Shown here one piece after another: positions 1 through 64,000 of a stretch of DNA of 64,000 nt. The stretch is taken from positions 1-64,000 of the forward strand of contig JARBJD010000051.1 in the NCBI GenBank assembly GCA_033064195.1, given 5' to 3'. Source of the stretch: Blattamonas nauphoetae. Taxonomy: Eukaryota > Preaxostyla > Oxymonadida. Every line of letters starts with the position of its first letter. Position 1 is the first letter of the stretch. The position numbers and the translations under genes were made by a program. Under the pieces are notes generated by a model. It searched no databases and had not been told where the DNA came from. It saw nothing but the letters and a program-made list of their open reading frames with translations.

Positions 1-1196
1 GCATTTCAGATTGACCAACGTATTGAGGATTTCTGAGCTAACATTCGTTTGGTCGTTCTGGGAATAAGCACATCAGATTCATGAGGATTGTTGAGTTTGA
101 TACTGATGTTTGACCTCGCACTCTGGCTGTTCAGCTTTTGATTGGAATGACTGTGTCGTAAATTCTTTCAGCTTTCAGAACATATAAAGTCTTTGTGTAA
201 GTGTTTATCAGAGATTGCTTGTTGCATCAGTCATTTGATATCCATAGCAAATCGAAGTGACTTTATCCACTGATGAAGAAGAACAGTGGAAGTGTCTGGC
301 GATGTAGCGATGTATTTCACAGTACCTGATGATGCCGGTTGAAAATATTGAATTCGTTGAACTGGATTCCCGATTTGTATAAATTCTTGAGTCAATGTCG
401 AAGTCTCCATCGTACATTAATTCTGTTTGGGATTGAGTTGACAGAGTTGATATCGATTTACTTGGATTTTGATCGATACTGTTTTCAAGTGTTTTCCTTA
501 CGATTGTAGAAACTCGAATAGGACAATACACAAGTGAATCTGTTGTCAAATGAAATCTCAATCGGAGATTACCAAAGATGGAATTTGGATACTGATCAAA
601 AGTACTCAATGGTAGAGGACTTACAAATGGAATGACCAGTGGAATCGTAAATGTGATGTTAGAAGAAGCAGCATCGACTGGACAATGATAGTATCCACAC
701 ACTTGGATCCATTCTCTGAACATTTTCCCAAAGACTGTAGCAATGCTTCATGTTGTTTTCTCTTCATGTGACTTGAAAGTGTGATACAGAAACGATTCGT
801 GGATGTGATTATTCTGAAGTGTACTTGTCAATGATGTTTCCTTGACTGTCGACGAGTCTCAGATCTCGAATTGCATCTGATGATGATTTAAATCCGTAGA
901 ACATACCATACATTCCAACATATTGCCCAGATGCACTCGTTGGTTTCGAATATGGAACGGTAACTGTGAGATCGATACGTAGATGACTCTTCGAAACTCA
1001 GTCACATCCATGTCATAGCAGTGGAACTTCTTTCAATCTCCAATTCTGCATGGCATGGGAGGATTAGTTGGATGCACTTCTTGAATAGAATAAACGTGCG
1101 CTCGGAATCCCACTGTTTTGGCATGTATGATTGGACTTCGATTTGCTCAATTAATGTCGATGTTGGCTTTGATTGATTTGATCTGATACTTCTCAT
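1..1196 (-). pseudogene. Second major-capsid-like gene, degraded (Polinton)
   Basis: The minus-strand translation here resembles the neighbouring capsid gene at about 1315-3111. Shared blocks include a YPxxxFGxLxL segment followed by a xxCPxxxxxxxKxTL segment, and an ICYGYQM block that parallels VYCMSSGYKM in the neighbour. It starts just downstream of a T-rich TAAATG motif like those before other genes of the element. It is broken in several places and may run past the left window edge. Inference: a paralogous capsid copy, either a duplicated gene or the edge of a second related element. Confidence 0.6.
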
Positions 1197-1216
1197 TTAT
1201 AGAAAATAAAAATACA
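1194..1216 (-). promoter_or_regulatory. T-rich/TAAATG start motif, capsid-like copy
   Basis: Read on the minus strand: TTTTTATTTTCTATAAATG, placing a T-rich run directly before the ATG. Confidence 0.5.
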
Positions 1217-1314
1217 ATATCATGATTTTCTTTTCCTGTTTTAAGATTTCAGTATTCCAAGTTCCTTGTGTAACGGCTTTCGGTGTGTGATTTGGATAGT
1301 ACTCAACTTTCGGT

Positions 1315-3111
1315 TCACCATTGCTGTATCGGAATACCCACCAAGGTTGTTGTTTTAAAATGGGTGCAGGAGGATGTGTAAATTTTGTCATAAAACCATC
1401 GCTCAATTTGCTGACTTGGATTTAGAACATTATAGTACGTGTCAATCACTCCTTGATAAATTGGCTGAGATCTCAAAGTGACTGGAACATTCTGACCTCT
1501 GGAACTGATCGAATCATTACAGTTTGTTGGGCAACCACTTCTCTGGGTTGAGAAGCATAAAAGAAAATTAGAATTGTCATGAATTGGTCGTACTCTTGTC
1601 ATTGTCTCATTGGGATAATTCTGATCACCAGTGAGTTTCTCTTCAACGAGAGAATCTGTAAGTGATCGCTCCAAATCATCTGGAACAGCTAGATAGGAAT
1701 CGAGATTGAGAGTTGATAATGCGACTGATAGAAACGAGCTCCAATAGTTGTTGTCGGTTGTTCTGGATAGTATTTGTTGAGTAGATTCACTTGGATATTC
1801 TTCTGCATTGGATTGTGGAAACATGTGACTTCATTATCGTAGTGACGGAATAGAAGCATGATATCCTTGGCATTAACGAGAACCATTTGCTGAGTACAAT
1901 CAATTCCTGATGGAGTCGGTGTCTTCTGAAATGGATAGAATGAGATCTTTTCAGCTGGAATTGTTCCAGGACGATCCTGATACATCTTCTTCAGATTCTC
2001 TTTCGCAATTTCCTTCATTTTGTATCCAGAACTCATGCAATACACGTCATCAATGCGATAATCCATAATGTTGAGAGAAATGTATTGTTCATCAGGGGAA
2101 GGTTCCGAGGTAATACCAGTCGGATGTGTATATACACAATCTTGTTTTACTGCCATGATCTTAAATGATTGACCGATTTGAACGAAGTTCTTTGTACATG
2201 GGGGGACGAGATATGGAAGGAAGGTTGGACGATCACGATTACAATAGACAATTGAACTTCGGATGGGTGGTAACTGTGTTGTGTGGTCACTGATCAATTT
2301 CGAGAGTGTATTTTTCAATGTCAGTTCAGGATTCACAGGACAACACACGAATGCATCTTCATTTATGTGAACACTCAATTTCAGATCTCCGAAGAGACAC
2401 CGAGGATAGTCAGTCATTCCTGAGAAAATGAGAAGATCTTCAAGGTTGATTGACACACGAATTGGCACATCAATAGTGTCTTGAAACACTCCTGTTCCGG
2501 ATGTTGTAGTGAAGTCTGATAATGGAATATACACACCAGCAACTGATTCGTCATGATTCCAGGCATTTTGCCAAGGTGTGTGACAATGTTTTCGATTCTC
2601 TAATTGACTCTTTGGTTTTATCATGTTGTAGATGTGAGACTCCATTGATACATCATTGTTTGTTGTGCTGATGATTCTCTGATTGTTGTGAAGAACAGTA
2701 AGGTCACGAAAGATTGATGCCGAATGTTTGAGTCCAACGAATATGAATATCCTCTCATTCATGTACGAGCCAATTTTACCTGCAGTTTGTTTCCAGTTGT
2801 TGACTTTCAGAGTTGCTGTCATCGTGAACGTAATGAAGGAATCATCGATTTGACAAATGTCCTGATTCCCAGTCAGTGGGATGATTATTTCCTGTCCTTT
2901 ATAGAATCGTGAATTCTCTGATGGTTTCAATTCCTGAATAGAAGTACTGTGAGCTCCATCGTTCAGAAGGTAATTGATGTGATGCTCAGACATGAGTTGT
3001 TGTTGTATTTGACCAATATCATCTCGAGTGTACTTGATTGATCCAGTTGTATTTCCAGTCAATGATGATGCTCCTGTTCTTTTGTTTGTCAGATGTGTAA
3101 TGTGAGTTCAT
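1315..3111 (-). pseudogene. Major capsid protein (double jelly-roll type), broken
   Basis: Large minus-strand gene in the usual capsid position of a Polinton, just outside the small structural genes. The sequence is rich in short beta strands with no enzyme motif. Landmarks are a FxDTIDVPIRVSINL segment, a YPRCLFGDLKLS block and a DVYCMSSGYKM block, which recur in the degraded copy at 1-1196. Polinton major capsid proteins are double jelly-roll proteins that would build an icosahedral shell; the assignment here rests on position, length and the paralogous pair rather than on a search. A T-rich element with ATAAAATG lies at the start. The gene is broken in a few places. Confidence 0.7.
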
Positions 3112-3428
3112 TTTATCAAAATAAAACAATATTGCTTATTTCTTTTCAGTTTCTTCTCTTTGTTTCGGTTCCAGCTTTCCAGTTTCAGTATTTCACCTCT
3201 GAGCTTGTTCGCAACTGCTGTATTTCCTTCATTGATTGCTTGTTCGTATTGTGCCATCTTTTCTGCATGGATTTGCTTGTCCGATTTCACGTCTGGAATC
3301 ATTTCCACACCTGTCTGTGCTACCTTCGAAATCAGTGGTCCAACAAGGAATGAGATTCAGAAATGGAGCTCCACTCTGAGTATATTTTTACCGACTGCTG
3401 CTAATTTTGATAACCAACCTGGTGCCAT
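3108..3428 (-). pseudogene. Small coiled-coil virion-type protein, broken (Polinton)
   Basis: Short minus-strand gene between the capsid gene and another small gene. Its start is read as MAPGWLSKLAA directly after a T-rich TAAATG motif, the same MAPG opening as the next gene upstream. The distal part is charged and helical (KMAQYEQAINEGNTAVANKL), compatible with a coiled coil. I do not recognise a family. Small helical genes beside the capsid gene in Polintons are usually minor virion proteins, so that role is inferred from context only. It is broken. Confidence 0.4.
3109..3130 (-). promoter_or_regulatory. T-rich/TAAAATG start motif, capsid gene
   Basis: Minus strand TTTTATTTTGATAAAATG, the same arrangement as at 1194-1216. 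Confidence 0.5.
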
Positions 3429-3447
3429 TTATGAAGAATAAAATATT
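3426..3447 (-). promoter_or_regulatory. T-rich/TAAATG start motif, small virion gene
   Basis: Minus strand ATTTTATTCTTCATAAATGG, followed by a MAPG opening. Confidence 0.5.
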
Positions 3448-3450
3448 TGA

Positions 3451-3734
3451 TTACAACATTTTTATTGTCTGAATTGTATCATTGGATTTTGTGACATGTT
3501 TCCACCACCTCCAAGATATTGATTTACTGCTTGGTTTCTCCATTCGATCTTCGAGATTGTTGGTATTCCCCATCATTCCGCCTAATCCACTGAGGATTCC
3601 TCCAGCAGTCTGTCCGAATTTGTTGTTCGTTTGTGAGAGCAATCACCTACTTGAAGCAATGTTGGAGCTAGTGGTTTGATGAATTGAAAGAATTGCCGAT
3701 ATTTTTTGAGTTTGTTGAAACTTCCTGGTGCCAT
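3451..3734 (-). pseudogene. Small glycine-rich virion-type protein, broken (Polinton)
   Basis: Starts with MAPG immediately after a T-rich TAAATG motif and contains a glycine-rich stretch (GGILSGLGGMMG) of the kind seen in small membrane-active or internal virion proteins. The shared MAPG opening with the gene at 3108-3428 suggests the two are paralogues or share an N-terminal signal. I know of no named family for it. It is broken. Confidence 0.4.
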
Positions 3735-3754
3735 TTATGTAAAAATAAAAATAC
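3732..3754 (-). promoter_or_regulatory. T-rich/TAAATG start motif, glycine-rich small gene
   Basis: Minus strand TTTTTATTTTTACATAAATG, followed by MAPG. Confidence 0.5.
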
Positions 3755-4350
3755 AATTCATTATTATTTTTATCCGAATTGCCTTTGTCAGTGAAATTCC
3801 ATAATTGAGAATAGTGTTGTATGCTTCATTGTAGGCAATACTCATATCTTTCCACCAACAAGGATCTTGAAAATGGTTCGAAAACTGGTAGTTTATTAAG
3901 ACATAGGCACTTGTCAGATAAATCATCTAATTCAATCACTACATCGTTGATTCCAGTGAGTGTAGCAATCAGAGCACATAAATCACTTTGGTTTGTGATC
4001 AGTTTCTTTGATGGTTCAATGAGATTATTCAAGTTTCTTTTCACAAGCAAAAGCATTCTTGTACACTAACAATAGTTGGTCTTTGAATGCTGCAATATTC
4101 GAAGTGTATTCTCGAAGTGGGAGTGAACGTGTTTGAATTGGAGCTGATGGATAGATCTCAAGTGGTGGTGGATCATAAAGACCTGGAACATTCTCTAGTT
4201 CAACATTAGCCACTTGTTCATTCGATCTTCGAGCTTTGGTCTTCCAGATGTTGATCCTTTATTGTCGATGATGACATTGTTGGTGATTGACGTTGGAACT
4301 GATGAAGAACTTGTGTGTTTTGTAAATTGACAACTGAGAATTGGCTGCAT
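3735..4350 (-). pseudogene. Virion-type protein of unknown function, broken (Polinton)
   Basis: Minus-strand gene beginning MQPILSCQ after a T-rich motif ending in TAAAATG. A central part reads MANVELENVPGLYDPPPLEIYP, a proline-rich segment, and helical segments follow. Its position in the minus-strand structural cluster suggests a minor capsid or assembly protein. I do not recognise it further. It is broken in several places. Confidence 0.35.
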
Positions 4351-4368
4351 TTTAGTAAAATAAAAAGT
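4348..4368 (-). promoter_or_regulatory. T-rich/TAAAATG start motif, unknown virion gene
   Basis: Minus strand TTTTTATTTTACTAAAATG. Confidence 0.5.
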
Positions 4369-4389
4369 CATAAATTCATTTTGTTTTGA

Positions 4390-5417
4390 TCAACTACTGA
4401 GATACATGACGTCAGTTTGACCTAGTGTGGCGTTTAAATTCTGTTCATTCGGAAGTGTGTCCAACACTCGAGGTCCTTTATAGTCAACTGGATTCCAGCC
4501 TCGCGCGAATGATTCGACTATATTTCCCCCTTGATTGAGAATTTCAAACACTGGAGCAATGATGTCTTCTGGAGTGATATTATTGAGTTTAAGTAAATCA
4601 ACACCAGCAGCTTTTGGAAATGGATAGGAATTCAAGCGTTTTGTAACAATCTTCATGAATGATTTCTTTTTCAGTAAACCATTTGGATCAGCATAGAAAT
4701 TATAATCCCAAATGTCACTCAGAAATGGAATTAATACTCCTCGATTCATATGAGTTGTTAATCCTGAACGAATTTTTGCGAAATCACCAAGAGAATACAC
4801 GTTCATAGCTTGGTTTGGTTGACCAGCTGTTTGACTTGAACAACGAATATTAAGGTGTTTCATAGCTTCACTCGCAATCAATGATGATACTTGAAAAGTG
4901 CTCATTTGCTCAGGTGGTATATCAGGATTGTCATTCCATATTTGAGTTTTCTTGTACTCTTTCCACTGTGCATCAATTCTTGGACGTTGATTCTGTTTAA
5001 ATGAAGCATACTTTACTTGTTTTCGTCCTTGTTTTGTTGGATTTGCAGCTGTCCAAGCATTTCGATACAAGTTTTCACGTCTCTTAGCTATTTTACCACC
5101 ATTCCAATATCGTTCAATGCCATTTTTGTCAGTCACAATCACATCGTCACTATAGCCATCTCCATCTCTGTCTTCAACAAGTACATTCCAACCACCATAT
5201 CGTTTTGGATTGGAATCAATCATGTGTTGTGCACTTGGAGCAGATCGAAATGCATCTTCATATCTGAGATCATAATCATGTTCTGCAAGGATTGCACTTG
5301 CTGCATGTCTGGCTAGTTTGTCTTTGGTGTTTTGTTTGAATGGATTAACACCTTTCTTCCTTTTGACTGTGTCGGGTTTCTTTGTTGAATCTGTCGAAGA
5401 ATATTTTGATCGTTCAT
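4390..5417 (-). CDS. Unknown Polinton structural-cluster protein with Ca-loop-like segment
   Basis: A long open stretch on the minus strand, with its likely start at a TTAAATG motif preceded by a T-rich run at about 5415-5440. Near the middle is EDRDGDGYSDDVIVTD, which resembles the acidic DxDxDG loop of dockerin or EF-hand calcium sites. A basic stretch (GGKIAKRRENLYRNAW) follows, then a mixed helical region to the end (TLGQTDVMYLSS). It is the largest gene in the minus-strand cluster apart from the capsid gene, so a virion or assembly role is likely by position only. No catalytic motif is visible. The reading near the start is uncertain and the gene may be broken once. Confidence 0.5.
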
Positions 5418-5440
5418 TTAATAAGAAATAAAATATTTAA
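5415..5440 (-). promoter_or_regulatory. T-rich/TAAATG start motif, Ca-loop-like gene
   Basis: Minus strand ATATTTTATTTCTTATTAAA followed at once by TG; the motif marks the probable gene start. Confidence 0.5.
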
Positions 5441-5572
5441 TTTTATATAAATGTTTCATCAAAACAAATTACATCAAGAAGAAAACAAGGAAACAACTTA
5501 ACACAAAGAATATCGTACAATTCATTCGATAATTTATCAATCTCAGAGTATGTCAATCAGAGGCTGCAACAG

Positions 5573-6336
5573 GTGAAGACTTCTAACGTCGGAAAAGAAC
5601 TTCCAAGTGCTATTCATCCTGAATTATTGTTCAATCGCAACAGTGTGAATGTGCTCATTGGAAATAGAGGAAGTGGAAAGACCTATAATGTCCTCAGAGA
5701 ACTGTTGAAAGTGCAGGAAGTGCCTCTCAAGATGAGAGATTTCATTTGTTTGTGTACGTCACTGACAAGCACAATGATGGTACTTTTGAGCGATCCAAAT
5801 CACTTATAAAGATTCCAATTGTGAAGGTCAAGTATAATGAGATATTCGCATTTCTGGAGAATCTATCAACAGCAAAGGCAGCATACGAAGAAATCATTGA
5901 TAATAACTGGGAAGAAACAGTGACTGATCAGTCCAGAAAATCAATACTGAAAACACTCCATCTTGATTCATTTCGAGAACGTAATCTTCAAACAATGATC
6001 CTCCTCGATGACTGCAGAAGAATCCTCAGTGAGCGAAGAACAAAAGCAAATCCTTCAATTCTGATGGACTTATTACTGGAGAATCGTCAACCAAAGTTCA
6101 CATTCTTTCTCACCATTCATGAACTGTTCTCATTGTCTCCAGATATGAAATCAAACATCGATTCAATATGGATCTTTGGTGGATTCAATAATGAACGAAT
6201 CAGGAGAGTTTTCAATCAACTGAATGCACCGATGGAATGCAAAGAATTCTGGAGTACATACAAACAATTGACAAAGCAACAAGCAGCAATCTTTCGATAT
6301 GGTCAGAGCGTAAGTATTGATTACCTTGTTGTTTAA
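5573..6336 (+). pseudogene. Genome-packaging ATPase (FtsK/A32-like), broken
   Basis: The first part carries a Walker A motif, NVLIGNRGSGKTYNVLRELL. A later part carries a Walker B motif, TMILLDDCRRILSERR, followed by a sensor-like segment (FFLTIHELFSLSP) and a conserved tail (FNNERIRRVFNQL). This order and length fit the packaging ATPase that pumps DNA into capsids in Polintons and virophages. It is divergent from the minus-strand structural cluster and is followed by a small gene. It is broken about once. Confidence 0.8.
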
Positions 6337-6429
6337 AATCAATCTGATTTGTTCAAAATTGTTTAGATATTTTTGCAATGATTCTAAATGATTTAAACAC
6401 AATAACGTTATTTTTAAAATGATTTTGTA

Positions 6430-6451
6430 ACTTTTTAATTCATTATAAATG
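6430..6451 (+). promoter_or_regulatory. T-rich/TAAATG start motif, 110-residue gene
   Basis: Plus strand TTTTTAATTCATTATAAATG; shows that the motif also serves plus-strand genes. Confidence 0.4.
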
Positions 6452-6781
6452 AGTCTAACAGTTTTTGAGCCATTTGAACCAGAACAGATAAATTTAGATT
6501 CAGTTGAAAGTTTTCAGATGTATTTAAACAAGAATGGAGAGATTCTGAAACGATATACAACAAATAAGCTGAACAAAATGATCAAGATTGACGGATACAG
6601 AATAACCAAGACCAAAGGTGTAATTGCACTTCGAAAAGATTACTATGGTGGTTCTTCAACAATGAATTATACAGATTCACCACAAAAATATGATGAACTT
6701 GTATCAAGAATAGCTGTGCTTGAAGACATTGTGAAACGTCTCGCCAATGCTATTGACACTAAGAATCAACGTTGGGGTTAA
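6449..6781 (+). CDS. Small Polinton protein, C-terminal coiled coil
   Basis: A 110-residue open reading frame starting MSLTVFEPFEPEQINLDSVE after a TTATAAATG start region. The middle is lysine-rich and includes KIDGYRITKTKGVIALRKDYYGGSS. The end (YDELVSRIAVLEDIVKRLANAID) is a heptad-like coiled coil, typical of small multimerising proteins. It sits between the packaging ATPase and the polymerase. Function unknown; short coiled-coil proteins are common in these elements. Confidence 0.5.
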   Translation: MSLTVFEPFEPEQINLDSVESFQMYLNKNGEILKRYTTNKLNKMIKIDGYRITKTKGVIALRKDYYGGSSTMNYTDSPQKYDELVSRIAVLEDIVKRLANAIDTKNQRWG

Positions 6782-6839
6782 TTTTCAAAGCTTCCTGAAC
6801 ATTGATGGAATCAGATAAATGTCCCAAACACTTTAATAA

Positions 6840-7023
6840 TAAGTCCTCATCTTTGATTATTTTGTTTGAAACCAGTTGTGTTTTGTGCTTCGCTCAATTG
6901 TGCATCAAATTCTTGCTTTTTCTGTTGATTTCGATAGTACCATTCTCTTTACCCGCGAATTGCATTCTTTGCATCACTTTCTGATTGATAAAACTTTGGT
7001 CGTCCTTTCATTTTCGTTGACAT
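6840..7023 (-). pseudogene. Small basic protein region, divergent from the polymerase (Polinton)
   Basis: On the minus strand a T-rich run (TTTTTATTTCC) precedes an ATG at 7023 that opens MSTKMKGRPKFYQSES. The GRPKF core is AT-hook-like and the segment is strongly basic. It points away from the polymerase, with which it would share a short divergent promoter. It is broken. Calling it a gene rests on the promoter-like motif and composition only. Confidence 0.3.
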
Positions 7024-7089
7024 CTTTTCTATGGAAATAAAAATCAAATTTAAATATTGGGAATTCATTTTTTATCCTGTAAGAAAGAT

Positions 7090-10000
7090 ATGGAGAACAT
7101 CTCAATAAAGATCATCAATGAATTTGCTCAAAAGCTTGGAGTTGACTGGGATGCTTTACCTTTGAAACGATTGATTGAAACAGCAACTGATGCTCTTCGA
7201 CAGAATGGCTTTTCAGGTGATGTACACAACACAAATGAGATTGAACAATTCATCAGAGCATTTCCTGTTCGGAATCCTTTGATGGCACCAGTGATTCAAG
7301 AATTAATGCAAAGACAGAATAACCAACCCATTAATGCACAACAAATAGATGCGAATGCTCAGCAGAAAAGAAATACTTTAGAAAATCAGATGAGATTGAA
7401 CCAAGAGATCAGACAACGAAGAATTGTACAACCAAATCAACAAATCATTGAGCAAGAGCAAGAACAGAGAAGACAGCAAAGAAGACACCAACAGAATCTC
7501 AATCAGGAAATCCGAGAATATGAACAACGAACGAGATACCAACAAATGTTAGCACAATTTGAGGAAAGGAAACGAAGATTTCTGAATTTGTATCAAGTCC
7601 CAATTGAAGAAAATATTGTACTTCCACAGCTGCCACAAACACAATTGAAGGCTCTGATGTTGAGAGATGTCGAAAATGTTCGAGCATTTACTGCTGCATT
7701 GGAAAACGTGAGGGCAAATTTGGCACCAGCAGGATACATCGCAGATCAACAATATCGAGACGCCAATGGTCCAGTTCAGTTGTATTTTCGCAATAATATC
7801 ACATCATTTGCAGACATTGAAGCACGACTCAGAGAAGTATTCACAGCAGAGAATTTCCCATTCAAGATCTCTTTTGACTTTGCAATACTGAATTCTGTAA
7901 CAGATCAAAATGGAAATACCACTTTCGAAGAGAATACACCATTCTATCAGAACTCAATGAAAACATCTCCGATTACAGTCCAAAATCCTCAAGACATTGA
8001 TGCTGTCATAAATGCGATGAAATCAAGAATCAGAGACAGTTTTGAAGTCACTGTGATTGATACAAAACGAGTACCATGTGCCATTTATGGAGCTGCTTTT
8101 TATGTGTACCGATTGCGAAATGGTGGTGCTTGTGTTCCAGGATTGAAAGAACATATTGCTCTTCAGACAGTGTTCTATGTTGACTGTAAATATAAGATTT
8201 GTATTTTCACAGCTCTGACATATCTCACTCATGGAAAAGAAGCTGATGGCAAGAATATCTGTCGTGATTCACGCATCAAGATCGCAAAGCAACTTTTCAC
8301 TTCATTCTATCATTTCACAGACCTCACTAGTCCGGCATTGGTTAAAATACTCAAAGATTTTCCTGGATTCAATATCTCAACTGAAATAGACAGATTTGTA
8401 GAATTCTTCAATGTGAACGTACATATTTATGAAGCAATTGAAAAAGACAATGGAGGCTCATGGATTTATGCACTTTCACAATCGTTTCTTTCACCATTGG
8501 AGAATGCAAGAGACTTGAATTTATTGATGATCATTCTCGAGTCGGATGCACATTTGATGTTTGTTTCTGATCCACAAAAGTTGACGAAATTGATGATTTG
8601 TCCACACTGCAAAGACTATTGTCGACCATATAATTCAAGAGGCGCAGGCACCAGAGACTTCGACAATCATGTGAAGAAATGTCTGGAACAGGGTATCAAA
8701 AATGAAGAAAGATCAGTGGATTTAGATAATGCTTCAGCACCAATATTATCTGCAGTTCTTGACAATCCAACAATGTCTTATCTATTGTCTCGAGGAAGGA
8801 TGAATGAATACAAGTATACAGATCAATTCTTGACATTCGATATTGAAACTATCATTGGCGAATGCTCAATGGATCTTCCTCCATCGGACAATCCGCAAGA
8901 GAAGAGTACAGTTCTAAATAAACATCATTTGTATTCATTAGCGTTTTCTTCTTCACTTCCATATTCAGAAAACAAACAGTGAAAGATGTAAATAGACTTG
9001 AATGTTCGTATGACAATAGTGGTAGAAAATCAGTGTATCTTGACAAGAGTTTCGAATCAATGAAAGACAATGAAGATGAATGGATCAGAATGTGTCTCAA
9101 AGCTGGATTAATCGATGCTGATTTGACAAAGAGAAAATCCAAAAGCAAGCACACAATATAAGCTTTATACATTTCATCATAAATGATATGTTCGTCGAAG
9201 CACTGAGAATCCAAGAATATCAACAGTATTCAGATCCAGACATTCCATCGAATAAGTATGTCACAGTAATGGGTTGGAATAGTGCTAACTTCGATCTTCC
9301 AGTCATCATGAATGCACTTCACTTCACACAATGGAGCATCTATGAACCTCCACTTGGATCTGCAAAGTGTCCTAAACAGCTCGTGGTTCGTCATAAGAAA
9401 CTCCAGGTGTCATTGAGATTCCTTGATGCAATGAATTTTGTATCTCCACAATCATTGAAATCATTTGAGCAGGACTTTGGTGATGGAACTGATTCCAAAG
9501 GCATCTTTCCGTACGAAGCAATCAATATCACAAATGTTGAAGAAGAATTGAATAAATCAGAACCGTTTCCAGAAGAAGTGTTCTATTCGCATGTGAAAAA
9601 TGAATCGTTGTTGAAAGATCTTTCGTATTCTGACTATGTTGAAGATGCCAAGAGATTCAGTACAAGAAGAGAATACCTGAAAAACTATAACATCAACGAC
9701 ACACTTATTATGATTGATCCAATACAGAAATTGATTCAATGGTTTGCATCAGGGAAAGTCGATATGTTGCAGTTTGTTTCATGTCCGGCAGCAGCAGTGA
9801 ATTTGAGAAATATGTCAACGTACTTTCCGTCACTCTATTCTGATTATCCTCCATATGCAGACTTCGATATCGATGCCACTTATGTAGTGAAAACTAATGA
9901 GAAAGCTTTTGATTTGACCCAAGCGAAATGGAAATATATGGTGAAGAATTATGAATACCAAGATGAGAGAGCAGATCGAGATACTGCTCAAAATGTAAAT

Positions 10001-11752
10001 GACAATGACTTTGAATGGATGACTGAATTGATCAAGAAAGGATGTGCCATTTGTGGAGCTTCATTTACGCATCAGAATCAACCAACACTCGATCGAATTG
10101 ACTGCTCACTATCTCACACAAAAGAGAATTGTCAACCATGTTGTGTGTACTGTAATGTAGTGAAATCAAACCGAGATGAACACCTGACGAAACTCAAGAT
10201 TAAACTGCGCCAATTTGCTCAAATTCACAAGCTTCAGACGACATTAACTGATGAGAGAGTGTACAAGCTTTTGAGGAGTGGAATCACTGGTGGTTTGTCT
10301 AATGTTATGCACCGATTGAATCGATCAGGAATTGACACAATTCATCGTTTTGAATACGATAGCGCAAACAAAAAAGTGATTGACAAAGATACTGGAAATG
10401 TAATGACTCACATCCTCTGTCTTGACAATAATTCTCTCTATCCAAGTGTTTCAGCATCGGTGCCACACAAAGCTGCTAAATATACAAACAACAGAATGTA
10501 TATGCCTGGAGGTGTCAAATTCTACACGACAAAGAAGGAAGTAATGTTGAAGATCATCAAAGATAGGAAAGATCTGTTCGCAGTCAAAGTGAAGGGACAT
10601 ATTCGAGACGACAGAATCAATGATTTCATCAATATGCCTCCAATCGTTGAGACAATCAATATCAAACCAGATCAGATATGCTCAGAAGATACTCTTGAAG
10701 CAATGAGGAATTGTGGAGTTCCAGAAGGCAAATCAGAGAAGAAAGTCACACAATTGTTGTCCACTTTTGGTGAGTATAGAGTGTTCAATTCATACTATTT
10801 GTGGTTCCTTATTGATGATTGTGCTTTTGAAATCGATGATGTGTCGGAAATGGCAGTTTTCGAGAAGAATACTGCATTCAATGGATTCATCACGTCAATG
10901 ATTCAACGTCGAATCGCTGCAATTGAAGCTGGAAACACTGGGATGGAAAAATTCTGTAAACTAATCCTAAATTCGTGCTACGGTTATGATTCACTCAATA
11001 CTGAAAAATACAAAAGATCATATTTGTTAAATCGAGAACAGACGTTTCTGAAGCACTTGTATCCTGATTTTCTGTCGACTGATCAGATTGGTAAAGATTT
11101 GTATTTGGTCGATGTTAAACCCAAGAAATTCAAATGCAAAACTGCTCTTCAATCAGCTTTCTTTACACTTGAGAATGCCAAGTATTGGTACTTCAATTTC
11201 TATTACAATTTCCTCACCAAATGTTGTGATGAACAGAAGTTTCATTTCATTTATTGTGACACAGATTCGTTGTCTATCGCTATTGCAGGTGATCCAAATC
11301 AAGACTGTCATCAAGGCTTATCAGCAATAGTGTCAAATCAAAAGTTCTACGAAAAGAAAGTGTTTCAATGGTTGCCGAATCCAAAGTGTGGAATTAAATC
11401 AAGGAAGAAACTACTGGGATTGTCAGTGGAGAAAGAAGGTGATTTCATGATTGCTCTGTCGCCAAAGTGCTACTACATCAGTGAGAAAAATACACCAATC
11501 CACAAAGCCATTAAAGGTATCTCACTAGCCCGGAATTCACAGCTGGATCAATCACAATTCATCAAAGCAAATGAGACAAAACAACCGATTGAAGGAGAGA
11601 ATGTGAACTTCCAAATGAAAGAAGATTCAATGGTGACAGTACTGGTGAAAAAGAATGCATTGACGTCAATTCACACAAAGATGATGGTCCTTCCGAATGG
11701 CTCATGTGCTCCATTCATTGATGGATTAAACAGAGGTGACTATCTTTGCTGA
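7090..11752 (+). pseudogene. Protein-primed family B DNA polymerase, broken
   Basis: Start chosen at the ATG at 7090 (MENISIKIINEFAQKLGVDW). In order: a glutamine-rich coiled segment; a conserved pre-exonuclease domain ending in a CPHC...C zinc-like cluster near 8600; exonuclease motif I (FDIET, near 8840); exonuclease motifs II and III (NSANFDLPV and YNINDTL, near 9270 and 9690); a CxxC...CxxC HNH-like insertion near 10040-10180; polymerase motif A (LDNNSLYPS, near 10425); motif B (KLILNSCYG, near 10965); and motif C (YCDTDS, near 11255). This is the DNA_pol_B_2 arrangement used by Polintons for protein-primed replication from terminal proteins. It is broken in one or two places. The integrase follows closely on the same strand. 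Confidence 0.9.
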
Positions 11753-11759
11753 GGATAAG

Positions 11760-11781
11760 TTATTTTTATGTCCAATAAATG
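11760..11781 (+). promoter_or_regulatory. T-rich/TAAATG start motif, integrase
   Basis: Plus strand TTATTTTTATG then CCAATAAATG at the integrase start. Confidence 0.4.
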
Positions 11782-13071
11782 CCAACAGTTGATTCAATAT
11801 TCAAAAATGTTCCATCATGGGAAGTAGCAAAACAGAAGCGACATGCAACAAGAATCATTCAACAATGTTCAGAAGAGAATGGACTCAAGACAAATCTGCA
11901 ACTCTATTCTCGTATTCTTCATCAGTATCAGTTCACACAACAGCAATTGTCAGATATAGCAAAACAAGATCGTATACTCCAGTTTGGAGGGAAAACACTG
12001 TCGGAATTGTACAATTCGTATTTTGATTTGTTTCGTGTCAATCATCCAGATCAAGTATTTGAAGCAGATTTGCGAAGAATGAGAGTGTTCAATCCAGCAC
12101 CAAGAATCAATGCGCCAGCTCCACGGATTCAACAACAAATCGACTATCCATTTAAGTCAAAAACAAAAGTGTTTCATCAAGTGAATCCAACAGTTCCTGT
12201 TCCAGATCAAAATACCTTTGTGACAGATCATTATCCAAAGAATCGATTGTTTCTTCAACGTCCGTCATTCTCTCCATATCGACATTCATGGGAAATCGAC
12301 ATCATGGTGCTCAAGACAAATCCTCAATCAATTCCGCAGTACTATCTCGTGTGTGTGAACATTAATACCAAGTATCTTGTTATGATTAAAATTGCGTCGA
12401 GGAATGATGTAACACTCCAAAATGCTCTTCAGCAGTTGATTCAGACAGTGAAAGTTGAGCACATTCGTGGAGATGCAGAATCAGGATGGAACAACAATCG
12501 CATCAGAGATTTCCTCGAAAGGAATAACGTCCAGTTCTTCTTTTCATCATCTCCCTTCACGAACAAAAATAGAATTGTTGATCGAATGATTCGCACCATC
12601 AGAGATGCTTTTCGTGGCAATGGAACGCAGATGTGTGACAATATTGTAATGCAGCAGTTTGTGGATTATTACAATCTAACTCCTCATAAGGCATTTCGAA
12701 ATATTGTCACTCCAGTTGAGGTTGAAAGAGATGCTGAACTCGAATGGGCATATATCCAACGAAAGCAAGACAAATTGAAGCAGATCAAGAGAACTCAGAA
12801 CAGAAATGGACTATGGAATTATCAACCAGGCAATGTGCTTCAGATTCGGTTGGATTTATCAAAAACTCAACACACATTCGAGAAACGCAGAAGACAGTTC
12901 AATAAATTGGCGACATTTATGTCATACGTCAATGGTAATGTTCGCTGTCAACTCCTTCAGCCATATCAAGACATCCGAGTTGTAGACATTCCTATTCACT
13001 TCACAGAAAAGATTGCAGATTCAGTCAATGCTCTGACGCCTCAGATCAGAAATAAGTTCAATCTCCGATGA
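11779..13071 (+). CDS. Polinton integrase (RVE/DDE family)
   Basis: A 430-residue open reading frame starting MPTVDSIFKNVPSWEVAKQK after a T-rich, AATAAATG start region. The catalytic core spans about residues 165-310: the first aspartate in HSWEIDIMVL, the second in HIRGDAESGW, and the helix NKNRIVDRMIRTIRDAF carrying the third acidic position. The C-terminal part has an SH3-like, tryptophan-containing segment (NRNGLWNYQPGNVLQIRLD) and a lysine/arginine-rich linker. In this family the enzyme inserts the linear element into host DNA by a retrovirus-like strand transfer. The gene follows the polymerase by 26 bases. It looks whole. Confidence 0.9.
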   Translation: MPTVDSIFKNVPSWEVAKQKRHATRIIQQCSEENGLKTNLQLYSRILHQYQFTQQQLSDIAKQDRILQFGGKTLSELYNSYFDLFRVNHPDQVFEADLRRMRVFNPAPRINAPAPRIQQQIDYPFKSKTKVFHQVNPTVPVPDQNTFVTDHYPKNRLFLQRPSFSPYRHSWEIDIMVLKTNPQSIPQYYLVCVNINTKYLVMIKIASRNDVTLQNALQQLIQTVKVEHIRGDAESGWNNNRIRDFLERNNVQFFFSSSPFTNKNRIVDRMIRTIRDAFRGNGTQMCDNIVMQQFVDYYNLTPHKAFRNIVTPVEVERDAELEWAYIQRKQDKLKQIKRTQNRNGLWNYQPGNVLQIRLDLSKTQHTFEKRRRQFNKLATFMSYVNGNVRCQLLQPYQDIRVVDIPIHFTEKIADSVNALTPQIRNKFNLR

Positions 13072-14053
13072 AATAAGGGACAGTTATTTTTGTTTGAAAA
13101 TTTGTAGTTCTCAACTTTAACGTATATACAGACTAATGAACTGGCAAAAATAGTCAGAGAAGAGCCTTCCCACGTTCGTACGAGCTTCCTATAGACACCC
13201 CGATACTCCTTTGGGGATCGTTCTATCGCGATCCTTCTAAATGACTGCTGCTGGCGAAGTCCTTGAAGGGTAAAGTCTTTGGTGGGCATGATTTACGGGC
13301 ACATCTAAGTGCTGCCAACATGAACCCCGGGGACAATCTTTCGATCATCCGTCTCCAATCCAACCTCCAAATCGTTCTGCGCATCAGTCACCAGGGCACC
13401 ATTTTGCCTGAGTATCTTGGAACATTACGTCGAGGGCTCAATACTTGAACTTGTTCTGGAACTCCTCTTCATATACAAATTAAAAAATTAGAAATTGAAA
13501 AAAGTTTAACGTTTGTTTTTGGATCACCCATAACTCCCGAACTAATGCTCAGATCACTCTGAAAACATCAGAAATGAACTCAGCAGATCGGGATTGACCT
13601 TGGAAGAGGTTTGTATGGTCGAAGCTCAAAATTGTATTTTTCAAACTTTGTCTGGATCTCCTCTTCATATACATATTAAAAAAATCGATAAAAAATAAAA
13701 CAGCGTTAATTTTGAGATCACCCATAACCCCCGAAATACTTCTCAGATCACTCGAAACACATCATAAATAAGTTCACCAGACCGATATTAACCTTGCCAG
13801 TACACTTTTGGATGGTCTCAAAAAATAAGGTTAATTTGGAAAAAATCAGTTTTTTGTAATTTTCACATATGGAGGTGAAAAAAAGTGAAAAAATCAAAAA
13901 TGGCCAGAACAATCCACCGATGCCACAGATGCATGGGGAGAGTGTGCACGTTATTCTGGTGCGTTCTGATCGAAATATCAGTGAATTGTGGGTGTCAGAA
14001 AAAACAAACGCTTAACTTTTTTTAAAAGCTAATATTTTATCTCCTTAGAAAGA
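13072..14053. other. Non-coding spacer between integrase and primase-helicase
   Basis: No convincing gene. It holds a short open stretch at 13263-13448 on the plus strand with no recognisable domain and a pair of degenerate direct repeats of about 197 bases. The 3' part is A/T-rich with TTTTTTTAAAAG and ATATTTTATC runs just before the primase-helicase start. Confidence 0.6.
13451..13840. repeat. Two degenerate direct repeats, about 197 bp
   Basis: The units start near 13451 and 13648. Both share the opening CTCCTCTTCATATACA, the middle GATCACCCATAAC and CAGATCACTC, and an end around TTAACCTTG or TTGACCTTG. They are diverged. Their position between two replication-module genes is compatible with an old duplication at an element junction or a replication-related site. 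Confidence 0.6.
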
Positions 14054-16531
14054 ATGAACACAAAAGTTGAAGACAAAAAAGTCAATGACATTTGTGCCAT
14101 TAATCCTGGATTGATCGACGATCATTTCGAAGCATTGTTCAACGGCACTCCAGTCGAAATACAATCTTTGTATGATCGTTTGAGAGCTCATGAAGTACCA
14201 ATATATGACTACAAGAAATATAGCGAAGGTGCTTCAACCGATAATGCTGGAAACAGAAAGACAGGAACAGCGATAAATATTGCACATGTGACCAATCTAG
14301 CAGTCGTGGACATTGACGTCTTGAATAAGGATGCTAATGAAGAAACCAAAACCAAAATCAGACAATCAGTGATTGATGTACTACCTAAAAATGTCGGATT
14401 AGTCGTGACTGGTTCTGGTGGCCTTCACATCTACTGCGATATTGACGGATACAAACTGGAAAAGAATTCAATAGTGAAGGTAAAGAAAACTGAGCAATAC
14501 GATGTGGATTTGTTCGCTTGTGTAGACTCCAATCTGCGCTGGATTGTGCAACCAAAATCAAGAGTGCAAAGGAAGGTCGAAGGCAAGAATAAAATCCATA
14601 CATATTCAACATTGAATGATTTTAATCAGCTCTTCAAACTGGCATCATTGTCGGATGTACTGTCCAATCTATGCATTGCATTGAAGCCAATTCCATCAGA
14701 TAAGAAGCCATCAGTCAAGCCTCCAAAGACAGAGGGTCCAAAAGTTCCTACATTCGACAGTGATTCAATTCAACAGTATTCTTTGAAGCAAGCAGAGGTA
14801 ATCAGAAAAGGATTGACAGGACTGACAATCCACAATGATTCTGGCTCTCGTTCACTCGAGGATGAAGTCTCCCTGTTGCCATTGTTTGCTGGACTCAATT
14901 CATTGCGACAAATTGATGGATTCACTGACGAGATGCTGGACCAAACGTACCAAGACGTCTATGCTCACAATACATTAACAGAGAATACAAAAATGAATTG
15001 GGATGCTCAAAGAATCAGATACGCATCAAATATTTCGCATCCAGGAGTACTCGTCAAAATCATTCGAATCCACAACGAGAAATACTACAATATTGAACTC
15101 GTTATTCCTCTCACAGACTACGATGTCTCAGATGTATTTGACAGCATTGATGAATCCGAGGAGGACCAATGCCTTGAACAAAGCAATGATGAGCCATACA
15201 AAGACAAAATTGATCTTCTGTCTCCATTTGACTTCTCTACGATCAGAAAAAAGGCCACGAATAAAGAATACAATTCAGAAAAGGAAGTTCTGAGAGATCT
15301 GCTGAAAGTTCTTCGCTGTATTGAAGTATCGTTGCTTTGCATTGTGAAAGAATACAGTTCGCTTGATCTCTGCTACTGCGTCAATGTTCAGAAAGAAAGT
15401 AATGTCCTAAGATTGTTGAAATCAATAAAAGTGACCATACCAAGCGAGGATCCAAAGAAAGTGAAAGTATTCAATTGCCAAAGCTTATTCGAGGACAATC
15501 GCAATCGTTTTATGGTCAATGGCATTCGATTCATCAGTGACAATCCAGAAATGTTCTCACTATTTCAAGGATACAAATACCCATTCGTTGATGAAGTAAA
15601 CAATGAGCTTGTTCAACCATTCTTGGATTTCACCAAAGAGATAATTTCCGACAACAGTGACGAATTGTACAACTTCATCTTGAATTGGATTTCTTTTGTC
15701 ATTCAGAATCCAGGTCAGAAGACAGCGTCTGTCATAATCTTGAAGGGAATGCAAGGAATTGGCAAGAATGTGTGGACCAATGTGCTCTGTGAACTAATGC
15801 GTGGATACTCTGCTCCAAATATAACCGATATTCAGGAACTATGTGGTACATTCAATACAGTGATTGAGGGAAAGATGCTGATTGTCTGCAATGAACTGAA
15901 GAATGCTGGTGAGGAAAGAATGTCCAATTTTGATGCTCTCAAATCCATAATATCAGATACAAGTTTCAGAGCAAACGAGAAAGGAATCGCTCGTCGTGAT
16001 GCCGAGAATGTAGCCAACCTAATCTTCTGTACAAACAATGCATATCCAGTAAAGATTGAAGTCGACGATAGACGTTACTGCGTGTGCAAAGTGTCCAATA
16101 AACGTAAGGATGATGCCAACTATTTCCTAAACCTCATTCGCTCATTCTCTCCTGAATTCTACTCACATTTGTTGACCTACTTCAGACAAAGGGACATTTC
16201 TAAATTCAATCCAAGACAATTGCCAAACACAGATGCAAGATGTCTACTCCAGGAGGTGTCTAGATCAGCAATTGGAGACTTTTGTCTGGAACACATTGAC
16301 GAATTGGAGAAAGGAATGCCTCGATCATATGCGGCTGAACTGATGCCTGAATACTACAAAAAGCTCAAGACATTTCAGATGGACTTACATGAGCATTGTA
16401 CAGTTAAACAGAAAAGAATTAATGGAAAGCAAACGTTCTGTTACTTTATCGATCCTAAATATGCTGCACTTTTGAGACAAGCAGCAATTCATGCAGACGT
16501 TGACGAAGAAAACACTGACGATGAGATCTAA
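14054..16531 (+). CDS. Primase-polymerase / SF3 helicase fusion (D5-like)
   Basis: An 825-residue protein. The N-terminal half has archaeo-eukaryotic primase motifs: VVDIDV at about residue 80, GSGGLHIYCDI at about 120 and YDVDLFA at about 150. The C-terminal half has the superfamily 3 helicase core: Walker A in ILKGMQGIGKNVW at about 565, a Walker B-like GKMLIVCNELKN at about 610, and the motif C/sensor region LIFCTNNAYPV followed by VDDRRYC at about 655-675. Proteins of this class prime and unwind DNA in virophages, some Polintons and large DNA viruses. It is open throughout and follows a 1-kb non-coding spacer, so it could belong to this element or to a closely apposed relative. Confidence 0.85.
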   Translation: MNTKVEDKKVNDICAINPGLIDDHFEALFNGTPVEIQSLYDRLRAHEVPIYDYKKYSEGASTDNAGNRKTGTAINIAHVTNLAVVDIDVLNKDANEETKTKIRQSVIDVLPKNVGLVVTGSGGLHIYCDIDGYKLEKNSIVKVKKTEQYDVDLFACVDSNLRWIVQPKSRVQRKVEGKNKIHTYSTLNDFNQLFKLASLSDVLSNLCIALKPIPSDKKPSVKPPKTEGPKVPTFDSDSIQQYSLKQAEVIRKGLTGLTIHNDSGSRSLEDEVSLLPLFAGLNSLRQIDGFTDEMLDQTYQDVYAHNTLTENTKMNWDAQRIRYASNISHPGVLVKIIRIHNEKYYNIELVIPLTDYDVSDVFDSIDESEEDQCLEQSNDEPYKDKIDLLSPFDFSTIRKKATNKEYNSEKEVLRDLLKVLRCIEVSLLCIVKEYSSLDLCYCVNVQKESNVLRLLKSIKVTIPSEDPKKVKVFNCQSLFEDNRNRFMVNGIRFISDNPEMFSLFQGYKYPFVDEVNNELVQPFLDFTKEIISDNSDELYNFILNWISFVIQNPGQKTASVIILKGMQGIGKNVWTNVLCELMRGYSAPNITDIQELCGTFNTVIEGKMLIVCNELKNAGEERMSNFDALKSIISDTSFRANEKGIARRDAENVANLIFCTNNAYPVKIEVDDRRYCVCKVSNKRKDDANYFLNLIRSFSPEFYSHLLTYFRQRDISKFNPRQLPNTDARCLLQEVSRSAIGDFCLEHIDELEKGMPRSYAAELMPEYYKKLKTFQMDLHEHCTVKQKRINGKQTFCYFIDPKYAALLRQAAIHADVDEENTDDEI

Positions 16532-16554
16532 GGATCAGATATATTTTTGAAAGC

Positions 16555-17900
16555 AGACTGGTGTCATTGGGTCAATATCCCAAAGTCCACGGAGCAGAGG
16601 CATGGTGAAATGGAGTGACATTGTTGGAAAAGAATATATTGACAGATCAATTGGCATAAGGAATTGATGAGTCTTCACTAGTGCGATTGGTGTCAACGTG
16701 TCAATGGAAAAATCGGGACTTTTATTTTGTTTATAAATCCACAGGTCCACGGGTCCACAAGTCCACAAGTCCACATTGTACATTGAACGCATCACATTAA
16801 TGGCTTTTTACATTCAAATCAATATCTTTTATTTTTATATTTGTCAACTGTCATTATACAATATGAAGAAAATTGTGGCATCAAAAGTAAAAAGTCCACA
16901 TAATTAAAAATGAGAAATGTAATATTCCAGCTGTGAGCAATGATCAAAAATGACCTCATACAATCAAACCAATATCTTCTTTATTATCTTTGTCAACAGT
17001 CAATCTAAAATATGAAGAAAATTGTGGAATCAAAAGTAAAAAGTCCACAAACACAAAACTGATTTATGTAATATGCCAGCTTTGAGCCCAAAAAAGTTCT
17101 TTCAAAAATATCCATCTAAATTCTAACTAGTCAGTGGACATGTGGACCTGTGAATATTTTTGGTTGGCAGTTGAAAAAGAGACACATAGAGTATAATGAT
17201 TTGTTCGTATATACCCATGTCTGTGGCCATGTGGACTTGTGGACCTGTGGACCTCCTAAAAAATAAATAAAATAAAATACCCGATTTTTCCATTGACACG
17301 TTGACACCAATAGCATTAGGAAACAACCCCCAAATGATCGTGCCAATTGATCTGTCAATATATTCTTTTCCACCAATAGCCTACTATTCTCCCATGCCCC
17401 TACCAATGTGGACATGTGGACCTGTGGATATTTTTTATTGCCAGTTGAAAAAGAGACACATAGAGTATAGTGATTTGATTGTATATAGACATTTCTGTGG
17501 ACATGTGGACTTGTGGACCTGTGGACCTCCCAAAAAATAAATAAAATAAAAGTCCCGATTTTTCCATTGACACGTTGACACCAATAGCACTTATGAACAA
17601 CCATCAATTCCTTATACCGATTGATCTGTCAACATATTCTTTTCCAACAAAGTTCCTCCATTTCACCATGCCTCTGCTCTGTGGACTTTTCACCAGTGAG
17701 CATTTTTTCACAGTTGACAAAGATAAAAATAAAAAATATTGATTTATTGTATTTAACCATTTTGTACAAAGTGGACATGTGGACTTGTGGACCTGTGGAC
17801 CTCCCAAAAAATAAACAAAATAAAAGTCCCGATTTTTCCATTGACACGTTGACACCAATAACACTTATGAACAACCACCAATTCCTCACACCAATTCCAC
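16555..17900. repeat. 274-bp tandem repeat block with one inverted copy
   Basis: Three direct copies lie at about 17130-17900. Their shared core CCATTGACACGTTGACACCA recurs near 17290, 17564 and 17838, a spacing of 274. Each also carries GTGGAC(A/T/C)TGTGGAC runs and an A/T-rich AAATAAATAAAATAAAA segment. An inverted copy lies at 16555-16790. The 3' part of each unit (CTCCATTTCACCATGCCTCT) matches across copies. There is no gene. The block lies just beyond the Polinton replication genes and could be flanking satellite or part of a terminal region. Confidence 0.75.
16815..17097. repeat. Two direct repeats of about 150 bp
   Basis: Units begin near 16815 and 16967 and share AATATGAAGAAAATTGTGG and CAAAAGTAAAAAGTCCACA. 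They sit between the inverted and direct 274-bp units. Confidence 0.65.
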
Positions 17901-18002
17901 TGTCAATGCTGTCCATTCAACAAATCCTGTTCACCTATTCCACCCCAATCCCCTTTTCCAAAACACAAATCTCGATATGTAATACGCACATCAGCTCCTG
18001 AG

Positions 18003-18425
18003 TCATCAATGTCCACACAATCATGTCTCCTCAACAATGCCCACTCAACAATGTCAAATCAACACTGTCCACACAATCATGTCTCCTCAATCATGTCTCT
18101 TCACCAACCCACATTTCCACTCATGACACGTATTTCAACATCAATGTCTCCTCATCAATACCCCACTCAACCATGCCACCTCATCAATGCCACTCAACCA
18201 TGTCCACACAATCATGCCCCCCTCATCAATATCACTCAACAATGCCACTCATCAATATCCCAACATCAATATCCCAACATCAATGCCTCCTTCACCCGTC
18301 CCAATCTCTTCACAATGCCCAATCATCCTTATCTTTCCACCTATTTTCCCACCCCTATACTTTCACCTATGCCTAATCACCCTTGTCTATGCCACCTATT
18401 TCCCTACACTTATTCTTATCAACTA
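18003..18425. repeat. Degenerate CAATGTCCACTCAAC-type low-complexity tract
   Basis: C/A/T-rich strand with irregular repetition of CAATG, CATCAATATCCC and CCACTCAAC. It is open in several frames by composition only, and I see no gene. Confidence 0.6.
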
Positions 18426-18445
18426 CTCAACCACCACCCTATATC

Positions 18446-18569
18446 TCTGGCCTGGCCTACCGTGTTTTCCAGTGATTTGAAAAAAGATCTCGTACCCATC
18501 ATTGGTACCCCCCAGGCCAGTGGCTGGCACGGTCTTTCTGGAAAAACCGGTAGGCCAGGCCAAGCCAGA
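18446..18569. repeat. Imperfect inverted repeat (hairpin)
   Basis: Left arm TCTGGCCTGGCCTACCG with TTTTCCAG (18446-18472) pairs with the right arm 18538-18569, whose reverse complement contains GGCCTGGCCTACCGG then TTTTTCCAG. The spacer is about 65 bases. It could be a terminator, a short transposon relic or a structured RNA. Confidence 0.55.
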
Positions 18570-18725
18570 CAGCTATATTTTTCTGTGAGAATTCAAAACA
18601 TGATTCCAGATTTCCGTCAAGAGAGGTGAAAATTAAGATGTCGAGATGACATGATGATTTCAAGAAGTGAAGCGAAGAGTGTGCGAAAAAGAAAGCTTTT
18701 TGGAGAATATGGTGTTTGTAATTGG

Positions 18726-19454
18726 CTACTTCAGATACGAGTACACCTCCTTTTCTCCTTTCAGGATTGGCTTGGCTGTGAAAGTGAGAGATTTGATGGT
18801 GACTGAAACAGAGGGACGACGAAGAGTGATCGCAAATCGGAACGGCAGCGAGAGATTGACGAAAACACGATGTTGCACTTCTCCGCCCGTCATATGTTTG
18901 CAGATTCGTCTTCCAATCCGACAATCAGCTTCGAGAAGGAGATCTTCGGTATGTCCATGTTTGTAGTCTCTGCCTCCCCAACATGCTGTCCCTGTCTTTT
19001 CCTTGCAGAAATCGTCGCATGTTCCCGTGTCGATAAAATGGGCAGGGACAGCCCCGAAATAAAATGAATTAGATAATGCGGTGGATGTAAATAACAGCTG
19101 AGCGACATCGGAGGAGATGATGGGAGAAAAGAGGGTTTTGGGGATGAAGTTTGTTGGCATGTCCCACGGACGCCATCGAAGTTTGAAAGTGCTTCCAGTT
19201 TTGATGATGAAGTCCTCGTCGTAGATTTCAATCGCATCTGCCCCCATTTTGGACAATTGTTGGAACCGAGATTGTTGGAGGAGGTTAAAACTACATTTTT
19301 CATCGATACTTCTCGGAATCGATTCAAACTTCATCAGTCGGCTGTTTATTATTCCGAACTGTTCTGCCATCTGCTTTGCCATGTTGGATATTGTTGTGCG
19401 AAGTTCGTCAATTTGTTCGTTCAGGTCATTTGTTGGATCTCCCATCGTGAACAT
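18726..19454 (-). CDS. Coiled-coil plus SPRY-like protein
   Basis: Start chosen at MFTMGDPTNDLNEQIDELRT (19454); an in-frame ATG at 19496 is an alternative, and upstream exons are possible. Residues about 8-40 form a coiled coil (NEQIDELRTTISNMAKQMAEQ). The rest resembles a SPRY/B30.2-like beta sandwich: a LFSPIISSDVAQLLF strand pair, FYFGAVPAHFID, a GRDYKHGHTEDLLLEADC block, and a final LPFRFAITLRRPSVSVTIKS that matches the end of such domains. The gene at 25778-27866 has the same coiled-coil/SPRY plan. SPRY domains bind protein partners; the partner and role are unknown. Confidence 0.6.
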   Translation of the reverse strand: MFTMGDPTNDLNEQIDELRTTISNMAKQMAEQFGIINSRLMKFESIPRSIDEKCSFNLLQQSRFQQLSKMGADAIEIYDEDFIIKTGSTFKLRWRPWDMPTNFIPKTLFSPIISSDVAQLLFTSTALSNSFYFGAVPAHFIDTGTCDDFCKEKTGTACWGGRDYKHGHTEDLLLEADCRIGRRICKHMTGGEVQHRVFVNLSLPFRFAITLRRPSVSVTIKSLTFTAKPILKGEKEVYSYLK

Positions 19455-19535
19455 TTTTTGACGAGAGTTGGGGTGGCGATGTTCTTTTATTTGCATCTCA
19501 CGTGACCCGAGAGCATTCTGGACCAATGCTAACAA

Positions 19536-20199
19536 ATTGGATGCAATGCTCTGAGAGACAACGGCAGGTGAGGAAGGGAGTTAAAATAAACAAACCGTCA
19601 GTCCAACTGAGCTAGGAGACGAGACAATGTCAGAGAGGACGGATACAAGGCCGCATGATTCAGCTATCGCACAACGAGTTGGGAGTTCATCCAGATCTGA
19701 CGGGAAGAGACCACAAGACACGAGAAGCGAGTTGTAAGTAAAATACGAAAAAAAACTCATCGAGAAAGAAAAAATCGATAGTATAACAGAAAAGGAATAA
19801 AGGAGAAGGGATGTTGATGGAGGTTAAACCTGATTCCAAAAGTGTCCGAATCTGAGAAAGGATTGGCAAAGTTTCTTTTTCAGATGAATTCCGAAGCGAT
19901 GAACAATATCTCTTCATCTTTTTTTCCTGAATCCACATATAGAACAGACAATGGAAATGAGGAATCAAGGACATTCATGAACAATTCAGAGGAAGAAGGA
20001 GAGAACACAATGATGATGAGAGAGGAGGTGAAGACACACAATATCAATGGATTTTGTTGTGGAGAGAGACTTTTGATCATCTGGGAGAGGGGTGGAAGTC
20101 GATTGAAGAGGCTGTGCGCACAAACGAGTGAACATCTGAACGATCAATCCCCCACAACTCGTTCCAGCTCTCACATCCCTCCACCATCCCGAACCTGGG
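19536..20199. other. Spacer without a supported gene
   Basis: Open stretches on both strands lack domain features. A tRNA-like A-box fragment on the minus strand near 19590-19620 has no matching B box. Nothing else is recognised. Confidence 0.5.
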
Positions 20200-20679
20200 A
20201 TGTTCGTCGTCTTCTTTTTCCTTCTTCATCCACTGCTCGTATCATCTACGCCTGAGGTCTCCCATGATGCACTTGCAGACCTCAAAACAGAAATCACAGA
20301 TTTACTCGCAAACCACAATGGATTATCGACTAAACAGGACATCCACCTTGGAAGCAAGCTGTATCACGCCGAATCACTCGTTTTTACGAGCATTTGCATG
20401 AATTTGATTGGCACAGATGGAACAGAACTTTTTCATTCATCAAGTCTCTCTCTGGACGCAAATATGCGAAATGAAGTGACTCAGAGGACACCAGAGAACA
20501 AGATAGATATGGGAAGCATTCTTGTTTTGCAGAACTCATCGATGTGTGTGGAGTCCATTTGGATGAAAATGGACGAAAACTCCAAATCGTCTTCTTCTCC
20601 ACACAGACACTCTTGCTCATCTGGGCAAGCACACCACCTCTCAACGATTGTTGGGTCGGAACTGTCATTGACTAATTGA
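20200..20679 (+). CDS. Pmp-like surface protein, N-terminal part with signal peptide
   Basis: The ATG at 20200 opens MFVVFFFLLHPLLVSSTPEV, a clear hydrophobic signal peptide with an SST-P type cleavage region. An acidic helical segment (DALADLKTEITDLLANHNG) follows, then serine-rich beta-strand sequence. It lies directly upstream of the long beta-helix reading frame at about 21189-25792 and is probably its first exon. The two are not in the same frame, and a 461-bp inverted-repeat insertion lies between them, so either an intron joins them or the gene is damaged. Confidence 0.55.
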   Translation: MFVVFFFLLHPLLVSSTPEVSHDALADLKTEITDLLANHNGLSTKQDIHLGSKLYHAESLVFTSICMNLIGTDGTELFHSSSLSLDANMRNEVTQRTPENKIDMGSILVLQNSSMCVESIWMKMDENSKSSSSPHRHSCSSGQAHHLSTIVGSELSLTN

Positions 20680-20727
20680 GCTCTGACACTGTCAGGGGAG
20701 TCATCTGGATTCTTGATTGATAGTGGT

Positions 20728-21188
20728 CGGATAAACCCGTTAACTCCGATAAACCCGTTAAAACATCCCCCATTTCACATATATCATCTCTTTCACACGA
20801 CTCATCAGTTGTACCTGTAAGAAAACCCTAGTGAGAATTCTGGAAGGAATTGTGACTCTTTCAGAGATTGGATCAAAGACAATGGGTCTATTCAAATGGA
20901 TGAAATGTCAACGACGACACAGCGCAAGTTATTCTGACCATGAAAAGCTCGACTCGCAACACATGATCCCTCTAGTTCTCGGAAATAGATTTGTTCAACT
21001 TCGTTCAAAAAACAACGTTCACTTTTCGCTTTGCATTTCACAATCATTCTTTCATGAAGAACTCTAGTTTTAAAAAAAATGAGGAAATGCATGAATGTGA
21101 AGTGGAAGGAGAATTAAGATGAAGAGGGGAGACTGTTTCGTCCCTTTGGAAGGGTTAACGGGTTTATCCGCTCTAACGGGTTTGTCCG
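20728..21188. mobile_element. Small inverted-repeat element (MITE-like), GGT duplication
   Basis: The 34-base arms 20728-20761 and 21155-21188 are inverted copies. Each is built of two versions of a 17-mer around CGGATAAACCCGTTA. GGT flanks both sides (20725-20727 and 21189-21191), consistent with a 3-base target duplication. The 393-base interior has no coding potential I recognise. It sits between the two parts of a Pmp-like gene. A chance 3-base match is possible, but the doubled terminal motif is clear. Confidence 0.65.
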
Positions 21189-24100
21189 GGTACTATGAAA
21201 CTGATTCTTCGTTTGGTGACCAATCCTCGATATCTCTGCGACGATGCCAGATATTTGGGAAGGATGGAAATATAAGACCATTGACGAAGATTCTGTCATC
21301 GGGATTGTTGTCATCAGCGACGATCTCGGTGTCATCATTCTCGCTGGATTCTTTTGGAATTATTTCTGGAAACAGTCTGTTGTTTGATGTCTGCTCTTCG
21401 AAGGATGGAGATTTTGGGAACGAGGACGTATTATCATCTCTCGCCTCATCATCGTTTCGCAATCTGACATCGACACAAACTGGTCGCCTTCAGACGCCCT
21501 GGCGACTTCGCCAACAGAGCCACGGCTTGACAATCACAGAAACAGTTGGAGCCCTTCAAGGAACGATTCTTCAAGACCACAATTTGGGTGGGTCTCTTCT
21601 TTGCCGCAACACATCTTTTTCATCCTGTCGCACTTCATACTCGTCCCTTCCAGACAGCTTCAGCTCGCGTGTCTTTCGCCGCTTTCTGAAGAAGGAACTG
21701 GCTCACGTTCCAGACTCGTATTCCTTCACTGGACCATCCACTCGGCGGCATGTCTTCTGGACACAATCGCTCAAATACGTTTCTGATCCGCCTCCCACTT
21801 TCACATACGCCACGTCCGAACAACCAATCACATTCACCGATTGCTCGTTCACCGATCTGATGGACGAGACAGAAGATCCGTTTCAAGCGGGAGGAGTGGC
21901 AATTCACGTCTTCACACCCACTCCTCTCCTCGTCACGCAGTGCCACTTCACAAACTGTCGGAGCGTCGAGGGAAGTGGGGGAGCTCTTGTCGTCCGATTC
22001 GCTTATCCAACCCTCCCTGGACAAGTCCGCATCGAGTCAAGCTGTTTTAAGAATTGCTCGTATCAGTCTGGTGATGGCGGGTCCATCTGCGTCGTTCCTT
22101 ACGTGAGACTCGACCTCATCTCGTCCACTTTTGAGAATTGCTCCGCGTTGAGTGGAAGCGGAGGTGCTGCTTGTGCCAAGTCTTGTACTGTGTCTCTCTC
22201 GACCTTCAAAGACAACAAAGCTGTGATTGGAGGGGCGTTGGCTGGTGTGTCAGAAATCTCTATTCAATTCTGTCATTTTGATGGAAACGAAGCAACAACA
22301 CAAGATCCCAATTGGTCACAAACATATGTCTCTGATCATATTCTCCAGATTTATGGAAACACATTCTCCGATTCTCATTGGACACTTCAAACTGCTGTCT
22401 TGTTCGTACAAGAGAGTGGGGAAGAATCAGCGGATTGCTCGTTCTCTTCGCCATGCTCTCTTCTCTCCACTGCCATCACACACGTCAATTCTGTCCCCAC
22501 AGAAATCCAACTTGGAACTGGCTCATTCGACCAAGCTATCATTTCTGGAGGACTGAACTTGAAGCTGTCTGGCTTCTTTTCAGTCGATGATCAAGCCGAA
22601 CCATTCAAAGCGACTTCATTCTCAATCGAAGTGTCAGATTCATCGATTGTCTCACTCGACACATTCAGACTATTCCCAAAAGAAGGACAGTGTCTCGTGA
22701 AATCCTCATCGACAGCGGAAGGAGCCGAACTTTCTCTGACACATCTCCACATTTCTGGTTCTGAAATCTCAGTCGTCCCGTTCGACTTTTCGGCTGGCAC
22801 TGTCTCAATCGAGAACTCGAGATTCGTCGACTTGTCAGACATTTCGTGCTCTCTCGTTTCTGTTTCCTTCTTAGCCGAATTGACGATCGTCTCGACCAAC
22901 TTCATCAACATCGAAATCGAAGCCAGCGTGGTCGCCGTCAGCGACGGATCGCTCTCCATCTCCACCTCTCCCTTTCGGCACGTCACTCGAACGAAGGGAG
23001 AAGGCGCAGCCGCAGTCGACTGCACGAATGCCAAAGAATTGGAGATCAACAGCACATTCCATCACTGCCACTCGTCTGGCGTTGCTGGTGCCATCGCCAT
23101 CACCCACAACGACGCATCACACATCATAACATGTATCCTGTCCTTCCTCGGAAACAGCGGTGGAGATGACACGAACGCACACGATGTTTTCTACAAAGGC
23201 TTCAATTGGGCGGACAGCTGGGATATCTCGGCCTTTTCATCAATGAGCGAAGAGCCACACGCAAAGAATGATGTCGGAGAATCAACATCATTCGCTCCTT
23301 GGTCGTTTTTCATAATTATGGATGAGAAAGAAGGGCTGGACAACGAGTTTCACGGTGATCATGTAATCACACTTTCCGAGATTGAAACAACGAATTTCTC
23401 AAAAGCAATGAATTCTCATGACACAGTGTCCTTTTATCTCAACACCAATCATGAAATTGTGGTCCCGTTCTTCCCGTTCCAATCACACAATGTTCCTCTG
23501 ACCTTCACAGGCTCCAGATACGATCACTATCCGATCGTGACACAGTCGAACAAGTCTGAAGACACTCTCTTCACACTCACCTCCGAATCCCCACACGAAA
23601 CAAACATGATGAATATCCGCTTTGTTCTCAACACAAAACAAACCACACCGATGTTTGATGTCGATCAACAATCACATCTCAAACTGCTTGAATGCATTGT
23701 CACTTCAGACGGCCATCAATCGAAGCGATCTTTCATCAAAACGCAGGGAACGATATATCTTACATCAGTTGCCATCGTCGACATTTCCTTTATTTCTCAC
23801 TCGTGCATCGAAGCGACTGCTGGATACATTCAATTCATGAGTCAGAATGGCATGTCTGCCATTGTCTCCTCTCTGTCAACAACCGGACAAGGAGCATTCC
23901 TCAACGCCCAAAACACCGTTCTCACTTTCATAAATGCTCAACTTTTCGAATGCCATGCGAGCGATGGAGGTGTCTTATTCTTACAAGACTGTCCATCCGT
24001 GTCCATCTCAGGCATGTTTGTGGATTGTGTCGCGGATAATCGAGGAGGAGCAGTGTGCGTGGAAGACACTGGCGTTCAGGGGTCGACCTCTGTGGAACTG

Positions 24101-25792
24101 TCGCTCTTCGGCTGTGTGGGGTGTCACGCGCAATTTGGAGGAGCGATCTTCGTCCAAACATCAGCCAATTCGAGTATCAATATCACGCCAGACTACGGTT
24201 TGTATATCATCGATCGGGACCGATCGTTTCCCCTCTTTTGGGGATGCACCGCTGAGAAGGGAGGGGGACTGTTTTTGGACGGAGTTTTTGGGGAATCGAC
24301 AAATATTGATGTATTTGCAGATGTAACCATCAACGATGGACCACTCATTCCAGGAATTGATGTTTTCATCACCAAAACTCTCGCTGACATGATCATCCAG
24401 AACAACAGGACGATCGCAGATTATGTCCATTTTGAATCTTCACTGAGCAGTCGTTCTGAGACTGAAGCAAATCTGTTTAAACACGTTGAAGTTGAAGGCT
24501 ATCCTTCCCACTCCTTCAATGTCGACATCACGAGACTTGTTGTGCGTGAAGACGACATGTTCTACATGTATACTTGTGAAACCAGCCAGTTCTTTTACAA
24601 CTGCAACTCGCTCGGTCACATGGTGGACATGTTCTATCCCAAATCCGACAATGGCTTCCTCCACGTCCCCATCTTCCTCCAAAATGTTCTCTACTTCTTC
24701 TGCACAGCTCGAATCACCGACCACTCCATCAGTTTGAGATTGGACGACGAGATTATGTCACCTGGCGATGAAATCAAAGTGATGTTCGGGGATGATGCGT
24801 CTGATTCTGATTCCGACATGATTGTTGTGGATGACAACGGGTTCATTGAACTGGACAAGTTGACTTTGGATTGGACCGTTCCCATCAGTCTTGGTCGACT
24901 GACGAAGCAGACAGCGTCGATGGCTGTCTCGCATTGCACCTTTTCTGTCTCGTCTGCCATCCTCGCCCCGTTCATCACTTGCCAGGCCGGCTCTCTCGTC
25001 ATTTCTGGTTCTTCGTCATTCTCGTCCACAACTGGCACCTTCACGTTTCCTCTTGTCTTCTCTGCATCATCCTTCCTCTCAGCCAAAAGTGGGATTGCTG
25101 TTGAGTTGACTAACATCTCATTCAACAGCCTGAAGATGGGTGAGGGAGTCGGAGTGGTCGAGTTGAACGATGCGGATCACATCAAACTGGCCGATGTCGA
25201 CTTTGCTGATGTGAAACTCTTGAATGATTCAGACGCAGTTCGGATTGTGGTGAGAGGACGAGATTTGTGGAAAACAATTGAGCTCGTTCCCAATTCGGGA
25301 TTCCCTCGTCGAGGAACTGCAAGAATCGACGCTCTCTTTCAATCACTGGATCGGAACGAGGAAGGCCGCCCGTTCCACACTCCCACTCTTCTTGTCTATC
25401 TTTCAGAGTTCTCCGCTCCGACGGTTCACGTCCACTCAAATGGGAAAGATGTTTTGGGTTGTGGAGATTCTCATCTGTCTTGCCACAGTTTGGACGAGGC
25501 AGACTTGCATCTTCAAGAAGGGTTCCCATCTGTCATCACCGTCCACGATTCTGCTCAACTCTCTTCACAACTCGACATTTTCCAGGACCAGACAAAGATC
25601 TCAGCGAAAGGAAACGAATGTTCGATTCACGTCACTCCGACTGGCTCACTGATCAACCACAAAACGGGAATTGTTGAACAACAGTGTCCAAAGCGGGATA
25701 GTTTGATCAAGCGAGATGAATACAAAACGATATACCCCTGCATAGGAGGCATTCTAAGGCGAGCTGAAAGAGAAACATTAGATGTGAGCTGA
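21189..25792 (+). CDS. Pmp-like right-handed beta-helix surface protein, body
   Basis: A continuous reading frame (open from 21119; the first bases lie inside the small insertion). It shows the repeated cysteine/glycine pattern of polymorphic-outer-membrane-like beta helices: CxFTDLMDE, CHFTNCRSVEGSGGALVV, CFKNCSYQSGDGGSIC, TFENCSALSGSGGAAC, and a linker ADCSFSSPCSLLSTAITHV that opens a second module. A further linker, LGCGDSHLSCHSLDEADLHL, opens a last, incomplete module. The end (GGILRRAERETLDVS) shows no membrane anchor and looks unrelated to the fold, so the gene appears cut off at its 3' end next to the convergent SPRY gene. Such proteins are abundant in oxymonads and probably lie at the cell surface or in secreted material; their role is unknown. 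Confidence 0.8.
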
Positions 25793-27866
25793 CACTTCAT
25801 CGAAACTCAAAATATCAGCATATCTGTCTTTGAGAAAGAGATTCAAAGCGAATCGGACTCTCTGCGGGATGTTATCGAGTGAGTGTGGCTGTCTCTCGCT
25901 GTCTACAAACAAAATAAGGGTGTGTCTGTTCATGTCCAATTCAAGCGTCACAACCGAGTTGTCTAGAGGCTTTTTATTTCCGATTGCCGTCTCAGATTCT
26001 TTCTGAAACGTTTTTCCCGTATTCAGCCAAAACACTGAAGACCCTTGTCGATATCTGATGCCGGAATCCTTCTTTTGTTCGAGTTGAGATGAGTCCATAA
26101 CACCAAACTCTGGAACTACAGAAGAAAAGAACGAAACCTTGACCATCGTATTTGTTGCATCGAATCGATAATCTCCACACTCCTCGGGTGATCTCGTCAG
26201 AGAAACACGACTTGTCCAGCTCCACGAGACTTGTGATTCGTCGTCCATCCTTTCGAAAGTGAGTTGGATCCCAAATTGTGAATGTTTTTTCTGGATGAAC
26301 ACTCCCTCGAATCCACTTCACATCCCTCGCTGCATCAGTCACCTGCGTTTCCACTGCAACAACTTTAGAATGTGTTGTGTTGAGCTTGTCGCTCAACCTC
26401 TTCTCCATCGCCACAAACTCTCCCAGCTTCTTTGTCAGCTCAGAAATCGTCTCGTCCTTCATTTGAAGCTGTTTGTCCTTCACCTTGTTCTGCTCCTCTT
26501 TGCTTCGAATCGTCTCGTTTGCCTGTCGCAGTGTTTCTTCTGTCTTTCGGAGTGTCGTGCTTCTCTCTTCTGCCTGTTTAGTGAGTGTGCCGATCGAACT
26601 GTCTTTCATTCTGATCGCAGCATCCTTCTCGATGATGAGTGCATCTTTCTTGTGAATCGTGTCTGATGCACTTCGCAAGTCTTCGTCCTTCTTTCTTAGA
26701 ATCACGTCCTTTCCTTCCAACTGTCGCGTCATCTCTGCCATTCTTTCGTCCTTCTGTTTCAACAATGCATCTTTTTCAGTGATTGTTCGGTCTTTTTCGT
26801 TGATGACTTGCTCCTTGCTTCTGATTGAATCGTCTTTCTTTCTCGTCTCTGTCTGTGTTTCGTGGAGTTCAGTTGTGAGTGTGTTGATTGTCAGGTGGTT
26901 TGTTGAAATCTCCTCAGTCTTCTGTTTTAGAATTTCTGTCATTTTAGAGATTTCCTGTTCTTTTTCTCCAATTTGGGTTCGAAGTACGTCTCGCTGCGCA
27001 ACAAGTTCATCCACAGACATTGATGTCTCATCTTCAACATCATCCAGTTTGTTGAGGCAGAGAAGAGAAGAACTCGAGTTGATGCTGACAAGTGGATCAG
27101 GATGAGACGAGAGTGTGGAGAGAGAGGAAGACAGAAGAGTCTTGTTTGGGATTAGAGTGGGTGGGGAAGAAGTGAGGGACAGTTGGAGGATGGAGTTGAC
27201 GAAGGCGAGAACGGGACGAAGACGAGATTGTTCTTCAATTTGAGATTCGTTTTGTGGCGATGGTTGTGGTTGTGTTTGGAGAGTTGAGGGAGATTGCTGA
27301 GATTGGTGAGGAGAAGCGAGAATCGTGGGAAGGGAGAGCCAGAGAGGAGAGGAAAGGAGGTGTTGGAGAGAAGGAGGGTGGCGTTGGAGGATGGTTGTGA
27401 AGAGAGGAAGGAGGTGGAAGTTTATGGAGTTGGGAAGATACTGTTGGTTGGGATGAGGATTGGATGGATGAAGTGGGAGGAGAAAGAAAGAAGTGAAGAG
27501 AAGAGAGGAGAAGAGCAGAGAAAAAATGAAGAGAAGAGAAGCACAAACAGTGAAGAGGGCAGAGAAGAGATGGATGAAGAGAGATGGATTGGATTGTTCT
27601 CGAGGGTTGGTTATAATAGATTTAGGAGTGATTCCGAAACGAGAGCAGATTGTGTGAAGGATCTGAGAAATCATTAACATTATAATCATCAACGAAATCG
27701 GAGGAGTGAGAAATGGAGGAGAATAAGCACAAAACGGAAAGATGATGATTGGAAAGAAAGAAATGGTGGAGGATAGAAAACTGGAATGTTGACAAACAGC
27801 GAAGGGATCTCCAGTTCCATCAACAATCGATTTTCCGAGTGTCATCAGTTCTTCGTCCGAAATCAT
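25778..27866 (-). CDS. Helical-repeat / coiled-coil / SPRY-like protein, frame change near the end
   Basis: The ATG at 27866 opens MISDEELMTLGKSIVDGTGD. Residues 1-260 are leucine/serine-rich and helical, some segments almost membrane-like. Residues about 285-500 are a long coiled coil built of repeated KDxxIxxKDxxI units (for example TEKDALLKQKDERMAEM). A SPRY-like domain follows: WDPTHFRKDGRRITS, then ITRGVWRLSIRCN. From about 26140-26165 the domain continues in another frame (EFGVMDSSQLEQKKDSGI through TLELDMNRHTLILFVD) to a stop at 25778. Either one frameshift or a very short intron (a 22-base GTTTCG...TGTAG stretch would restore frame) explains this. Architecture matches a large protein family of Blattamonas-type protists; function unknown. 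Confidence 0.65.
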
Positions 27867-28618
27867 TTCGGTCTAAGAAGGAAAATTTTTGGTGAAAAGT
27901 ATCAAACTTGGTCAGTCTTTTGTCCGTCCTGATTCTGTCCAAAATGCAGTCCAATTGAAGGCTGAAATTCAGGGAGGTGAAAGAATTGAACCGATGAAGG
28001 AAGTGCAGACCTCAATTGAAACTGGAAACATTTCACTAGAAAGACAGATTTAGGATCAGACCCTCAAAAAAATTTGAAACTATAAATGTGAATTCCAGTC
28101 TGTGATTCTACCATTTTTGGTATACACATGGTTGATAAAACACTGAAGCGGAGTTGATGAGTGAATAGATGGGTGTGTATGACTGTGAATGGTCTTGAAA
28201 GCTGTGTGTTCTCTCAGATGGTGTCGTCCCTCTCCAAAACTTGAATGAACAGAGTGAATTCAAACCCGCCAATTCAGAGAATTCACTGGTTTCACGTCGC
28301 ATTGTCCAGCTCTCACTCATTTCTATGCTTGAGTCTGGATTACTCAGCACTGGTCTTATGTTTCAAACTCCGACTTTGATGATTTTGAACTCGCGAAACG
28401 TTTTCAGTTTCCACCCAACCGACCGATTCTCTCTTTTTCTCTCTTCTTTGATTCGAAAATGAGACAAAACGTGGTAAATGCAAGAATGGAGAATGGCGCA
28501 CAAAAAAGAATCAACATTTAGCGAGTGTAAAAAAGTGAAGGGTCATGATGTGATTCGATCTGAACATAGAGTGAAACGTGGGATGTGGGCGACAGAGTCC
28601 TGTGGTGTCACGAATTCT
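27867..28618. other. Spacer, no gene recognised
   Basis: A/T-rich in parts; open stretches on both strands lack domains. It may hold the upstream region of the coiled-coil/SPRY gene. Confidence 0.5.
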
Positions 28619-29593
28619 CTAACGACGCCTTAGAGCGTTCATTCCCAGTCCATTCACGATATCGAATGATTTGGAGGAGGACAGTTCTTGTTCGAGTTCT
28701 TCATGAAACCCTTCTTGTTCCAGTGTCCGCAGCAATATTCTCCCTCTGTGCTCAGTTTCGGCTCCATATTTTGCCCATCTGCTGATCCAGCTGTAGATGT
28801 GGCTTATAATATATTTGTGGGCGTCTCTGTCATCCATTTTTGAGATGAGTGAAGGGATGATTGGTGGGATGAGAGAAGAACAAAGAAAATTCAGTGTTGG
28901 CTGGTGAAGGGCACTCACATTAATGATGGAAAACAGCAATTTCAATGTTGATGTGTATTCACGGCTGAATACCATCAATAGACGATTCCGACTGATCTGG
29001 ACGATAGATGGCTCGATTGGGATCAACACTTCAAGCAGTCCCTCATCTCGAATTGATTGATAGTCAGTGTTGGAAGTGATGGAGGGCGATCGAAAGATGT
29101 TGGCTGGAGAGAGGTCGGTGCCATCGATGAGAATCTCGAGGATCCCGTCCAAGATGTGTTTATCTGCAAGCACAGAAAGATCTCGCAAGTGAGGTGTTGA
29201 AAGGATTCTGGGAAAGAGTTTGGAGGAGATCAGGGACAGGCGATCTGACAAGGAACACCAAGAAAGACATTTGTGAATAAACAAAAGAGTATCCCCGACA
29301 ATCGATGGAGAAGAAGATGATAAGAGAACAGTGAGCGAATCCACAAACGCTGGGAAGGGGTTTGTGGAGCCTTGTCCAATGGACCGAAGTAAATCATCGA
29401 TGTGGATTGCGAGATAGAGGCTTTTGTTGATGATCGAGAAAAACAATGAAGTTTTACTTAAAACCACCTTATCACATTTGTAGCCATCTCTTACCATGGA
29501 CACAAGAGAGAGAAAGGCACGTGACACAGAATCAACGGAGATTGGAGTGTTCGGATTCCACATCAGGAATGGAAAGTATTCTGGAGAAGTCAT
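28619..29593 (-). CDS. Armadillo-like helical repeat protein
   Basis: The ATG at 29593 opens MTSPEYFPFLMWNPNTPISV. The 324-residue protein is all helical: SVSRAFLSLVSMVRDGYKCDKVVLSKT, then repeated leucine-rich helices (FVDSLTVLLSSSSPSIVGDT) and an end ILLRTLEQEGFHEELEQELSSS. The SLVSMVRDG opening and the EEGLxDELE-type ending parallel the plus-strand gene at 31051-32208, so the two are paralogues. ARM-type repeats are scaffolds for protein binding; these short members form a large lineage-specific family in oxymonads (established only in general terms). No catalytic motif. Single exon as read. Confidence 0.7.
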   Translation of the reverse strand: MTSPEYFPFLMWNPNTPISVDSVSRAFLSLVSMVRDGYKCDKVVLSKTSLFFSIINKSLYLAIHIDDLLRSIGQGSTNPFPAFVDSLTVLLSSSSPSIVGDTLLFIHKCLSWCSLSDRLSLISSKLFPRILSTPHLRDLSVLADKHILDGILEILIDGTDLSPANIFRSPSITSNTDYQSIRDEGLLEVLIPIEPSIVQISRNRLLMVFSREYTSTLKLLFSIINVSALHQPTLNFLCSSLIPPIIPSLISKMDDRDAHKYIISHIYSWISRWAKYGAETEHRGRILLRTLEQEGFHEELEQELSSSKSFDIVNGLGMNALRRR

Positions 29594-31050
29594 GAGAGAG
29601 GGAAGAGAAAATGACGGATACCGTCAGGTGAAACCAGTTGAATACTGCGATGTTTGATGTACTGCGCGTCACGGCGACTTGATCCAGCTGCAATTTTTGT
29701 TTTTTGACAGAACAAGAGAGAGTTGAGAATTCATTTTACACACACTTCAACTACCTTGAGTTCTACATCTCTGCGATTTTTTTGAAAGAACAACAGTGAA
29801 AAATAAGAGAGTATGACATGAAATGCTACTGTAGGGGGACATACTTCGAACGACATGACACGTGATTCACAACCGATATCACTCTTGAATGTATCCAGGA
29901 TTGTGAATGTCAAGTGATAGATAGAAGCAGATTGAATGAAGAAAATGAAAAGGAAGAAATAAGTCAACTCGCTCGCTCCATGTCTCTGTCAATGCAGTAT
30001 CCAAGGACACCGATACGCTGAATACCGATGATGGACAGTGAGTTGCGAAAAGAAAAAAACCAGCCACAGCTCGCAACCGTCAAGACATTGAATTCTGTTC
30101 ATTTCAGATTCAAAAACGTGTCATAAAGTTCAGCCGTTCATCGAAAGACAGATTTCGAAATCAAAAAATCACACCGTTCTTTCCAACGCTTCCTCTAAGT
30201 GAGTCGAATCAGTTTCAGGAAATGTCACAGAGTTCCTCTCTTTCAGCCCCATCGTTTTCAAAATCGCTGCACCATCGGAAATGTCACTCTTTCGAAATGT
30301 TTCTCTTAAGAGTTTTGTCTGTTTGGCGATGTGAAGAATGTGCGAGAGAGAGGACGAGAGAAAGTGAAGAAGTCACAAAGAGAAAAGACACACCACGCTG
30401 AGAATCAAGGTTGTGTGATCATCAAAGAAAACTCGGGATTTGGTGATGTGCTGGGATGAGTTGAAACTGACAAACTTTGAGTGTCTGAAAATATCATGGA
30501 ATGAAAAACATTCACTGACACTTTCGTCAAACTGCTCACTAAGGCCAAGATGGACCCTCTCCACCACACTCGGGTCCTTCTCAGTGATTGTGTTGGTTGA
30601 AACAAGAAAAAACATAAAACTTCCCAGAATCAAACAGGGCAATATCGGTCAGAAAGACTTTCAAACAATCAGTACCGACTTTAACCTCATCAAACACATT
30701 TCGTGAACGCTCGTTTCAATTATTTTTGACATTTATTCGATTTACGTTACAATAGACTTCCTTCGTCCAAAAATCGTGCGAGGTGAGAACTCGATCCCAC
30801 AAGAAAGTACTAGAATCAGCGTTCTCTCATTCAGTGACAGCCTCCTCGAGTGTTACTCTCGTAGAGTTAAAAAATTTAAAGTTCGAGGGATCAAGTAGGA
30901 TGAAGTGAATCACGTGTCATGTCGTGAAGAACATGTCCATCATTTTTTTAATTTTTCAGTTTTCACGTCATTCAGAATTTTTTGGTGTCCAATTTTTTGT
31001 CACAAGGTCTCTATCTCTCTAAATTATCTTTGATAGAAAAGTGAAACACA
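29594..31050. other. Divergent intergenic region, no gene recognised
   Basis: The region separates two divergently transcribed armadillo-like genes, so it should hold both promoters and perhaps 5' exons. Open stretches near 30373-30706 on both strands overlap and lack domain features. A weak tRNA-like string at about 30772-30850 is discussed among rejected items. Confidence 0.5.
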
Positions 31051-32208
31051 TTGTCTCTTTATTCAGTAAAATACAACCGTTTTACAGCCGAATCAAGTCG
31101 TCATGTCGGGCAGTATAGAAAGAAGTGTCCTCATTTTTCATTTCTAAACCCTGGGACGATCAACTTCACACCCACAACATCACCTCACTCACTCTCTTAT
31201 CAAGCAACACTGGAGTCTCCTTTGCCATTTTTCCTCTCTTCTCAAGCTGGCCCAATTAAATCCCTGGAAGAAGCATCAACACGATTTGAATCTCTTGTGC
31301 ACTTTGTGAAAGGAGGAGATCGCTTTGATGAAACTTCCACCAAACAAGCCTGCCGACTGATCAGTAATCTCACACCTGGCTTCAAAACGTTTTTCAACAC
31401 AGGACAGATTCTTCACGAACTCGTCCCCAAACAGAACCCGAGCCCCCAAGGATTTATTGAGCATTTCATTCACCTTCTCACGTGTTCGAATCCTGACATT
31501 GCGTCTGTGTCGTTCAACCTCCTCTATGGGGCTGTTATCACGAGTTCTCCTTCGCTTCGATTCGAATTGGCAGGAACGAAACTATTCTCCTTCATTCCAC
31601 CCTCATTCTACGAACCTGACATCCTTTTGAACTCTTCTCGTGGAATGCGCATGATGCATATCATCTTCGAACTGCTGCTCAGCTCGACACAACCAGTGAT
31701 TTCTGAGATCACCAACAATACTCAGATTGGATCAGAAACGATTCGCCAAACCGTTTATAACTGTATGATTCAGCCACTTCAGCCGTTTTGGTCGCATCTC
31801 ACCCAATATGTGCCCAGAATTCCAGATCAGAAATTGGGGCGCGACTTCCACTGGATTCTCGGGACCGTAATTCGAAGTGCCCCATTCCACATTGCAACAG
31901 CGGACTTTGTGATGAAATCAGACATTTGTTTCGTTTTCATGATCTGTCCCTTGTTCTTCGTGACAGATTCGCTGAACGTGGACTTGATCGGCCAGCTGAT
32001 TGAAGCGCTGCGGGATTGGAAAGACGCAGATACCGATGTGCGGAATCGAAGCAAGACCATCCTGTGCCGGTTGGGAGAGGAAGGACTGTCTGACGAACTC
32101 GAACTTCACTCGAGACTCGCATCCGTCGATTGGAAAGTCCATCGCGGAATATACATTGCAGCTAAGCTGATCCACCTGTTTGGTGGAAATGATGCGTTTC
32201 TGATGTGA
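31051..32208 (+). CDS. Armadillo-like helical repeat protein
   Basis: Open reading frame of about 385 codons; the true start is probably in an upstream exon, because no good ATG precedes the conserved core and TTTATTCAG just before could be a splice acceptor. The core begins SLEEASTRFESLVHFVKGGD and continues with paired helices (ACRLISNLTPGFKTFFNTG, IEHFIHLLTCSNPDIASVSF). It ends with ILCRLGEEGLSDELELHSRL and KLIHLFGGNDAFLM. It shares the SLVxxVK/RxG opening and the EEGLxDELE ending with the minus-strand gene at 28619-29593. A related fragment is carried in the loop of the foldback element at 52345-52867. Confidence 0.7.
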   Translation: MSLYSVKYNRFTAESSRHVGQYRKKCPHFSFLNPGTINFTPTTSPHSLSYQATLESPLPFFLSSQAGPIKSLEEASTRFESLVHFVKGGDRFDETSTKQACRLISNLTPGFKTFFNTGQILHELVPKQNPSPQGFIEHFIHLLTCSNPDIASVSFNLLYGAVITSSPSLRFELAGTKLFSFIPPSFYEPDILLNSSRGMRMMHIIFELLLSSTQPVISEITNNTQIGSETIRQTVYNCMIQPLQPFWSHLTQYVPRIPDQKLGRDFHWILGTVIRSAPFHIATADFVMKSDICFVFMICPLFFVTDSLNVDLIGQLIEALRDWKDADTDVRNRSKTILCRLGEEGLSDELELHSRLASVDWKVHRGIYIAAKLIHLFGGNDAFLM

Positions 32209-32420
32209 TCTTGGAGAAGAATCACAGTGGAAATCACCGAGGCTGGCACGAGTTAAAACGAGACAAACAGGTGAGTGTGGACAGGAACGATTTAAATCCT
32301 CTTCAATTCATGCATAGTTCTTTCTATTCTCATGGATATTTTTGAACTGGAGAATGGTTCTCTCACAATTGCCTGTTTGATCGTCGACACGATCGTCCCA
32401 CATTGTTCATTTAATCCATC

Positions 32421-35400
32421 ATGGCAGACGTTTATGATCACCTCGATCATGAATCGATAAGCCAGTGGATCTATTGTGTGTGTGGTGTTGGATTTGATCT
32501 TCAGAAGGGTCATGTCCTGGAGAATTCAGCCGGTGGTGATCTTCCGCAGGAAACGATTGATCAACTGTATGCTCATGTGTGAATTGCACTTGTTGTGACG
32601 TTCACATGTTTGTTACTTTTCACAGTTGACCTTTTCTCTCCAAATCTTCTTTCTGTTCTTGCCTCGCTCCATTTCACATCGTCGACTTTATTTCCTTTCC
32701 AAAACATTTTTTGCGTTTTGTTAGACCTTTTCTTGTCTATTGATCTCTCATTTCTTTCATCTCTCGAAGGACAGTACTCTCCTTCCCCGACTCTCTCTCG
32801 TCGATCAACTTCGACTCCTTCTCGTTCTTCACTCTCCCCCTCTCAACAACACTCGACACACTTCCATTCACAACCACTCTCTACGCATTCACACACTTCC
32901 AACAGCGGCAAGAACCCTCCCTTCCGCGTGGGTTCTACCAGAAAGCGCTCACAATCGTGTCTCATCTTCCTCTGATCCACATTTTTGAGGAAACCCTTCA
33001 TATTGCTGGCCCACTGTATCATTCGGAGAATATTGATATTGTCTCGACGATTTACAACGATTCGTTGGTTTGGCCTGCGCCGATGGATTCGACACTCTAT
33101 CGACTTCCGATGTGTGGAACAACCTTCTACTGTCGCACCCCATCACACACACCGATCCCATCCATCATTATCAACAGATATACCAGACTCTGGAATTATA
33201 TCAACGCGAAACTCCCGTCCCCAGACGGGCACTTCATCCCGTTCAGCATCTTCCCAACGATCTTCCCAATAAACCCCTTTCTCGATCCAAATCTGTTGAA
33301 TTCATACAACAGCACTGGAATGGACTCATCGTCACAGCTGCAACAGGGACAGGCTAAAGTCGTGAAGTCTGGGGGCTTGTTCGCAAAGAGTCGAGCCCTC
33401 TCTCCTTCTCCACCCATTCTTCCGATTAAGCACTTCACGTTGAACGCGTACAACTACATTGCCAACCACACGATCCGACGATACTCGACAAAGCAGACAG
33501 GACTACCGCCAATTCACAGATCAAGCTGGACTCGCCAGGATCTCGTCAGATACACGCGGGGGCTGAATAATGTGTTCATTACAAGTCTCTGGGATCTAGA
33601 TCTTCGTGTTGATGGCCATTTTACAGAATTTGTTGGTTGGTTCAACTTTAGTTTAGAAGATCTCTCGCGTCACTTCCATCGAGCTGTAACTCCCCGACGA
33701 GCACGTCAATTGCTGGGATTCCGGTCAGCATCACCTGCAATACAATCAACAAAAGAAACCCAGAATTCTCAGCAAGAATCTTCCCAAAATCAGGACCAAA
33801 CCACGTCGATGACCGTCACCCTCATTTCTCACGATTCTCCCCAAAAATCGTCTCTTTCAGCGACTCAGCCACTCACCACCCCACCTCACTCTGTTTCCAC
33901 TGCCTCTCATCCCAAACAATCCCACCCATCCCCATCATTTTCCGATCTCGTCCCGCCGCTGAATCTCCAGCGCCAGATCCACCCATTGTCCTCCTCCCTG
34001 TCCCCCCTCCAGTATCTGTACATCCACACACGCAGCCAGGACACTTCGCTCTTCTTTCCGAACCACACGGACCTCCTCCAGAATTCCATCTCCACTTCGT
34101 TCTTCGCCGTGCCTCTCGAAGAGAAGAGATGGCGAGCAAAGCACGCGAAATCCCAAAAAGTCGAAAATGACGAAATTCCAACCAAACAGCCGGTTTCGCC
34201 ACTGAACCAGCATTTCCCGCGACTGACAAACGCGCTGTCGCTCTCCCCGCTGCTCTCGCTGTCGTACCTCTTCCAGCCCTTCCTCCCCCACCTCCACGTG
34301 ATCCTCTCCCTTCTCCTTCTGAACCAGCCGCTGATTGTTTATTCTCGCTCGTCTCTGCTGTGTTCTGCTTTCGTGTCTTCCCTCATCTCTCTCATCTCCC
34401 CGCTGTCCCTCACGCACACTGGGCTGATTCTGGTCAACGCTGAAGAACTCGTCCGAAAGCGAAAACAATCCCCAAACACCCCCAAAAGCGACAAACAGGA
34501 AGAAGACAGGCTTCCGAGTGTGGTGTTTGGTGTGACCAATCCTCTCTTCCTCCGCGCCTTCCCAAACGCCTCGCTTGTCACCATCAACTTCTCCGACGAC
34601 CGCGACAGAGCTGACCAGACACCGACCACGCCTGACCATCCCGGCTCGTCTGCGTCTCCACCGATTGCCAGCACGACTCCTTCTCCACTCACCCCGCAAC
34701 GTGTTTCCCGAACAGAGACACATTCGTTCACCCTTCCGCCGCTGGATGGAGTGTTTGAATCGACACACATTCCATCGATTCCCAAGATTGTTGTGGAAGA
34801 TGTGAAGGAGGCACACAGACGGGATGAGGCTGTGAGGCGAGCTGTGTTCGACGCGGTGAACACACTCCTCTGTCAGTTCGAAGACATGTTTGAAATCGAA
34901 CCCCATCCGAAACGCAACGAAAGGATGGACAGAGAGAAGATGAAAACCGAAGCGCCTAATCCGGATCAGCCAGACGCCGAAGTTGTGCTGGACACTTTTC
35001 AAATGCCAGTCGTCCCAACATTCGTCCCTCAATCCGGCTTTCCGTACGTTTTCAAGTTCCCAGATGGTCTTGCGATGAATCCGCTGCAGTTTGTTGATGT
35101 GGAAGTGAGTTCGTGCTCTGATGGGAGTCTTGATTGCGAAGGAAGGAGGAAGGAGACAGACAGGCTTCTCGCTTCTCTCCACTCGCAGATTGCGTCGCTG
35201 TCCATCCAGATCTTTCCTTTGGTGCCTTCCTCCACTTTTTCGATTCCCCTCACTCCTCCCCTCCTCTCCACTGCCAACATCGACACGATTGTCACTTTTG
35301 TGAGTGCTGATCGGCAGAAGAAGGGGATCGCGCCGCATCCAATCAGCCCGCAGCATCTTCGGCAGTTCGTTTCCTCTCCTGCTTTCCGTCACTATCTTTC

Positions 35401-35467
35401 TCTTCGGGTCCTCGCGGGGATCAAGGAGGCTGAAACACTCAACGGATTTGGCGTGGATGAATCGTGA
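32421..35467 (+). CDS. DENND6-like DENN-domain protein (Rab GEF), one intron
   Basis: Exon 1 is 32421-32566 (MADVYDHLDHESISQWIYCV). The predicted intron is 32567-32769 (GTATGC...AAG). Exon 2 is 32770-35467. The spliced length is 948 codons with no frame conflict. Family landmarks of DENND6/FAM116 appear in order: SQWIYCVCGVGFDLQKGH; LSFPDSLSS at the start of exon 2; a LPRGFYQKALTIVSHLPLIH block; NDSLVWPAP; the DENN core VILSLLLLNQPLIVYS then SLISLISPL; and SVVFGVTNPLFL. DENND6 proteins activate Rab14-type GTPases in endosomal recycling. This protein is longer than animal forms owing to serine/proline-rich inserts (about residues 360-460 and 620-680). Confidence 0.85.
32567..32769 (+). other. 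Predicted spliceosomal intron in the DENND6-like gene
   Basis: The donor GTATGC follows exon-1 sequence ending ATTGATCAACT; the acceptor TCTCGAAG precedes GACAGTACTCTCC. Removal joins DQLT to VLSFPDS in frame, matching the order of family motifs. The interior is T/C-rich. Confidence 0.7.
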
Positions 35468-36414
35468 TTTTACCATTTCTTGGTTGATTATCTGCTGTAT
35501 TTGGTCACTTATTTTGTGTATAGAGAATAAAAAAGGTCACAGGCGTGAAGCTATTGTCAACAAACAGAGATTAGGATCCTTTCACTTTTCTATGGTTACA
35601 ACAATCGCTTGATGTTGAATAGAAAACAGAATTAAATGGATCATTGAAGTGATAGAAAGTAACTGAATCAAACTGAGATGGAAAAGTCATTCTTGAATGC
35701 CAGAATTGTCATGTCAGGTTCTGACGTGTTCTGTTTCTTTCTTGAAAATCAACGAGTAGATAGCGGGGATGAAAGGAAAGGAGTTGATCCAAAGAATTGG
35801 AGAGGAGATAAGTTCCGAGTTAGCTTCAGGCGAAATTACGATAAAATTGGAGTGGTTCGGAATGGATTCTCAAAGAATGGCTACAATTAATCAGAATGCT
35901 AGTTGGGAGGAACAGAATGGATGGGAGTGGACGATGAAGCTTTGGAAGCTTCTGAAATGAGTTTGGAGGGATGAGATGGAAGGAGCAGACGAGGGTTGAG
36001 AGGAGTTGAGTGGAGAGTTCGGTCAACACGAAACAAAAGGAGGAAGGAAGATCAAATAGCTCGCAGGATCAAACAAAGAAATCAAGATGAAATGTGAAAA
36101 TCTCAATGAAATGATGCAAATAATATATGAGCGTGGAAAAAAATCAAATTTTACTGAATTCAGATTTAGTTGTTGAGTACACATAAGAAAGGTGAATTTA
36201 TAGATTTCAAGCCTGATCGCGCATGAAATGGCCTTTCTAAGATCAGCACATTTTTGCACACTTTTTATTGCAAAACAAGTTCAAAGACAGGGAAAGGATG
36301 GAAAACAACAAAAAAAGAGGTCTCTATGTGAAACAATGGACAAAATACATCCATTAAAGAGAAAAATTGAAAAAACGTGAGATTTCAGAGTTGATCGTGA
36401 CAACTTCTATGTTT
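35468..36414. other. Gene-poor region with a block shared with 50850-50945
   Basis: Short open stretches near 35769-35960 lack domains. At about 36255-36345 the string TGCACACTTTTTAT, then AACAAGTTCAAA and GATGGAAAAC, recurs at about 50852-50945 inside element B, both times next to a similar minus-strand helical fragment. It looks like a shared 3' gene end or untranslated region. Confidence 0.5.
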
Positions 36415-36600
36415 TTATGAAATTGAAAAAAGTTCAGAAATGATGTATTTAGGGATGATAAACGAAGAAAGATAATTTTTTAGGAGAATTACTGCGTCAG
36501 TACGATTTTGTGACGCGAGGATTATTTCATTGAGAACTACACAAATCGCCAGTAAATCCAATGGAGTGTTGAGTCGTGTGCTTCCTTTGCTCTCCATCAA
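36415..36600 (-). pseudogene. Fragment of a helical-repeat gene (3' end)
   Basis: Sixty-one residues, with NRTDAVILLKNYLSSFIIPK near the end. A similar layout (SQFITNRIVRILSEISKTNL) occurs in the fragment at 50964-51158, and the downstream DNA of both is related. No full gene is visible. Confidence 0.3.
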
Positions 36601-37039
36601 TCACACAAAGCGAGCTGATTTGGTTGGTTTTCGAAAATGTTTGTTGATGTGATGCGTATTTCATTCATGGTTGAGAAAATCGATCAATCAGGTCGAAGCG
36701 AGGGACGAACAAAGTGGAGAGTGAAGGGTGGTTTGATTAGAATGATGTGAGAGCGACGGAGACAGGCAAGTGATAGTGAGAAGACCGCAGTTTGTGTTCT
36801 GATCTTGAAGTGTGATTCGAGGGGAGAGTGATGACAATGTTGAGAAGGCAGTGAAGTTTTGTGCGGGTGCAGGATCGTCATGACAGTCAATGAAGGAGGC
36901 TTGTTTGATTGGTGAAGTGTGAGGTGGTCAGGGCGGCGGAGGAGTGACGGTGAATAGACGAGTATGGGATGGGAGAGTTGCATCAAAGAACAGTTCGAAA
37001 AAGAAGAGGGATGAATTAGATAGACGGCAGGAGGACGAT

Positions 37040-39378
37040 GGGATTGCATCAGTGTGGGTGAGCAGTGGGATTGCATCAGTGTGGGCGAGCGGTGGGATTG
37101 CATCAGTGTGGGTGAGCGGTGGGATTGCATCAGTGTGGGCGAGCGGTGGGATTGCATCAGGGTGGGCGAGCGGTGGGATTGCATCAGTGTGGGCGAGCGG
37201 TGGGATTGCATCAGTGTGGGTGAACAGTGGAGATTGGATCAGTGTGGGCGAGCGGTGGGATTGCATCAGTGTGGGTGAGCAGTGGGATTGCATCAGTGCG
37301 GGTGAACAGTGGAGATTGGATCAGTGTGGGCGAGCGGTGGGATTGCATCAGTGTGGGCGAGCGGTGGGATTGCATCAGTGTGGGCGAGCGGTGGGATTGC
37401 ATCAGTGCGGGTGAACAGTGGAGATTGGATCAGTGTGGGCGAGCGGTGGGATTGCATCAGTGTGGGTGAGCAGTGGGATTGCATCAGTGTGGGTGAGCGG
37501 TGGGATTGCATCAGTGTGGGTGAGCGGTGGGATTGCATCAGTATGGGTGAGCGGTGGGATTGCATCAGTGTGGGCGAGCGGTGGGATTGCATCAGTGTGG
37601 GTGAGCGGTGGGATTGCATCAGTGTGGGCGAGCGGTGGGATTGCATCAGTGTGGGTGAGCAGTGGGATTGCATCAGTGTGGGCGAGCGGTGGGATTGCAT
37701 CAGTGTGGGTGAGCAGTGGGATTGCATCAGTGTGGGTGAGCGGTGGGATTGCATCAGTGTGGGTGAGCAGTGGGATTGCATCAGTGCGGGTGAACAGTGG
37801 AGATTGGATCAGTGTGGGCGAGCGGTGGGATTGCATCAGTGTGGGTGAGCAGTGGGATTGCATCAGTGTGGGCGAGCGGTGGGATTGCATCAGTGTGGGT
37901 GAACAGTGGGATTGCATCAGTGTGGGCGAGCGGTGGGATTGCATCAGTGTGGGTGAGCAGTGGGATTGCATCAGTGCGGGTGAACAGTGGAGATTGGATC
38001 AGTGTGGGCGAGCGGTGGGATTGCATCAGTGTGGGTGAGCGGTGGGATTGCATCAGTGTGGGCGAGCGGTGGGATTGCATCAGGGTGGGCGAGCGGTGGG
38101 ATTGCATCAGTGTGGGCGAGCGGTGGGATTGCATCAGTGCGGGTGAACAGTGGAGATTGGATCAGTGTGGGCGAGCGGTGGGATTGCATCAGTGTGGGTG
38201 AGCAGTGGGATTGCATCAGTGTGGGTGAGCGGTGGGATTGCATCAGGGTGGGCGAGCGGTGGGATTGCATCAGTGTGGGCGAGCGGTGGGATTGCATCAG
38301 TGTGGGTGAGCGGTGGGATTGCATCAGTGTGGGTGAGCGGTGGGATTGCATCAGTATGGGTGAGCGGTGGGATTGCATCAGTGTGGGCGAGCGGTGGGAT
38401 TGCATCAGTGTGGGTGAGCGGTGGGATTGCATCAGTGTGGGTGAGCGGTGGGATTGCATCAGTGTGGGTGAGCGGTGGGATTGCATCAGTGTGGGTGAGC
38501 GGTGGGATTGCATCAGGGTGGGCGAGCAGTGGGATTGCATCAGTGTGGGCGAGCGGTGGGATTGCATCAGTGTGGGCGAGCGGTGGGATTGCATCAGTGT
38601 GGGTGAGCGGTGGGATTGCATCAGTGTGGGTGAGCGGTGGGATTGCATCAGTGTGGGCGAGCGGTGGGATTGCATCAGTGTGGGTGAGCGGTGGGATTGC
38701 ATCAGGGTGGGCGAGCGGTGGGATTGCATCAGTGTGGGCGAGCGGTGGGATTGCATCAGTGTGGGTGAGCGGTGGGATTGCATCAGTGTGGGCGAGCGGT
38801 GGGATTGCATCAGTGTGGGTGAGCGGTGGGATTGCATCAGTGTGGGTGAGCGGTGGGATTGCATCAGTGTGGGTGAGCGGTGGGATTGCATCAGTGTGGG
38901 TGAGCGGTGGGATTGCATCAGGGTGGGCGAGCAGTGGGATTGCATCAGTGTGGGCGAGCGGTGGGATTGCATCAGTGTGGGTGAGCGGTGGGATTGCATC
39001 AGTGTGGGTGAGCGGTGGGATTGCATCAGTGTGGGTGAGCGGTGGGATTGCATCAGTGTGGGCGAGCGGTGGGATTGCATCAGTGTGGGTGAGCGGTGGG
39101 ATTGCATCAGGGTGGGCGAGCGGTGGGATTGCATCAGTGTGGGCGAGCGGTGGGATTGCATCAGTGTGGGCGAGCGGTGGGATTGCATCAGGGTGGGCGA
39201 GCGGTGGGATTGCATCAGTGTGGGCGAGCGGTGGGATTGCATCAGTGTGGGCGAGCGGTGGGATTGCATCAGGGTGGGCGAGCAGTGGGATTGCATCAGT
39301 GCGGGTGAGCGGTGGGATTGCATCAGTGTGGGTGAGCAGTGGGATTGCATCAGTGCTGGTGAACAGTGGAGATTGGAT
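37040..39378. repeat. 27-bp minisatellite, about 86 units
   Basis: The unit is GATTGCATCAGTGTGGG, (C/T)GAGC(G/A)GTGG; variants are TGTGGGC, TGTGGGT, GGTGGGC and rare TATGGGT. Being 27 bases, it is nine codons and stays open in all frames on both strands (for example MQSHRSPTL on the minus strand, GGIASVWVS on the plus). About seven variant units near 37228, 37310, 37419, 37798, 37988, 38151 and 39364 contain AGTGGAGATTGGATCAG and are 28 bases long, shifting frame. Fifteen-unit (405-bp) spacing between rare variants at 38511 and 38916 suggests higher-order duplication. Each unit has two GGG runs. The right end abuts the stop of a Pmp-gene fragment. Confidence 0.95.
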
Positions 39379-39384
39379 TTCTTG

Positions 39385-39873
39385 TTACAATTCTATCTTC
39401 GTTTCTTCGTTCATCTGTCCAGTCATTGCTGCTTCTGTCCCAACATCCACTTTCAAAGAGCATCTCGAGAATCGCGATGATGAACGACCAACAATCGGAA
39501 GTGTCTTTGCTCCAACAATCAGCGCTCCCACAACTCCTCCAGACACCACCCTCCTCTTCTCATTCACAAACGGAACTCCATTCAAATGCTCGAATGGAAT
39601 CCCACTCATACGAGTCTCTTCCATCCAACATCTCTCAAACCACACTTTGAACACCCCCGACGACACCACCACAACCACTCCCCCTCCCTCGCTCCCAAAC
39701 GGTACACTGTCGATGAGCAGACATTCCTCAAAACGGACACTCCCTCCTCCGACCCTCCCCACTCCCACAAACAGCACTCCTCCAATTTCAGCTCCATCCA
39801 ACAATCTCTTCGTCTTGCTTCCTCCTTCCTCATCTCCCAATCTGTCTCCACTCTCCTCTCGTGTCGTCTCCAA
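39385..39873 (-). pseudogene. Pmp-like gene, 3' fragment beyond the 62-bp array
   Basis: The minus-strand frame reads out of the last 62-bp unit (ETTREESGDRLGDEEGGSKT) into beta-helix sequence: GGVLFVGVGRVGGGSVRFEE, RMSGIPFEHLNGVPF and GGVVGALIVGAKTLPIVGRS. It is the continuation of the gene at 40808-45818. It ends NEETKIEL with a stop only a few bases from the 27-bp array, so the natural C terminus seems lost. It is separated from the main body by the minisatellite. Confidence 0.7.
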
Positions 39874-40930
39874 AACATCACTCCTCCTTCCTCATCTCCC
39901 AATCTGTCTCCACTCTCCTCTCGTGTCGTCTCCAAAACATCACTCCTCCTTCCTCATCTCCCAATCTGTCTCCACTCTCCTCTCGTGTCGTCTCCAAAAC
40001 ATCACTCCTCCTTCCTCATCTCCCAATCTGTCTCCACTCTCCTCTCGTGTCGTCTCCAAAACATCACTCCTCCTTCCTCATCTCCCAATCTGTCTCCACT
40101 CTCCTCTCGTGTCGTCTCCAAAACATCACTCCTCCTTCCTCATCTCCCAATCTGTCTCCACTCTCCTCTCGTGTCGTCTCCAAAACATCACTCCTCCTTC
40201 CTCATCTCCCAATCTGTCTCCACTCTCCTCTCGTGTCGTCTCCAAAACATCACTCCTCCTTCCTCATCTCCCAATCTGTCTCCACTCTCCTCTCGTGTCG
40301 TCTCCAAAACATCACTCCTCCTTCCTCATCTCCCAATCTGTCTCCACTCTCCTCTCGTGTCGTCTCCAAAACATCACTCCTCCTTCCTCATCTCCCAATC
40401 TGTCTCCACTCTCCTCTCGTGTCGTCTCCAAAACATCACTCCTCCTTCCTCATCTCCCAATCTGTCTCCACTCTCCTCTCGTGTCGTCTCCAAAACATCA
40501 CTCCTCCTTCCTCATCTCCCAATCTGTCTCCACTCTCCTCTCGTGTCGTCTCCAAAACATCACTCCTCCTTCCTCATCTCCCAATCTGTCTCCACTCTCC
40601 TCTCGTGTCGTCTCCAAAACATCACTCCTCCTTCCTCATCTCCCAATCTGTCTCTATTCTCCTCTCGTGTCGTCTCCAAAACATCACTCCTCCTTCCTCA
40701 TCTCCCAATCTGTCTCCACTCTCCTCTCGTGTCGTCTCCAAAACATCACTCCTCCTTCCTCATCTCCCAATCTGTCTCCACTCTCCTCTCGTGTCGTCTC
40801 CAAAACATCACTCCTCCTTCCTCATCTCCCAATCTGTCTCCACTCTCCTCTCGTGTCGTCTCCAAAACATCACTCCTCCTTCCTCATCTCCCAATCTGTC
40901 TCCACTCTCCTCTCGTGTCGTCTCCAAAAG
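39821..40930. repeat. 62-bp minisatellite, about 18 units, within a Pmp gene
   Basis: The unit contains CTCCTTCCTCATCTCCCAAT, then CTGTCTCCACTCTCCTCTCG, then TGTCGTCTCCAAAACATCAC. The landmark GTGTCGTCTCC recurs at exact 62-base steps from 39861 to 40915 (17 steps). Units are nearly identical; one near 40650 has CTCTATTCTC. A 62-base unit shifts frame each time, and on the minus strand the coding frame meets a TGA after about two units. Both flanks are coding in the same Pmp gene, so the array is an expansion of a once single-copy coding segment. Confidence 0.95.
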
Positions 40931-43900
40931 AATAACCTTCTCCATCTTCACCTCCGATTCTTCCTCCCCACAACTAAACGAAATCAGAGGCGCGTTCAGT
41001 GTTTGCACTCTTCGAGTCTTCATCGAGCACAAAGAAAGACTCGCCACTTTCTTCTCACTCCGAACCTCCACAAAGCGAACTCCATCCCCAAACTCTATCC
41101 CTTCCATCGAAATCGACGCAAGAGTAGCTGACCCCCACCACAGCCCAACCAGTCCCATCCCCACTCGACCCATTCGCACACTTCCAACCACCACTCTCCC
41201 CACATTCACCTCTCCTCCGCCACAGATCAAGAAGCTCTTTCTCGCTCCCATTCCTCCATCTCCTCCCTCTCCCAAAAGAATCGTAACATCTTCAATCGAA
41301 GCTTGGCCTCCGTCAACTTCAATCGCATTCATCGACTCCCAACTCTCTCTCCACTCCACCAACACTCGTCCTCTTCCTTTCGAGCCTCCCCACACTCTGA
41401 TCTTCTTCTCTTCCACAAACACCACTCTACCTATCTCCACTTCTCTATCCACCTCCAACTCCACATTCCCTTCTGAGCTCACTTGTTGCATCAGTCCAGC
41501 CATCCATCCAACAAGAAGAGACGAGCACGGATTGCTCGGTTGCCCACACTTCTCCGCTTCCCCGCTTCCTCCCTTTCGACACATCACTGTCTTTCGCGGA
41601 ACCACAATTCGAATCCCTTCCTCCACCACACACCCACTCGACCCGTCGCTCATCCCGATCAGCGTGTATTCATTTCCAATCCCTAGTCCACCCTCATTCT
41701 CTGCCTCTCCCACTCTGAACTCCGCAACACTCAGCGTTGTGCTCTCAACTGTCATTGCATCAATCGATTCCCACACTTCTCCATTTCGAGTCAGACAGAC
41801 ACGACCAATGTTTCCATCCAACGCTCGTCCTTCAAGTTGAACTGTCAGTGTTTTTCCATCCACACTCAGCACGGACGACACACAGCGAATGATCCGAGCT
41901 GGCTCTGCTTCTGTTTCGAATGAGAGAGAAGGATCAAACAGAATCTCGCCATCATCCTCATCCAATCCAACAATCGACGAGATTGTGTAGTTCGTCGAGA
42001 ATTGCAGAGAATCTGGCCATCCAATCCGAAGTTGCGAGGATTTCGCAATCTCTGCATCAATCACTCCAATCACGAAAGAGAGAGACGGAGAGAGTGTGAC
42101 TCGGAAGTCTTTCCCAACTGGCAGGTCTGATCCAACAAACGAAACTGAGCACGATGTCAGAAGAGAGTTGGTGAAAGCGAACGAAGCGGAGAGAAGACGA
42201 GGAGGGAACGGAATTCTCGTGTTGATTCCATCGTTCAGGAGGAATCCGACTGGTTCGCCAGTTTCGATGCTCACTGTGTATTCCTTCCCAAATTTCAATG
42301 ATTCCACACTTTCCGAACTCGAAACAATGAAATCTGCTAAACAGTGTGTCGAATCTGTTGCTGTGAGAGGCGAGACAGATGACCAGAATGTCGATCCATC
42401 TTTCAGCCAGATGAATCCCATCGCAGAATGAAGTGCTCGTCCTTCGAAGAAGAGTCGCACGACTGTTCTGTCTTTGTTCAGTTCGGCTTTCACACACTTT
42501 TCAATTCGGGTTGACTCTTTCGGAATCACAAATGAAATCATTTCGGTGTCGAACAGCAGCTCTGTCGAACCTCTTTCGAACGATGACAGAACATATGTCC
42601 TCTCAAACTCAAATTGAGAGTTTCTCTTCGAAATCTCTTTTTCAAAAGGATAAAGAACAGCCACGTGGGATTCAAGAACTCCATTCTCAGTTGTCGTCAG
42701 TTTCATCGTCTTCGAATGCGATGGTTCGTCTGGCGATCCACTCGATGTGAATGTTAGCGTGTATTCTGTCGATGGCAGCAGGGCACGAGAACTGAAAGAA
42801 AGTTCGATCGTCGAGTTCAGTGAAGTGCTCCCAAAGTTCGCGGCTGACACAGAAACAAGGCGTTCCGGTTTGACAGGAGTGGAGAACGAGCATTCCGCTG
42901 TTTCAATCAAGATCGACGCATTCGATCCAATTGCCATCCATGATGCCGAGTATGTGTGCCCAAACAGCAGCTTGGCTGAGGAGAGAGGATAGAGCGAGAG
43001 GGTGAAGACGTATGATGTCTCAGTCGTCGCGGTGAAACGAATCGTGCGTGTGTCGACGGTATTCGAAGACGAAGGTGATGACAAAGGAGTTCCACTCAGA
43101 GTCAGTGTGTATTCCTCTCCCACTTCAAGAGCTCGTGTCTCCACGGTCAGCGTTGTCCCATTCAGTCCGTCTTCATCTGAACTCATCACAGACACCAGAC
43201 GAGATGGTTCGGCACTGATCGTCACCGAACCTCCCTCAGACAGCAGATCTGTGCTTCCTCCTTGTTTTCGGAAGCTCTTCACATCCAATCTTTCCCCAAA
43301 TCCCAATTCTGCTCCCAAAACAGGATAAACAACTCCTGATCCTTCCCATTTCCCAGATCCTTCATTCATTTTCATCTCCACGGTGAATCGAGTCTTTCGT
43401 GACTCGCTCAGCTCCACAAGATAAATCTCATTCGAATTCAACGCTCGTCCGGACATCGAGAAAAGAACTCGCTTTCCTCCAGAATCCAGACCAACAATGG
43501 AGAATGAGACAAGTCGTGTTGGTTCAATATCAGTCTTGAATGTCAGTCCAGACGTGAACAGCACTGCATTGTTCGACGAGTCGGTCACATTCACCACTGT
43601 GTAGTTTGTGTCGTATTTCAGTTCAATCTCTGAGTCGATCAGCGAGAACAGCAATGCTGTCCCTTTTCCATTTGTTGAGGAGCTGAACGACACATTCATC
43701 TTTGCTGGTGTTTGTGTCGCTGTTTCGTTCAGATGCAGAGTGTATGTTTCTTCTGAAGACATCGCTCGCCCTTCCACAGCCACTTCTGCTTTCTTCGAAG
43801 AATCAGAAAGACGCGTGAATGACACACTCGTGACGCGCGATGGTTCGACAGGCGTTTCGAATGTGAGGGAGGATGTTGTAACGGTCTGTTTGCCATCCAA

Positions 43901-45818
43901 AGACACAACAGAACTCACTTCGTATTCTGTCCCATATTTCAGATCTGCTTCCGAAAATGGATACAGTTTGGCTGTCCATTCTGTCAATCTCGATTCTGAC
44001 GAAGGAAGAAGATCAACTGTGAGAGTCGATGGTTCTTCCACTCCCACTTCTGTCACCCTCACTTTGTAGACAGACGCCACAAATCCTGTTCCAACAAATC
44101 CAATCGTCATCGAGTCATTTCCATCCGTTTGATCGATTCCGGTCAGTGTTGCTGGTGGATAGGGAATGGAGAACGAAAATGATGTCGCCAAGAAGAGTTT
44201 CTGCGAATCACACAACACTTCAACAACTTCGTATTCCACTTCATATTTCAGTTTTGTCGAGTCTGTCGAGGAGAGTGGGCTTGTTCCTGTCAGCGAGCCA
44301 GATGAGAGAGAAAGCGAGATTGCGAAGTCATTGTTTTCTGAATCCTTCACTTTCATCGAATATGTTCCTGTTTTCAGAAAACATCCTGTCAGTTTGAACG
44401 AAGCTTCGCGTGTTCCTTCCAGTTTGGCGGAGACTGACAGAATCATCGTATCGATGGGCCAGCCAGGAATGCTGGCACTTCGGATTGTGTACGAAGTCGC
44501 TTCGGAGAGGATGGGGAGAACACCCTCCAATCCAATCGACACTTCGACTGTTCCTATCGACGATTTTGTGGCTGATGTCCCAAACGAGACGTGCACGAGA
44601 CGAGGAACACTCGATCCTTCCAACAGCACTCCCATCGTTCCCTTCACTTCTTTTGTTGTTCTGATCGTGATCGTTGCTGTGTCCTCTCCCATCGACACTT
44701 CGAACGAAGAAATGCCTGTCTTCTGCTCTTCTGTCAGTTGAGGAACAAGTGTGCTGTCTTGAACAGTGCCAGTGAGGAAATACACATTTGGCGAGCCAGA
44801 AGTGGAATCACAAAACTTGATCGTGTCCGAATTGGCGATTTCAGATGACACGCTCCGAAAGTAGATGTCTTTCGAAACCGGAAGACCTGTACACTTACAC
44901 TCCCTGAACTGGAGGAACGAGAGGTCGATTGATGGGAGATTGTACAGATAGAGAGTACCAGCTTCTACCGATGAAGAGCACAAAACAAACGCACAGTTGG
45001 AGAGAGTAAGTGACGAGTGGGAGAAATATGCAGCACCTCCATGTTGAGCAGTGCAAGATTCGAAGAAGCAACTGTCCAACGTGAATTGTGAGGAATACAA
45101 GCAACAGAAACCACCTCCGCAATTTCCGCTCAATTCAACCGTCTTGCACTGAGTGAAGGATGAGTTTGTGATCTCAACTGGATGTTTCGTTGAGGAGGAA
45201 TATCTGACAAAGACGGCTCCCCCATCGTCTTGTGAAGCGGTGACAGTGCATTTGTGGAAGAAACACTGGTCGATGGTGAAAGACGCTGAAGACTCAAAAA
45301 GACAGATCGCAGCGCCACCCAACAAAGGGTTGCCGAGAGATGCTGTCATTTCGTTGAAGGAGCAGAGAGTGTACGAGACGGATGCGATTGTTGAATCGGA
45401 CACAAGGGAGAATCTGTCGTTCTGGACGAACTCGGTGAACGATTCTGATTTTGCGGTTTCGGAGTTCCCTTCGCGAACGCACGAAAAGAACGAAGTGTTC
45501 ACACATCTCAAACTCCCTCCCAAATTCACATCCAACATTCCCGTCCCGCGGTCGTGGTTCGAGCTCAAATAAATCGAACTCCCAACAATTCGCTGAACAA
45601 CACTTCCAAATCCCTTCCCACTTTTCCCAAAATCACCAACTCCATCCAAACGGCTGCTCATGTTCACCAATGAGCAAAATTCCATCCCGGTCTCCATCCA
45701 TCCTACAGAAGCCGATCCAAAATCCCTATTCTCCTTCGAAGCCATCCCAAAAGAGAAGAGAGGGCCAGTTCCCATCCAAAGTGTCTGCGACTTCATCGAG
45801 ATCCCTGTTCCAACAACT
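40808..45818 (-). pseudogene. Pmp-like protein with Ig/FN3-like repeats, main body (split gene)
   Basis: Open from the edge of element A (45818) to a TGA inside the 62-bp array. The N-terminal third is beta helix (SFFSCVREGNSETAKS, FFHKCTVTASQDDGGAVFVR, CTAQHGGAAYFSHSSLTLSN). About residues 390-1400 hold eight or nine tandem beta-sandwich units of about 110 residues. Each opens with a PxRLVSVSF-like strand (EPSRVTSVSF, EPTRLVSFSI, EPSRLVSVMS, KPERLVSVSA, EPARIIRCVS), then VEGRAL..EEYTLTL, then a LKYGxEYxVSS strand. A second beta helix follows a CG..SNPCSSL linker. The 5' part lies at 53968-54551 beyond the nested insertion. Expected to be a secreted or surface protein; here broken by the insertion and by the array. 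Confidence 0.8.
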
Positions 45819-46371
45819 GTGCGAATCCACGATGACTTCGCACTATCCTCAAAAACGCACCAGATTGAGTCGTGACCAATAGAAGGAAGAGGAGATCACG
45901 CCTCATACCTTTCTTTTGCCATTTCATTCCTTGTTCGTTTCATTTCGCTCGCCCATTTCAGAAAATTGGTTTCGATTGCATCTTCTTTTGAGACCTTATC
46001 AATCGCAGAAAGTCAGTCTTCCACTAAGAAATATCAGATTATGTCACCTTCTCATCAAATATCTCACAAATTCAGCTCTCTCGTCGAATATTGGTTCGCG
46101 AGAAAAGGAAGTCCATTCTTTGATCCTGATCTCCAACAAGTAAACTAGTGATCAAACCAAACACCACATCATCGGTGTTGACAACTCATTTCACACATTT
46201 TTTCGGACAATACACTCCTCAAACCAATCCGGTCAAAATCAGGCGATTTCTATCTGGGCGATTCTGAATGAAAACTTGTTTTACACTAATGTGCGTCACC
46301 AAAAATTATTTTTTGCCCAATTATCGTTCACCTGTGTAATAGACAGAAAACAGGAAAATTAGTGGAATTAA

Positions 46372-49300
46372 TAGTGGTGTCACCAATCGGTGTCTTGTCA
46401 CCAATTGGTGCTTTTCTCTGAGACTATAGAGAATGTGGTGTGTATGAACTGTGTGAAGTGATAGAGTTAAAGAAGGCCTCCATCCAGAGAAAAACAAGAA
46501 ATACTGGTTGAGTGTCCAATTCATGGGTTAGATCATCCCTCGTTCTGGAAAAGAGGATAAATTAGAGATTATTCACTTCATATTTTGTTTCCTTCAACTT
46601 CTTTAACAAACATAAGACTTAAATTGACATGATTCGTTTTAGTTGATAAAATGAAATGAGAAGATGGGTAGATCGATCTTGATATGTTGAAGCCCTTCGA
46701 ATGAGGTCAGGAACGCCTGCTATTCAGCTCGACCCAACTCAACCAATGTCATCACACCCGCAAGTGACCCTGGAGTGGAGACATCTTCGGCTGTGACGAT
46801 CGACATCGTTTCTTTCTCATTCTTCCAGATCTTCCATCCTCAAGAGTCACTCACCCCATTGGGACCACAGTGTGCAATGTCTTTCCCATTCTCCCCATCC
46901 ACATCAATCTCTCGTCCTGTTGCAATTAGATACTCAAGCAGCGATGAGGACACTTCAGTCGAAGGATCATTCCCCGAAACGCTTCTGGATCGGTCGACGA
47001 GTCCACAGACGGGAAACGAGAGTGTACGATTTGTGTCGCGAAGGATGTTCCAGACACAAAGATCAGAGCCCCTCTCGGAACAACATTCGACGAGGCGGCA
47101 GGGAACGAGAGACCACTCAGGTTGAATTTCCAATCGGTCAGTTCGGTGTTGTTGGAGAGTGTGAGGGAGACGAGAGGAGCAGCTGATGCCGTGTATGAAA
47201 CGAGGGAGGTTGATATGACGGAGAGGGAATGAGTGCCAGACAGATCAATGGAGAAAAGCCCAGTTGACGATGAGGTGCTGATTCTCGTCTTAATGGAGGA
47301 TTTGATGGTCATGCTTCCGACGATGTTGAACAGAGCGTCGTTCAGAGTGGAAGCAGTTGCAGCTGATCTAAATGAACACGACTCGATCGACAGTGAACCA
47401 GTAGAGATAGAAATGAAGGAAGTTGATCTTTGGTCGGTTCCGAAGAGGATAGCGAGACTGGTCAGATGGAGTGTGTGATCGACCAAAACAGAAAAAGAGG
47501 CAGACGAGGCCGTGGTGATTGTTGCGATCCCGCTCTTCGATTTGATGGTCTGCTCGGTAAAAGAAGTCGAATGCGGTTTTGCAAGGCTGGTTGAACCTCC
47601 GACGAGTAATGTTGATTCTGTTCGCTTGAGAGACGAGAATCCTTTGTCCAACGTCTCACAAGGAAGCTGAGTGAGTCCACAATTGGCATGATCCTCTCCC
47701 TCTCCGTGGACAGACAGCGTGGTCTCTTGAATCGTGTGAGGAAACCCGAAGGAGAACATGCTTTCTGGAGAGTCAGTTCCGACCTGCCCAACAAACTCGT
47801 CCTTCTCGGCTTCTGTGAACAACCGTCCCTGTGGAGGCTCGATAGAACTTTTAAGAAGAGCGAATGGTGCTTGTTTGGATGTTGAATCGAGATCAGATGC
47901 CTCAACAAAGATGAGCGAGCCTGTTCCATTTGACGCGATCTCGTCGAATAGAGTGTCTATTGTGGATGAGAATGTCGTGCCGAGCGAGAGATGGATGACA
48001 GTGCCAAGAGAGGGATCGTTTGAAACGTGAACCGATGAGATTGTATGGTCATTCAGCTTAGTCAGAGTGTCTGAGCCGACATCACACGATGTCAGGGATA
48101 GGGTTCCAGTGGAGACGATGAAGAATGTTAGAACTGCACTGCTTGGAGAAAGGTGGAAGAGAAGCGAGTCGAAAGAGAGTGTCTGGCTGGCGCCATTCAT
48201 TGTGATGGATCCAACTCCAGACTGGACGATGACCTACTTCGTTGAAGGAGACGAGATTGAGGCTGATGAGGAGACAACAAGAGAGGAGGAAAGTGCCGTT
48301 GTTCCTGCGACCTCAATTGAATTCAGGAGTGCGTGAGAGAGAGCAGAAGCCACTGCAGGTTCCAGTGACGAACATCGAAGTCGATCAGATCCACATTTCG
48401 GGTGTTCACTTTGTTCTTTCTTTCCTGTTTCTCCCGCCACAATTTTCACTGTTGGGGCAAGGAGATGGTACATCAGTGATGTTTCGAACCATTTCTCATT
48501 CGACATCAGCGAACTGTCCCGCCCAACAAAGTCGAGGAGTGGCTGGTCGGGAGAGAAGGAGCCTTCCCAGAGTGTTCCCGACAAGATGGATGAGAGAGAC
48601 GAGGATGTCACAAGAATCAGCTTGGGTTGATCTGGGTCAGTTCGGACACAATCTGAGAACGAGGTGGAGAGAATGGAAGTTGGGTGTTCGCTCCTGATCT
48701 CCACCAGCGTGTGATTTGTCACAGAGAATGAATGGAAAGTTGCGGAAGAAATGAAGAGAGACGATGTGTCCGACGAGCACGAAATGAGAGGAGCGGAGAG
48801 TGTTGCTTGCAGTCGAGTCTTTCGTCTGGTTAAACGTGTAATCCACGATGGTGATTGGCTGACGAGTCGATTTGAGAAGAGGATGACCAAATTGTTCACA
48901 GCCAGGCGAGCTTCTTCTTTGATCGTGAACAGACTCGCTCCTTCTGCAATCGACGAGTCCACATCAACAATCGAGCGGAGTACATCTGCCGCCTCTTTCT
49001 TCGCCGCTGTCGTTCCTTTCACAGTGACGTCTTGATCTGCAATTTCAATGTCCTTCTCAGTGTACGTCATGTTCCACACAAACGTGATCGTCTGCGGATA
49101 GTGTGTATGATTCTTATACTTCTGCTTTAGATGACTCACTCCATATTTCAATGTCGCACAGTGGGTTCCTGTCCATTTGCACTTGTCGTTGTCTGTCCCA
49201 CTGTATCCTCCGAGAGGCAGCTGTCGACTCCCGTTCACTGAGATCGTTGGTGAGGGGAGGAAGAAGTTGATGAGCTCCATTTCTGTCGGATCGTTCAGTC

Positions 49301-50803
49301 CTTCGATCACGACTCGATATTCGTTGCTCATTGAGACACCTCCAAACGATGGGATCTGCGTAAGTGTCTTTCCTTCGAAGAGTGACGTACGCATGAAAAT
49401 AACTTGACCCTCCGAGTTCAATGTTGGCTACTCTACCGTTCTTTGACGAGCGGTTCGTGAATGACACGTGAGGGAAGGAGACAGTGGTGTTGATCGCATG
49501 AAGAACACTGCCATTCACGTCTGAATGAATGTTGGCATAGGCGCCATATCGAAGAGTGAATGAACCACCTCAAAAGTCATCGAGAGAGCATCCAACGAGT
49601 GTCAGATTCCCATTTCAAGACACAGTCAAACCAGACGAGTGAAGTGTTGTTGAGAAGGAAGCGTTCGTGAGAAATTCAATTCCAAACCCTTCAACGTTGG
49701 ACGAGATCGTCGTTTGCGGAACTTCAAATGATCCACTTCCAATGTTGATGAAGTTCGTCCCACTTCATGATTTCCAGAGTGCTGTGCTGAGTGATCCGCC
49801 ATGATTGCCATCTGAACAATCTCCGCTTTCCCCATCTTCCACAAAGAACACGTTGGTCGGTGGGATGAGAGCTGATGGAGATAGGAAGAGGATGTGCACC
49901 CAGACACAGTTTCGACTGGATGCAGTGTTTCGAGTTGACTGTTGACGTGACGACGCAGGATGAGACAGTTGGGAATAGTGACAGTGACGGATGGGGAAGG
50001 AGTCCGCAAAACTCGAAGCAGAGTGTGGAAAAAAAGATTGCCAGGAATATCGACTGACCTTGGTGGCAGGAGATTTTGTGAAAACAAGATATCCGTATGA
50101 AGCTAAATGCTCGTTCGCATGACACTTGTTGCTCCGTCGCGGTTGAGATAACAGTAAGGCCACAAAGTGATGTCTTGAATGCTGACAAGAAGTCATTTGG
50201 TAGCGGATTGCCTGATCAAGCAGCTGCGATCAATCTCTCAAAATATGATCTGGCTACCGTTCGAATAGGTGTGAGTGTCGGAGAGCTTGCAGCGATGCGG
50301 TTTTGTGTCACGGATCACAAGATTGAATGTTTTTTTGAGCTTGGAAGAGAATCTGAGTTATCCAGGTGAAGAGAACGTTGAACACAAGAACGATGTTTGA
50401 TCCGGTAGTTGAAGTATTGATGAAAAATGTTCGACGTAAAAGTTCAGAGAGAGGCGTGCTTAAATTTCAACTTTCAGAGATGGGAGAGATTGGTATCCCT
50501 TTATCTGACAAAATTGGGGAAATGACGAAGAATCGATGAGAATAGGATTCATAGTCGCCTTATGTTTGTTAAAGAAGTTGAAGGAAACAAAATATGAAGT
50601 GAATAATCTCTAATTTATCCTCTTTTCCAGAACGAGGGATGATCTAACCCATGAATTGGACACTCAACCAGTATTTCTTGTTTTTCTCTGGATGGAGGCC
50701 TTCTTTAACTCTATCACTTCACACAGTTCATACACACCACATTCTCTATAGTCTCAGAGAAAAGCACCAATTGGTGACAAGACACCGATTGGTGACACCA
50801 CTA
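46372..50803. mobile_element. Element C: 245-bp inverted ends carrying a decayed Pmp gene, TAA duplication
   Basis: 46372-46616 and 50559-50803 are inverted copies that read as identical. The termini are TAGTGGTGTCACCAATCGG, followed by a 12-base palindrome CACCAATTGGTG. TAA flanks both ends (46369-46371, 50804-50806). The 3.9-kb interior is largely a broken minus-strand copy of a Pmp-type gene. A 3-base TAA duplication is what PIF/Harbinger elements make, but no transposase is seen and the ends do not prove that family. Confidence 0.8.
46840..50196 (-). pseudogene. Decayed Pmp-like gene copy inside element C
   Basis: The minus-strand translation matches the middle of the plus-strand gene at 55323. 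Shared blocks include IPSFGGVSMSNEYRVVIEG / IPTFGGISMSDEFRVEIAD, CKWTGTHCATLKYGVSHLKQ, FVWNMTYTEKDIEIADQDVT, EKDEFVGQVGTDSPESMF and CGLTQLPCETLDKGFSSL. The matched part corresponds to about 57250-61630 of that gene. It is interrupted by a frame change near 48220, in-frame stops near 49572 and 49614, and further frame changes toward 50196 and near 46930. It has no signal peptide or C terminus. It is a dead partial copy carried between the inverted ends of element C. Confidence 0.8.
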
Positions 50804-50963
50804 TAAAGTTCGATCGCGTTCGATATCGTCATTTTTTGTTGAAGACAATTGTGCACACTTTTTATCACAGAACAAGTTCAAAAAGAGATAAATGATGGAA
50901 AACGAAGGAAAAAGCTCATTCTGTGTGAAAGAACCAACACAAGGTCATCTATTGGAGAAAAAG

Positions 50964-51158
50964 TCACAAACTGTTCGAGGAGACATATTCAACAGACTTG
51001 ATAAGATTAGTCTTGGAAATTTCAGAAAGTATCCGGACGATGCGGTTTGTGATAAATTGTGAAGGAAAAACGAGCATGAGAGGAACTGTAGCAGTGGGAG
51101 GAAGATCGAAAAGAGTGAATCGAATTTGACGGTTTACAACGAGAAATTGCTGAAACAA
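50964..51158 (-). pseudogene. Helical-repeat gene fragment in element B
   Basis: Sixty-four residues with SQFITNRIVRILSEISKTNL near the end; it resembles the fragment at 36415-36600, and the following DNA (50850-50945) resembles 36255-36345. Probably a captured or ancient 3' gene end. Confidence 0.35.
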
Positions 51159-51551
51159 AAGGAGAAATAGAGCGAAAACAGTCCAAAACGTTCAATCATG
51201 CGATTCTTGAGAGATCCTTATGGCTCCTGAGATTTGATTTGCGACGAGACAAAAAAGTGCTGAGTTTCAGCACATGAGAACAAAAAACAATACATACAGT
51301 CTGATCTACATCCAAAACGCTGGTTGAGACGGGTCGGATCATCTAGATTCATAATCAAATAAAGTTGGATGGTGAGAAGGAGCCTGAACTTTGAATCGGA
51401 AAGATATCACGCGAGAATGAAGAAAAGTTGAATATCAAACCTTTATGATGTCGATAGTGGCTGGACCTGTGAACTGGGAGGATTTCTGGGAGATCTTCAA
51501 CTTCAAGACGAAAGGGAGACGCATGCAAGTTTTGATTTAGAATCGCCCATC

Positions 51552-53528
51552 TTCAATCTCATCCAAAGGACATGGTCAATCAAACAATCGCACAAATCTT
51601 ATCTGTTTTCAGGAATCGTCTCCCAACCTATGCCATTCTGAGTCAATCGCAAAAGAAACAGACTCCAATCGACAGTTCACTGCGATTCGCTTTTAGACGG
51701 AACCAGACATATTTATCCAACTTGGTCGTGTTTGATCCCTTTTTATCAACATTTTCAGACATGACAATAGTCAGTCGCCATTCAGTTCCCGTGTTTGCTT
51801 CGAACCAACTTCTGAAGTCGACCATATCCTTTGCGAGAATAAACTCGGGACGTTATATCACTAAAAACAAGAACAGAGTCGAATAAGATTCTTTTGAATG
51901 ACACACGAGACATTGGGAAGTCATTTTCTGCGATCTGATCACAATGTCGGATATCACCGTGTTTTGGTTGTTTGTCCTTCAAGCTCCAGTTTCAGCATCA
52001 AAACATTCACTGTCTGATAATTTCCAGTTCAACAAAACAGAAACCTTACATGTTCGTAGATAATGACGACAGAAGAAAGTTGTGACCGTTTATCACTCTA
52101 GAGCTCGTTAGAAGAGAAATTTAGATGCGTCGTATGATCTCACTTCTTATTTGGTTTTGTTATCTGATTTATTTCAAAAAATTCGAAAGTGTGTAGTCAT
52201 CGTGGATTCGCACAGTTCAGCAATCGCGTTGTTTCAGATGCAATCTGGGGATGGTTCGATGACAACAAAGTATATATCCCATCAATAAATTCCTGACAGG
52301 TATGACCATTTGAGCTGCAGAGATCCTGCACAAATGCGGCGACGTTGATCGATTTAACTTTCTTCTCTTCATCATTTTCCACCTCATTAACTCGATTTTT
52401 CATTGAAATTAATTTTGTGAATGCGGTTCGAGTTTACACCCAAAGTTCCATTTCGCTCAATCGTTGTCTCTCTAATCAAATCTACTCCATGCACTTTCTT
52501 CATGCATTCGACATCTCTTCTTCATCTCTCTTCCTTGGCACCCTTCAACTTCCCGTTAGGCATCAATCTATGGTACAATTCTTGGAAGAAATTACCCCGT
52601 CTGGCCCTGGGACAACAACCCGTTTCTATGAATTGGTGGAATCTCTGAAGAAAGAAGTCTATCTCACTGAAGATCTTGTGCGACAGCTCTCTTCATTGCT
52701 GGAAGATTTCAAACCATCGAACCAATCTGCGATCAACGTCGCCGCATTTGTGCAGGATCTCTGCAGCTCAAATGGTCATACCTGTCAGGAATTTATTGAT
52801 GGGATATATACTTTGTTGTCATCGAACCATCCCCAGATTGCATCTGAAACAACGCGATTGCTGAACTGTGCGAATCCACGATGACTACACACTTTCGAAT
52901 TTTTTGAAATAAATCAGACAACAAAACCAAATAAGAAGTGAGATCATACGACGCATCTAAATTTCTCTTCTAACGAGCTCTATAGTGATAAACGGTCACA
53001 ACTTTCTTCTGTCGTCATTATCTACGAACATGTGAGGTTTCTGTTTTGTTGAACTGGAAATTATCAGACAGTGAATGTTTTGATGCTGAAACTGGAGCTT
53101 GAAGGACAAACAACCAAAACACGGTGATATCCGACATTGTGATCAGATCGCAGAAAATGACTTCCCAATGTCTCGTGTGTCATTCAAAAGAATCTTATTC
53201 GACTCTGTTCTTGTTTTTAGTGATATAACGTCCCGAGTTTATTCTCGCAAAGGATATGGTCGACTTCAGAAGTTGGTTCGAAGCAAACACGGGAACTGAA
53301 TGGCGACTGACTATTGTCATGTCTGAAAATGTTGATAAAAAGGGATCAAACACGACCAAGTTGGATAAATATGTCTGGTTCCGTCTAAATGCGAATCGCA
53401 GTGAACTGTCGATTGGAGTCTGTTTCTTTGTGATTGACTCAGAATGGCATAGGTTGGGAGACGATTCCTGAAAACAGATAAGATTTGTGCGATTGTTTGA
53501 TTGACCATGTCCTTTGGATGAGATTGAA
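51552..53528. repeat. Large palindrome: two 0.8-kb arms around a 379-bp loop
   Basis: 51552-52350 and 52730-53528 are inverted copies that differ by eye at only scattered bases. This is the uninterrupted part of the element A arms. The inner about 137 bases of each arm (52214-52350, 52730-52867) are armadillo-gene sequence, so the inverted duplication included captured host DNA. Confidence 0.9.
52345..52884 (+). pseudogene. Armadillo-like gene fragment captured in the loop of element A
   Basis: Reads TTTRFYELVESLKKEVYLTE, LVRQLSSLLEDFKPSNQSAI and TCQEFIDGIYTLLSSNHPQI. These align with TRFESLVHFVKGGD, ISNLTPGF and GFIEHFIHLLTCSNPDIASV of the gene at 31051-32208. The frame ends inside the inner terminal motif of element A (NCANPR, stop), so the host gene was cut there. 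The same 3' part occurs inverted at 52197-52350. It covers only one or two repeats. Confidence 0.65.
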
Positions 53529-53967
53529 GATAGAAATCGCCTGATTTTGACCGGATTGGTTTGAGGAGTGTATTGTCCGAAAAATGTGTGAAATGAGTTG
53601 TCAACACCGATGATGTGGTGTTTGGTTTGATCACTAGTTTACTTGTTGGAGATCAGGATAAAAGAATGGACTTCCTTTTCTTGCGAACCAATATTCGACG
53701 AGAGAGCTGAATTTGTGAGATATTTGATGAGAATGTGACATAATCTGATATTTATTAGTGGAAGACTGACTTTCTGCGATTGATAAGGTCTCAAAAGAAG
53801 ATGCAATCGAAACCAATTTTCTGAAATGGGCGAGCGAAATGAAACGAACAAGGAATGAAATGGCAAAAGAAAGGTATGAGACGTGATCTCCTCTTCCTTC
53901 TATTGGTCACGACTCAATCTGGTGTGTTTTTGAGGATAGTGCGAAGTCATCGTGGATTCGCACAACT

Positions 53968-54551
53968 GAAAGCGATTCGGGTCCTCCAATGTGTTCACTT
54001 TCATATTCAGATGCGGACATTTTGATATTATTTCGTGAATGCCCCACATCAACAAACGGAGCAACAAAATGTCGAGGCGATTCGTGAGTGCACTGCGAGA
54101 CCACAATCGAAGATGAAGATCCGCACATTCCGTCGCCAGAGCAGCGCATCAGCAATGGAGAGTGCAATCCATCCGAAATCACACTGCTCAGCCACAAATA
54201 CACTTTCGATGACGACACAATGCACAGTCCTGATTCTGTCGACATGCACAATGCTCGAACTCCTTCAATGCGAAACGAGCTGTTCCAAACCGAAAACATG
54301 AACTCCCGGCCGACAGATTCATCGTTCTTTTCGGAACTTCCTTCTTCCACATTGTATTCCAGAATCGTGTTGTTCCCAATCAATGAAACATCCGCAGATT
54401 CCACTTGGATCGTTCTGGAAATCATTTCTGCATTTGAAAGATGGATGGTTTCAATTCCATCGTTTTCAGCGTTCTTAAGTCTGCCTTCCAACGCATTTCG
54501 GTCCTCGAGGACTTGGTCCGATGTTCGGCACGAGTGGACTTTCTGGGCCAA
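53968..54551 (-). pseudogene. Pmp-like gene, 5' fragment beyond element A
   Basis: The minus-strand frame runs IETIHLSNAEMISRTIQVES, ADVSLIGNNTILEYNVEEGS, FSVWNSSFRIEGVRALCMST to HIGGPESLSV at the target site. It is the N-terminal part of the gene whose body resumes at 45818 with VGTGISMKSQTLWMGTGPLF; the codon phase is continuous across the AACT duplication. No signal peptide is visible at the 5' side, so a first exon or the start is missing or lies unrecognised in 54552-54780. Confidence 0.7.
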
Positions 54552-55322
54552 AGGTGATCGAGGGGTGTTGTGACTTTAGTGTTCAACTAGGCTATTCTCT
54601 CGTAATAATGTGACAGATAAAGTTGAAAATCCGTATTCGTTTTGAAATAGTGTGCATAGTGTCGAGATCGTCTCAGAGGATGTGATGATCATTCGATCAT
54701 GTTTGATGAGGTCGATCGGCGAACTATATCTCTTCATCTTTACGCTTTCTTGAATCATTTCAACATTATGACTGGTATTTTGAGATTTTTTTTCAAAACA
54801 TTGCGATTGATCATGATTTATCGTGAAGTGAAAGTGTATGGCAGTTCTCCCTTCAAGACACCAATTTTTAGGTAGTGAACGTGCGGCGCGTTTGGCCTAG
54901 CGGTAGCCAACCCTCTGTCGACTGTTGTGCTCGGGGTTCGACTCCCGCCGAGCACAACTTTTTGCCACTACTTAGAGTTTTTTGGCCCAGAAAGTCCACC
55001 CTTGCCCGATGTTCTGTGAACTTGTCCAGTGTGTACGCTCGTGATGGTGGTTATGAGAAATAGTACAATCATCTCAAGATTTTTAGATGAGGATGATCAA
55101 AGCCCATTAATCGGCTTTTTCTGGGTTCATCTTCACAACTTGAGAGATGCAAGTTCTTCTTCCCAAACCACCCAATTCCATGACACTCAATTTGACGTAT
55201 AGATCTCATGAACTAAGTGGTGTCCATTCCACTGATTTCCAGAATCATGGTAAGGGTAAGATCATCAACAATACATCTTCTTCTGCTTCCAGGATCCCTT
55301 CCAGATTTGTTTGGGAAGCAAC
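54552..55322. other. Divergent spacer between two Pmp-like genes
   Basis: Holds a tRNA-like Pol III gene (54881-54957). A possible short intron, GTAAGG...TTCCAG at about 55251-55292, lies in the leader of the plus-strand gene. A 19-base string TTTGGCCCAGAAAGTCCAC (from about 54979) recurs inverted at about 54533-54551, at the 5' edge of the minus-strand Pmp fragment. Confidence 0.5.
54881..54957 (+). tRNA. tRNA-like Pol III gene, identity uncertain
   Basis: An A-box match (TGGCCTAGCGG, about 54893-54903) and a perfect B box (GGTTCGACTCC, about 54934-54944) are correctly spaced, and a TTTTT run follows at 54959-54963 as a Pol III terminator. The T arm folds (CGGG/CCCG around GTTCGACT), but the acceptor and anticodon stems pair poorly. 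GTC (Asp) is only a possible anticodon. It may be a diverged tRNA, a tRNA pseudogene or a tRNA-derived small RNA gene. Confidence 0.5.
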
Positions 55323-58300
55323 ATGCCAACATTCATGAACCTCTTTGTTCTCCTTCCCTTCTGGGTTGTGTTCACCCACTCCAACGAGATTTCAACACAA
55401 CAAATTGAGCTCTCGTCAATCTTGTCGATGCACAGATATGACAATTCGCAACGTGTCATTCGGCTCGAGAACAAGCAGTACGGATGTGCGTCCCAACATT
55501 TTGAATCCGTTCAGCTCACACTGAAGGGAGAAACTGGGACATCAATCTCGAAATCAACAATCTGGCAACCGAACAAAGAGAGACCCATCTCAAGGGAAGT
55601 TTCTCGGAACATGAAGAACCAAAATTGCCTGTTTGATATTGTGAACTCAACACTATCGTTTGACACGCTGCTTTTCGACATGGAATCGTTTGAACAAACG
55701 AACCCAAATGTTGATCATGACATCTCTCCGACACTCTCCTCATTGTCACGATGTGCGATTGTGGAGGCTTCTTGTGTCTCGTTTTCGAGTTGTGTTCTCC
55801 GACTGGGCCAGCTCACTTCGCCGATTCTGATCCAACAAACAGCCAACCTCGCAACGGAGGCGTCGGTGACATTCGTTGGATGTGAAATGTGTTCATCTTC
55901 GGAAGCGATACCTGCATTTGCGGAAATACTGGATCGGAAGGGAGCCTCACAACCAACACACTCTTTCGTGACAATCTCGTCGTGCTCGTTCTCGTCATCG
56001 GCAATCCTCTCCAAAACGGGCATCGCTGCAGAAACAACCACCCCATCTCCGTTTTCGTGTCTTTCCACATCGATTGTCTCGTGTTCGTTTGTGAACGTGT
56101 CGTCGTGTGAACAGCCCGCCTTCCGCCAGCCTCGCCTTCGTCTGACCCAAATGTTGGTGGGAACTGAACTGAACCGCGTTGAGAACGGACTTTATGGAAC
56201 GGTGAGTGCATCGCTCTCGTCGTCGGCAGAGTTCAGGCTGAGAAACTCGACGTTGCTGGAATGTGAGAATTGTGGGATTGTCGGAAACGCGGATGATCCC
56301 ACCATCAAACACATCACCGACTCGCCCACATTGACCAGCGCAACTGGTGCATTCGTCTATGACGCTGAGTTCACGCACTACCATTTCTCAGACAACACGA
56401 TCACATCAAAAACGCAAACAAAACAATTCACAATCGTGAATATTAACCCACTTGCCGGGTGTGTGAGATTCACACGCACCACGTTCAACGTTAACTGCAC
56501 AAACAAGCATGTCTATTTGATGGACCTGCGAGGAAATCTGGACTCCCATCCTCGCCTCGTCATTGATTCTTCAAAAGTCTCATATGACAAAGCTAGCACT
56601 CTTACAGACCCCATGAATCAGATCATTACTTATTATTCTGTGACCACAGACATTTCCAACTCCGAATTCAACTCGATTGATGGGGCGTCGCGAACTCGGA
56701 CATTTCAAGCAGCGAGTTCAGTTCCCTTCATTCAAGTCTCCAACAGCAAGTTCTCTGCTCAGACCATTTCAGCAAGTGGTGCTGTGTTTTATAGCTCAAG
56801 CACGTCAAATTATGTTCTTCGTGTCTTCGACTCGCTTTTCGAAAACAACGAAGCGGGCACGACGGGAGGGTGTGTGTACACATATTATGCCGACCACGCT
56901 TTCCACAGATGCATCTTTCGGAAGAACACAGCCGCCACAAGAGGCGGCGCACTTTATTTCAATCAGCCGAACTTGCTTTTCTTCGAAGACACCCATTTCG
57001 ACGACAATCAGGCGATGGAATATTTGGAGAACATTGAAGAGTATGCTCATTACAGAGGAAACGACATTCACTTCAGTGCCACGTCATCAAATGCTTTACC
57101 AGCATCGAAAGCAATCGGATGCACGTCCACGACGAAATCAAACAAATTTGGGTATTTCTATTCAGTCCAGTACAATGGAGATGTTAGTTATCAGAACACG
57201 ATGTTACCCACTCCTTCCACAACCATCATCCCAACCTTGTTCGTCGAGACAGCCGGGACTGGAACAGACTGCGCGGAAGCGACGCCGTGTCCGACAATCA
57301 CTTCAGCTTTGACAGAAGTCACTGCTGGATTCACTCGAATCAACGTGGGAATGGGGACACACTCACACAGCAGCGAGACGATCACGAAATCGGTGCAGTT
57401 GTTGGGACGAGGATGGATGACCAACACGACCGCCTTCACGATTGTGGAAATGGGAGGAGTGTCCGTGGGAAACAATGGAAACCTGACACTCACCTCGCTT
57501 TCTCTGAAACCATCGACCAAATCCTCAATCATTTTGACACACTCGTCGTCGTCAGCATCGACCTTTGTTGTGAATGTGTGGATTGATGGGATCAGCGACC
57601 ACACCACTCATCTCTTCTCGTTCTCTTCAGGAAAAGCGACATTCCATCTGAGTCGATTCAACGCGATCAGTCTGACAGCGACTGCAGCGATCTCAGTGAC
57701 AGGGACAGCTTCTCTGGAGATGAACGAGGTGTGGTTCAGTCACGTGAAGACATCGAGCACGACTGGAGGAAGCTGTCTGGACGCTCAGACAAGCTCGTCG
57801 ATTTCGATTGTGACATCTGATGCAGCATATTGCTCTTCGTCTGGTCCAGCTGGAGCCTTCCATTTCACTCGCATGAACAATAACGTCCTCACCCTCACCA
57901 ACCTCCTCTTCACATCCAATAAAGCCTCAACGACTCTTCCATCAATTGGCAATGACATCGTTCTTGTCGGTTTCCCTTCCAACTTCCTCAACGTGACCAG
58001 CTCAGTGAAATCAATCAGCGAAAAGCCTCGTTGCCTCATCGACAACACCGTTGTCAACTTCCAAATACCAAATTGTGGATATTCTCAGTACGGAATCGAT
58101 CATCCCATGAACCACCGCTTCTACCTCGGTTTGAAAATCTCTCAGTTCGTCTCTCTCGCTAACACCATCCAAGAGCTGGCCGCTCCTGGCACACAGCCCG
58201 ACCTCCGAATTCAGAATGTTGATCCAATCAATATCACGCAGACAACCTTCCACGATCGAGAAATCCTGATTCGACTCCCCAAAATCCAACAAACGTCTAA

Positions 58301-61300
58301 CGACGTCAATGCTTTCTTCACCTTCTCCGATTCAGCAACAATTCGATTCAGACAGGGTTCCATCACCATCCCATCAGGGACCCTGACAACACCTTTCAAA
58401 GTTGTCTCATCTTCAGCTCTCTTCCAGATCGCTGACACTACAATATACTTCCCCCCAACTGTGAATTACCCACTTGTCCACAACATAAATGGAAAGATCT
58501 ATTTCGAAGGTGCATATATCAGATCGGCAGTATCGTTCGTAGGATGCTCTCTCGTCCACAGCTTCGGAGGGTATTTCCAAGCAACGCACTGGTCATATTT
58601 TGAGCTCCACTCAGACTCAAACGGAAGCTTTATCAATGCAAAGAACACGAGCATTGTATTATGCCGTGTGGAATTCAAGAATTGTTCGTCGAAGAACGGG
58701 GGAGTGGCATATGTTGAATTCCAAGACTCGCACTATTTCAAAGCATACGTTCTCCAATATCCAGACATGTTCAAGAACTGCTCAGCGACCGAAACAGACG
58801 AGAATGGTGTTCTGATTGGGAGAGGAGGTGCGCTGTACTTTTGTGGGACAACGACTTCTGCTCGACCAATCATTCTCAACACAGATTCTCTGAACCATGC
58901 TCGGTTTGAAGGGAACAAAGCTGCACAGGGGAACGACATCTTTGTGGAGTCGAGTCTGTTCTCTGGGAAGGAAGTGAAGGACATTCCGACGTTTGGGGGC
59001 ATTTCGATGAGCGACGAATTCCGAGTTGAGATTGCTGATCGACAAAGCACGGAAGAGAAAGAAGCGATTCATTTCTTCCTGCCAACACCGACAATCTCAG
59101 TGAATGGGAGTGTGAAGCTGCCTCTGGGTGGAACGAGTGGGACAGATGGGGACGACTGCAAATGGACAGGAACACACTGTGCGACGCTGAAATATGGAGT
59201 ACGTCATCTGAAGCAGAAGTTCAAGGATGGAACGCACTTCCCGCAGTCGATCACGTTTGTGTGGAACATGACGTACACAGAGAAGGATGTGGTGATTGAA
59301 GACCAGGACATCACCGTGAAAGGCACGAAGACAACAAACGAAGCGAAAGCAGATGTGCTTCGTTCGATTGTGGATGTGGACGCGTCGATGAACGAAGGAG
59401 GGTTTCTGTTCACGATCAAAGACAACGCCAGTCTTGTGGTTTCGAACTTGGACATTCGACCGATTGTGAAGTGTGGGCTGTTTGATGTGAAGGAGGATGG
59501 ACGCTCGCTGGAGTTGAACGACGTTGCTGTGATTTGCTCAACGGCTGAAGAATATGGCCATCCTCTGATCCGATCGACGCTGAAACCGATCCGAATTGTG
59601 AAGAGCACGTTCAACACGACGAAAGGGTCGAGTGGATGTGCGACGTTCTCTGCTCCTCTCGTCTCGTTCTCCTCACCCACATCGTCCTTCTTCATCACAT
59701 CCACGACCTTCTCTTCTCTTCAAGCGACATCGTCTGCTCTGATGGAGATCGACACAGATGGAGAGATTTCAGTTCTGTCGACGTCGTTCTCAGACTGTTC
59801 GAGTTCGCCAGAACGAAATGGGGAGCTGATCTTTGTGCGCACATCGGATCCTTCATCAGCGATCTCAGGTGAGCGATGGGAGGGGAGTTTCACTGCTCAG
59901 ACGTCTCCAAATTCGTTTTATGTGGAAACCCGAGATCTGGATTCCTCAGACGAATGGTTGTCGCTTCCTCTTCTTCTGTTTCTGATCTCACCGAGTGAAC
60001 GTGTATTTCTGGATTCGATTGCTCATTCGACGACTCACACGAACTGTGGCTCGACCTCCCTTGCTTGCTCTTCACTTGCCTCTGCTGTTGCCTCAGCGAA
60101 GACACACTCGATCGGAGAGATCAGCCTCAGAGTCAACGCTGAAGTCTCGACTCTTCTCTCGTTCTCTTCCTCAATCACAGTTCATCCACACTCAGATTCT
60201 CCTCTGGACATCACTCTGAAATCGGCAGCTCAAATTGAACAATCTTCGTCGCTCTCCACACTCTCCTTTGCGAATCTGCATTTCTCGATTGATTCGTCGT
60301 GTTCGGCCTCGCCTCTCTTCGTCGTGTTGTCAGGAACACTCCATCTCTCGTCGTGCCAAATCGGAGGTGATTCTGAAACAGTGCTGCCCTCTTCACTTGC
60401 CACTGTTGTTGAAGTCAGTGGAGCAGGATCTCTCACATTGACAAGCACGACATTCAGAAACCTGAAATTCACACACGCTTCAGGAAGTACGATCCATCTC
60501 GACTCGAAAACATCTTTCTCAGCCAACACGGGCAGCATCTTCGAAGGGATCTCTTCAACCGGAGTTGGTTCTCTTGTGTTCGTGAAGAGTGAAGATCTCT
60601 CAAAGACTTCGGCACTCGCTCCCTTCGCTCTTTTGAAGAAGACGATTGTTGTGCCGCAGGATGGTCAGTTCTCGCAGGTTGAGAAGAACAAGTTTGTTGG
60701 GCAAGTCGGAACATTGGGTCCCGAAAGCTTGTTGTTCTTCTGGTTTGCTCACACAGAACAAGAAACGAGTCTTTTCATCGATTCGGATGGAGAAGATCAC
60801 GTGCATTGTGGATTGAGCTTGCTTCCTTGCGAGACCCTTGACAGAGGATTGTTGAATGTGAAGAAAACAGGAACGGATGTCATGCTTGGAAGTTCTTCCA
60901 GCCTCACATCATCTCTCAAAACACGGTTTGCCTCACACACAATCATCTCGAAAAGTGAACAGAAAACGATCACCGTCGATCCATTAGGCTCACTCTCCGT
61001 GTTGGAAGATCACGAACTGAATCTGAACACCCTCTTGTTCGTGTTTGAGAGTGGTGATCGATCCTCTGTCTTCATTTCCGTTGCTTCTGGATCACTGTCG
61101 ATTGATTCGTGTTCGTTTGGGTCATCGTCTACGGAATCAACTTTGGATAAAGGATTTTTGGATGTTTGTGGGAGTTTGTCGCTCGTTTCGACATCGTTCA
61201 CAAAAGTCAGGTCATCGTCGCCGAAGGGAATCGTCTCTGTCGATCTTTCTGGTTCGCACACTCTCTCCACGTCAGCGACTACATTCACGTCGTGTTCATC

Positions 61301-64000
61301 GTCGTCTCCACTCTTCTCTCTGACTCTGTCGACATCCACTGAGCAAACGAATTGGGACTTCAATTTGAGTGGTCTGTCGTTCACGTCGCCATCGAATGGG
61401 ATTCCGTCAGGGACGCAGCTGTTCGTGTCTGGTCCTTCGTTCGACACTCAAATTGTGCCTGCTCGCTTTCCAGCTGTGACGGCTGAAACAGATCCAAAGT
61501 TGTTCTGGGGATCCGACACATCGAATGGGATTGAGTCGTCTCTGCTTGTGTATCTGATTGAGGCAGGGAGTGAGATCGAAATTGATGGAACGAATGGGAG
61601 AGACATTTCGAAATGTGGTCATTTTGGAGTGAGCTGTGTGACGATTGGGAAAGGAATCTCACGAGCCACAGCAGCGAACTCAGCGAAACAGATCACGATT
61701 CTGGATGCGACATCTCTGAACGAAACCATCAATCCGGGCACGATCTCACTGTGCATTGCTGGAAAGACAACAAAACAGACATTGATCGTTGAATGTGATG
61801 GCCAGTTCGTCGTTTCCGATGGATCTCTGTCACTCAAGTTGCTTGGCTTCACCACCTCTGTCTCTCCGTTCTCTCGCTCTCTGATTTCAGTTTCGTTGTC
61901 TGGATCACTTTCGATCAATTCGTGTTCGTTCAGTTCGTTTTCGTCGTCGACCAGCCCATCCATCCTGACAGCCTCAATCGAGTCGGGAAAGACACTCTCG
62001 ATCGTCGACACCACATTTGAGTCTTGCAACTCGGTCGGCTCGTGTCGTTCTGGCGTTGTTGATGTGTCGCTTGCGGAAGGATCGACACTGACCTTCTCAG
62101 CCTCGTCGAATCCTTTCACTTCGTGCTCCTCTGAATCAGCCAACGCGAATCATCTTTTCCTTTCTCACCCATCTCTGTCCAAAGAAGTGATCGCCACTTC
62201 TCTTCTCTTCGATTGGGACCAATCAGCAGCGACATCTCGTGATTGTGTTGGGAAGGAAGGAGATCATGCGATTCCTGTTCCTCTCTCTCTTTATATCCTC
62301 CCTCTCACGTCAGAAACCTTCATCGATTCCGAATCGTGTGATGTGTCAGTTTGTGGCTTTTCGGAGTATCCATGCGCCTCTCTCACTTCTCTCCACTCGC
62401 GAATCGCTGACACAGCTAGCACTTCTGTGACACTTCGATCATGTCTGACTCACTCCTCCGACCTCTCCTTCTCGAACGATATCAGTTTTGTTGGAGGAAA
62501 CAACACGATGACGATCGTGGAATCATCGCAAACTCCAGTTTCTCGCTCTCTGTTCACATTTGAAGGAAAGACTGTGTTCACCGAACTGTCCTTCCTCGTT
62601 CCTGGAGACTTCAAGCACTCCAATCTGCATCATTGCCGATCTGGATCGCTGACAGTGAAGAACTGCTCGTTCAGGCAGACAACACCCTCTGCAATCTCAA
62701 CGATTCTCATTGAGGTGAACACTGGAGCCTCTCTGTGCATCTCTCAGACATTCTTCGAATGCATTACCTCTTTCAACGAGAAGGCAGGAGTGATTTCAGT
62801 GAGTCTGAAGGAGTCAGCGAGACTTGTTCTTGACAACAACACATTCACGTCGTGTTCGAGCAGAGGAGCTCATTCGATCTTCATCAAATTGGAGAACACC
62901 ACTGACACTGAGGTTGTGAGCGACACATTCGATTATTCGCTGACCAACCTGGTCTTCTCGTCGCCATCGTCGAACTCTGAATCGGATCGGGAAATCGATG
63001 TTCTTGTTCGTGGACACCATCTGGATCGAGTTGTGACGCCTGGTCGCTGGACGAATAGCTTCTCGTCGGAGAAGGGGGAGTCGCTTTGGGGAGACGACGA
63101 GACGACAAAGATGAACACGTCGCTGCTGCCTTATTTGGTTGATATTTCGGGAGCAGTGGAAGTGGATGTGGATGGATTCCCGTTCGAGAAATGTGGGCAC
63201 TTCTTCCTTTTCTGTTCTTCGTTTGAATCTGGAGTGTCTCGAATGGAGGGAGCGTGTCTGGACACGATCAAAGTGATGAAGAAGATTGTGGTGTCGTCTC
63301 GGATTGAAATGAAGGGTTCGAACAGTGTGGTTGGGAACACTTCGACATCGACGCTCTCTTTCTCCAAAAGTGGACAGTTCGAAAACTCTCCGAAAGATGA
63401 TGTGAACTCGTCACTCTCGTTCTCGTCACTCATCTTGTCAATCGACCGCCTCGAGCGCACAACACCTCTCTTCGTCTGCACGAGTGGGACTCTTTCGTTC
63501 ACATTCTGCTCGTTGATTGGCTCGCCCTCGGATGTGCTGACATTCACTCCAATCTCGATCACAGATGGAGAGTTGTTGTTGGAAGAAGTTCAGACAAATG
63601 GAATAACACTGTCATCGTCAGCTCTGATTGTGTCGACAGGAAAGATCCGGATCTCAAAGAGCACATTCACTCAGATCACTCGAGAGACAGGATTGGGATG
63701 TGTGTTGGAGGGAGAGACTGGGAAGGACGTTGCAGTCTTGGATTCATCGTTCGAGTTGTGCACATCATCGGAGACGAAAACGTGGATTCTTCTGAAAGGA
63801 GGAGAGACATCGCATTTGGTGGAAGGGAACTGGAAGGGAACACTGAGTCCTCTCTCGTTTCGTGAGAGTGTGATGGTGTTTGTTCCGCCTGCTTCTGGTT
63901 CTGATGGACAGTCACCGACGGCAGATCCGTTCAACCCGCACTCTCTTCTGTACGAGTTCTATCGTCGTGAATCGGAAGTGATTGTTGTGAGTGGAAGCGA
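55323..64000 (+). CDS. Giant Pmp-like beta-helix surface protein, runs off the window
   Basis: The ATG at 55323 opens MPTFMNLFVLLPFWVVFTHS, a signal peptide. The frame stays open for 2892 codons to the window edge; phase was checked at 57720, 59157, 60831 and 63960. The protein is a chain of beta-helix modules, each opened by a CG....PC.TL-type linker: TGTDCAEATPCPTITSAL (about residue 645), GDDCKWTGTHCATLKYGV (1275), TNCGSTSLACSSLASAV (1575), HCGLSLLPCETLDRGL (1827), KCGHFGVSCVTIGKGI (2097), VCGFSEYPCASLTSL (2342) and KCGHFFLFCSSFESGV (2623). Cysteine/glycine helix turns such as EFKNCSSKNGGVAYVE occur throughout. No membrane anchor is reached. Likely a secreted or surface adhesin-like protein; the role is not established. 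Element C carries a decayed paralogue of its middle. Confidence 0.85.
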   Translation, partial: MPTFMNLFVLLPFWVVFTHSNEISTQQIELSSILSMHRYDNSQRVIRLENKQYGCASQHFESVQLTLKGETGTSISKSTIWQPNKERPISREVSRNMKNQNCLFDIVNSTLSFDTLLFDMESFEQTNPNVDHDISPTLSSLSRCAIVEASCVSFSSCVLRLGQLTSPILIQQTANLATEASVTFVGCEMCSSSEAIPAFAEILDRKGASQPTHSFVTISSCSFSSSAILSKTGIAAETTTPSPFSCLSTSIVSCSFVNVSSCEQPAFRQPRLRLTQMLVGTELNRVENGLYGTVSASLSSSAEFRLRNSTLLECENCGIVGNADDPTIKHITDSPTLTSATGAFVYDAEFTHYHFSDNTITSKTQTKQFTIVNINPLAGCVRFTRTTFNVNCTNKHVYLMDLRGNLDSHPRLVIDSSKVSYDKASTLTDPMNQIITYYSVTTDISNSEFNSIDGASRTRTFQAASSVPFIQVSNSKFSAQTISASGAVFYSSSTSNYVLRVFDSLFENNEAGTTGGCVYTYYADHAFHRCIFRKNTAATRGGALYFNQPNLLFFEDTHFDDNQAMEYLENIEEYAHYRGNDIHFSATSSNALPASKAIGCTSTTKSNKFGYFYSVQYNGDVSYQNTMLPTPSTTIIPTLFVETAGTGTDCAEATPCPTITSALTEVTAGFTRINVGMGTHSHSSETITKSVQLLGRGWMTNTTAFTIVEMGGVSVGNNGNLTLTSLSLKPSTKSSIILTHSSSSASTFVVNVWIDGISDHTTHLFSFSSGKATFHLSRFNAISLTATAAISVTGTASLEMNEVWFSHVKTSSTTGGSCLDAQTSSSISIVTSDAAYCSSSGPAGAFHFTRMNNNVLTLTNLLFTSNKASTTLPSIGNDIVLVGFPSNFLNVTSSVKSISEKPRCLIDNTVVNFQIPNCGYSQYGIDHPMNHRFYLGLKISQFVSLANTIQELAAPGTQPDLRIQNVDPINITQTTFHDREILIRLPKIQQTSNDVNAFFTFSDSATIRFRQGSITIPSGTLTTPFKVVSSSALFQIADTTIYFPPTVNYPLVHNINGKIYFEGAYIRSAVSFVGCSLVHSFGGYFQATHWSYFELHSDSNGSFINAKNTSIVLCRVEFKNCSSKNGGVAYVEFQDSHYFKAYVLQYPDMFKNCSATETDENGVLIGRGGALYFCGTTTSARPIILNTDSLNHARFEGNKAAQGNDIFVESSLFSGKEVKDIPTFGGISMSDEFRVEIADRQSTEEKEAIHFFLPTPTISVNGSVKLPLGGTSGTDGDDCKWTGTHCATLKYGVRHLKQKFKDGTHFPQSITFVWNMTYTEKDVVIEDQDITVKGTKTTNEAKADVLRSIVDVDASMNEGGFLFTIKDNASLVVSNLDIRPIVKCGLFDVKEDGRSLELNDVAVICSTAEEYGHPLIRSTLKPIRIVKSTFNTTKGSSGCATFSAPLVSFSSPTSSFFITSTTFSSLQATSSALMEIDTDGEISVLSTSFSDCSSSPERNGELIFVRTSDPSSAISGERWEGSFTAQTSPNSFYVETRDLDSSDEWLSLPLLLFLISPSERVFLDSIAHSTTHTNCGSTSLACSSLASAVASAKTHSIGEISLRVNAEVSTLLSFSSSITVHPHSDSPLDITLKSAAQIEQSSSLSTLSFANLHFSIDSSCSASPLFVVLSGTLHLSSCQIGGDSETVLPSSLATVVEVSGAGSLTLTSTTFRNLKFTHASGSTIHLDSKTSFSANTGSIFEGISSTGVGSLVFVKSEDLSKTSALAPFALLKKTIVVPQDGQFSQVEKNKFVGQVGTLGPESLLFFWFAHTEQETSLFIDSDGEDHVHCGLSLLPCETLDRGLLNVKKTGTDVMLGSSSSLTSSLKTRFASHTIISKSEQKTITVDPLGSLSVLEDHELNLNTLLFVFESGDRSSVFISVASGSLSIDSCSFGSSSTESTLDKGFLDVCGSLSLVSTSFTKVRSSSPKGIVSVDLSGSHTLSTSATTFTSCSSSSPLFSLTLSTSTEQTNWDFNLSGLSFTSPSNGIPSGTQLFVSGPSFDTQIVPARFPAVTAETDPKLFWGSDTSNGIESSLLVYLIEAGSEIEIDGTNGRDISKCGHFGVSCVTIGKGISRATAANSAKQITILDATSLNETINPGTISLCIAGKTTKQTLIVECDGQFVVSDGSLSLKLLGFTTSVSPFSRSLISVSLSGSLSINSCSFSSFSSSTSPSILTASIESGKTLSIVDTTFESCNSVGSCRSGVVDVSLAEGSTLTFSASSNPFTSCSSESANANHLFLSHPSLSKEVIATSLLFDWDQSAATSRDCVGKEGDHAIPVPLSLYILPLTSETFIDSESCDVSVCGFSEYPCASLTSLHSRIADTASTSVTLRSCLTHSSDLSFSNDISFVGGNNTMTIVESSQTPVSRSLFTFEGKTVFTELSFLVPGDFKHSNLHHCRSGSLTVKNCSFRQTTPSAISTILIEVNTGASLCISQTFFECITSFNEKAGVISVSLKESARLVLDNNTFTSCSSRGAHSIFIKLENTTDTEVVSDTFDYSLTNLVFSSPSSNSESDREIDVLVRGHHLDRVVTPGRWTNSFSSEKGESLWGDDETTKMNTSLLPYLVDISGAVEVDVDGFPFEKCGHFFLFCSSFESGVSRMEGACLDTIKVMKKIVVSSRIEMKGSNSVVGNTSTSTLSFSKSGQFENSPKDDVNSSLSFSSLILSIDRLERTTPLFVCTSGTLSFTFCSLIGSPSDVLTFTPISITDGELLLEEVQTNGITLSSSALIVSTGKIRISKSTFTQITRETGLGCVLEGETGKDVAVLDSSFELCTSSETKTWILLKGGETSHLVEGNWKGTLSPLSFRESVMVFVPPASGSDGQSPTADPFNPHSLLYEFYRRESEVIVVSGS

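Follow-up and report, generated by a model that had tools for sequence, protein, structure and literature searches.

The means by which DNA transposons take up host genes are still debated, mostly on the basis of degraded cases. According to the account given in PMC8277862, Pack-TIR elements are formed by gap filling or FoSTeST. These are transposons with terminal inverted repeats (TIRs) that carry a host fragment, with template switching via short homology and with later movement being optional, features that the composite described here, termed A, has or would have under the reading proposed below. In that account (PMC8277862), however, the filler lies inside one element, whereas the host fragment of A is enclosed by two full inverted copies and forms a palindrome of its own. 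The composite insertions, or macrotransposons, of maize Ac comprise, as A does, copies of an element plus flanking host DNA as one unit; those presented in PMC9910405 come from reversed-ends transposition and re-replication, and a fold-back centre such as that of A is not part of the description given there. Short interrupted inverted repeats leading to strand switching and to an inverted dimer, as proposed below for A, are also the basis of ODIRA and of the fold-back models of tandem inverted duplication, even though ODIRA, as outlined in PMC4689423, requires a replication origin and has no transposon ends, whereas A is bounded by the ends of an element. Finally, Foldback and Galileo elements, as well as MULEs with multiple long TIRs (PMC3310237), resemble A in having long inverted arms, which are reported to carry gene pieces in some cases; contrary to all of these, the arms of A are whole elements that are mostly found alone.

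Anatomy of the nested stretch

We refer to the whole stretch of DNA that was analysed, 64 kb in length, as the window. It comes from Blattamonas nauphoetae, an oxymonad living in the gut as a protist. A preliminary description had proposed three nested families that differ from one another in their ends and in the length of their duplications, and all the levels were found in the sequence: C lies within B, and B within the left arm of A (45819-53963). The inverted arms of the layers are 98-100% identical over 245 to ~1,137 bp, and other copies of B and of E, the element that makes up the arms of A, show the sites of C and B, respectively, in their empty state. The features are listed below.

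40808..45818, minus strand: interrupted beta-helix gene, downstream part, annotated BLNAU_8120 (Pfam PF13229 over cut-off; 99% match; paralogs)
45815..45818, no strand: AACT, left target-site duplication of A (sequence; AACT again at 53964-53967; frame open across the joined site)
45819..46255, plus strand: E copy 1 (subfamily X), first part, positions 1-437 (E copy alignment)
46252..46255, no strand: ATCT, left target-site duplication of B (ATCT single in uninterrupted E copies)
46256..51548, plus strand: B, MITE-like, GGGCGATTC...GAATCGCCC, 858 bp once the inserted C is left out (genomic copies)
46369..46371, no strand: TAA, left target-site duplication of C (sequence; family flanks; empty sites having a single TAA, 45 places, 33 exact)
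46372..50803, minus strand: C, Pack-type, 4,432 bp, 245-bp terminal inverted repeats TAGTGGTGTCACC..., with a decayed beta-helix-type gene (minus)
46849..49890, minus strand: captured host gene piece in C, broken frames, small deletions (matches on contigs C198 and C87)
50804..50806, no strand: TAA, right target-site duplication of C (sequence; family flanks)
51549..51552, no strand: ATCT, right target-site duplication of B (sequence; E copies)
51553..52213, plus strand: E copy 1, second part, positions 438-1098 (E copy alignment)
52214..52351, minus strand: host arm, inverted copy, starting AGTT (138/138 against the reverse complement of 52730-52867)
52352..52729, plus strand: palindrome loop, colinear with the host gene (donor comparison)
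52730..52867, plus strand: host arm, ending AACT (with the loop, 515/516 bases identical to gene BLNAU_6934 on contig C346)
52868..53963, minus strand: E copy 2 (subfamily Y), complete, 1,096 bp (E copy alignment)
53964..53967, no strand: AACT, right target-site duplication of A (sequence; joined gene frame)
53968..54575, minus strand: interrupted beta-helix gene, upstream part, 202 codons before the junction (joined frame; ten paralogs)

The AACT flanks first reported for A are present on both sides of it. B does have a matching short flank as proposed, but this reads better as ATCT than as TC, since E copies that lack the insertion are continuous here and have a single ATCT. The TAA flanks of C are likewise present, and the 10 copies of its family with both ends intact, among the 12 examined, all have matching TNA flanks (10/10); two of these ten, on C516 and C273, share their flanks and are probably one insertion. 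Nesting itself is ordinary in a transposon-rich genome, and the unusual part of this stretch is the origin of A.

B without C shows the features of a MITE, with its duplication read in the window alone, and 31 of the 40 scored rows of its right part (737 bp; 238 candidates), the window included, are 100% identical. C has 245-bp TIRs and a target-site duplication around a host gene fragment, as Pack-type elements do, and is a case of such capture in an oxymonad. Its interior matches, over query positions 210-2966 of 3901, loci on C198 and C87 that appear to be host genes, with 84-90% identity over the main pieces and 79-82% over the short ones. Intron loss was considered for the captured gene; the 204 bp missing here sit inside a 512-aa open frame of the copy on C212, which makes them an ordinary deletion and not an intron. 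PIF/Harbinger elements generate a 3-bp TWA duplication, a pattern from which the C family departs, having TGA (TCA on the other strand) besides TAA and TTA.

A interrupts a beta-helix gene, many relatives of which have a kinase domain. When the gene is joined across A, which was left out by script, an open frame of 1,872 codons results. The site is empty in the paralogs, since all ten compared, of 115 found, align across the junction; the three alignments shown are gap-free at this point, with 85-86% identity. The stretch had also been said to carry pieces of at least two host gene families. Host pieces do lie inside it, and both C and the target of A contain genes belonging to the beta-helix family; the armadillo-like character ascribed to the centre of A was not borne out, as the one 279-aa donor frame scanned gave no armadillo match and one weak match below cut-off. 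Further along the window, the open reading frame at 55260-63998 gave no match to the joined gene frame by blastp and none to Pfam as a whole, and its first part has a Chlam_PMP hint below cut-off.

Element E and the two composites

E is a 1.1-kb element (1,096-1,098 bp) that occurs alone elsewhere, with 128 termini (65+63) in the genome. Being short and non-coding, with inverted ends, a duplication of fixed length and many similar copies, it has the features of a MITE. Its target duplication is ANNT, with matching flanks in 25 of the 28 loci, out of 29, whose two ends are readable; two of the three others are the arms of the second composite, where the inner flank differs as expected, and the third has AATT/AAAT. 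The alignment of E comprises the two arms in the window (L001 and L024) and 26 of the 28 other loci, leaving out L023, which has an insert of 0.5 kb, and L029, which lacks the right end. Both subfamilies are combined as a mosaic in a solo copy, L011.

A consists of two complete, oppositely oriented copies of E flanking 654 bp of host DNA, which form a palindrome with identical 138-bp arms and a 378-nt loop. The two E arms belong to different subfamilies, X and Y, and all the 13 differences between them are present in other genomic copies, none being private, so that the arms look like two existing copies. The putative switch point in the host DNA is an imperfect inverted repeat (8/10 bases), for a 10-base window chosen after seeing the switch point; of the 244,920 other pairs of switch positions that the donor offers, 181 match equally well. 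As the diagnostic sites end at position 1047 of 1098, the change from X to Y cannot be placed. The inner and outer duplications are both AACT, a coincidence of about 1 in 16. E is absent from the assembled donor gene BLNAU_6934, where C346, near position 56512, reads straight through AACT, and none is near the second assembled donor locus (C46:189313) among the matches listed.

Long foldback arms had initially been attributed to A as a single element. The arms of a Foldback element would exist nowhere but in that element; the arm of A is also found by itself, flanked by a duplication of its own. A Polinton or a single long-TIR element was rejected on this ground and on that of the 4-bp duplication. 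The outer duplication and the empty site would fit insertion as a unit, as in the maize composites, but in-place growth at a resident E would give the same picture.

The second of the two composites known, on C601, is built as A, with ATCT on both outer sides and inner ends sharing one host flank. Its host arms are identical over the first 140 bases (170/183 over the whole aligned stretch), and its E arms carry 1 and 19 private changes, a count that depends on the copies sampled; under a binomial with equal ages, a split so uneven would be expected about 4 times in 100,000. The older arm, L030, is closer to its partner L005 (29 differences) than to any other copy (32 or more). In both composites, identical host arms are thus found next to E arms of unlike lineage or age.

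Possible origins of the composite

We propose, with a probability of about one half (0.52), that A arose as a palindromic composite when DNA synthesis switched template from one copy to another of E, a non-autonomous DNA transposon. DNA synthesis would begin in one E copy of subfamily X and switch to the homologous sequence of a subfamily Y copy, which would then have been sitting in BLNAU_6934 or an allele of it. Synthesis would pass the end of the Y copy into 138 bp of host DNA, the strand would jump at the short inverted repeat, whose halves are 378 nt apart, and would return through the loop, the host arm and copy Y. The product would be X, host arm, loop, host arm and Y, with two like E ends, in the beta-helix gene and with the AACT duplication. 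It may have been built in place at a resident E, during gap repair, with closure via the 19 bases common to both E ends, or built elsewhere and then moved by a putative E transposase. In favour of this reading are the identical host arms, the near-perfect match to the donor, E arms that look like two existing copies, and the second composite; against it are the lack of E at the assembled donor loci, the coincidence of the AACT duplications and the small number of composites known. B would later have entered copy X, at a target of the ANNT kind in this window, and C, with its beta-helix-type gene, would later have entered B.

The main rival, which we regard as rather unlikely, is a simple fold-back followed by conversion: one E plus its host flank would snap back into a perfect palindrome, whose pair of like ends would let it move as a macrotransposon, with gene conversion from another E copy later replacing one arm. 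The mosaic solo copy L011 is consistent with such conversion, the closeness of L030 to its partner is what a shared history would predict, and the outer AACT and ATCT duplications fit movement as a unit. However, the conversion tract must cover nearly all of one E arm and yet spare the identical host arm, in both composites.

Improbable, in our view, is an alternative transposition with re-replication in the style of maize Ac, where the ends of different E copies are used together in S phase and flanking host DNA is re-replicated into the product. The arms of A do come from different E lineages, and the maize composite insertions presented in PMC9910405 carry element and flanking DNA and act as macrotransposons; however, that description gives no fold-back centre for the maize case, and the E copies of A would not have been side by side in the donor, since both abut one host position. 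Ordinary nesting only, with three unrelated non-autonomous families inserted by chance and A being nothing special, accounts well for the insertion of B into A and of C into B, with their clean duplications and empty sites; as an explanation of the whole it is very improbable, since it leaves unexplained why, both in A and on C601, two E copies enclose host arms duplicated in inverted orientation, and the centre of A already contradicts it. Sequencing can produce fold-back reads as an artefact. An assembly or nanopore fold-back artefact, conceivable for a published assembly made from nanopore and Illumina reads (PMC10703272), is scarcely credible, since it would mirror the outer flanks, which instead form one gene in frame, and would give identical E arms, which instead carry 13 lineage-specific differences, and since the build recurs on C601.

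Composite A suggests how short transposons can acquire host genes through copying errors. This one composite lets us read both source lineages, the target in its empty state, the point of fold-back and the donor gene, which differs at 1 of 516 bases, and since A is readable and a second composite of like build exists in the genome, the template-switch model is directly testable. Only tentatively do we extend this model to E repeatedly making mobile hairpin copies of host genes, in which synthesis would switch from one E copy to another, fold back where a short inverted repeat allows it and return, with the resulting two-like-end composites possibly jumping again. If so, gene-specific inverted repeats could yield a putative hairpin RNA against the parent family.

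Transposase searches

The preliminary description had seen no transposase in any layer and had called for other copies of the termini and for an autonomous relative. None was seen by us either in A, B or C, and further copies of the termini were found in large numbers for all layers; no autonomous relative was found with the three transposase families searched (PF13359, PF00665 and PF13843, at E and C ends), and none of these was linked to A, B or C. PF13359 (DDE_Tnp_4) has 62 matches in the genome, none of them between the listed paired E ends or at the 40 listed C ends, of 234 candidates. PF00665 has 67 matches, 1 over cut-off, none between the listed paired E ends. PF13843 (piggyBac) gave no match in the genome, and none in the control genomes, which makes this search uninformative. 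An 8.7-kb E-ended locus on C69 was rejected as an autonomous parent: apart from an E end, its first 3 kb (L085) are a 27-bp minisatellite, and inspection by eye showed no transposase there. Near an E end that has no partner (C445:374502), one PF13359 match is found 1.5 kb to the outside. From its coordinates alone, a 3.6-kb locus on C253 looks like a copy of E interrupted after position 72.

Nesting of the three elements in a beta-helix gene

The assembly searched comprises 88.3 Mb in 837 contigs, the window taking up positions 1-64000 of contig C457 (335,681 bases). Its protein matches bear the name of the oxymonad Blattamonas nauphoetae, in agreement with the oxymonad source assumed in the preliminary description. 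The three nested levels claimed in the preliminary description were all recovered from repeats and sequence, each with matching flanks:

45819-53963: element A, flanked on both sides by AACT
46256-51548: element B, flanked on both sides by ATCT
46372-50803: element C, flanked on both sides by TAA

Removal of A, with one AACT kept, leaves 1,872 codons open in a single frame on the minus strand, 202 of them upstream of the junction. This gene is the annotated BLNAU_8120, which has a beta-helix family match above cut-off and many relatives with a kinase domain. The junction is spanned in alignment by all ten paralogs compared (115 proteins were found), and the three alignments printed have no gaps over 300 residues, with 85-86% identity. 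A 62-bp repeat in some 18 copies (39820-40929, 99% matches) overlaps the 3' end of the gene; as 62 is not divisible by 3, each unit shifts the frame.

Empty sites exist for both inner layers. Solo copies of E, the element forming the arms of A, continue through the position of B with a single ATCT, and 45 places carry B sequence across the site of C with a single TAA and no C, 33 of them exactly. B is MITE-like and 858 bp long; 31 of the 40 copies of its right part (737 bp) scored, out of 238 candidates, print 100%, the window copy included. Its target ATCT, read for the window copy only, fits the ANNT of E. A B-like fragment (36248-36374, 73% identity) lies near a 27-bp minisatellite of about 86 copies (37039-39375), and an E-ended locus on contig C69 (L085) contains another 27-bp repeat array.

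C has ends of 245 bp and TNA duplications. Of 12 copies examined, 10 have both ends intact, all with matching flanks, those on contigs C516 and C273 sharing the same ones. The entire interior of C occurs at a printed 100% in five other loci, in pieces at 97-100% on C70, C779 and C212, and in pieces mostly at 85-93% on C401, C273 and C516. Loci on C198 and C87 match only query 210-2966 of 3901 (main pieces 84-90%, short ones 79-82%) and are probably host genes. The reading frames are broken in the window copy, so that C holds a captured, decayed gene. Two loci were read from a further group, whose ends are 81% similar, and they have nothing but those ends in common with C. C is therefore a Pack-type family.

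Element E and the palindromic composites

Beyond B, the left arm of A resumes at 51553-52213 and closes with the same terminus as its start. The arm unit is a whole element, E, of 1,096-1,099 bp (start GTGCGAATCC, end GGATTCGCAC), whose ends have 19 identical bases in common. The 19-base terminus gives 128 matches in the genome with up to two mismatches (65 + 63; reversed control, 0), of which 100 were listed. Among 29 loci (L002-L030), 28 with both ends readable, identical 4-bp flanks were found at 25 and a left ANNT at all 28, the unequal ones being L027 (AATT/AAAT) and both arms of a second composite. Flanks are common to L012 and L017, and likewise to L007 and L028; therefore, a few E copies are duplicated loci. 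Copies at C22:107370 and C22:120344 also have identical flanks, and this pair, like L007/L028, probably reflects segmental duplications or redundant contigs.

The two E copies of A are separated by 654 bp, whose first 138 bp repeat the last 138 bp in inverted orientation without a mismatch. Positions 52342-52867 match C346:55987-56512 at 99% and, from the loop onward, the centre equals this donor at 515 of 516 bases. The donor frame corresponds to the protein BLNAU_6934 (100% identity across 61% of its length), and E is absent from the donor locus, where the sequence continues straight through AACT. The switch point is the junction of ACGTTGATCG and ACGTCGACCG, alike at 8 of 10 bases; an equally good match is found for 181 of the 244,920 alternative pairs of switch positions in the donor. 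The 10-base window was picked post hoc, with the switch point already in view.

The second composite is built in the same way:

C601:280084-283105: composite 2, two inverted E copies (L005 and L030), flanked by ATCT on the outside and bordered on the inside, in either case, by one and the same host sequence

Its host arms agree over their first 140 bases and at 170/183 across the full aligned stretch, and match C46:189151-189313 at 97-98%. The loop (L068) contains a multi-copy insert of 499 bp, whose 8-bp flanks read ATGGCAGA and whose ends read CAGACTTGT, probably a hAT-like MITE judging from its duplication length. An unpaired E terminus lies 3.5 kb to the left, at C601:276546. The 100 termini listed include no pair of complete E copies less than 5 kb apart on any other contig.

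Proposed origin of A

The most economical account of A is a template-switching path. Synthesis would begin in an E copy of the left-arm subfamily, jump through homology to one of the right-arm subfamily, proceed past it into its host flank, switch strands at a short inverted repeat and return through the second copy. Because the E ends have 19 identical bases in common, the product could then be closed where an E copy was already resident, or move by its two like ends; the data do not tell repair in place from movement of the whole unit. Counting against this path, only two composites of this build are known, and no E was found at the donor loci of either, in the sequence read or among the matches listed.

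Thirteen alignment columns distinguish the E arms of A; in each, both states are also seen in other copies, and neither arm carries a private change. The copies closest to the left arm are L002-L004 (four differences), and a single substitution separates the right arm from L014, L022 and L027. The arms of composite 2 have 1 and 19 private changes. If the E differences postdated the palindrome, host arms free of any change would have a probability of 0.25 for A and of 0.02 for composite 2. The E arms thus seem to predate the host arms, which are identical. The greater apparent age of the E arms argues against plain snap-back of one E element, though not against snap-back with later conversion, the main alternative and a less likely one. 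The mosaic E copy L011 is consistent with that alternative, as is L030, whose closest copy is its partner L005 (29 differences, against at least 32 for other copies).

The proposed template switching follows the same logic as the gap filling or FoSTeST put forward for Pack-TIR origin (PMC8277862), and its fold-back is of the same kind as that outlined for ODIRA and tandem inverted duplication (PMC4689423). Literature searches covering reversed-ends transposition, Pack-type capture, palindromes, snap-back, foldback elements and macrotransposons listed no paper that names such a composite in its title or the opening of its abstract. A literature search for the species name together with 'transposable elements' returned no paper, and the main text of the genome paper (PMC10703272) contains no word beginning 'transpos'.

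Transposase matches and other elements

No transposase was tied to these families: no DDE_Tnp_4 or rve match lies between paired E ends among the termini listed, or at the 40 C ends listed. The genome has 62 matches to DDE_Tnp_4 (Harbinger-type), several in frames of equal 457-aa length and one on C445 that lies 1.5 kb beyond an unpaired E end, and 67 to rve, one above cut-off. PiggyBac gave no matches, in this genome or in the control genomes. Within the window, 9122-16528 carries ORFs with DNA polymerase B and DUF5906 above cut-off and an rve integrase below it, which would make it a Polinton/Maverick-like element. A 430-aa frame with an rve match occurs at about a dozen further loci.
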